Assembly: GCA_021777225.1 (NCBI GenBank)
Contig: JAJYDQ010000031.1
Coordinates: 12,501 to 46,213, forward strand
Origin: Deltaproteobacteria bacterium
Lineage (GTDB): Bacteria > Desulfobacterota > Desulfomonilia > Desulfomonilales > Desulfomonilaceae
Reading direction: 5' to 3'
Length of the DNA: 33,713 nucleotides
Shown here in pieces: positions 1-33,713 of this stretch. The notes under the pieces are model-generated. The model saw only the letters and a list, made by a program, of their open reading frames with translations, did not search any database and was not told the DNA's origin. The position numbers and the translations under genes are program-made. Position 1 is the stretch's first letter, and every line of letters starts with the position of its first letter.

Positions 1-1720
1 CGATCAATACGGTAGGGGCCAATTCCCTAGTCTGCCGGAAGAGTTCGCGGATGTTCCGTTCGCTCTCTCCCATGTATTTTGATAGCAGTTCAGGGCCGCG
101 TATCTCTATTACGTTAAACCCACTTTCTTTTGCTATAGAACGCGCCATAAGGGTTTTCCCCACAGCCGATGGACCTGTCAGCAGGAGCCCGGAGGGCTGG
201 TTTACACCCAATTTCTCTAGAAACGTTCCATTCCTCAAAGGCCAAAGGATTGTTTCCTTTAAGAATTCGACCTCTCTGGAAAAGCCTGCAATATTGTCCC
301 AGCCGGCCCCAGAGAGATTGACCTGGAACCTTCTCCCTGACGATGGCCGCATGTTCTTAAGGGCGCTCTCGAAATCACAGGATTCAACCATAAGCGCTTC
401 CAGGAAGTCTTCCGAAAGTTGCTGTTCAGTGTCTTCGAGACCAGGCAACGACCTCCTGAGCGCTTCATACGCAGCTTCCTGACATAGAGATTTGATGTCC
501 GCTCCCACAAACCCATGAATCTTTTCTGCGAAGTCGTCCAGATTTACTGTTCCGAGAGGCATGTTGCGTGTGTGTATTTCAATTATTTCCCTGCGACCGG
601 CCACATCCGGGACCCCAATAATTATTTCCCTATCGAATCTCCCAGGTCGCCTCAAAGCCGGGTCAAGATTGTTCGGCAAATTTGTGGCCGCAAGCACCAT
701 CACCTCTCCACGGTCTTCAAGCCCATCCATGAGCGCCAATAACTGCGCTGTTACCCGGCGTTCGACTTCACCTTCGGATGTGTCACGGCGTGGGGCCAAT
801 GCATCAATTTCATCGATAAAAATTATTGCCGGCGCGTGTTTATACGCGTCTTCAAACGCGGCCCTAAGTTTCGCTTCGCTTTCTCCATAGTGTTTGTCCA
901 TTATTTCGGACCCCACTACACTTTTGAACCAGCATCCTGTTTCCGCAGCTACCGCTCTAGCTATGAGAGTCTTTCCGGTGCCTGATGGACCGTAAAGCAG
1001 GACTCCTCTAGGAGGATCAATGCCCAAGCGATAAAATATCTCGGGATGTTTTAAAGGAAGTTGTACGACTTCCCGGACCTTCCTGACCGCTTCATGCAAC
1101 CCTCCCACATCGTTAAAATAAGTTTCTTTACTCGAAGTATATTCCTGGCCATCCTCGTCAACTAGCCCAATTCTAGTCCCAGGAGCTACCTTACATATTT
1201 CATCAGGTTCAGTTTTAAATATCCTGAAACGAATAGTCTCGCCTCGGTTCGTCTCAAGCGTTATAAATTCGCTACCAGCCAGGACTACCCCGTCGACTTT
1301 GTCAAGCATCGATCGAATCTGCTGTTTAGTTAAATCAACACCGACCGGGGCTTGAAGTATAACGCTCTCAGCGTCAACGCACACAGCCTTGCGAAGCCTT
1401 ACCTGGCCAAACATCTGGAAACCGGTCCTGTCCATGGTGTCCCGGTCAAAAGAAACCATTCTGGTATCGATCCACGAGTTAGGATGACTCTTAGCCTGGA
1501 CTATGCAACCCCGAGGACCCAGAATCTCAACAGCGTCTCCGTCAGACAAGTTTAGGTTCTCCATAAACGTTTTAGATATAAAGACCGCTCCTGTTCCAGG
1601 AAAATCGTCTATAACTTTGGTTACGACGAATGTGTAGGTTGGGTTTCCACTCTTGTGACAGTCACAATCTTCGTGATTATGCCAATCTCCCGGAAGATGG
1701 TCGTTACAATGGCACTGCAT
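1..1720 (-). CDS. CDC48/VAT-type double AAA ATPase, C-terminus cut by window edge
   Basis: About 573 residues are visible; the 3' end lies outside the window. The order is an N-terminal domain (residues about 25-200), a D1 AAA module with Walker A GPSGTGKT (about 243-250), Walker B FIDEID (about 300) and arginine-finger segment RRPGRFDRE, then a D2 module with Walker A GPSAVGKT (about 516-523). This is the architecture of Cdc48/p97/VAT unfoldases, which use ATP to extract or unfold proteins in the cytosol. The start is ATG at 1720 behind GGGAGG. The first 23 residues are very rich in Cys and His (MQCHCNDH, then HNHEDCDCHK), which is not part of the usual family N-domain and suggests a small metal site. 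It is separated from the next upstream gene by 142 bases. The substrate is unknown. The family call is firm; the metal-site idea is inference. Confidence 0.93.
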   Translation of the reverse strand, partial: MQCHCNDHLPGDWHNHEDCDCHKSGNPTYTFVVTKVIDDFPGTGAVFISKTFMENLNLSDGDAVEILGPRGCIVQAKSHPNSWIDTRMVSFDRDTMDRTGFQMFGQVRLRKAVCVDAESVILQAPVGVDLTKQQIRSMLDKVDGVVLAGSEFITLETNRGETIRFRIFKTEPDEICKVAPGTRIGLVDEDGQEYTSSKETYFNDVGGLHEAVRKVREVVQLPLKHPEIFYRLGIDPPRGVLLYGPSGTGKTLIARAVAAETGCWFKSVVGSEIMDKHYGESEAKLRAAFEDAYKHAPAIIFIDEIDALAPRRDTSEGEVERRVTAQLLALMDGLEDRGEVMVLAATNLPNNLDPALRRPGRFDREIIIGVPDVAGRREIIEIHTRNMPLGTVNLDDFAEKIHGFVGADIKSLCQEAAYEALRRSLPGLEDTEQQLSEDFLEALMVESCDFESALKNMRPSSGRRFQVNLSGAGWDNIAGFSREVEFLKETILWPLRNGTFLEKLGVNQPSGLLLTGPSAVGKTLMARSIAKESGFNVIEIRGPELLSKYMGESERNIRELFRQTRELAPTVLI

Positions 1721-1862
1721 CGAATCCTCCCAGCCTTGTCCTTGGTAATTAAATATTGAATATAATTACTTAAGCTTAATTTATACGCTGATTTCATGCT
1801 TTACTGTACCCAGGAGTTTTTCAGATTGTCAGTGAATCTCCTGTGCGTTGCAGAAATCTTTT

Positions 1863-2225
1863 TCATGCTCGCCTGGAAGCTTCCGTCTTTAGCCAGCGCC
1901 TCAAATCATCAGTAATTCCACAGGCCCTGTTCTTGCACGCAAAATGCTTCACGGAAGCGTCTATAAGATCCTGTGGCGCCTCAACTTCCGAGACTACTTC
2001 GTAATTCTTGTGACTTTGCCTCACAAGCATGAGACGAGCTGGATTAGACATTGCGTTTATCTTGAAATACGCGCTCTCTTCGTTGCATGATTTGGCGTGA
2101 TTTAACCCTCTTGACCAATTTGTTCCCCATTCCAGGTAACGAGTCACGGCGTCAAACGGATGAAGTTCCCAATCAATTAGCCGCTCTATTTCTTTATCCT
2201 TTAAGATTTCACCTATTTTTTTCAC
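1863..2225 (-). CDS. Small conserved-looking protein of unknown function, GTG start
   Basis: A 120-residue soluble protein that I do not recognise. It starts at GTG 2225 with a good ribosome binding site (GGAGG, 8 bases upstream), which is the main evidence that it is a real gene. It has no signal peptide or membrane segment. The N-terminal part (MKKIGEILKDKEIERLIDWE) looks helical and acidic/basic. The C-terminal part holds two cysteines five residues apart (CKNRAC) followed by a helical stretch with DDLRRWLK. The gene lies between the AtoE transporter and the AAA ATPase, on the same strand, with about 230 bases upstream and 142 downstream, so it may be transcribed alone. Nothing in the sequence points to a function. 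Confidence 0.6.
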   Translation of the reverse strand: MKKIGEILKDKEIERLIDWELHPFDAVTRYLEWGTNWSRGLNHAKSCNEESAYFKINAMSNPARLMLVRQSHKNYEVVSEVEAPQDLIDASVKHFACKNRACGITDDLRRWLKTEASRRA

Positions 2226-2453
2226 GGTAGGTTCCTCCGGGCAGCATTTACTTAAAATCGCTTAATAAATTACGATGCTGGGAATTGACAAAAGTTTCTG
2301 ACATGGTTGGGTTCAGGACGAATCGGTGGAATTCTTTTAGCCTGACACAGGCGAAAAGGTGACATCCCCTTGTTACCATCGTGGAGATATCACCCAATTT
2401 GAGGAAGGGATACAGCGGGAATTGTTTAGCGGGCCACTGGGAACCCGTACGGA

Positions 2454-3869
2454 TTATCTTATTGGAGGCACATAAGGAAGCCATTGCGAGAATAGCCAAC
2501 ACAGGAAAAAGATAACAGGAGTGTGAACAATCAGTTGGAGTACTGAGTAACCTACAAGATCGCGGGCTTTCACCCCGAGCAATCCGAGTAACGGCAGCAT
2601 CCAGAAGGGATTAATGAGGTTAGGTAAGGCTTCGGCGGCATTGTAGATCTGAACAACCCATCCGAGGTGTACCTTTAACTCGTTTGCCGCCTGCAAAACG
2701 TACGGCGCTTCAATGACCCATTTCCCGCCACCTGACGGTATAAACAAGCCTAGGACCGCCGAATAAAAAGCGACCAGTAGCGCATAGGTGTTGTGTGTGC
2801 TTATGGAAGTAAACAGGTTAGCCAACCAATGAGATATGCCAGTCCCTGTTATTATTCCGAAAATGACTGCGTAAAACGGAAATTGTATGAGCACGCCACC
2901 TGTAGCAGGAATTGACTGGCCGACAGCGCGCATGAAACGTTTGGGCCGCCAGTGAAGCAACATTCCCACCGAAATAAAAATAAGATTGTAAGTATTTAGA
3001 TCCAAAGCCGCTAATGGTCCTTGTGGCGAAGTTCTGAACACTTCAAACAGATAAGCGAACAGCACCAGGCACACCAATATTGTAAGCAGAGGACTGTATT
3101 CAAGCCATTCGCCCGGCTTTTTTCTGGGCTCAAGGTTCAGGTTTATCGGGTCGAATTTGACCCCATAGTAATCTGCCGTCCGGGCATTCTCCGGAGAAGG
3201 AGCGGACAGATAAGCGATGGCCACGGAGATACTCAGCAGCACTAAAGCCGTTATAATACTTTCCCAAAGGAATATCGTCTGCGTCAGAGGTATTATTCCG
3301 CTAATATTTAATAGCGCGGGAGGAATAGCTCCCTTGGTGGCCATTAACAACGCGGCTGAGGAAGACAAGCCCATCGCCCATATGCTGCCCAGTCCCAAAT
3401 AAGCCGCAGCCCCGATAGCGCGGTAGTCGATCCCATCAATTCGTCTAACCAGTTCACGTACCAGCAGGCCGCTAAAAATAAGGCTGAAGCCCCACGAAAT
3501 CAAGGATGTCAGCATTGAAAATAGCGCAACAAAGGCTATGGCCCCTCTAGGTGTCGATGGAATTGACGCCAGCCATTGGATGATTCTATAAACCGCAGGC
3601 GTAGAAGCGACGACGTATCCACCGATGATTATCATCGCCATTTGCATAGTAAACGGTATCAGAGACCAGAATCCTTTGCCCCCAACAACAGCCATCTTGT
3701 AAGGCGATTCTCCTAACAGCAGACCAATTATGAACACTACCACGATACCCAATAGGGCAAACACCAAAGCATCCGGAAACCACTTTTCACTCCAGTCGGC
3801 AAGAGCTAGACCAAAACGAGCTAACCCAGCTTCTGACTTAACATCACCCCCATTGTTTGATTTTGCCAT
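2454..3869 (-). CDS. atoE: Short-chain fatty acid transporter, AtoE family
   Basis: A 471-residue polytopic membrane protein with about a dozen hydrophobic segments, matching the length and pattern of the AtoE/SCFA_trans family, which carries acetoacetate, butyrate and similar short-chain acids across the inner membrane. Recognisable family stretches are the N-terminal WSEKWFPDALVFALLG, the ISWGFSLIFSG region, and the C-terminal FIPSGGGKWVIEAPYV followed by YNAAEALPNLINPFWMLPLL. I place the start at ATG 3869, six bases after AGGAGG; a TTG two codons earlier would sit directly on the Shine-Dalgarno sequence. A perfect inverted repeat lies about 90 bases upstream. No fatty-acid activation genes are adjacent. 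In an anaerobe that ferments or oxidises fatty acids this would import or export acids; the direction and substrate are not visible. Confidence 0.92.
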   Translation of the reverse strand: MAKSNNGGDVKSEAGLARFGLALADWSEKWFPDALVFALLGIVVVFIIGLLLGESPYKMAVVGGKGFWSLIPFTMQMAMIIIGGYVVASTPAVYRIIQWLASIPSTPRGAIAFVALFSMLTSLISWGFSLIFSGLLVRELVRRIDGIDYRAIGAAAYLGLGSIWAMGLSSSAALLMATKGAIPPALLNISGIIPLTQTIFLWESIITALVLLSISVAIAYLSAPSPENARTADYYGVKFDPINLNLEPRKKPGEWLEYSPLLTILVCLVLFAYLFEVFRTSPQGPLAALDLNTYNLIFISVGMLLHWRPKRFMRAVGQSIPATGGVLIQFPFYAVIFGIITGTGISHWLANLFTSISTHNTYALLVAFYSAVLGLFIPSGGGKWVIEAPYVLQAANELKVHLGWVVQIYNAAEALPNLINPFWMLPLLGLLGVKARDLVGYSVLQLIVHTPVIFFLCWLFSQWLPYVPPIR

Positions 3870-3958
3870 CTGCAACCTCCTCTCCTAGTCACTTTTAGGG
3901 TCGTTAGGCTTTCCCTGCCCCCCGTAACGATTCCGATATTACTACCATTAGGAAATTC

Positions 3959-3978
3959 TTGAACAGATTTTTGTTCAA
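3959..3978. promoter_or_regulatory. Operator-like inverted repeat upstream of atoE
   Basis: A perfect 7-bp inverted repeat with a 6-base spacer (TTGAACA-N6-TGTTCAA) lies 90 bases upstream of the atoE start and 25 bases beyond the tRNA terminator. A possible minus-strand -10 (TAATAT) lies about 16 bases downstream of it, so a bound regulator could overlap the -35 region. The regulator is unknown. Confidence 0.4.
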
Positions 3979-4002
3979 CTAACAAAATTGCAGTCGGATA
4001 TT

Positions 4003-4034
4003 AAAAAACCCGTCCGGTAATTTACGGGACGGGT
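4003..4034 (-). terminator. Rho-independent terminator of the tRNA-Asn gene
   Basis: On the minus strand an 8-bp G/C-rich stem (ACCCGTCC pairing with GGACGGGT, loop of 11 bases) is followed by a run of six T. It starts 14 bases after the encoded CCA end of the tRNA. Confidence 0.85.
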
Positions 4035-4047
4035 CGAACATCGTGGT

Positions 4048-4123
4048 TGGCTCCCCGAGTAGGACTCGAACCTACAACCTAATGGTTAACAGCCATCCGC
4101 TCTGCCGATTGAGCTATCGGGGA
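4048..4123 (-). tRNA. tRNA-Asn (anticodon GUU)
   Basis: A complete 76-base cloverleaf with the CCA end encoded. The acceptor arms TCCCCGA (5') and TCGGGGA (3') pair perfectly. The D-loop segment AGCTCAATCGGCAGAGC, the anticodon loop CTGTTAA with GTT at the centre, and the T-arm GGTTCGAGTCC are all present. It reads asparagine codons. It has its own terminator and a possible promoter and appears to be a single-gene unit between the rdgC-like pair and atoE. Confidence 0.97.
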
Positions 4124-4133
4124 TCAGGCTTTT

Positions 4134-4153
4134 CGTCACAGCCTATTGTGACG
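4134..4153. promoter_or_regulatory. Short inverted repeat in the tRNA-Asn leader
   Basis: CGTCACA and TGTGACG are a perfect 7-bp inverted repeat separated by 6 bases, starting 11 bases upstream of the mature tRNA 5' end. It could form a hairpin in the precursor RNA or bind a dimeric protein. No T-run follows on either strand, so it is not an obvious terminator. Confidence 0.35.
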
Positions 4154-4169
4154 CTGTTACAATCTGTTC

Positions 4170-4198
4170 ATTTTTAAAGAATTGGATGATTTTGTCAA
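4170..4198 (-). promoter_or_regulatory. Possible sigma-70 promoter for tRNA-Asn
   Basis: A perfect -35 box (TTGACA, 4193-4198 read on the minus strand) is followed after 16-17 bases by an A/T-rich -10 region (TAAAAA or AAAAAT, each 4 of 6 matches). It lies about 50 bases upstream of the tRNA. Confidence 0.4.
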
Positions 4199-4294
4199 CG
4201 CGAAAATATTCGGAACAAGAAAAGTGTTGTTTGTTCAAGTTCTAATTCCCCGTCAAATGTGAGAAATTTCAAAGCCTTCTTGCATTGCTTTTTG

Positions 4295-4837
4295 TTAAAG
4301 ATTCGGAGCGTCATACGAGGCCCATTTCCTTATCTTGGGGAGTTCTCCAGATTCCCAGTCATCTGAAATCCTAAGACTGATAAAATAGCTAAATAGAGAG
4401 TCAATCAATCCTAGACCTTCTTCAATCAAACCCACTTTTTCGAGGAAGGCGCCTTCAATGTCTTCGTCTCCTCCGTCCTCAATTGGCGCAGTCCTCGGAG
4501 TCCTCAAAGAGCCAAACGAAAACCAGCTTCCTTTAATTATCACAGAGAATTCATTTTCCGCCGACTTCAACGATATGCGGGCCTCTTCTATTTTCTTGCC
4601 CTCCCGTATGGCAGCTAGACCTTCTCTAAGTTCCGAAAACTCGCCCTTTATGCTCACCGTCTGAGGGGTGTCGACATCGGTCAGGTCAAGCATCATTCTA
4701 TCGTTAAAAACCACTTCGATTATTTTACCCCCCGGGACTTCAATCGCGCCGCCTGTCTGCTCTGACTTAAACCACAGCCATGTCAAAAATTCCCTGCCAA
4801 GGAAGGCCTTCTCTCTCAATATATCCAGAAAATCCAT
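4295..4837 (-). CDS. RdgC-like protein, C-terminal half encoded as a separate gene
   Basis: A 180-residue acidic protein. I read it as the counterpart of the second half of RdgC: the FLGREFLTWLWF segment near residues 12-23 fits the TEWV region of E. coli RdgC, and EGKKIEEARISL followed by a beta-rich stretch fits the AGKVVTKLAL region. The match is weak and made by eye. The start is ATG 4837 with a CGGAG ribosome binding site, so this is a separately translated gene rather than a frameshift product. It follows the N-half gene by 50 bases on the same strand. RdgC is a ring-shaped nucleoid DNA-binding protein that restrains RecA; if the two halves act together they should form a heteromer. It could also be an unrelated partner protein. 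Confidence 0.5.
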   Translation of the reverse strand: MDFLDILREKAFLGREFLTWLWFKSEQTGGAIEVPGGKIIEVVFNDRMMLDLTDVDTPQTVSIKGEFSELREGLAAIREGKKIEEARISLKSAENEFSVIIKGSWFSFGSLRTPRTAPIEDGGDEDIEGAFLEKVGLIEEGLGLIDSLFSYFISLRISDDWESGELPKIRKWASYDAPNL

Positions 4838-4887
4838 ATCGAACTCCGATGAGATTTGATGCGTACGCTTTGCCTGTCAAAAGAGGT

Positions 4888-5499
4888 TCAAGGCGCCATG
4901 ATACAGGATTTGAGTTGATCGAGCTTGTTCCTGTTCACCTCACCCTGAACAGTCTCCATTGCTCTGATATATGGCAATAGAGGTATCAGGGTAAGACCGA
5001 AACTTCTCTTGAAATGGTCCTCTACTCTTTCTCTGGCCCTTGCGCTTAAAGCCGCCAGGTAGGCTACGGACCCTGCTGTGTCCCAAACGAAGTCGAAGAC
5101 CTGAATTGAAGGTAAGACCTGTCTTTTTAAACTTTCTTTAAGGGCTTCTTTCAACTCTCTCAATTGATTGGTTGACATGCGTCGCTGACCCGTTGTTTCA
5201 ATCAGTTTCTTGCGTTCCTTCTTGATTGCGGTCTCCAAAACTCGAGGAGGAACGCGCACAGTATCAATCCTGAAAGCTAACGCCACATAGTTGGTCCTTA
5301 CATAGGATGCGCCCTGAAATTCATAGTCATCAAAATCATCGATCCCGGTCCAGCCGAACCCAATCAGCTCGCCCGGCTGGTCTGTAGTCTTGAACGATCC
5401 TATTTTAACACCTTCATGAATTGTGTCCCAGAATGACCCTTCTATCTGGCCTTTGACTCGATACCGCATTATAGATACTGATCTAGAGGCAAATCCCAT
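4888..5499 (-). CDS. RdgC-like DNA-binding protein, N-terminal half
   Basis: A 203-residue protein. After a beta-rich start (MRYRVKGQIEG) it carries the helical block found in RdgC: VPPRVLETAIKKERKKLIE, then a Lys/Glu-rich linker, LKESLKRQVLPS, a strand resembling the WIDT region, and ending SFGLTLIPLLPY. E. coli RdgC shows the same order (VIKQALEAKIAKLE, LKDEVLHSLLP, TLALLRKSLGSLPVVPL). E. coli RdgC has about 303 residues; here the resemblance stops near residue 185, and the remainder appears to be in the next gene. The start is ATG 5499 behind GGAGG. The probable role is non-specific double-stranded DNA binding and control of RecA-dependent recombination. The call rests on pattern similarity, not on an alignment. 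Confidence 0.6.
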   Translation of the reverse strand: MGFASRSVSIMRYRVKGQIEGSFWDTIHEGVKIGSFKTTDQPGELIGFGWTGIDDFDDYEFQGASYVRTNYVALAFRIDTVRVPPRVLETAIKKERKKLIETTGQRRMSTNQLRELKEALKESLKRQVLPSIQVFDFVWDTAGSVAYLAALSARARERVEDHFKRSFGLTLIPLLPYIRAMETVQGEVNRNKLDQLKSCIMAP

Positions 5500-5641
5500 G
5501 CTGTTTCCTCCAATTCATCGCGCAACCCCTGTGCGCGCTTATAACAGGCGATCAACATAAACTAAACCACCCCAACTCGCAACAGATGACAATCGATGCA
5601 AAAGGTAAGAATTGACGAGACCTGGGCGTTGACGACGGCTT

Positions 5642-6277
5642 TTAAAGATTCAGAAATATTGAGATCTCCGACACTATTTGATCTTCTCGACCGGAGTGAA
5701 AGTGATCGGCTCCCTTCAGAGTAACTACTCGTTTTGGTTCGGGGATTTTTGTCGCGAGATCGAGAAACTTCTTTGAGGAGCACACGAAATCGTTGTCTCC
5801 AGCGAGAAGGAGTTTTGGTCGTTTCTCTGTGAGGAGAAAATCAAAATCATACATATCAACAGGAGGAGATATTCCAATCAGGCTCATGGGACGGTCTTCA
5901 GTCGCTACAGCCTTAAGACCCACCCAGCATCCAAACGAGTAACCCGCTAAAACAATCTGCGAAGAATTTACCTGATCACAAGAGTCAAGAAAACTGATTG
6001 CAGCCAGAACATCGTCGATTTCATCTATTCCGCCACCATGTGAACCACCACTTGCTCCAACGCCACGAAAGTTGAACCTCAGCGTCGCCATTCCGTGTGA
6101 GAGCAAGCCAACAGCCACGCTGGAGGTCACATTGTTGAATAAATTCCCGCCGTAAAGTGGATGAGGGTGCAGAATAATGGCCGCTTGCAGAGGCATTTCC
6201 TGAGCTTCAGGAAATTCCAGTAACCCTTCCAGGGTTATAGCTCCGCATGGAATGGACATGTGTTTCTGAAAAGCCAT
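5642..6277 (-). CDS. Alpha/beta hydrolase, small soluble (COG2945-like)
   Basis: A 211-residue cytosolic alpha/beta hydrolase without signal peptide. The oxyanion-hole loop HPHPLYGG lies near residue 37, the strand and turn FNFRGVGASGGSHGGG near 68, the nucleophile elbow GYSFG near 110, the acid in AGDNDFV near 158, and the catalytic histidine in GADHFHSG near 190. These match the compact dienelactone-hydrolase-like esterase group whose substrates are mostly unknown. It lies 95 bases downstream of the last REC-GAF gene on the same strand, so it might be the last gene of that long unit, but the gap and the weak ribosome binding site leave this open. The hydrolase fold is certain; the substrate is not visible. 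Confidence 0.85.
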   Translation of the reverse strand: MAFQKHMSIPCGAITLEGLLEFPEAQEMPLQAAIILHPHPLYGGNLFNNVTSSVAVGLLSHGMATLRFNFRGVGASGGSHGGGIDEIDDVLAAISFLDSCDQVNSSQIVLAGYSFGCWVGLKAVATEDRPMSLIGISPPVDMYDFDFLLTEKRPKLLLAGDNDFVCSSKKFLDLATKIPEPKRVVTLKGADHFHSGREDQIVSEISIFLNL

Positions 6278-6372
6278 GAAATTTATCCGTCTATTCTAAT
6301 TAGGAAAGCTGCGATCTAAGCAACATCAGTAAAAGTCTGTTCGATCGGTCAACCAATTTAATAGAAATCGAT

Positions 6373-7302
6373 CTAGGACATATACTTCTGTAGTCCTTCG
6401 ATGTCTTTACGCATTGTTTCATACAATATGGCGTTTTCAATAGCCAGGGCTGACTGCTTGGAAAATTTTCCGATCAAACCCATTTCTCTGTCGTTATATC
6501 TTCGGTTGTCCGAGGAATAAATTCTTAAACAACCTATTATTGAACCTTTTAGCGATAGCGGCACGGACAGGATTGAAACTATCCCTTCCTGGCGAGCAGC
6601 ATCGGGATATTGAAGTTTCTCTTCAAAGGAAGCCTCGTCTACGAAAAAACTTTCCCCAGTGGCTTGAACTTCTGAAATGCTACGGGTCGCATCAAGGGCC
6701 CCTTTGGTCACATAATTATCACTTAGGCCACAGGAAGCCGCCAGATCGAAAAACGGCCCGTCCTTTTGACGAACAAGCACTGACGCTCCCTTTACCTTTA
6801 AAAGGTCTTTCGAAGCGGAACATACGAGGTCCAGGATTTTTTTTAGATCTAGGCTGGATCTCAAGGCCTTTTCCGCTTCCTCGAAAACTTGCTGAGCTTC
6901 CTGGTCCCTGCGCAATGCAATTACCTTGTTCAAAGCCCTTTCCGTAACATCAACAAGCTGGTCTGGGCTGAAAGGTTTGGGCAGATAATCCAGCGCCCCC
7001 AATTTGATGGAATCCACAGCGGAATCAATAGATGGATAACCGGTGAACATGATGACTCCAGTGTCAGGGTAATCGCGCGCTACAGCTTGAACGAGTTCCA
7101 TCCCATTTTGATCCGGCATCATCAGGTCGGTAAAGATCAAATCATATTTTGTTTTCTTCATGAGATCCAGAGCCGTATCAACACCGGGAGAAGTGTCCAC
7201 TTTAAATCCATTTTCCTCAAGAATCCTTCTGACGCTTTCCTGGACTATCTGCTCATCATCTACTACCAGTGTCATGGCTTTCACGCTATCTCCAGGATTC
7301 AT
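6373..7302 (-). CDS. REC-GAF response regulator without DNA-binding domain (third copy)
   Basis: A 309-residue cytosolic protein. A receiver domain (about residues 10-130) has the acidic pair VDDE, phospho-acceptor aspartate in FTDLMMPD, the conserved Thr in MFTG and the lysine in LPKPF. A short linker leads to a GAF domain (about 150-300) ending LAIENAILYE. There is no helix-turn-helix, GGDEF or enzymatic output. The start is ATG 7302 behind AGGAGG; the GTG two codons earlier overlaps the Shine-Dalgarno sequence. It is closely similar to the protein at 11621-12646 and less so to the one at 10640-11587. It follows the REC-PAS kinase by 50 bases. The likely role is to receive phosphate from one of the two adjacent kinases and pass a signal through protein contacts or a GAF ligand; the ligand is unknown. 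Confidence 0.9.
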   Translation of the reverse strand: MNPGDSVKAMTLVVDDEQIVQESVRRILEENGFKVDTSPGVDTALDLMKKTKYDLIFTDLMMPDQNGMELVQAVARDYPDTGVIMFTGYPSIDSAVDSIKLGALDYLPKPFSPDQLVDVTERALNKVIALRRDQEAQQVFEEAEKALRSSLDLKKILDLVCSASKDLLKVKGASVLVRQKDGPFFDLAASCGLSDNYVTKGALDATRSISEVQATGESFFVDEASFEEKLQYPDAARQEGIVSILSVPLSLKGSIIGCLRIYSSDNRRYNDREMGLIGKFSKQSALAIENAILYETMRKDIEGLQKYMS

Positions 7303-7352
7303 CCGCACCTCCTAAAAATGATCACGGAACAACGGGGTAAACACCCTTGGCA

Positions 7353-8852
7353 TCAGCTATTTTCTAACGGCAGCTTGATGGTAAACGTAGTTCCGATACC
7401 TTCTGTACTGGTGACCACAATGTCACCATTGTGGTTCTTTACTATCCCGTAGCTTACTGCAAGACCAAGACCCATACCCATGCCCTCTGTAGAATCTTTA
7501 GTGGTAAAAAACGGATCGAAAATTTTGTCTAGCATCACTTCCGGCATTCCCGAACCAGTATCCTGAAATTCAATTTCTACAGTTTCATCAGCACGCCGCG
7601 TCCTTATTGTAAGCGTGCCCGTCCCATGCATGGCGTCAAGAGCGTTAAGGATGATATTCATAAAAACTTGTTCCATGAGGTTAGAATCAACCACAACCTC
7701 AGGAATGTCGGCGCCATATTCCTTGACAAGAGTGATACCAAAAAAACGTTGCTGATGAACTATAATTTCAAGAGTTTGCTCAAGCACTGCCTCAATTTTT
7801 CGGGGTTTTCTCTGCATTGGCATTTCACGGGCAAAGTCTAGAATGCCCTGAACTATTCCTCGGATTCGGGTCGTTTCTCGAACAATGATCTCAAGATCTT
7901 TTCTGGTTGGTTCATCATCCTTAAATTTTTTTGCAAGCAAGTGGGCGAATGTAAGCACTCCTGTTAGAGGCTGGTTGATTTCATGGGCGATTCCTGCAGA
8001 CAGTTTTCCGAGTGATGAAAGTTTCTCGGATCTGAGAAGTTGTTTCTCCAGTTTGATTCTTTCTCGCAAATCCGTGAAAATCCCCACTGATCCCGCTTCC
8101 ATACCGTTTTCATAAAGAATCGCCGCTGATATATAAACGGGTAGTTCATTTCCATGTTTATCCACAAGCAAGACTTGTCTTTTTTGAAGTATGTCCGGGC
8201 CCCCGAAATCACCAGATTTCAAATCCTTCATGATTTTTCTCGCCACGCCCTGGGGATAGATTTGAACAATGTTCATGACGCCTATGGCTTGTTCCTTACG
8301 ATATCCGAGAAGTTTTTCGGCCGCCGAATTGAAAATTATGATCGTCCCACCCTTTCGGATACAAACTATTGCGTCCGGAGAGTTTTCAATTATGTTTTCC
8401 CTGAACTGATAAGCCTTCTCCAATTCTACGTTGGCTTCACGAACCAGTGTTTCAAGGTCTCGAGTATATTGTTTGACTTTTCTCCTGAGAGCGACTTTCT
8501 CAAGAGATCTCTTCAACGATAGTGAGAGGATCTCTTCGCTAACCGGTTTTGTCAAAAAGTTGGAGGCTTCCATCCGTAAGCACTTGATCGCCATATCCAT
8601 GTCACCATGGCCGGAAATAATTATCACTTCCGCGTCCCGGTTAATTTCCTTGATACGCCTAAGCGCCTCAACTCCATCCATGCCGGGCATTCTTACATCC
8701 AGCAAGACGACGTCCGGTAATTCTGTCTGGAAAATTTCCAGCGCTGAAGGTCCATCCGCTGCTGTTAGGACGCGGTAGCCGTCAAGTTCTAAAGTCATGC
8801 GCATCATGTTGCGAATGCTTTCTTCGTCATCAACAAGAAGGATTTTGTTCAT
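7353..8852 (-). CDS. REC-PAS sensor histidine kinase, soluble
   Basis: A 499-residue protein with no membrane segment. An N-terminal receiver domain (residues 1-120; LLVDDEES, acceptor Asp in LLDVRMPG, Lys in LTKP) is followed by a coiled-coil linker, a PAS domain (about 150-265), a HisKA domain with the phospho-accepting histidine in [10 protein letters not shown], and an HATPase domain (N box [11 protein letters not shown] boxes DTGSGMP and [11 protein letters not shown]). Placing the receiver at the N-terminus suggests that this kinase takes phosphate from another kinase, most likely the membrane kinase encoded just upstream, and then phosphorylates a REC-GAF protein. Its start codon overlaps the stop of that kinase by 4 bases (ATGA), implying translational coupling. 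Phosphate flow is inferred from domain order. Confidence 0.92.
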
Positions 8853-10606
8853 TCTCCGTCTCCGTGAGGCAATATCGGGAAAGTTAACCTGAACGTGGCC
8901 CCTTTTCCGGCAAGAGGATCAACCTCGATTGTTCCATGGTGGTCTTTTACTATACCATAACTTATAGAGAGCCCCAGGCCAGTTCCTTCACCAATTTTCT
9001 TGGTGGTAAAGAAAGGGTCGAAAATTTTTGATAAAATTGATTCCGGGACTCCTGGTCCGGTGTCGGAAACTGTCACTACCACACGTTCACTCTCGAGAAA
9101 CGACCTAATGGTGACAATCTTTTTCCTATCTTCAGGTTTTTCTTTTGATTCAGTCGGCTCCGAAAGCATGGCGTCGCGCGCGTTTAGAATAAGGTTTATG
9201 AATACCTGCTCGAGACGATTGACGTCTCCCAGTATCCTTGGGAGATGGTCGTCCAAATATAGTTCCCACTTTATCCCCCGGACTTCGAGCTGAGTCCCCA
9301 CGAGATTAAATACATTGGAAACAGGATAGTTTATGTCCAAGGGACTCATTGTCTCGTCGGCCTTCCTTCCAAATTGGCGAAGGTGATTGATGATCCTTGA
9401 CGCCCGTTGCACGCTGCAATTAATTTCCTGGGTAACCTGTTTCACGTCTTCGGTTGTAACATAAGCCCCTGCCCTGGTTTTCTTCCTGAGGTAATCACAT
9501 CCAAGCATTATCACATTGAGTGGTTGGTTAAGTTCATGGGCTATACCTGTTGCCATCTCCCCCAACGTGGCCATTTTACCGGCTTGTATCAGCTTTGCGC
9601 GTTTCTCCAATCTTTCAGTCACATCCCACACGGCGGCGATAATAGCAGGGCGATCCTGGTAGCGGCTTGTGCATGCCTGAAAATTAACCACAAAAAGCGA
9701 GCCATCTTTCCTCCTGTGCTGGACCACGGGGAAAAGGGCCACTTCAGTGGCAAAAAGTTTCTTGAGCTTGGAGCTGGTTTCTTCCCTGTCCCTGTCTAAG
9801 CCCAAGTCGGCAAAATTCATATTAAGTAATTCACTCTTCGAATAAAAATATTCCTCTTCAGCTCTGGCGTTGACATCCAGAATCATCATGGTCTGCGCAT
9901 CTATCACGAAAATAGGAGATGGCCCATTGTCGAAAAGGAACCTATACTTTTCCTCGGACTCTCTCAGTCTAGCCTCAGACGCTTTAAGATGAAAAAGCAT
10001 CCTGTTAAAGGAACGAGTCAGACCGCCTATCTCATCTGATGGTCCGGAGTCATCGTCGTCGACATCAAATTCTTCCTCGTAACCACCCCTGCCTCCTTGC
10101 GGTCCTGCCGAAAATCTTTCACCCGCCTCGCGACTTATCTGGTCCGCTCTCTCGGTCAACTGTAAAAGTGGTGACGTAATAATTTTGGAAATCCGTTCTA
10201 TAAAAAGCCAGCTTGCCGCTATTACCAAAACGCTTGCAAAAAAGTGGATTATCTTCAGATTATCAATAATCGCAGAATCACCCTTGAGTTTCGGAAAAAC
10301 CGCAAACTCTAGGGTGACGCCTACCACCATCACAACCCCTGTGACAACCAACAGGGCGCTTATCAGAATCCTGTTTTTAAAAGTCGCAAGAAATCCTACT
10401 TTGGGTTTTAGGTAACTTGGGAGGAGCTTTTCAAGTTTAAAAAGCTTGTCGAAAATTGAAATGGACGTCCTTACCGTCTCCGCGTCCCTGTTCCATAAGT
10501 CAATATGGTCCTGTCCAGGATTTAATAATTCATGAAAGGCTGCCGGTTCTGAGTCGTGAGGTTTAGAATTTCCAGTCATGGGACTTTCCAAGAGAGAACC
10601 CCGCAT
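8849..10606 (-). CDS. Membrane HAMP-PAS sensor histidine kinase
   Basis: A 585-residue protein. Two transmembrane segments (about residues 80-102 and 118-137) enclose a loop of only about 15 residues, so sensing is probably cytoplasmic or within the membrane. Then come a HAMP-like linker interrupted by a Gly-rich and very acidic stretch (about residues 165-190, with a run of Asp/Glu), a PAS domain (about 215-335), HisKA with the histidine in [10 protein letters not shown], and HATPase ([28 protein letters not shown]). The first ATG (10606) lacks a clear ribosome binding site; the ATG at 10579, behind GGAAAG, is an alternative start. It sits 33 bases after a REC-GAF gene and overlaps the next kinase by 4 bases. 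It is likely the input kinase of this signalling set. Confidence 0.92.
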
Positions 10607-10639
10607 ATAAAAATCTACCGGCAGCCTGTACGGGAAAAG

Positions 10640-11587
10640 TTAAGCCCAACCGTCTTTGTCAAAGTAATCCCAAAGATCGTCTCGAAGAGCCTCGCACTCG
10701 TCTTTGAGGTCTTCATAAGAACGGGCGTTTTCTATGGCAAGGGCAACCTGTTCGGCAAAACTGAAAAGGAACCTGACTTCGTCCTCGGAAAACTTTCTGG
10801 GTACCGAAGTGTAAACTCTCAGTGCGCCTATCACCTTATTGCGGATGATCAATGGCACACTTAAAATAGACGCTATTCCTTCACGCTTAGCCTCAGCGGG
10901 ATATTGAACCGCCGGATCAGTTGAAGCGTCCTCTATCCACATTGGTTTACCGTTGAGTGTTGTGTCCGACAAACTTTTCGACGAATCCAGAGGGCCCTTG
11001 TTAACATAGTTGCGACTAAGACCATGATAGGCGAAAATTCGCATTTTCTCCCTGTTTTTATCCATAAGGCTCAAGGAGCTGCCCTTGACTTTCATGACCT
11101 TGACCACTCCTTGCACGATTAAGTCCAATACTTCTTTAAGATTTAAGGTGGAAGAAATAGCATTCTTGATTTCGGCAAAGGTATCTTCACGATAACGTTT
11201 GTCTAAACGCGACTTCCTTCCATTCATAACCTTTTCCACAAGTTCCGTAAGCTGGTCTGGAGTAAACGGCTTTCTGATATAATCCACGGCCCCCAGTTTC
11301 ATGGCTTTTACGGCAGAATCCACGGTTGAATATGCGGTAAACATGATTACCGAAAGGTCCGGGTCAATTTCCAGCATGGCTTCCATCGCCTGCAGCCCGT
11401 CCATCCCAGGCATCTTGAGGTCGGTGATCAGTATGTCGAACCCTCCCTCTTTCAATGTCTCCACCGCCTGTTCCCCTTTTCGACAGGTTTCAACCAGATA
11501 ATTCTCATCATTTAGAATACGGGTAACACTATCCAACACTATCTTTTCATCATCCAACACAAGAATTTTGCCTTTTTTCTTTTCCAT
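10640..11587 (-). CDS. REC-GAF response regulator without DNA-binding domain (second copy)
   Basis: A 315-residue cytosolic protein starting at ATG 11587 with GGAG nearby. The receiver domain (about 1-125) has LVLDDE, acceptor Asp in ITDLKMPG, MFTAYS and the lysine in IRKPF. The GAF domain (about 145-295) ends LAIENARSYE. It is the most diverged of the three REC-GAF proteins here and carries a C-terminal tail rich in Asp/Glu, Trp and Phe (DDLWDYFDKDGWA) not found in the other two. It lies 33 bases downstream of the first REC-GAF gene and 33 bases upstream of the membrane kinase, consistent with one transcript. As in its paralogues, there is no DNA-binding or enzymatic output domain. Confidence 0.9.
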   Translation of the reverse strand: MEKKKGKILVLDDEKIVLDSVTRILNDENYLVETCRKGEQAVETLKEGGFDILITDLKMPGMDGLQAMEAMLEIDPDLSVIMFTAYSTVDSAVKAMKLGAVDYIRKPFTPDQLTELVEKVMNGRKSRLDKRYREDTFAEIKNAISSTLNLKEVLDLIVQGVVKVMKVKGSSLSLMDKNREKMRIFAYHGLSRNYVNKGPLDSSKSLSDTTLNGKPMWIEDASTDPAVQYPAEAKREGIASILSVPLIIRNKVIGALRVYTSVPRKFSEDEVRFLFSFAEQVALAIENARSYEDLKDECEALRDDLWDYFDKDGWA

Positions 11588-11620
11588 TTTAGTTTTCTCC
11601 AGAAAATGATCGCTTTCTTA

Positions 11621-12646
11621 TCACTGTTCGAATTTGTGGAAAATTTCATTCACCCACTGGTGCTCGTTTGTGACAAGAAGATCCGGCGCCCTCTCGCCTT
11701 TCAGTCCGGGGGCGTTCTTCTTCAATCCATCTATATCTTTCCTGACGCTTTCGTACGCCATAGCGTTTTCAAGGGCTCTAACTCCCTGTTCCGCGAATTT
11801 TGTCAAAAGGGCTAGTTCGTCGTCGTCGAAAGACCGTTTTTCTCCACTATAGATTCCACTATAGATTCTTAGAACACCAAGGACGGTTGTACCAAGCGTC
11901 ATCGGAATCGAAAGTATTGAGACTATTCCTTCAGCCCTCGCCTTATCGGGATATTGAAGGTTTGAGTCGAAATCGACTTCTTCAATAAGTACCGCCTTTT
12001 CGGACTGAAAAATCTCTGAAACACTCTTTTCGCTGTCTAAGGTTCCTTTCCCCACGTATTCGTCACTTAATCCACAGTATGAAGCCATCTCCAGGACCTG
12101 GTCATTTTTTCGGTGTATCAGGAGAGAAGCTCCTTTTACCTTGAACAGACCGACGACACTTGTGCAGATAAGTCTAAGCACCTCTTTGAGGTCCAAACTG
12201 GATTTAATTGCCTTCTCCGCATCGCTGTAAAGTTTCTCAATCTCTTTGTCTCGCCGTTTCTTCCTAACCTTACCCAGAGCGCGTTCCGTAACTTCAAGGA
12301 GTTCTTCTGGAGTAAAGGGTTTGGGAAGGTAATCCAGCGCGCCCAGCTTCATGGATTCCACAGCGGAATCTACAGTTGCAAAGCCGGTAAACATAACTAC
12401 ACCGGTATCGGGGTGGTTCTCGGCTACAGCTTGAACTGCCTCCATGCCGCTTTTATCAGGCATCATCAAGTCGGTGAGCACAACATCATAGGGATTGCGA
12501 GCAAGTAAATCCAAAGCCTGGTCAACCCGCATCGCCCCATCTATTTCGTATCCCTCTTCTTCAAGGATCCTTCGGACACTTTCCTGGACTATTTGCTCGT
12601 CATCAATTACCAAAATGGTTGCCTTCGGTTTCCCGGTGGCGTTCAT
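11621..12646 (-). CDS. REC-GAF response regulator without DNA-binding domain (first copy)
   Basis: A 341-residue protein starting at ATG 12646 behind a strong AAGGAGG. The receiver domain has VIDDEQ, acceptor Asp in LTDLMMPD, MFTG and LPKPF; the GAF domain follows a helical linker and ends RALENAMAYE. The REC part is nearly the same as in the protein at 6373-7302 (VQESVRRILEE and TDLMMPD are shared), so these two probably arose by duplication. In the GAF domain the motif LRIYSG is extended by a second IYSG, caused by a 12-base tandem duplication at 11844-11867 that the paralogues lack. The C-terminal tail (about 40 residues, ending NEIFHKFEQ) is unique. It lies 34 bases downstream of the SfrA-like gene, which ties the signalling genes to the redox enzyme. 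Confidence 0.9.
   Translation of the reverse strand: MNATGKPKATILVIDDEQIVQESVRRILEEEGYEIDGAMRVDQALDLLARNPYDVVLTDLMMPDKSGMEAVQAVAENHPDTGVVMFTGFATVDSAVESMKLGALDYLPKPFTPEELLEVTERALGKVRKKRRDKEIEKLYSDAEKAIKSSLDLKEVLRLICTSVVGLFKVKGASLLIHRKNDQVLEMASYCGLSDEYVGKGTLDSEKSVSEIFQSEKAVLIEEVDFDSNLQYPDKARAEGIVSILSIPMTLGTTVLGVLRIYSGIYSGEKRSFDDDELALLTKFAEQGVRALENAMAYESVRKDIDGLKKNAPGLKGERAPDLLVTNEHQWVNEIFHKFEQ
11844..11867. repeat. 12-bp tandem duplication inside a REC-GAF gene
   Basis: The unit CCACTATAGATT occurs twice in a row with no mismatch. In the minus-strand reading frame it adds four residues (IYSG) next to an identical IYSG in the GAF domain. The two paralogous GAF genes have a single copy of the matching motif, so it looks like a recent in-frame slippage event. 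Confidence 0.85.
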
Positions 12647-12680
12647 ATTAACCTCCTTAATTATGTTGGTCGGCGACGAG

Positions 12681-15308
12681 TCAAGCGGCCGGCGTCTTAC
12701 CGGGCGTGGCTAATTTCACTCGACAAACATTCGTATTTTCATCGAAAAGCCTATATACACCCATACCTGGAAAGTTCACCGGGACAAAGATCAATCCTCG
12801 ACTGATTTTGTATGAAATCTCCACCGGGGCCTCAAAGGAGCCCCTAGGGGACATGACTTCGATCAAATCTCCCTGTTTAAGTCCCAGGTCTTTGGCGTCG
12901 TCAGGATTAATTTCAACATTTCCGCATGAACAGAGGCCTAACAGGTTCATTGATCGCGTAGAAGTTGATCCAAAATGGTACATGGAACGTCCTACTACCA
13001 TTTCAAACGGATAATCCTCAGCATCCTTGTCAGGGGCTTCCCAAGTCCTGACTGGCGCAAATGAGAATGGTTTTTCAGAAGAAAGACGCTCGGGATTTGT
13101 CGAAAACGGGCGCAAGATTTTACCATTACCTTCCAGGTCCGGAAGTGTGATGCCTTTGTAAGTTGGTATTGTCCGGGAAATTTCGCTCAGGACATCAGCC
13201 GACCTGAAATAACCCATGGGATGTCCCATTGTCTTGGCAAGCTCCTCGAGAATAGACCAATCCGGCATCGTCGGTCCCAACGGCGGGATTACCTGCGCCA
13301 ACCGCTGAATTCGATGCTCGATGTTGGTCATGGTTCCTTCCTTTTCAGCAAATGACGCCACAGGAAAAACACAGTGGGCTAGTTCCGCTGTTGGGCTCAT
13401 AAACATGTCCTGAATGACAAGCAACTCCGCCTTTTTTAGCGCTGACGCCCAGCGTCCGGCATTTGGATAATCAGTTAGAGGATCCGCTCCTGCTATATAT
13501 ATAGCCCTAACTTCCCCGCTTTCCAGACCTCTTGCGATTTCCGTGGCCGTCTTTCCTTTGCTGTACGGAAGCTTCGCCTTCCAAGTTTTTTCAAAAAGAT
13601 CCCTCACAGCAGCCATGTCCTGGTAGCCAGGCATGTATTCAGGCATCACACCCATATCACACAGGCCAACAATGTTGCCTTTTTCGAATATGGGATAGAC
13701 TCCCGAGTTAGAGCGTCCCATTGCGCCAGTTAGGAGAGCGAGATTCACCAGATTCATCACGCACTGGAGGCCATTCTCCTGGAGGATCACGTCTCCTCCA
13801 AAAATTATTGACGCTGTCGAAGCCTCCGCGAATATCCTGGCGGCCTCCTCAAGTTCTTCGGCCGACAGTCCGGTTCTCTTCAGAATTCCCTTTAGCGGAA
13901 TTTTATCAAGCAGGCCCTTCATCGGAAGAAAATTCGTCGTCCTGTCCCTGACAAATTTACGGTCCCAAAGATCAAGATCGAGAATGATCTTCATCATTCC
14001 CAATGCCAGTTCACTCTCGGAGTAAGGCCTGATTCGCAATCTTGTCCGAGCAAAGGGGTCCAGACTGGTTTGACGCGAATTGGCGACTATTACGTTGCTG
14101 TCGTAACGGCGAGACGCTATCTTGATCTTCCAACCCAAAGCAGGGGTTTCTTCCACTGGATCAATCCCGATGACCAGGACCGCCTCTGTCTTCAGAAGTT
14201 CTTCCAGTGTGTTTGGGGTTCCCTTGACTCCACAAGTCAGTTCCATGGCCCGTTGCACTCGCAAGAAACTGAACCGTGCTTCGCTGTCGATATTGTTGGT
14301 TCCAATTACTGATCGGAAAAATTTCTGGAAGGCGTAACAGTCTTCATTGGTTAATCTTGGTGAGGCCAATCCGGCAATACTGTCCGGTCCTGATTCCAGG
14401 ATAATTTTTTTAAACTTCTCGGAAACATATGAGAGTGATTCTTCCCAGAATACAGGACGAAGGACCCCTCCCCTCCTGAGCCATGGCGAAACCAGACGGT
14501 CCTTGTTATGAACGAGATCATACCCAAACCGCCCGCCTACGCAGAGGTTGCCGCTATTGTGGGAAGCTGGATCAGTGGTTATCCGAAAAATCTTGTCGTC
14601 CTTGACATTCATCTCCATTCGGCATCCAGCCGAACAGAGCGTACATATTGTCGGAGTTTTTCTTAGTTCCCATGAACGCGCCCAGTTCTTGGACTCTTTG
14701 TATGACATGGCGCCGCTGGGACACGCCTCCACGCATTCACCGCAAAAATCACATTTTAGGACCCCGCCGTCTCGAGTATTGATACGGGCATTGTACCCCA
14801 GTTCCTGAAGGGCGAGCGCGCCGGCGCCTATAACCTCGTGACACACTTTTACACATCTTAAACAGGTTATGCACAAGTTGGGATTGTACTGTATCAACGG
14901 CCAGTTTTTGACTATCGAACCACTACGCCTCTCCATAAGGTATTCCGTTCCGGCGATTCCCAGCCGGTAAGTAAGCGTCTGGATTTCGCACTCTCCGGCG
15001 GCAGGACAAATCGGGCAATCGAGAGGATGATCCATAAGCACAAGCTTCATCACCTCTTCCCGGATATTTTTTACCTGAGGGGTGTCAGTGTGTACCTTCA
15101 TACCGTCCCTCACAACAGTGTTGCACGAGGTCATTGGACGGTGTACGCCTTCTATTTCCACTACACACATTCTGCATGAATCCGATGGAGTGATCTTCGG
15201 ATAATAACAAAGAGTAGGGATCCAAATCCCCGCTTGATTAGCAGCCTCGAGGATTGTCATCCCCTCGGAGGCGTTCACTTCAATATCGTCGATAGTTAGA
15301 AGAGGCAT
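12681..15308 (-). CDS. sfrA: NuoG/FdhA-like iron-sulfur molybdopterin-fold subunit, SfrA-like
   Basis: An 875-residue cytosolic protein. The N-terminus is a [2Fe-2S] domain (C34, C45, C48, C62), then a His-Cys cluster box (H94, C98, C101, C107), two [4Fe-4S] ferredoxin motifs (CITCLRCVKVC and CDFCGECVEAC, about 146-200), and a further cluster motif CTLCSAGC leading into the molybdopterin oxidoreductase fold with a C-terminal molydop-binding domain. Active formate dehydrogenases have Sec or Cys after NNxDxxARxC; here the matching stretch is TNNIDSEARFSFLRV with neither, so formate oxidation is unlikely, as in NuoG. Paired with the GltD-like subunit upstream (70-base gap), it matches the two-subunit SfrAB NADPH oxidoreductase of Geobacter. 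No NuoE- or hydrogenase-type partner is next to it. The start is ATG 15308 with AAGGA. The sfrA name is by architecture and pairing only. Confidence 0.78.
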   Translation of the reverse strand: MPLLTIDDIEVNASEGMTILEAANQAGIWIPTLCYYPKITPSDSCRMCVVEIEGVHRPMTSCNTVVRDGMKVHTDTPQVKNIREEVMKLVLMDHPLDCPICPAAGECEIQTLTYRLGIAGTEYLMERRSGSIVKNWPLIQYNPNLCITCLRCVKVCHEVIGAGALALQELGYNARINTRDGGVLKCDFCGECVEACPSGAMSYKESKNWARSWELRKTPTICTLCSAGCRMEMNVKDDKIFRITTDPASHNSGNLCVGGRFGYDLVHNKDRLVSPWLRRGGVLRPVFWEESLSYVSEKFKKIILESGPDSIAGLASPRLTNEDCYAFQKFFRSVIGTNNIDSEARFSFLRVQRAMELTCGVKGTPNTLEELLKTEAVLVIGIDPVEETPALGWKIKIASRRYDSNVIVANSRQTSLDPFARTRLRIRPYSESELALGMMKIILDLDLWDRKFVRDRTTNFLPMKGLLDKIPLKGILKRTGLSAEELEEAARIFAEASTASIIFGGDVILQENGLQCVMNLVNLALLTGAMGRSNSGVYPIFEKGNIVGLCDMGVMPEYMPGYQDMAAVRDLFEKTWKAKLPYSKGKTATEIARGLESGEVRAIYIAGADPLTDYPNAGRWASALKKAELLVIQDMFMSPTAELAHCVFPVASFAEKEGTMTNIEHRIQRLAQVIPPLGPTMPDWSILEELAKTMGHPMGYFRSADVLSEISRTIPTYKGITLPDLEGNGKILRPFSTNPERLSSEKPFSFAPVRTWEAPDKDAEDYPFEMVVGRSMYHFGSTSTRSMNLLGLCSCGNVEINPDDAKDLGLKQGDLIEVMSPRGSFEAPVEISYKISRGLIFVPVNFPGMGVYRLFDENTNVCRVKLATPGKTPAA

Positions 15309-15378
15309 TTTTCGGTCCTTGTATTTTGGAAACGAATTTTACGCTCTAACCGGCTTATCAAAACAATTTGAGTAATTC

Positions 15379-17355
15379 TCAAGACGCCGCTTTATCGACC
15401 GCTAAAAGGATAAGATGAAAACATCGCAGACAACGACTTGCTTCTATGAATGAACCTTTTTGAGTAAGCCCCGAATCAACTTCACGGAAACTATCTATTC
15501 TTTCAAGTGGTTCAAGTTTCATCGTCGAAACCTTTCCGCCTTCCCTGGATGGTGTCCGAGCCGTAACCAGGACCCCGTGATTCTCTTCAATCTTGGCTAT
15601 TAAGTCCTCCATCCACTGACTATCGGATGGATTACATTTACCCGTGTTCACATATTCATGGATCATTCTCGCCGCCCTTTTGCCTCCTGCCAGCGCGTGC
15701 ACTACGGTCAGAGGTCCGCTAACCACATCTCCAGCGGCGAATATTCCGGGTCTCGAAGTCATCATGGTTGACGGATCTACTTTGATCGTAACGTGACGGG
15801 TAATTTCTATTCCATCATCCGGGGAAATAAAATCCAATGCCGACGTTTGACCTATCGCCGGGATTAGTGTATCCGCTTCAAGAACAAATTCTGATCCTTG
15901 AACCGGGACAGGTCTTCTTCTGCCACTTTTGTCAGGTTCCCCAAGTTCCATTCTAATACACTTCAAGCCTGTCATCTTGTTGTCACGTTCAAGGATTTCG
16001 ATAGGCTGGGTTAGAAAATGGAACTCGATTCCTTCCTCTCCGGCGTCTTCCACTTCTTCAGGTTCGGCAGGCATTTCAGACTGTGTCCTGCGATAAACAA
16101 TTGAAACTTTGGGAGCGCCCATTCTTAGACATGTCCTGGCACAGTCAATTGCCGTATTTCCGCCACCAACAATGATCACATTTTCGCCTAAGGACACTTC
16201 CTTGCCCAGGTTAATATTCCTCAGAAAATCTATTCCTCCCGAAAATACCCCGGCGATTCCATCGGTTTCACCCTTTATTCCCAACGGGGTTGATTTGTGT
16301 GAACCCAGACCTAGAAAAACTGCCCGATAACCTTCCCTAAACAGATCATTAATTCCAAAATGCTTTCCAAGCTTGGCCCCGCGCTTGACCGTGACGCCGA
16401 GGTCGCACAGAATATCAATTTCCCGTTCTAGAACATCCCTTGGCTGACGATATGGGGGAATCCCCACAGCCACCATTCCACCGGATTCCGGAAGATCTTC
16501 AAAGATTGTTACAGGATGACCGAGTCGATTCAGATAGTATGCGGCGGATAAACCAGCGGGGCCAGCCCCTATAACCGCTATTGGATCGCCGGTCAACTCG
16601 ACCTTTTCCAAAGGAGGTTTTAGGTGATGAATCATCTCGTAGTCGGCGGCGACACGTTTCAAGGTCTTGATTGGTATTGCAACATCACCCATGTTGGCTA
16701 CACTACACGCCTTCTCACATGGGGCCGGACAGATTCGTCCAGTGATTCCGGGAAGAGGCATTTCCCGGCGAATGATTTCAAGCGCCTCCCCATAACGAAG
16801 TTCCTGCAACATTTCCACGTAACCTGGGATGTTGATATGGCAAGGGCAAGTGTTCATGCACGGCGCCGAAACACTTCCCACGAAACGAAACGGACCATCA
16901 GAGACCCCATGTTTTACGGCGTTCAGGAAATGCTCTCTAAAATGTTCAAGGCCGTCTGAAAGCAGCTCTCCGGCGCTTTGGCAGACCGAACATTTTGCCG
17001 CGTCATTGAGTACCCCAGCCATACGTCTCAGAAGGACCAAATCCGATTCCTGTCCCTCGCCCCGCATGATACGATCCAGGGTTACCAATATAAGCTTGGA
17101 GCCCTTTATTCCCGTGATGCACTTTCCACAGCAGTATTTGGTCTGAATCTGCTTGACGTACTCCGCCACCATAGGAACAAAATCAAAGTTTTCCTTGAAT
17201 TGCAGGAAACCCTTTCCGCTCATTACCGCTACAACGTTGTCCGGAAAACTCTTCTCGGAGGGGAAATCTTCAGGACCACCGCCTTCGGTAACATCCTCCC
17301 CGTTCTTGCGGTACCTCAATACCTTGCCCCAACGTCCAAGAATAATGGACTTCAT
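15379..17355 (-). CDS. sfrB: NuoF-C/GltD fusion flavoprotein, SfrB-like NADPH oxidoreductase subunit
   Basis: A 658-residue protein. The first part has a NuoF-type C-terminal Fe-S region (KYCCGKC near residue 80, CSVCQSA near 125). It is followed by a GltD-like unit: two cysteine sets for [4Fe-4S] clusters (CMNTCPCHINIPGY and CPAPCEKAC), an FAD-binding motif VIGAGPAGLSAAYYL, an NADPH-binding motif VIIVGGGNTAIDCAR, and the C-terminal FAD motif IFAAGDVVSGP. A last cysteine pair is RCLRC near the end. It should oxidise or reduce NADP(H) via FAD and pass electrons to the SfrA-like subunit. The start is ATG 17355 behind GGAGG; a TTG four codons earlier overlaps that site. It is the first gene of the long redox-signalling unit and has a good candidate promoter about 190 bases upstream. 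Confidence 0.82.
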   Translation of the reverse strand: MKSIILGRWGKVLRYRKNGEDVTEGGGPEDFPSEKSFPDNVVAVMSGKGFLQFKENFDFVPMVAEYVKQIQTKYCCGKCITGIKGSKLILVTLDRIMRGEGQESDLVLLRRMAGVLNDAAKCSVCQSAGELLSDGLEHFREHFLNAVKHGVSDGPFRFVGSVSAPCMNTCPCHINIPGYVEMLQELRYGEALEIIRREMPLPGITGRICPAPCEKACSVANMGDVAIPIKTLKRVAADYEMIHHLKPPLEKVELTGDPIAVIGAGPAGLSAAYYLNRLGHPVTIFEDLPESGGMVAVGIPPYRQPRDVLEREIDILCDLGVTVKRGAKLGKHFGINDLFREGYRAVFLGLGSHKSTPLGIKGETDGIAGVFSGGIDFLRNINLGKEVSLGENVIIVGGGNTAIDCARTCLRMGAPKVSIVYRRTQSEMPAEPEEVEDAGEEGIEFHFLTQPIEILERDNKMTGLKCIRMELGEPDKSGRRRPVPVQGSEFVLEADTLIPAIGQTSALDFISPDDGIEITRHVTIKVDPSTMMTSRPGIFAAGDVVSGPLTVVHALAGGKRAARMIHEYVNTGKCNPSDSQWMEDLIAKIEENHGVLVTARTPSREGGKVSTMKLEPLERIDSFREVDSGLTQKGSFIEASRCLRCFHLILLAVDKAAS

Positions 17356-17541
17356 TTGGTCCTCCAATCAGTGGGAAGCTCCAAAATCTATCGAGCAAAC
17401 ATATCCAGGAACAAATCAGCAGAAAAATTTTTAAAGGAATCTCTAACTATTATTGATTATCTTAAAGAAGTTTTCGAATTATCTTTCTTTCGGCATTTTT
17501 AACCTAACGCGTCACTTGAGGGCGCTGCTTAGTGGAAAGTC

Positions 17542-17570
17542 ACTATAGCCCAATATTCAATGGAAGTGAA
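17542..17570 (-). promoter_or_regulatory. Candidate sigma-70 promoter for the sfrBA-signalling unit
   Basis: On the minus strand TTCACT (4 of 6 matches to the -35 consensus), a 17-base spacer and TATAGT (5 of 6 to the -10 consensus) lie in the gap between selD and sfrB, about 190 bases upstream of the sfrB start. The long A/T-rich leader could hold further control sites. Confidence 0.45.
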
Positions 17571-17600
17571 TCAGGAAAATGTCTTCGGTAATTTTTTTGT

Positions 17601-18653
17601 TTATTCAAAGATCTCTACCAATCCTTGCGGATCAGAGTCGATCACTTCTCCTATAATGGCGGCTACGGAGATGCCGGCGCCATTGAGGTCCTCTACAAAA
17701 GCTGTGGCGGATTCGGCTGAGACCCCCATCAATAGCCCTCCGGACGTCTGGGGATCAAACATGAGGTCCCCAGTCGTTTCAGGCAGCTTGGGGTCAATCT
17801 TAACCCAATCATTGTAGTAGGCGCGGTTTGCATAGGCCCCCGCAGGGATCAATCCCATGCTCGCAAAATCGTAGGCGTCTTTGAGCAACGGAACAGCATT
17901 TGCGTAAACGCGTATTCTGCGCTTACCCGCAAGGGCCATTTCGGTCAGGTGGCCGGCCAGGCCAAAGCCGGTGACATCGGTGCAAGCACGAATTTTCCAT
18001 TTTACAGCAATTTGAGCGGCGGCATTATTGAGAGCGCAAATCGAATCCTCAAAATCAAGTATAGATTCTCCGGACGCGAGCCCGGCCTTTATTGCCGTAG
18101 CTATTACACCAACCCCTATACCCTTGGTCAATACTATGCTATCCCCGGTTTTAAGGGCGGAATTTGTCATTATTTCATCAGGGTGAGCAATGCCGAGAAC
18201 GGACATTCCATATTTGGGTTCATCGTCTTCTACACTATGTCCGCCTATAAGAGAAACCCCGGCCTCTTTCAGAATGTCCAGTCCACCATCCAAAACTAGT
18301 CTGAGCTGATCCAGGCCCAGTTTTTTCGTAGGAAAACAAACTATATTCATGGCGGTAATTGGTCGAGCGCCCATTGCGTATATATCACTTAACGAATTCG
18401 CAGCGGCGGCGCGGCCGAAAATACGTGGGTCATCAACTATAGGAGTAAAGAAATCAATCGTTTGCACTAGCGCGATGTCGCTATTTAATTTGTACACGCC
18501 CGCGTCCTCTGAACCGCCAATTCCGGTCAGCACGTTCGGGTCTAAAGGTATTGATAACCCACACAGAGCCTTGCTCAGGTCTCCCGGACCTATTTTTGCC
18601 GCTCAGCCGGATGTTTTGGCAAGGCTGGTGAGTCGAATGTTCGTCTCGTTCAT
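17601..18653 (-). CDS. selD: Selenide, water dikinase (SelD), a selenoprotein with UGA-encoded Sec17
   Basis: SelD makes selenophosphate from selenide and ATP, the selenium donor for selenocysteine. The 350-residue frame runs from ATG 18653 (behind GAGG, spacing 5) through an in-frame TGA at 18603-18605. Reading TGA as selenocysteine gives TSGUAAKIGPGDL, the known SelD active-site motif. Sec is codon 17, the position of Cys17 in E. coli SelD, and the N-terminus MNETNIRLT aligns with E. coli MSENSIRLT. Downstream motifs GIGGSEDAGVY, NSLSDIYAMGA, GGHSVEDDEPKYG, TDVTGFGLAGH and FDPQTSGGLL are all intact. A start-to-stop caller would lose the first 40 residues by beginning at an internal start at 18533. 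An ATG seven codons upstream (18674) is an alternative start. The gene stands alone and is divergent from the small plus-strand gene. Confidence 0.96.
18577..18605 (-). promoter_or_regulatory. Sec UGA codon with candidate bacterial SECIS hairpin in selD
   Basis: The TGA codon (18603-18605) is followed on the minus strand after 11 bases by AGGTC and GACCT arms enclosing the 5-base loop CGGGA (18577-18591). This distance and a small G-containing apical loop fit the bacterial SECIS pattern that recruits SelB. The fold was made by eye. Confidence 0.65.
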
Positions 18654-18896
18654 AAAGTCCTCATTAGCGCTCATGTTTATTCTTGTCGAGGACACAATCA
18701 AAAGATAGTTTGAAAGCGCCCTTTTAACCAAGTATAGGACATTCCGATGTATTGTATAGACAAAAGTTGGATAAAAATTATTTGATTGGGACTGGATCAA
18801 ATTTTTGATTTGTGTGTCTTTGTAAGCAGCATGGGGAATAACAGTGGCATTGGAGGCTAAATCCCATTTTATTTTGTCGGAAAGACAACTTTTAGT
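18654..18896. other. Upstream half of the divergent selD / small-gene intergenic region
   Basis: About 240 bases of A/T-rich non-coding DNA between the selD start and the plus-strand promoter. It must contain the selD promoter; TATACT and TACAAT hexamers are present on the minus strand near 18740-18760, but none has a convincing -35 box at proper spacing. I see no gene in it. Confidence 0.5.
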
Positions 18897-18925
18897 TTGA
18901 CATAGTTTAATTTATTTCCTAATAT
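18897..18925 (+). promoter_or_regulatory. Sigma-70-type promoter for the 80-residue protein gene
   Basis: A perfect -35 box TTGACA (18897-18902), a 17-base spacer and TAATAT (18920-18925, 4 of 6) lie about 70 bases upstream of the start codon at 18997. Confidence 0.6.
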
Positions 18926-18958
18926 GTAATGTGGGGTTATAGATAATTAAATCGTCGA

Positions 18959-18989
18959 CCTACCTCCTCGCGATTCGCAGGAAGGAGGG
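18959..18989 (+). promoter_or_regulatory. 5'-leader hairpin covering the ribosome binding site
   Basis: The leader just before the start codon at 18997 can fold: GCG-ATT-CGC at the tip, a bulged C, then TCCT pairing AGGA, a bulged A, CC pairing GG, and a few more outer pairs. The 3' arm contains the AAGGAGG ribosome binding site, so translation may depend on opening this hairpin by heat, a ligand, a protein or a small RNA. The structure was drawn by hand. Confidence 0.45.
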
Positions 18990-18996
18990 ACGCGCC

Positions 18997-19239
18997 ATGG
19001 ATCTCGACAAAAGAATCGATGATCTGGTAGAAGCTGGGTGGCATGTCTTGGATACCGACTATGACGAGCGCGCCATGGAACACTGGAAAGAAGCTGCAAG
19101 CGCTTTCTTGATTGATTTTCTAGGGCGGCGTCACGTTGTTACCGAAAGCTTCATCTGCTGCTGGCACACAAAATATCCACACATACACGCTGACAAATTT
19201 GCACGTAACAAATTGGACCAACAGTGCGTCGAAGTTTAA
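18997..19239 (+). CDS. Small soluble protein of unknown function (80 residues)
   Basis: This is the only convincing plus-strand gene in the window. It has a sigma-70-like promoter, a strong AAGGAGGG ribosome binding site and an ATG at 18997. The protein is acidic at the start (MDLDKRIDDLVEAGWHVLDT), has helical character throughout, and contains CC and several His residues (CCWHTKYPHIHADKF). There is no signal peptide or membrane segment. The stop codon overlaps the stop of the convergent GHMP kinase gene by three bases, so the two genes end inside each other. I do not recognise the family. Its own promoter and the possible ribosome-site hairpin suggest regulated expression independent of its neighbours. 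Confidence 0.65.
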   Translation: MDLDKRIDDLVEAGWHVLDTDYDERAMEHWKEAASAFLIDFLGRRHVVTESFICCWHTKYPHIHADKFARNKLDQQCVEV

Positions 19240-20219
19240 TCCGATATGTATATGACCTTGCTTCCTTGAGGTTCAAACGCAAAAGGCAGCTCAGTGAGGT
19301 CGGACAAAGCGATCCTGACTTTGTTGTGGTTCTGCGGCTCAACGTAAAACAATAGGAAACCACCTCCGCCTGCGCCCAGAAGTTTCCCACCTAGCGCGCC
19401 TGCAGCTCTCGCCCGGTCGTAATATTCATTTATTACGTCATTTGAAATTTCCTGCACCAAGCTCCTCTTCAACAGCCAACCCTGATGCAAAATCTCTCCA
19501 AAATTACTCAATGATTTGGGTTCACTCAAAGTTTCTATAAGGTTTCCGCACAGGTTTTTCATGGCCCTGAGAACTTCCAGCTTCTTTACGGTTTGCGCCT
19601 TTTGAACCTCCAAAATGTCGCCGGCTCTGCGAGTTAACCCTGTATAGAAAATCATGAGGTTATCCTGGAGCGCCTTCTTGGTCGATGGCGAGCAAATCAC
19701 CGGGTCCACAAATACACTTTCATCGGAAATAAATCTTATATGAGCTATCCCACCGTACGCTGCTATGAACTGATCCTGTTTACCAATTGGGTCTTTTAGG
19801 ATTTCAATCTCAATCTCGCAGGCTTCTTCAGCAAGTTTCTTAGCCGAAACAGCTTCCCCTTTAAAAGTGTGCAAAGCATGAAGTAGACTAACAGCATATG
19901 CGCTGGATGAACCTAATCCGGTGCCGGAAGGTATGTCGGCCATAGAGGCGATCTCAACCCTATCAGTAACACCTGTAAGTTTAAGAGCTTCACGAATTAT
20001 TGGATGACTTATATCTTCAACCGAATTAACCAGTTCTGTCCTCGAATATTTCAGGGAAATGCTATGTTCAAAGTATCTGGTCAGCCGATTGACTGTAATA
20101 TAGATATACTTGTTAATTGTGGAGCTGACCACAGCTCCTTCCTCGTGCCGGTAATATGAGCGAAGATCACTGCCCCCTCCACAGAAGCTGATTCGAAAAG
20201 GTGTACGGGTAATGATCAT
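19236..20219 (-). CDS. GHMP-family sugar kinase, heptose-7-phosphate kinase-like
   Basis: A 327-residue cytosolic GHMP kinase. Motif 1 is RTPFRISFCGGGSDL at residues 5-19, motif 2 (phosphate-binding loop) IPSGTGLGSSSAYAVSLL near 100-117, and motif 3 KLLGAGGGGFLLFY near 285. The length and the CGGGSDL start match the D-glycero-D-manno-heptose 7-phosphate kinase (HddA) and related sugar kinase branch, which phosphorylates heptose for GDP-heptose and polysaccharide synthesis. No other heptose or polysaccharide genes are in the window, so the substrate is uncertain; fucose kinase-like or other sugar-1-phosphate kinases are alternatives. The ATG at 20219 has AAGG upstream. The gene has a non-coding 420-base region upstream and ends convergent with the small plus-strand gene. 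Confidence 0.85.
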   Translation of the reverse strand: MIITRTPFRISFCGGGSDLRSYYRHEEGAVVSSTINKYIYITVNRLTRYFEHSISLKYSRTELVNSVEDISHPIIREALKLTGVTDRVEIASMADIPSGTGLGSSSAYAVSLLHALHTFKGEAVSAKKLAEEACEIEIEILKDPIGKQDQFIAAYGGIAHIRFISDESVFVDPVICSPSTKKALQDNLMIFYTGLTRRAGDILEVQKAQTVKKLEVLRAMKNLCGNLIETLSEPKSLSNFGEILHQGWLLKRSLVQEISNDVINEYYDRARAAGALGGKLLGAGGGGFLLFYVEPQNHNKVRIALSDLTELPFAFEPQGSKVIYISD

Positions 20220-20640
20220 GGAAACCTTGCTATTGAGTTGGTGAGTTCAGGGATTTGACCGCACAATTGAAACGACACAGGCTATTTTAGGTGTTCAGCT
20301 TTTCCGACAAGGAGGGTATCGCTCGCTGGTTTGTTCGAAGGTTATATATGCCCCGTCCCGAAGACCCGCATTCCGGTAAAACCTTTCTCCAGGACGGGGT
20401 ATACTTCAACCCTCCATTCACTACACAAACAACAACAAAATTAAAACCGGAAGCGGCGGTAACCGAAAATATGGGAATTGAGACTTTCGAGTCAAGGTTT
20501 TTATTTGCTGGTAGCAGCCTTAACATTAAACATCTCTCTCATTAGTCGTCCATAACCAACTAGAAACTCCAAACATCGACGACCTCAAAAAAAGTGTCGC
20601 AGCTTTGTCAGTCCACCCAAAACTCAGATAGTAAAAACAT
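20220..20640. other. 421-base intergenic region with a structured element, no gene seen
   Basis: Neither strand holds an ORF with a believable start and ribosome binding site. It contains the 12-bp inverted repeat at 20347-20403 and a small GACT-TTCG-AGTC hairpin near 20479. The region upstream of the GHMP kinase has a TAAAAT hexamer near 20285 that could serve as a minus-strand -10 box. Confidence 0.5.
20347..20403 (-). ncRNA. Possible structured RNA or leader element upstream of the sugar kinase
   Basis: Twelve-base arms 20347-20358 and 20392-20403 pair fully in RNA (one G-U pair) around a CCCCGTCC core. The 33-base interior can form a second hairpin with a UUCG-type loop (GTC-TTCGG-GAC) on the minus strand. 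No T-run follows, so it is not a simple terminator. It lies about 130 bases upstream of the kinase start. A leader structure, a small RNA or a protein-binding site are all possible. Confidence 0.35.
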
Positions 20641-21894
20641 TCAATCTTTTTGGATCATTTCTATGATGGCCCTACCAAACCCGGAACACGAAACCTCTTT
20701 AGAACCCGGCAACAATCTAGCCAGATCGTATGTGACCACACCTGATTGAATAGTCTCGGCTAGACCCTTTTCGATCAGGCCAGCGGCTTCATGCCAGCCC
20801 ATTCGACGTAGCATCATTGCGCCCGAAAGCAGCATTGATCCAGGATTTACTTTATCCAAGCCGGCGTATTTCGGCGCGCTTCCGTGGGTAGCTTCAAAAA
20901 CAGCGCATTTGTCTCCTATGTTTGCTCCGGGAGCCATGCCTAACCCTCCAACTTGCGCGGCTAGAGCGTCAGACATATAATCACCGTTGAGATTCGGCAT
21001 TGCCAGCACTTCATATTCTCGAGGACGCAAGAGGGCCTGCTGAAACATGGCGTCCGCAATCCTGTCGTTAACCAGTATTTTATCGTCGGGGACCTCTCCA
21101 TGGTACTTGATGGAAAGGTCATCCTCGAAAATCACAACATCTCCGAATTCGCTGCGCGCCAGCTCGTACCCCCAGTCACGAAAGGCGCCTTCGGTGAATT
21201 TCATGATGTTACCTTTGTGCACAAGGGTTACTCTTTTCCTCCTATTATCAAGAGCGTATTTGATGGCCATTCTGACCAATCTCTTGGTAGCTGCCGGGCT
21301 CATCGGCTTTACCCCGAGTCCCGCGTCGGAAGGCAACTTGACGCCCATCTCCGTTTTTAGAAAACTGATTATCTTGACAGCTTCTTCCGAACCTGACTTC
21401 CATTCTATTCCAGCGTATACGTCTTCGGTATTTTCTCGAAACACGACCATGTCGACATCTTCCGGTCTGAGCATAGGAGATGGGGTCCCACTGAAATATT
21501 TTACGGGCCTTACACATGCGTAGAGGTCAAGTTCTTGACGTAGCGCAACGTTGAGGCTGCGAAACCCGCCACCCACAGGAGTTGTTAGAGGCCCTTTTAT
21601 AGCAATTACACATTTCATGATCGCGTCGAACGATTCTTCAGGAAAATAGGATCCTAGTTCCTTGAAGCTTTGCTCGCCGGCGTAAATTTTCCACCAGCAA
21701 AGTTTGCGGGAGCCTGCGTAGGCTTTTTCAACAACAGCGTCCAATACGGGACGCGACGCCGTCCAGATGTCCGGGCCTACGCCATCGCCCTCAATATAAC
21801 CGATGATCGGATTGTCTGGGACATTGAGGGCAAGGCTCTTTTCATCAATATTCATCCATTGGCCTTCCAGAGGTTTTTCAGAATGTTGTTTCAT
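20641..21894 (-). CDS. icd: Isocitrate dehydrogenase, NADP-dependent
   Basis: A 417-residue protein, close to the 416 of E. coli Icd, which oxidises isocitrate to 2-oxoglutarate and CO2 in the TCA cycle. Family marks are [14 protein letters not shown] near residue 35, the substrate loop [20 protein letters not shown] with the serine that is phosphorylated in E. coli, [14 protein letters not shown], the catalytic lysine in [18 protein letters not shown], metal-binding NDRIADAM and [10 protein letters not shown], and [11 protein letters not shown], whose Lys-Tyr pair indicates NADP preference. I take ATG 21894 as the start; a GTG at 21906 adjoins the Shine-Dalgarno sequence and a TTG lies between. 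The start overlaps the end of the PrmA-like gene by 17 bases, so the two are probably co-translated. Confidence 0.95.
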
Positions 21895-22717
21895 CAAATA
21901 ATTCACTCCAATATTTTTGCTTCGCCGCTACGAATGTTACCCACGGCGACGTTATCCTTTCCCTGGTTATTACAAAATTCTGCTCCACGAACAGCGTTTT
22001 TAATACAGCCGCTTGGTCAGCGTTGATTCCTGAAACAATCCACGCTTTCTTTGACGATGTGTCTTTCAAAACAACCATGTCTCGTAACACGCTGAATGGA
22101 AGATTAGCCAATATCAAATCATATTGATCGTCCAGGAAAATCCTGGTTTCACCTTCGCGTACTTCTATGATTGCTTCGAATTCATTTAGTAAGACGTTTC
22201 TCTTTGTCGCCTGAACAGCCAATCTGTTTTTGTCTACCGCTACCACTTTCCGACAACCTAGCCTGGCAGCGGTCAACGCAAGAATTCCAGAACCGCACCC
22301 AAGATCCAGGACCGATTTAATCCGGCCTGTCCGTAAAATCTCCACCAGAAACTCAACGCATGTTTGAGTAGTCGGATGATTGCCATCTCCAAAAACCACG
22401 GAAGGGTCCAACACAATAAAATTATCAGTCTGGTCCAGTTTTGGACCGGGCACAAATGTCACTCCCGAAATACTCAGTCCCAAATTAGGGAGTCCTTCCT
22501 GCCAATCCTTGTATTTCATCTCATGACGACAACTGACGGACATATCAAGATCCGAGCAGAGTCGCTCAATATATTCGTCTTCAGGTTCTGAAAAAAACAC
22601 ATAGGAAAAATCCTCTTCATTCCAAACCCCAATCATTGTGTTCGGCATATTGGGAAGCAACTGCGGCAAGTCTTTCCTCATTTCGTAAATAAACAGATTT
22701 GTTTCAGGATCTATCAT
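21878..22717 (-). CDS. SAM-dependent methyltransferase, PrmA (ribosomal protein L11 methyltransferase) family
   Basis: A 279-residue protein with the two-part layout of PrmA: a beta-rich N-terminal domain and a C-terminal Rossmann methyltransferase. Seen are [16 protein letters not shown] (equivalent to the FGTGxHxTT segment of PrmA) near 120, SAM motif [19 protein letters not shown] near 147, the acidic [14 protein letters not shown], and motif IV as LANLPFSVL in place of the usual NILA. PrmA trimethylates ribosomal protein L11; the altered motif IV, which lies in the substrate region, leaves room for another protein substrate. The start at 22717 has no strong ribosome binding site. It overlaps icd by 17 bases and lies 45 bases downstream of the methyltransferase-nuclease fusion. 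Confidence 0.8.
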
Positions 22718-22762
22718 TGGTTCTTACTCATGGTTCGTCTCATTTCGACCGAAGTGAAAACT

Positions 22763-24349
22763 CTATAACGGCCGTCCACGGATCATTTCAGCGACTAAAG
22801 GATTTAACCGTTGCATTGCTATCCATTCTATTACCGGAACGCACACAGCGTCTCCAAATCCAAAAAGTGCCCGGCCTTTATTTACTGAGAGATTATAATC
22901 ACCTGCGCCCATTAGTCGAGCGCATTCCAATGGTGTCAAAAGACGAACGAGGAATTTTCCATTACCTGCTTTGACAAGTATTTGCCTGGCGCTTCCACCC
23001 CGGGGGGTCCTCAGACAGCCCGCTATCCCGTCAGTTCGGACTTCAGCCATAGACTTTCCGTTTCTCATTCTTCTGAAAACAGTTCCATAGGACCAATTCG
23101 GTCTTGAGATCATTTCTTCGATAAGATTTCTGTGTCTAGGGTTCATCTGATTCAGCAGGTATTCAGTCCTGTCATGACTCCACCATTCGGGGGCGTCATC
23201 CGGGAAGTCTTTCAGGACATCCTTTAGTTCAGCCATTGATGTTTCTATTTCCGGCAGATTTTTAACACCCCAACGGATTTCATTATTGTCACGAATAAAG
23301 TCGAGTAACTTCTTCGGTCTAAAACGGTTCTCAATTAATTGAATGTTTGACTTACCTTTGAAGCATGTCTCAGTGTCTTCGATTTGCGCTACAACGAAAA
23401 TCCTTGGTCTGCTTTGCGGGACAAACCACGCGGCGTCCACAATGAACGGGTCCACGGAATATCCGAGCCTGTTCAGAGTTAACATAGCGTCCCTGAAATC
23501 CTGACCTTTATTCGAATTGAGAAAACCGGGGACATTTTCTATGAGGACCATTGGGGGTCGTCTATAGGCCATGTCCTCAAGCAACTTTACAAATCCCCAG
23601 AATGCGGACGACTGTTTTCCTTTGAGCCCATTTCTGGAACCCGCCACTGACAGGTCGTTACAAGGAAATGACGCTGTAGCGAGTGTCACATTTGGGATTT
23701 TATCAGCGGAGATTTTATGGATATCGGACAGGTCGAACAGTTCTTGGGTATCCTGAAAGTGTCTGGAATACATGTCGTGTTTGTTGGGGTCTATGTCATT
23801 CGCGTAAGCGACTCTCCAACCATGACGTTCCAGGGCCATTCGCACAAGACCTATTCCTGCGAAGAATTCTGCGAAAGTCTTGTGAGGCGCAAAAGAAAAT
23901 GGGGTCTGTTTAGGGCCATTATAGGCTATATCAATGGTGAGAGTGATACACCTATCCAGGTTTTTCTTAATGTCACTCTCCCAGAACCGCAAGACGGTCC
24001 ACCCTTCTGATATCAATGCGGCAGTGGAACGACAGTCTCGTTCCATGTTTTTTCTTATCTTCGTTAACCAGTAATCTCGTGATTTTGAGCGAGTGAATTG
24101 GCTTTCAAGCGATGACAGTTTACGACGGACCCATTGTCCCCCGTGCCAGAAGTCACCATCGATGAAGATCGCTAATTTCTTGGCGCGAATAACTATATCG
24201 GGCTTACCTGGAATGTCCTGGGGACAAATCCTGTACCGAACACCTTGGCCCCAAAGGGCTTTACGAAAGAGCATTTCCGGCTCCGTGTCCCTTGAGCGCA
24301 CCCTTCCCATTATTTCCGAAATATTTCTTGGCAAATCAGTCTTCGTCAA
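22763..24349 (-). CDS. Vsr endonuclease fused to C5-cytosine DNA methyltransferase
   Basis: A protein of about 528 residues. The N-terminal 150 residues are a Vsr mismatch endonuclease: RSRDTEPEMLFRKAL, IPGKPDIVI with the catalytic Asp, FIDGDFWHGGQW, and KIRKNMERD then GWTVLRFWES. The zinc-binding cysteines of E. coli Vsr are absent. The rest is a C5-MTase: motif I FAEFFAGIGLVRMAL, motif IV SFPCNDLS with the catalytic Cys, motif VI ENVPG, motif VIII SRPRIFVVA, a target region, and motifs IX-X at the end. Methylation followed by repair of T:G mismatches would be joined in one chain. I chose TTG 24349, since residues before the first ATG (24310) still match Vsr; that ATG is the main alternative. 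The 5' end overlaps the hybrid kinase stop. No restriction enzyme is adjacent. Confidence 0.88.
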   Translation of the reverse strand: MTKTDLPRNISEIMGRVRSRDTEPEMLFRKALWGQGVRYRICPQDIPGKPDIVIRAKKLAIFIDGDFWHGGQWVRRKLSSLESQFTRSKSRDYWLTKIRKNMERDCRSTAALISEGWTVLRFWESDIKKNLDRCITLTIDIAYNGPKQTPFSFAPHKTFAEFFAGIGLVRMALERHGWRVAYANDIDPNKHDMYSRHFQDTQELFDLSDIHKISADKIPNVTLATASFPCNDLSVAGSRNGLKGKQSSAFWGFVKLLEDMAYRRPPMVLIENVPGFLNSNKGQDFRDAMLTLNRLGYSVDPFIVDAAWFVPQSRPRIFVVAQIEDTETCFKGKSNIQLIENRFRPKKLLDFIRDNNEIRWGVKNLPEIETSMAELKDVLKDFPDDAPEWWSHDRTEYLLNQMNPRHRNLIEEMISRPNWSYGTVFRRMRNGKSMAEVRTDGIAGCLRTPRGGSARQILVKAGNGKFLVRLLTPLECARLMGAGDYNLSVNKGRALFGFGDAVCVPVIEWIAMQRLNPLVAEMIRGRPL

Positions 24350-27300
24350 TGGTCTTTCGGACCATCTCCAGGAGTTCCCTAATATCAAACGGCTTATCGA
24401 TAAACCCCTTTGCACCGATACCTGATAGTTCTTTAGCCTTGCCATTAGCAGCGTACCCGCTCGCAATGACAGCCTTGACCTTCGGGTTAATACTCAATAA
24501 GGTTTCGAGTAACCGGCGACCACCCATGACAGGCATGTTGAGGTCCATGATTACCAGCTTAATTCGTTCCTGATGCTTTTCGTAGATATCAATCGCCTCT
24601 TTGCCGTTTGAAGCGGTAATCACAATGTAGTTGGCTTCTGTCAACATTCTAGAGGAGAGTTCCGTAACGTTCGGCTCATCATCAACCACCAGTATGGTTT
24701 CAGATCGGCCAGTTGGTAGTTCCTTGGTTTCAGCCTCTTTTACATCCGGGACATCTTCGATCGCCGGGAAATAGATCTTGAATGTAGTGCCCACTGACAG
24801 TTCGCTATAACAGGCTATCGCTCCGCCGTGCTGTTCCACTATCCCGTAAACCACAGACAGCCCAAGCCCTGTTCCTTTGCCCTGTTCTTTTGTGGTAAAG
24901 AATGGCTCGAAAATGCGATTTGCTGTCTCTGGATCCATTCCGGTCCCTGTATCCGTAACTGAGAGAAGCACATACCGTCCTGGTTTAGTTCCAAGGCGCG
25001 CACGGCAGTCTTCCTCATCCAGCATTATGTTCTTTGTCTCGATAACAAGTCTGCCGCCACCCGGCATGGCGTCCCTTGCGTTTATCGCGAGGTTCATCAA
25101 TATCTGTTCTATTTGTGTCGAATCGCCGTTTATGACATGCAGATCATCGGCCACGAAAAGTTCTATCTCTATTGTTTTGGGAATGGTATGTGCGAGCAGA
25201 GATCGAAATTGTTCGACAATTTTATTCAGGTTCGCCGGCTGAAGTCTAGCCGGCGTGTTCCTACTGAACAAAAGTATTCCCCGGACCAATTGAGCGCCGC
25301 TTGTGGCTGCCCGGTACATTTTCCCCAAATCATCTCGATGTCGCCTACTGAGTGTCTCATCAGCCAGAATAAGATCTGAGTAGCCGATAACAACCTGAAG
25401 CAAGTTGTTGAAATCATGGGCGATGCCGCCTGCGAGTCTCCCTATCGCCTCCATTTTCTGCGCCTGGAATAGTTGGGAAGACAGTTTAAGATGCTCGGTT
25501 ATGTCTCGTTTCAAGCCTACAAAACTGACTATCATTCCATTTGAGTCTCGAACCGGTGAAATCGTGGTGTCCTCATAATAAAGACTGCCGTCCTTTTTCT
25601 TGTTGGTGATACGTCCGGACCAGGTCTTCCCGGCTGTTACAGTACCCCATAATTCCTTGTAAAAGGATTCGTCATGCTCGCCACTCTTGAATACTCGCGG
25701 GTTGTTTCCAATCAGCTCCAACCTGTCATACCCCGTGATGTTTTCCAGAGCTGGGTTGACGTACTGGATCACCCCTGCGGCGTCAGTAATCATGACACCC
25801 TCCGCAGCCTGTTCTACTGCCGTAGCGAGCCTCCTTTGCGCTTCCTCCGATCGTTTACGCCCGGTGATGTCCTGAACTACCGCTATATGAAAGTCAGGAA
25901 CTTCTCCTGGTTCCCACATTGGTGAGACGGTAAGATTGACCCAAACTATTGACCCATCTTTGCGGTAATAACGCTTTTCCATGGAAAATTCCCTGATAGT
26001 TCCGGCGCATAACAGATTCATGTTATGCAGGTCAGTATCAAGGTCCTCCGGTACGGTTATAATCTGAAAGGTTATGTTTTCCATTTCGGGCTGGCTATAA
26101 CCGACAATGTCACAATACCTCTGATTTATACGTACAAAGCGTCCACTCCTGGTCTCAATTTGAGCAACACCAACGGCTGCCTGCTCGAATAACACTCGAA
26201 ATCTTTGTTCACTCTCCCGAAGTCTGTCCTCGGCTCGCCTACGTTCTGTTATGTCCTGCAAGACGCAGTGCGTTTGAACGAATTTTCCATCACCGTCGCG
26301 ACCTATCTTCCCGTCAAAAGAAGTAATGATTCGAGCCCCCGACTTGTGGACCATTTCGAAGTCGATCCCCCTCACTTCCCCCAATTCCAGGAAACGCGGG
26401 AACCTGCTCCTGAAAAGATCTATGTATTCCGGCGCCAGAAAATCGCCAAACCATCTACCAATAACCTCGGACCTTTCGTAGCCGAGTGTATCCAGCCAAG
26501 CCTGGTTAACTTCTATGAACCGCCCATCAGCGTCAAGGGATTGGTAACCCAGTGGACTCTTTTCATAAAAAAGACGAAACCTGTTTTCGCTTTCACGCAG
26601 GAACTCGGCTGCCTCATATCTTTCCCGATAAAAAGCGGCGTTCCGCCTCTTCCAGATCCAACCCAGGCTTGTTCCCGCTCCAACAATGAGGCTAAATACG
26701 AGAAAAACAAGCAACCACAATTGTTCTCTCAACGGACCATAAACCTCGGAAACTTCCATCCTGGCCACCAGAAACCAGGGAGATCCCGGGATAGGAGCCA
26801 CATCGGCAATTACCGGGAAGCCTTGGTAGTCTTTGCCCTGAACTATGCCTTGCTGCCCCAGTATCGCCTTGACTGCCGGGTATTCTTGCCTTTCTAGTGA
26901 GACGCGGAATTCAAGGGCGCTGTTTTTTCTGAATCTAAGTTCACTCAGCGACACAGCGTCATTGCCTTCCCTTCCAACAATTAGTGTTTCAGCGGTCCGA
27001 CTCGGCGTAGGCCATGATTGTATAAGGGGGTTCAGATATTGGTTCGGGTCAATTCGCATCACGAGAGCGCCGACTGACCTAGCGCCATTTTGCGGGTCCA
27101 AAACCGGAACAATCAGATTGATGTAAATGCTCTTATCGTGGTTGTCTCGGTAGAAATTCGTAAATTCGATCTTTCCTAATCGCATGGCTTTTAAAGCATG
27201 TTTTCTCTCAAATTCACAGGTCGGCGTAGACGATTCAGGAATCGCGAGCCGGTCAACACCGTGGCTATCCAGTAGGGAAATCCGATCATACTTGTATCGA

Positions 27301-27626
27301 GCTTGCACGCTACCAAGCCACATTCTAAGTTGTTTTTGTCCAGCTACATCGTCCGGGTGTTCGAAAAAGCTCAGGACCAGGCTGGAAAAGTTTGAGTTTT
27401 CAAAAAAAATTGCGGCGTCTGCCAAACGTTCTTTTCTCCATTGAACGATTTGATCCACCTTGAGGTTCGCAATCGAGGATAGCTGGTTTTCAATACCAGT
27501 CCGGAATTTTATTTCGTAATTACGATAAAACAGGTATCCGCCCGTAAAGATGCCAAAGGCCAGGACGACGAAAATCATGATCGTCACATATAAAGATCGT
27601 CGTTCATACCCGCTGGGAGTCTTCAT
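24336..27626 (-). CDS. Membrane hybrid histidine kinase (sensor domain, three PAS, HisKA, HATPase, REC)
   Basis: A 1096-residue protein. A membrane segment (about residues 13-34), a large extracytoplasmic domain of about 260 residues resembling the dCACHE ligand-binding fold, and a second membrane segment (about 300-323) are followed by three PAS domains with linking helices (about 345-465, 470-590, 600-715; two end in DITERRR or DITGRKR), HisKA with the histidine in GIAHDFNNLLQ, HATPase (NLAINARDAM, DTGTGMD, GKGTGLGLSVVYG) and a C-terminal receiver (LVVDDEPN, VIMDLNMP, FIDKPF). The start is ATG 27626 behind AAGG. It overlaps the Vsr-methyltransferase start, so they may share a transcript. 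The CACHE-type domain suggests a small organic acid or amino acid ligand, but none can be named. No response regulator with an output domain is nearby. Confidence 0.93.
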   Translation of the reverse strand: MKTPSGYERRSLYVTIMIFVVLAFGIFTGGYLFYRNYEIKFRTGIENQLSSIANLKVDQIVQWRKERLADAAIFFENSNFSSLVLSFFEHPDDVAGQKQLRMWLGSVQARYKYDRISLLDSHGVDRLAIPESSTPTCEFERKHALKAMRLGKIEFTNFYRDNHDKSIYINLIVPVLDPQNGARSVGALVMRIDPNQYLNPLIQSWPTPSRTAETLIVGREGNDAVSLSELRFRKNSALEFRVSLERQEYPAVKAILGQQGIVQGKDYQGFPVIADVAPIPGSPWFLVARMEVSEVYGPLREQLWLLVFLVFSLIVGAGTSLGWIWKRRNAAFYRERYEAAEFLRESENRFRLFYEKSPLGYQSLDADGRFIEVNQAWLDTLGYERSEVIGRWFGDFLAPEYIDLFRSRFPRFLELGEVRGIDFEMVHKSGARIITSFDGKIGRDGDGKFVQTHCVLQDITERRRAEDRLRESEQRFRVLFEQAAVGVAQIETRSGRFVRINQRYCDIVGYSQPEMENITFQIITVPEDLDTDLHNMNLLCAGTIREFSMEKRYYRKDGSIVWVNLTVSPMWEPGEVPDFHIAVVQDITGRKRSEEAQRRLATAVEQAAEGVMITDAAGVIQYVNPALENITGYDRLELIGNNPRVFKSGEHDESFYKELWGTVTAGKTWSGRITNKKKDGSLYYEDTTISPVRDSNGMIVSFVGLKRDITEHLKLSSQLFQAQKMEAIGRLAGGIAHDFNNLLQVVIGYSDLILADETLSRRHRDDLGKMYRAATSGAQLVRGILLFSRNTPARLQPANLNKIVEQFRSLLAHTIPKTIEIELFVADDLHVINGDSTQIEQILMNLAINARDAMPGGGRLVIETKNIMLDEEDCRARLGTKPGRYVLLSVTDTGTGMDPETANRIFEPFFTTKEQGKGTGLGLSVVYGIVEQHGGAIACYSELSVGTTFKIYFPAIEDVPDVKEAETKELPTGRSETILVVDDEPNVTELSSRMLTEANYIVITASNGKEAIDIYEKHQERIKLVIMDLNMPVMGGRRLLETLLSINPKVKAVIASGYAANGKAKELSGIGAKGFIDKPFDIRELLEMVRKTIDED

Positions 27627-27744
27627 AACCGAAACCTTCTTGTGAACTAAGTTTAGGGACCCTATTTACTTGTCCATTACGTTTGTTATTGGCTATATAC
27701 GGAAACGATAACATTAACTCCCGATTCGATCGAGCCCTTCCTCA

Positions 27745-27931
27745 GAGTTCATATCCCTAGAGTTTCTTGACGGAAAAAGTGACATACGTGATGATCAAGT
27801 CCGTGGAAGTGTGCCAGATAACATCCATCACTTGTTCGGTTATCAGGCCATATTTTTCTTCGTTCGCCCGCAACGTTTCCTCCGCTGTTTTCGTACAGGA
27901 GGTTCTCTTCGGTCTTTTTCAGACCTGTCAT
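27745..27931 (-). pseudogene. Decayed PAS-domain sensor remnant
   Basis: The minus strand starts ATGACAGGTCTGAAAAAG at 27931, then shifts frame; in the second frame it reads LRANEEKYGLITEQVMDVIW followed by HTSTDLIITYVTFSVKKL, a typical PAS entry sequence, ending at TAG (27757-27759) and then GYEL. With one frameshift and one stop it cannot make a PAS domain. It is the 5' stub of a gene that once followed the chimeric PAS fragment. Confidence 0.7.
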
Positions 27932-28212
27932 TGAAATATCGCAAACGGGTTATGCCAAAAACCCGTATCATTTCTTATCTTCTTGCAGGAAGAGCAAATA
28001 GGAATAAATCCACTGAGTTTCTTAACTTGAGCGAGGGCATTTTGAAGCTCAATTATCAGGCTGGACTTCTCTTCCTCCACCTGCTTGCGGTAAGTGATGT
28101 CACGATTACCGGCTCGTCGCCCCAACCAACGGCCGTCATCCCCGAAAACGGGCTGACTACGGTGTTCAATCCAACGCTCCTCTCCAGAGTGGGTGAAAAT
28201 ACGAAAGTCAAC
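27913..28212. repeat. Direct repeat copy A (partner of 29346-29795)
   Basis: Two blocks match copy B: 27913-27960 with 29346-29393 (48 bases, identical) and 27976-28212 with 29559-29795 (237 bases, 5 mismatches by my count, no gaps). Copy A lacks the roughly 165 bases between the blocks, which in copy B encode the C-terminus of the DUF1638-like sensor. Copy A is therefore a duplicate carrying an internal deletion. Confidence 0.95.
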
Positions 28213-28371
28213 TTCAATCTGATGGACCGGAAATTCGTGTATGATCTCTTCAGGGGATTTTTCTCGGAGTTCCAGTGTCGCATCCTGAGACTTTGCGAGT
28301 TTCTCCTCAGCAGAGTGTCTTAGAATGCTTTGGCTAGCGCCATTCTTGTCCCGGTTCTTTATGTCCGCCAT
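27928..28371 (-). pseudogene. Chimeric truncated PAS sensor fragment (147 codons, open frame)
   Basis: The frame is open from ATG 28371 (AAGGA upstream) to 27928. Residues 1-55 come from the N-terminus of a different sensor type: EEKLAKSQDATLELREKSPE followed by HEFPVHQIE resembles the common linker that normally continues into a PAS domain. It then jumps directly into VDFRIFTHSGEERW, the second half of the PAS domain of the sensor at 29400-31088, and follows it to SGFIPICSSCKKIR, where the rest of the Cys-motif tail is deleted and replaced by NDTGFWHNPFAIFQ. It has no complete sensory or output domain, so I treat it as a rearrangement product, although it could still be translated. Confidence 0.7.
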
Positions 28372-28419
28372 GTCTCAAAATCCTTTTAAACGCTCGGTTA
28401 GAATGCGATTTCGCTAGCA

Positions 28420-28492
28420 TGTCATCTCAAGGAACAATGTGACGAGATCTATCCCAGCAACGCTACAGATTCTCCCAAAGGTCGAAATGACA
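28420..28492. repeat. REP/MITE-like palindromic element
   Basis: A 73-base intergenic segment with ends TGTCAT and ATGACA; the right side reads CCCAAAGGTCGAAATGACA, the form of a dispersed palindromic repeat seen in many deltaproteobacterial genomes (TGTCATTTCGACC-type ends). A similar half-sequence (CTCATTTCGACCGAAGTGA) occurs at the end of the methyltransferase gene near 22739-22757. Multi-copy status cannot be judged from one window. Confidence 0.45.
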
Positions 28493-28569
28493 TGTCATCA
28501 ATCCTTGCATCGTCAGCAACGAGGCGACCTGAAATCTCGAGCAATCTATCTCTCGGTCGCTGGGAAAGG

Positions 28570-28920
28570 TTACGGGTGAGGAGTTATTGCTAAGATTGTG
28601 ATTTGATCCTCTTCAGGACCGTAGCACCAGAACAGACGATAAGCGCCTGGAGTTTTTTGTTGGATGTAAGCCTCGAAGACCTTCCCTCCGAGTTTGTATG
28701 GATGGTCTTTTGAGCGGAATTCATGGGTGCTCAATCCTGGATAACGTAAATCCTCTTTCAACAAATCCAAGCATTTCTTGACTTGCTTGAAGAGACCCTC
28801 TGCCCGCGATGCTTTGATCCTTTTCTTCTTTAGCCTCGCGTCCAAAGAGGAAATGGCTTTGGCTCTCAACTGATCGTAGGTGTCCTGTGCCTTTTCAGTC
28901 CAGACAAGTGTGAATGCCAT
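28570..28920 (-). CDS. RelE/ParE-superfamily toxin
   Basis: A 116-residue basic protein: MAFTLVWTEKAQDTYDQL, a Lys/Arg-rich helical middle, then KLGGKVFEAYIQQ, YRLFWCYGP and ITILAITPHP, the strand pattern of the RelE-type toxin fold that acts as an mRNA interferase or in related toxins. The ATG at 28920 lies one base after the stop of the antitoxin gene (TAG-G-ATG) and uses a GAGG inside the antitoxin's last codons, so the two are translationally coupled. A longer frame reaching upstream into the antitoxin gene is not the likely start. Whether it cleaves RNA or targets gyrase cannot be told from sequence. Confidence 0.82.
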   Translation of the reverse strand: MAFTLVWTEKAQDTYDQLRAKAISSLDARLKKKRIKASRAEGLFKQVKKCLDLLKEDLRYPGLSTHEFRSKDHPYKLGGKVFEAYIQQKTPGAYRLFWCYGPEEDQITILAITPHP

Positions 28921-28921
28921 C

Positions 28922-29191
28922 CTAGTCCTCAAGCTGATCGGCGAGCGCCTGGTCGGCATCAAGATCAGGAGGAGATGCGCTGAATTGCTTTAATTCGGCC
29001 TGTTCCAATCCGATTTCGAGCAAGGCTTTTGCTTCAGGACTCTTGTACAGCCAAAGTTCTCTCTCCGGTATGACAGCGGCTAGTTCCAGCCTGATCTCCG
29101 TTTCTCCGATCTTTTCAAAAATGCAAGTCTTGTTGGCAAACTCCTTACCGAGATTGATCCGTCCTCGTGAATCTACCGTCTTGGTCTCCAT
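28922..29191 (-). CDS. AbrB/SpoVT-type antitoxin
   Basis: An 89-residue protein whose N-terminus METKTVDSRGRINLGKEF is the swapped-hairpin AbrB DNA-binding motif; the C-terminal half is acidic (DLDADQALADQLED), as expected of a toxin-binding tail. The start is ATG 29191, seven bases after GGAGG; an ATG two codons earlier sits almost on the ribosome site. It would repress its own promoter and neutralise the RelE-like toxin encoded one base downstream. The pair lies between two direct repeats derived from the neighbouring sensor gene, in an otherwise decayed region, suggesting insertion or retention through its addictive property. Confidence 0.8.
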   Translation of the reverse strand: METKTVDSRGRINLGKEFANKTCIFEKIGETEIRLELAAVIPERELWLYKSPEAKALLEIGLEQAELKQFSASPPDLDADQALADQLED

Positions 29192-29345
29192 GATCATTCC
29201 TCCCTGGATCAAGGATATCATTACAACCCATTAGAGGCAACAGGGTTAGTGGGGTACTCCCACCGACATCTGACATCCGTGATGGCCGTATGTCGTTGCA
29301 GGCGAGGTTCCTGTTTCAGATAAAATCAATGACATTTCGCTTCCA

Positions 29346-29795
29346 TCTTTTTCAGACCTGTCATTGAAATATCGCAAACGGGTTATGCCAAAACCCCTGC
29401 TATTTCTTTTTGTCCTTCTCTAAACGACCAAGAACTTCATCAGCAATCTCTGGATACAATTTTCTAATACAGTCAGGACAAATGCCGTGACTGAATAGTG
29501 CTTCCGAGTGCTCACTCACATATTCTTCGACCTGGCGCCAATAGCCCTTGTCATCGCGTATCTTCTTGCAGGAAGAGCAAATAGGAATAAATCCACTGAG
29601 TTTCTTAACTTGAGCGAGGGCATTTTGAAGCTCAATTATCAGGCTGGACTTCTCTTCCTCCACCTGCTTGCGGTAGGTGATGTCACGATTGCTGGCTCGT
29701 CGCCCCAACCAACGGCCGTCATCCCCAAAAACGGGCTGACTGCGGTGTTCAATCCAACGCTCCTCTCCAGAGTGGGTGAAAATACGAAAGTCAAC
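29346..29795. repeat. Direct repeat copy B, including the 3' end of the DUF1638-like sensor gene
   Basis: This is the parental version: the intact 3' part of the sensor gene (to 29400) plus the first codons of a following gene (ATGACAGGTCTGAAAAAG read on the minus strand from 29364), which here is cut off after a few codons. Copy A at 27913-28212 repeats both blocks. The two copies bracket the toxin-antitoxin genes in direct orientation, so recombination could excise about 1.5 kb. Confidence 0.95.
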
Positions 29796-31088
29796 AGCGT
29801 GATGGTCGTCCGAGTCCGTTAAGTCGAGGTGATTAACTACGATGGACGAATCTTCAGGGTGCACAATTTCAGTGATCAATTTGGGATTGTTGAGAAACTC
29901 CTCAGGGTGGTAGCCGGTGATGCGTTCGCACGATGGCGAATTATAGATGAGGCTGCCATCAGGCGCTACCCAGTATTCCCAGTCATAGGTAAAGTCCGCA
30001 ACAGTCCTGAACTTTTCCTCACTCTCCCTTAACCGGTTCTGGGTCAGGGTCATCTGTTGGTAGGTGCGAGCGTTTTCTACCGCTAATCCAAAAACACCAA
30101 CAATCTGAAGGGCAAGATTGAGATATCGTTCCTTGTGTTCCGGGAATGTTATGTCGTCAATGATTAGAATACCTACGTGTGCGTCTCGACCTTTGATCGG
30201 AATAGAAAAACCGTTTCCTGATGCTGACCACAAGTAATCATCACTGCCTTGGGCATCTTCATCGACCGCCTCTGGGTAACGGGGGATTAGAAAGGGTATC
30301 CATCCAGCGCTTTCTTGCCCGGTAAGTGGCAAGTAGTTGACTGTCCGGGCAGCGAAAAGCATCTTCATCAAATCCGTGACTTTCTCAATCACATCGGTTT
30401 CAGTCATAGCAGGAGTCAGGCCGCTAAGCAGATCCAGCGCCATCGCATAATTAGCTGTTTCAGAAGATGTTTTCTTTGAAACTTCATCTGACATCCTCTT
30501 TTGAAATTCCAGCCTGTATTCCGAAACTATTCTATTAATGAACAATCGACAGAAATCCAATCCTATCGGTATTATTTCATAGGGGAGCCCCACAAAATCT
30601 GCAAGATGCTCCAGCTCTTCGCGAGCCTGAGCGCTAACCCCCGTGTCCAAGAGAAGAAGTCTGGAAATGGACTCACCGAACATCTGTCGAGCGGTTTCCT
30701 TGTCTAGTCCAAGACTGTCCAACCATTGTCGCCATCGAAGCGCCTGACCGGAAGTCAGAATGTAATTGCCACTTTTGAGATATCCGTCTGTGAAGGTGGG
30801 GCTTGCTACCAGGTCAAAACATTGAGCCATCCTATGGATTACGGTGTGCGCTAACGTTTCAGGTGGATTGACCATTTCTCGCAGGCAATAGCAACCCAGA
30901 ACATGAATCTTGGCGAAATCTCCGAGGTCTCCTTGAATCTGACCTATATTTTCCCATGTCATTCGCGGACGGCCACAAGTTGAAGGAAAACAGGAGCCGG
31001 TGACGTCGTCAAATCCCTCCGAGCTTAAGACTGCTCGCAATTCCGGTTCAAAATTAGCACAGGTTAGAATGCATAGCTTATCCGGCAT
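29400..31088 (-). CDS. DUF1638-like / GAF / PAS sensor with C-terminal Cys-motif tail
   Basis: A 562-residue soluble protein. Residues 1-200 resemble DUF1638 proteins found beside corrinoid methyltransferases: LCILTCANFEPEL, a Cys pair in LGCYCLRE, GNYILTSGQALRW, and LLLLDTGV. A GAF-like domain (about 215-350, ending FGLAVENART) and a PAS domain (about 365-485; FRTVADFTYDWEYWV, GERWIEHRSQPV, RDITYRK) follow. The tail PICSSCKKIRDDKGYW then HGICPDC has two CxxC pairs and recurs at the end of many deltaproteobacterial PAS proteins. There is no kinase, cyclase or DNA-binding domain, so output must pass through a partner or the Cys tail. The start overlaps the UroD-like gene by 11 bases. The sequence suggests a sensor tied to the corrinoid system; the DUF1638 assignment was made by eye. 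Confidence 0.75.
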   Translation of the reverse strand: MPDKLCILTCANFEPELRAVLSSEGFDDVTGSCFPSTCGRPRMTWENIGQIQGDLGDFAKIHVLGCYCLREMVNPPETLAHTVIHRMAQCFDLVASPTFTDGYLKSGNYILTSGQALRWRQWLDSLGLDKETARQMFGESISRLLLLDTGVSAQAREELEHLADFVGLPYEIIPIGLDFCRLFINRIVSEYRLEFQKRMSDEVSKKTSSETANYAMALDLLSGLTPAMTETDVIEKVTDLMKMLFAARTVNYLPLTGQESAGWIPFLIPRYPEAVDEDAQGSDDYLWSASGNGFSIPIKGRDAHVGILIIDDITFPEHKERYLNLALQIVGVFGLAVENARTYQQMTLTQNRLRESEEKFRTVADFTYDWEYWVAPDGSLIYNSPSCERITGYHPEEFLNNPKLITEIVHPEDSSIVVNHLDLTDSDDHHAVDFRIFTHSGEERWIEHRSQPVFGDDGRWLGRRASNRDITYRKQVEEEKSSLIIELQNALAQVKKLSGFIPICSSCKKIRDDKGYWRQVEEYVSEHSEALFSHGICPDCIRKLYPEIADEVLGRLEKDKKK

Positions 31089-32139
31089 AGTCGTTGATCC
31101 AATTCAGGGGATACTGTCCCCATTTGTAGACAGCGTCAGATATGGCTATCAAAACTTCATCAGGGACCTGCCATGGAATTTCACCATGATTGTCGGAAAG
31201 AATGAAGCCACCACCAGCTCCCGCCTTGGCGATGGCGTCTTTCACCATCTTTTCAGCGTGTTGTACAGTCCAGCGACGCATTTCAATGCCGTTCAAGTTT
31301 CCCAATACCGTTAACTTGCCTTTACAAGCGGCTTTAGTTTCAGCTAGGTCCTCTGTGACACTTGCGCTCACTATTGCTGTTCCTGTGGCGACCACGTCCG
31401 ACAGGATAGGCAAGCATATGCCGGAAGAAAAATGTGTAGCCGTGGGTCCCTTAATTCGGGACAAAGTGCCGTTTGCTATAGGAAACCCTGTTTTCAAATA
31501 CAGGTCCCTTGGAATAATAGTCGGGGAAGATACTGGATCAAAGTAACAAATCGCCGTGGCCCCGGCCGCGAGTTGAGCGTTAGCCCATTCGACGCAAAAC
31601 TCTTCATTAACTCTCATTAATTGCTCAAATAAACCATGATACTCATAAATTAGCTCAATGTAATTGTCAAAGCCCATCTGCATAACTGGAACTGAGAACG
31701 GCGACATAACCACACCGATGATGGGAACCTCGTCACCAACTCTTTCTTTGAGCAAAGCCAGCGTCTTTAAGACCTCTAAGAGACGCCTACATTCCATTAC
31801 TCGTGGAGGCTGAAGGCCCTTAATGTTGTTCAAGGACTTAAGAAAAGGTAGACCCGAATTAGGCGGACCGTCATCATGAAACACTACCTCGCCGCCCCAG
31901 GCCTCAATTTCAATTGAGCCGTAGAAGAAAGGATACAGACAGTCGTGGTCGTATTTTTTTCGCATGCGTAGCTGTCCCTCTGCCACGTTCTCAGCCTTGG
32001 AGAAATATTCCTCGATGGTCAGGCCCAACTCCTTCGCGCCATGCATGGTTACACAAAGAAAAACAGGCACACGGTCCGGCTCTTGATGCGACAAAGTTTT
32101 TAGGACTCGCTGCATGGAATTCATGTGGGAAGATGTCAT
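31078..32139 (-). CDS. UroD/MtaA-family protein (corrinoid-linked methyltransferase fold)
   Basis: A 353-residue protein of the uroporphyrinogen decarboxylase fold. The first residues (MQRVLKTLSHQEPDRVPV) match the start of MtaA/CmuA/UroD-like enzymes, and the barrel strands run to GFILSDNHGEIPWQVPDEVL. Its position directly after a corrinoid protein (4-base ATGA overlap) points to methyl transfer to or from that corrinoid rather than haem synthesis. MtaA-type enzymes bind zinc with His-x-Cys and a later Cys. Here the first site reads THFSSG (His-x-Ser) and the later one DNHGEIPW (His or Asn in place of Cys), so metal binding must differ or be lost. The ribosome binding site is GGAGG. The substrate is unknown; a sensory rather than catalytic role is possible. 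Confidence 0.85.
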   Translation of the reverse strand: MTSSHMNSMQRVLKTLSHQEPDRVPVFLCVTMHGAKELGLTIEEYFSKAENVAEGQLRMRKKYDHDCLYPFFYGSIEIEAWGGEVVFHDDGPPNSGLPFLKSLNNIKGLQPPRVMECRRLLEVLKTLALLKERVGDEVPIIGVVMSPFSVPVMQMGFDNYIELIYEYHGLFEQLMRVNEEFCVEWANAQLAAGATAICYFDPVSSPTIIPRDLYLKTGFPIANGTLSRIKGPTATHFSSGICLPILSDVVATGTAIVSASVTEDLAETKAACKGKLTVLGNLNGIEMRRWTVQHAEKMVKDAIAKAGAGGGFILSDNHGEIPWQVPDEVLIAISDAVYKWGQYPLNWINDYAG

Positions 32140-32768
32140 CGGTCGCCTCCATCGATACTGTTCACTATCTTCACGGCATCAGACGCTGTTCGGCCCATGG
32201 CGTCAGCTCCGACCTCGACCCAAAGCTGATCATCGAAGCGGAAGGGAGCGCCTCCAACAATGATTTTAGGCTCGTGACCGGACTTGCGAAGCAAAGTCCT
32301 AACGTCCTTGATATGAAGAGCGGAAGGGAGCATAAGGGTGGAAATCAATAAAATTTGGATGTCGTCCTCAATGACTCTGTGAACAATTTCTTCAACTTCG
32401 ACATGACCATAGTCCAAGAGGCCCAGCCCCGCGCTTTTTAGCATCGAATAAACAATGCGCTTCCCCAGCATATGATAGTCCTCCAGCACAGCGATAGCCA
32501 TCTTCCGGGAAGGTTTCTGGTCAGTTTCTGCATAAGGAAAGATGTTTTCCACTAACTCTTCGCAGATACGGCCGCTCATGTAGACCTGAGATAAGGAAAC
32601 AGATCCGTCAAGCCACATTTGACCGATTCTGTCGAGAGTTGAAACTATAAGATGTTCTAAATGATTATTTGGAATCTTGGCTCTTTTCGCCTCAATAAGC
32701 GATTCCTGAGCTACCACCCTATCTACCGCCAACAGGGCCATCTCGAATCTTTTTTCCACTGTTGTCAT
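32136..32768 (-). CDS. Corrinoid (B12)-binding methyltransferase-type protein
   Basis: A 210-residue protein with the two-domain layout of MtaC/MtbC-type corrinoid proteins: a helical cap domain (residues 1-85, with IGQMWLDGSVSLSQVYMSG) and a Rossmann B12-binding domain. The DxHxxG motif that supplies the lower axial histidine is present (EDYHMLGK, about 97-104), as are the later VEEIVHRV, LISTLML and KIIVGGAPF segments, so base-off/His-on cobalamin binding is expected. It is the first gene of the three-gene unit, with the ribosome binding site GAGG before ATG 32768, and overlaps the UroD-like gene by 4 bases. It should carry a methyl group or act as the corrinoid module of a sensor. Confidence 0.92.
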   Translation of the reverse strand: MTTVEKRFEMALLAVDRVVAQESLIEAKRAKIPNNHLEHLIVSTLDRIGQMWLDGSVSLSQVYMSGRICEELVENIFPYAETDQKPSRKMAIAVLEDYHMLGKRIVYSMLKSAGLGLLDYGHVEVEEIVHRVIEDDIQILLISTLMLPSALHIKDVRTLLRKSGHEPKIIVGGAPFRFDDQLWVEVGADAMGRTASDAVKIVNSIDGGDR

Positions 32769-32849
32769 CTCTCGCCTCTTTAATCTTTTCTTAAGCCAGA
32801 GTACCGGTAAATCTTAATCCTGAGCGTCTCGAACCGATTTAAGCCATGT

Positions 32850-33028
32850 CCGGTTGCCTCAAACAATTTTTTGATAAAACCTCGAGCCTCTGCCTGCATC
32901 AATTCCCCAGCCACTCCCTATGTCTGATATCCACTCACCATGAGCGCTCTTGAATTCGGGTCCATGCCCAATAATGCTTCATGACACATTCTATCGCCCA
33001 TACTTGGAATTAACAGGTCAAGGAAGAT
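32850..33028 (-). pseudogene. Decayed receiver-domain fragment
   Basis: In a frame shifted by one from the preceding gene the minus strand reads IFLDLLIPSMGDRMCHE, then LLGMDPNSRALMVSGYQT, a stop at 32918-32920, then GVAGELMQAEARGFIKKLF. This follows the receiver pattern from the phospho-acceptor aspartate to the conserved lysine region (compare LLDLIMP, ASGY and AGAKGF in the neighbouring frame). It begins within the last codons of the gene at 33018-33500. It is a broken relic, not an expressed gene. Confidence 0.75.
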
Positions 33029-33500
33029 CGTTGTCCAGGATCTCACGAATCATAGTAAAAAGTTGTCTCATGTTGTACGGTTTTTGGACGAATCCCTTTG
33101 CTCCGGCCGCCATGACGCCATTAGCCGGTCCATGTTCGGAATAGCCGCTCGCTATAATAACCTTGGCATTGGATTCAACCTGGAGAATCTCTTCGAGGCA
33201 CTTTTTGCCATCCATTACGGGCATGATCAGGTCCAACAGGATTAATGAAATCCTTTCCTTCTCCACCCGGTATATTTCTAGCGCCTCTTTCCCGTTACTC
33301 GCCGTGATAACTTTGTAACCGAAGCTATCGAGAAGTTCCTCACCAAGCTCCCTGATAGACTCTTCATCATCCACCAGGAGAATTGTTTCTGTCCCACCTC
33401 GAATAGTCGTCTCAAAGGTTGCGATTTCTAACTCTTTTTCTGTCCGAGTTGCGGGAATGGCGTCTGAGGCGTTGATCACCAAATTCATTATGTAAGACAT
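33018..33500 (-). pseudogene. Truncated hybrid histidine kinase: receiver domain with ATPase deleted
   Basis: An open frame of 160 codons. It starts with the N box of an HATPase (MNLVINASDAIP), jumps at once to the linker that normally follows the ATPase domain ([26 protein letters not shown]) and continues with a complete receiver domain (acceptor Asp in LLDLIMPVMD, ASGY, AGAKGFVQKPY). About 100 residues between N box and linker, including all G boxes, are missing without loss of frame, and everything before the N box is lost too. An in-frame stop lies just before the ATG, and no ribosome binding site is evident. The receiver could still fold if expressed. It lies between receiver debris and a probable transposon end. 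Confidence 0.75.
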
Positions 33501-33519
33501 AAGCTAAGCTAAGCTAAGC
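33501..33519. repeat. Short tandem repeat, unit AAGCT
   Basis: Almost four copies of the 5-base unit AAGCT, directly upstream of the truncated kinase frame. Confidence 0.9.
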
Positions 33520-33540
33520 CAATTTTAAAACTTAGAGCAT

Positions 33541-33588
33541 AAGTTAGCAATATAATAAGTTAGCAATATAATAATAAGTTAGCAATAT
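33541..33588. repeat. Three spaced copies of AAGTTAGCAATAT
   Basis: The 13-base unit occurs at 33541-33553, 33557-33569 and 33576-33588, separated by short A/T spacers (AAT-type). It directly abuts the probable transposon right end. Only three units with 3- and 6-base spacers are present, so this is not a CRISPR array. Confidence 0.9.
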
Positions 33589-33589
33589 A

Positions 33590-33646
33590 GTGAATGCTCC
33601 ACCGCCTATAAGGCGGTGGCTTCCCGTTTGTCGACTGTAAGTCGAC
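33590..33646 (-). mobile_element. Probable IS200/IS605-family right end (two hairpins)
   Basis: On the minus strand, after a gene stop, a 7-bp hairpin (GTCGACT/AGTCGAC, loop of 3, 33630-33646) is followed by AAACGGGAAG, a perfect 9-bp hairpin (CCACCGCCT/AGGCGGTGG on the plus strand, 33599-33619) and AGCATTCAC. The order GAAGC-hairpin-AG-x-x-TTCAC is what I know from right ends of IS605/tnpB elements. The rest of the element would be to the right of the window. A plain bidirectional terminator is the alternative. Confidence 0.5.
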
Positions 33647-33647
33647 T

Positions 33648-33713
33648 TCATGCGTTGTCGCCTATCGAGAAGTCGTCATCACGGGCTCGCTCCATTTTGT
33701 CTTGCATCTCGAT
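33648..33713 (-). CDS. C-terminal end of an unidentified protein entering from the right
   Basis: An open frame from the window edge to TGA at 33648 encodes a last 21 residues, KMERARDDDFSIGDNA being the final part. It is too short to identify. Its position just inside two hairpins of the IS200/IS605 type would suit a tnpB or related transposon gene, but that is inference. Confidence 0.4.
   Translation of the reverse strand: MEMQDKMERARDDDFSIGDNA

Follow-up and report, generated by a model that had tools for sequence, protein, structure and literature searches.

Three overlapping genes encoding a corrinoid (B12-binding) protein, a protein of the URO-D/MtaA fold and a sensor led by a DUF1638 domain form a set that looks like an undescribed way of sensing a small molecule or the state of the B12 cofactor. 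The set, found in a 33,713-nucleotide stretch of DNA from a Deltaproteobacteria bacterium that is termed here the window, is probably a horizontally mobile sensory input module, assembled from recycled corrinoid methyltransferase parts and relaying the state of the corrinoid to interchangeable outputs. A wider proposal has about an even chance of being right: that such modules constitute a new class of signal input found in both bacteria and archaea. A ligand-specific methyltransferase-like protein would here chemically switch the cobamide of a dedicated corrinoid protein, and DUF1638, as a metal- or iron-sulfur-binding domain, would read the state and drive kinases, diguanylate cyclases or HD-GYP proteins. 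The preliminary description of this DNA had favoured a corrinoid-based sensing module over a normal catabolic methyltransferase system and had known of no described system of this make-up. The first view is supported by the conservation of the unit, its missing partners and its signalling outputs, and the second agrees with the literature searched, which was open-access with few subscription papers or preprints and held no description of this operon.

The three genes all lie on the minus strand (Table 1). Their coordinates in the list of open reading frames confirm the overlaps described earlier, 4 nt between the corrinoid and URO-D genes and 11 nt between the URO-D and sensor genes.

Table 1 Features of the three-gene operon and of two possible partner genes, in window coordinates.
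Feature	Position	Strand	Details and basis
Corrinoid (B12-binding) protein gene with cap domain	32136..32768	-	210 aa; Pfam PF02310 + PF02607
DxHxxG cobalamin-binding motif, DYHMLG	32463..32480	-	residues 97-102; sequence
URO-D/MtaA-fold protein gene	31078..32139	-	353 aa; Pfam PF01208
Altered metal site, HFSSG (MtaA: HxC)	31420..31434	-	residues 236-240; aligned with MtaA LHIC
H318-G319-E320, where MtaA has its third zinc Cys	31180..31188	-	aligned with PGC of an MtaA-like paralogue
Sensor gene, DUF1638-GAF-PAS-Cys4 tail	29400..31088	-	562 aa
DUF1638 domain with Cys10, Cys38, Cys68, Cys90	30534..31088	-	residues ~1-185; PF07796
GAF domain	30039..30476	-	residues 205-350; AlphaFold model
PAS domain	29667..29966	-	residues 375-474; PAS_3 PF08447, E 5e-16
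C-terminal Cys4 tail, CxxC...CxxC (ICSSCKKIRDD...HGICPDC)	29454..29597	-	residues 504-540; sequence
Short receiver protein, possible partner	33018..33500	-	PF00072, E 9e-25; NLVINASDAIP stretch before REC
PAS-PAS-PAS-HisKA-HATPase-REC hybrid kinase, possible partner	24336..27626	-	Pfam

Both domains of the corrinoid protein score above the Pfam cut-off (E 1e-13 for the B12-binding domain and 6e-6 for the cap) and its cobalamin-binding motif is intact, as first described; DxHxxG is present in 78/78 module corrinoid genes. The domains and the motif are those of the methyltransferase corrinoid type (MtaC/MtbC/MtgC), and the protein shares 42–51% identity with the module proteins of loci L033/L032. 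It falls below the cut-off of the curated subfamily model (TIGR02370, 69.6 vs 215.3 bits) and shows a weak similarity to the CarH model (E 7e-5).

The URO-D protein (PF01208, E 5e-54) adopts in its AlphaFold model (pLDDT 96) the TIM-barrel fold of the MtaA/CmuA methyltransferases, the nearest PDB structure being MtaA 4ay7 (E 7e-21, 23% identity, TM 0.84). The earlier statement that its metal ligands are changed holds: in the alignment H236-F-S238 takes the place of the MtaA HxC and H318 that of the third Cys, so that the H-x-C and distal Cys ligands of MtaA/CmuA are replaced by HxS/A and a distal His. Across 80 module URO-D proteins the His of HxC is kept in 77, Ala, Ser or Gly replaces the Cys in every one, and H318 and E320 are kept in 79/80 and 80/80, respectively. 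MtaA/CmuA models are the best-scoring ones for all 80, and the window protein remains below their curated cut-offs (TIGR01463, 104.4 vs 235.4 bits; NF040654, 92.8 vs 400). The 79 homologues are 58–69% identical to the window protein, mean column identity in the alignment is 70% and many near-invariant residues are polar.

The sensor, a predicted soluble protein, carries the DUF1638, GAF and PAS domains reported previously. DUF1638 was recognised by the Pfam model over residues 60–179 (E 6.7e-10, 39.5 bits vs a cut-off of 27), and PAS was likewise found by Pfam. GAF was missed by Pfam and is predicted from the fold, the AlphaFold model of residues 205–350 aligning with the PDE5A GAF domain at a VIA-align Z of 13.8 over 134 residues; a fold search with the DUF1638-GAF model returned matches filled by GAF domains, and a PDB profile search with the sensor gave nothing credible. 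The four DUF1638 cysteines are strongly kept in relatives (Cys10 in 61/61, Cys38 in 60/61, Cys68 in 57/62 and Cys90 in 54/61), and Cys10, Cys68 and Cys90 align with Cys in 22/22 DUF1638 sequences compared. Each of the four follows one of the first four strands of the model and, read off this secondary structure alone, they may cluster; a Cys4 (or Cys3His) metal site is predicted for DUF1638. GAF is kept in 61/65 untruncated sensors, and its best-conserved positions include no Cys, the residue that binds heme in the GAF of MsmS/RdmS-type sensors. The C-terminal Cys4 tail also ends five other module sensors from four phyla (L123, L130, L131, L136 and L173) and occurs in other proteins of the window's genome. 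Downstream of the operon, positions 27954–28212 are a partial duplicate of the 3' part of the sensor gene, 95% identical, with other fragments nearby.

The co-occurrence of the three families extends far beyond this genome. A scan with the URO-D alignment alone selected 80 loci from about 15 phyla, methanogens included; the corrinoid gene lies immediately upstream of URO-D in 78/80, most commonly with a 4-nt overlap, and the sensor gene lies downstream in 75/80. With URO-D similarity as the sole criterion of choice, recurrence of the three-gene order at about 75/80 loci is far beyond chance. Among the loci the three parts have correlated distances (Mantel r 0.59 and 0.64; 0/1000 permutations), URO-D being the slowest-evolving of the three; a scan of genome contigs with the sensor N-terminus, in place of the URO-D alignment, gave no confirmed match, which the faster evolution of the sensor probably explains. 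Domains recognised in 72 sensors include DUF1638 (59/72), HATPase_c (42/72), GGDEF (12/72) and REC (8/72), while the outputs of the 65 untruncated sensors are a histidine kinase in 40, GGDEF in 11, the Cys4 tail in five and none in nine. A sister branch combines B12, UroD and DUF1638 with HD-GYP (L034) or kinases (L081 and L082). Carriers include cable bacteria, Beggiatoa relatives, magnetotactic Nitrospirota, Geobacteraceae, sulfate reducers, Chloroflexota, Bacteroidota and methanogens; many are sediment anaerobes and sulfate reducers. Isolates with the module include Desulfocicer vacuolatum DSM 3385 (L155) and Geomonas sp. Red32 (L150). This spread points to a signal that is widespread in anoxic habitats or along redox gradients.

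The catalytic partners of a methyltransferase system are missing. Across 1.08 Mb of module loci, covering ~8 kb around each of the 80, the reductive activase RACo occurs 0 times, although ordinary DUF1638 genes do adjoin RACo (e.g. G000:C135). No RACo/RamA or methyl-donor enzyme was found among the scanned window genes, where the view stops at 33713 upstream and the contig ends with the window (46213), and no MTTB-type methyl-donor enzyme was found in the window's genome. The absence of a methyl donor noted at the outset is upheld, and a nearby methyltransferase completing an ordinary pathway, raised as a caveat at the same time, is contradicted by the lack of RACo around the 80 relatives, of MTTB in the genome and of conserved enzyme neighbours. 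Two further caveats raised there, a set not kept together elsewhere and a first sensor domain from another family, are contradicted by the 80 loci and by the Pfam match to DUF1638. No enzyme recurs beside the module loci, nor any metabolic gene from which the ligand could be named, signalling genes being the only recurrent neighbours. The absence of a kinase, also asserted in the preliminary description, is true of the window sensor, in which Pfam detects no HisKA/HATPase, and false of the system, as 40/65 untruncated relatives possess one. Several loci with a kinase-less sensor (e.g. L124, L127 and L136) are flanked by hybrid kinases. In the window, a hybrid kinase gene lies ~1.8 kb downstream of the operon on the same strand, and upstream the short receiver protein, with its histidine-kinase N-box-like stretch, is by its sequence probably the remnant of a hybrid kinase; the membership of either gene in the module is uncertain.

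Signalling is the natural reading of a set whose relatives fuse the sensor to a histidine kinase, a diguanylate cyclase or, in the sister type, HD-GYP. In the proposed mechanism the corrinoid protein would carry the cobamide, and the URO-D protein would take up a small ligand in a strongly conserved pocket and act on the cobamide through methylation, demethylation or a change of coordination. DUF1638 would dock on the corrinoid protein and read its methylation or redox state, probably aided by its Cys4 metal or iron-sulfur site, and the signal would pass via GAF (and PAS) to the histidine kinase, diguanylate cyclase or sister-type HD-GYP. The output of the window copy would be the Cys4 tail, which may act on another protein. 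As RACo is absent from the vicinity, rescue of a corrinoid oxidised to Co(II) would fall to a RACo encoded elsewhere, of which the window's genome has five, or to DUF1638, a point that weighs against this mechanism. So do others: 11/65 untruncated sensors have no recognised DUF1638 while mostly retaining GAF, so that DUF1638 may not be alone in reading the corrinoid; no catalytic output is recognised in the window copy; and the extreme conservation of URO-D is equally expected of an enzyme.

That last point, with URO-D being the slowest-evolving part, also favours a corrinoid methyltransferase pair of an ordinary kind, however unusual in form, in which URO-D would be a single-component methyltransferase and the sensor a co-transcribed regulator. 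CmuA and MecE are thought to be such single-component enzymes, the window protein has the MtaA fold and all module URO-D proteins score best with MtaA/CmuA models, and the dichloromethane mec cassette combines a two-component system with a corrinoid protein and URO-D proteins (PMC9768040). This explanation is nevertheless rather unlikely, as the URO-D score is far under the curated cut-off, the zinc Cys ligands are gone, neither RACo nor any other conserved enzyme accompanies the set, and simple regulation of a linked enzyme leaves unexplained the fusion of DUF1638 to a signalling protein with varied outputs.

The universal corrinoid motif and the weak CarH match could instead indicate a sensor of cobamide supply or light, in which the corrinoid protein reports availability or photolysis and URO-D is a structural partner. 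B12 photosensors exist, CarH reporting photolysis with adenosylcobalamin. This is improbable, since a structural partner has no need of 70% column identity and polar near-invariant residues, and sediment anaerobes and sulfate reducers are a poor setting for light sensing. Least probable is that the module is decaying in the window, where it would have lost a fused kinase. The same-family relative L032 does have HisKA-HATPase-REC, and the duplicate of the sensor 3' part and the surrounding fragments fit decay, but the three frames are intact with key residues conserved, and the Cys4 tail is a recurrent output in other sensors and other proteins of the genome. Chance loss of a kinase is weakened by this recurrence; decay of the window copy is compatible with the sensory module.

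The known roles of cobamides are those of enzyme cofactor, riboswitch ligand and photoreceptor chromophore, and a methyltransferase-type corrinoid complex acting as a sensor would add a principle of chemical sensing. It could detect compounds, methylated ones among them, for which ordinary binding domains are poorly suited, and DUF1638, a family of unresolved function, would gain a concrete role. If the new class of signal input is real, some 15 phyla would share the sensing of one and the same ligand.

Among known systems, CarH-type B12 photoreceptors use a cobalamin-binding domain in signalling, as is proposed here. They are one-component DNA-binding repressors and, to our knowledge, have no URO-D partner or DUF1638. 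MsmS and RdmS of Methanosarcina sense redox, thiols or heme inside the kinase, and we know of no dedicated corrinoid/URO-D pair serving them as input. Like the module, these sensor kinases are linked to corrinoid methyltransferases (PMC11784639). The mec cassette (MecA kinase, MecB corrinoid protein, MecC/MecE URO-D proteins) resembles the module in its clustering, yet its kinase reportedly carries a PocR domain, it includes MTI, MTII and a transporter, and DUF1638 is unmentioned (PMC9768040). In Phaeobacter, a DUF1638 protein and a RamA-like protein are required for B12-dependent methionine synthesis (PMC5764234), which ties DUF1638 to corrinoid proteins. As in the module, DUF1638 stands beside a corrinoid protein in the split methionine synthase and in glycine betaine demethylation, which involve RamA/RACo (PMC5764234, PMC12478193). 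There it is free-standing and accompanied by RACo, whereas in the module it is usually fused to GAF and outputs without RACo, and its fourth conserved position is His in the RamA/RACo-associated proteins and Cys in the module. The methylcobamide:CoM methyltransferases MtaA/MtbA (4ay7) with MtaC/MtbC share the folds and the pairing of URO-D with a two-domain corrinoid protein. In contrast to these enzymes, the module has no HxC...C zinc site, scores under the family cut-offs, has neither a methyl-donor enzyme nor RACo, and its operon ends in a signalling protein.

The three overlapping genes of the preliminary description are real; they lie on the minus strand, and the overlaps between neighbours are 4 and 11 nt as claimed. 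The first domain of the sensor is DUF1638, as had been proposed from resemblance. The sensor's GAF domain, likewise proposed there, has no Pfam match, and the AlphaFold model (pLDDT 92) resembles GAF domains at residues 205–350 with Z up to 13.8. No kinase is present in the sensor, as described, and a CxxC...CxxC tail (Cys4 tail) stands at the C-terminus in its place. Readable sequence stops at 33713, where window and contig both end.

Coordinates of the operon, of other features of the window and of DUF1638 loci elsewhere
Feature	Position	Strand	Observation
Corrinoid protein gene	32136-32768	minus	B12-binding and cap domains, both above Pfam cut-off
URO-D-fold protein gene	31078-32139	minus	URO-D above Pfam cut-off
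Sensor gene	29400-31088	minus	DUF1638 and PAS above Pfam cut-off
Partial duplicate of sensor 3' part	27903-28212 vs 29336-29795		Downstream of sensor; 259 bp at 95% and 62 bp at 94% identity, middle absent
Truncated ORF	27928-28371		Made up by the duplicate
Two small overlapping ORFs	28570-29221		99 and 130 aa, between sensor and duplicate
Hybrid kinase	24336-27626
Receiver protein	33018-33500		Histidine-kinase N-box-like start, REC directly after
Single ORF	22763-24466		Vsr mismatch endonuclease and C-5 cytosine DNA methylase, DUF559 match in between
Signalling genes	7353-17367		Two paralogous REC-GAF proteins, two histidine kinases
Locus L034	6705-10986		Sister-type module; DUF1638-GAF-PAS-PAS fused to HD-GYP (c-di-GMP phosphodiesterase) output
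Locus L069	7740-10676		DUF1638 fused to hydantoinase domains; URO-D and B12 genes adjoin
Locus L070	7671-10526		DUF1638 in a large protein

The small ORFs beside the sensor look by eye like a RelE/HigB-like toxin-antitoxin pair, with nothing above Pfam cut-off, and the receiver protein resembles a hybrid kinase with an internal deletion. Next to the REC-GAF and kinase genes lie a Pyr_redox/4Fe-4S protein and its partner, a molybdopterin oxidoreductase carrying Nuo-type iron-sulfur domains.

Conservation of the unit was assessed with the URO-D protein alone (alignment A1) across 84,980 species, neighbours playing no part in selection. Among the best 80 of 137 relatives (59–70% identical), the corrinoid gene lies directly upstream in 78, most often overlapping by 4 nt, and the sensor directly downstream in 75, which establishes the co-occurrence of the three families across genomes. 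These loci span Thermodesulfobacteriota, Chloroflexota, Nitrospirota, Bacteroidota, Pseudomonadota, Bacillota, Verrucomicrobiota, Synergistota, methanogens and others. Exceptions to the standard order include two at contig ends, a UroD-B12-sensor arrangement (L169) and a tandem B12-UroD-B12-UroD-sensor locus with two corrinoid/URO-D pairs in a gammaproteobacterial symbiont (L164). The module is rare and scattered (3/395 genomes of the window's own phylum), and the URO-D tree mixes phyla (29 label changes vs a minimum of 13). Lateral transfer would produce such a pattern, to which paralogy and binning errors may add. The three parts travel together, since their distances correlate across loci (Mantel r 0.59 and 0.64, 0/1000 permutations).

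The sensors end predominantly in signalling outputs. Pfam domains in 72 sensors, the window's included, comprise DUF1638 (59), HATPase_c (42), HisKA (36), GGDEF (12) and REC (8); untruncated sensors carry a kinase (40), GGDEF (11), a Cys4 tail (5) or no recognised output (9, a kinase gene lying close to five of these). Because five untruncated sensors end in one, the Cys4 tail of the window's sensor is a recurrent element; the same tail occurs in sensors of Thermodesulfobacteriota, Nitrospirota, Riflebacteria and Verrucomicrobiota. This C-terminal element, which has no Pfam match here, is also found in other proteins of the window's genome (contigs C92, C40 and C10; 62–82% identity). The window's copy, with no recognised output enzyme, may act through the nearby hybrid kinase or through its tail.

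A protein search of 198 related genomes recovered related arrangements in three of them: the sensor has a relative of 56% identity in G012 and one of 28% in G164, and G107 gave a DUF1638 match. Corrinoid and URO-D genes precede the sensor/DUF1638 gene in all three, the outputs being HisKA-HATPase-REC, a kinase and HD-GYP (HD_5 E 1e-39), respectively. A DUF1638 scan of 395 genomes of the phylum, followed by examination of 40 regions, revealed a sister type in which hybrid kinases come after B12-UroD-DUF1638 (L081, L082). In its ordinary context DUF1638 has RACo, a reductive activase, alongside (contig C135 of the window's genome, L072, L084, L108). DUF1638 also lies inside 950–980 aa proteins at L069 and L070.

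The ordinary catalytic partners are missing from the module: RACo occurs in none of the best 80 of 137 loci, and clustering of all neighbours within ~6–8 kb leaves signalling proteins, B12 and URO-D as the sole ones shared by >9 of these loci. The DxHxxG motif, described as intact in the corrinoid protein, is kept in 78/78 module genes. The changed metal ligands reported for the URO-D protein, whose fold in the window's copy is like that of MtaA, extend across the 80 relatives: in contrast to the HxC...C zinc site of MtaA, His236 is present in 77/80, Ala/Ser/Gly replaces the Cys of HxC in all 80, and the last zinc Cys becomes His318 in 79/80. Replacement of this site speaks against thiol methylation of the MtaA kind. 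Mean column identity of the URO-D proteins is 70%, and the abundance of invariant polar residues points to a single specific ligand or reaction. The main rival to the sensory reading is a possible catalytic role of the corrinoid/URO-D pair.

For the sensory reading, we infer cobamide binding, a chemical event, docking and a ligand. DUF1638 would contact the corrinoid protein, as suggested by the requirement of B12-dependent methionine synthesis in Phaeobacter for a DUF1638 gene together with a RamA-like gene (PMC5764234), and would couple the state of that protein to the GAF and output domains. DUF1638 of the sensors displays four near-invariant Cys (61/61, 60/61, 57/62 and 54/61), three of them common to all DUF1638s compared and the remaining position being His in other types. 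In the predicted sheet, strands one to four are each followed by one of these Cys, so the four probably meet at one edge, where they would bind a metal or an iron-sulfur cluster.

No description of the operon was found in the open-access literature searched. Judged from genomes, the module would be new as an input principle: among the closest known systems, MtaA/MtbA, DUF1638 with RamA/RACo, the mec cassette, MsmS/RdmS and CarH, none is known to feed a corrinoid/URO-D pair into kinases or cyclases.
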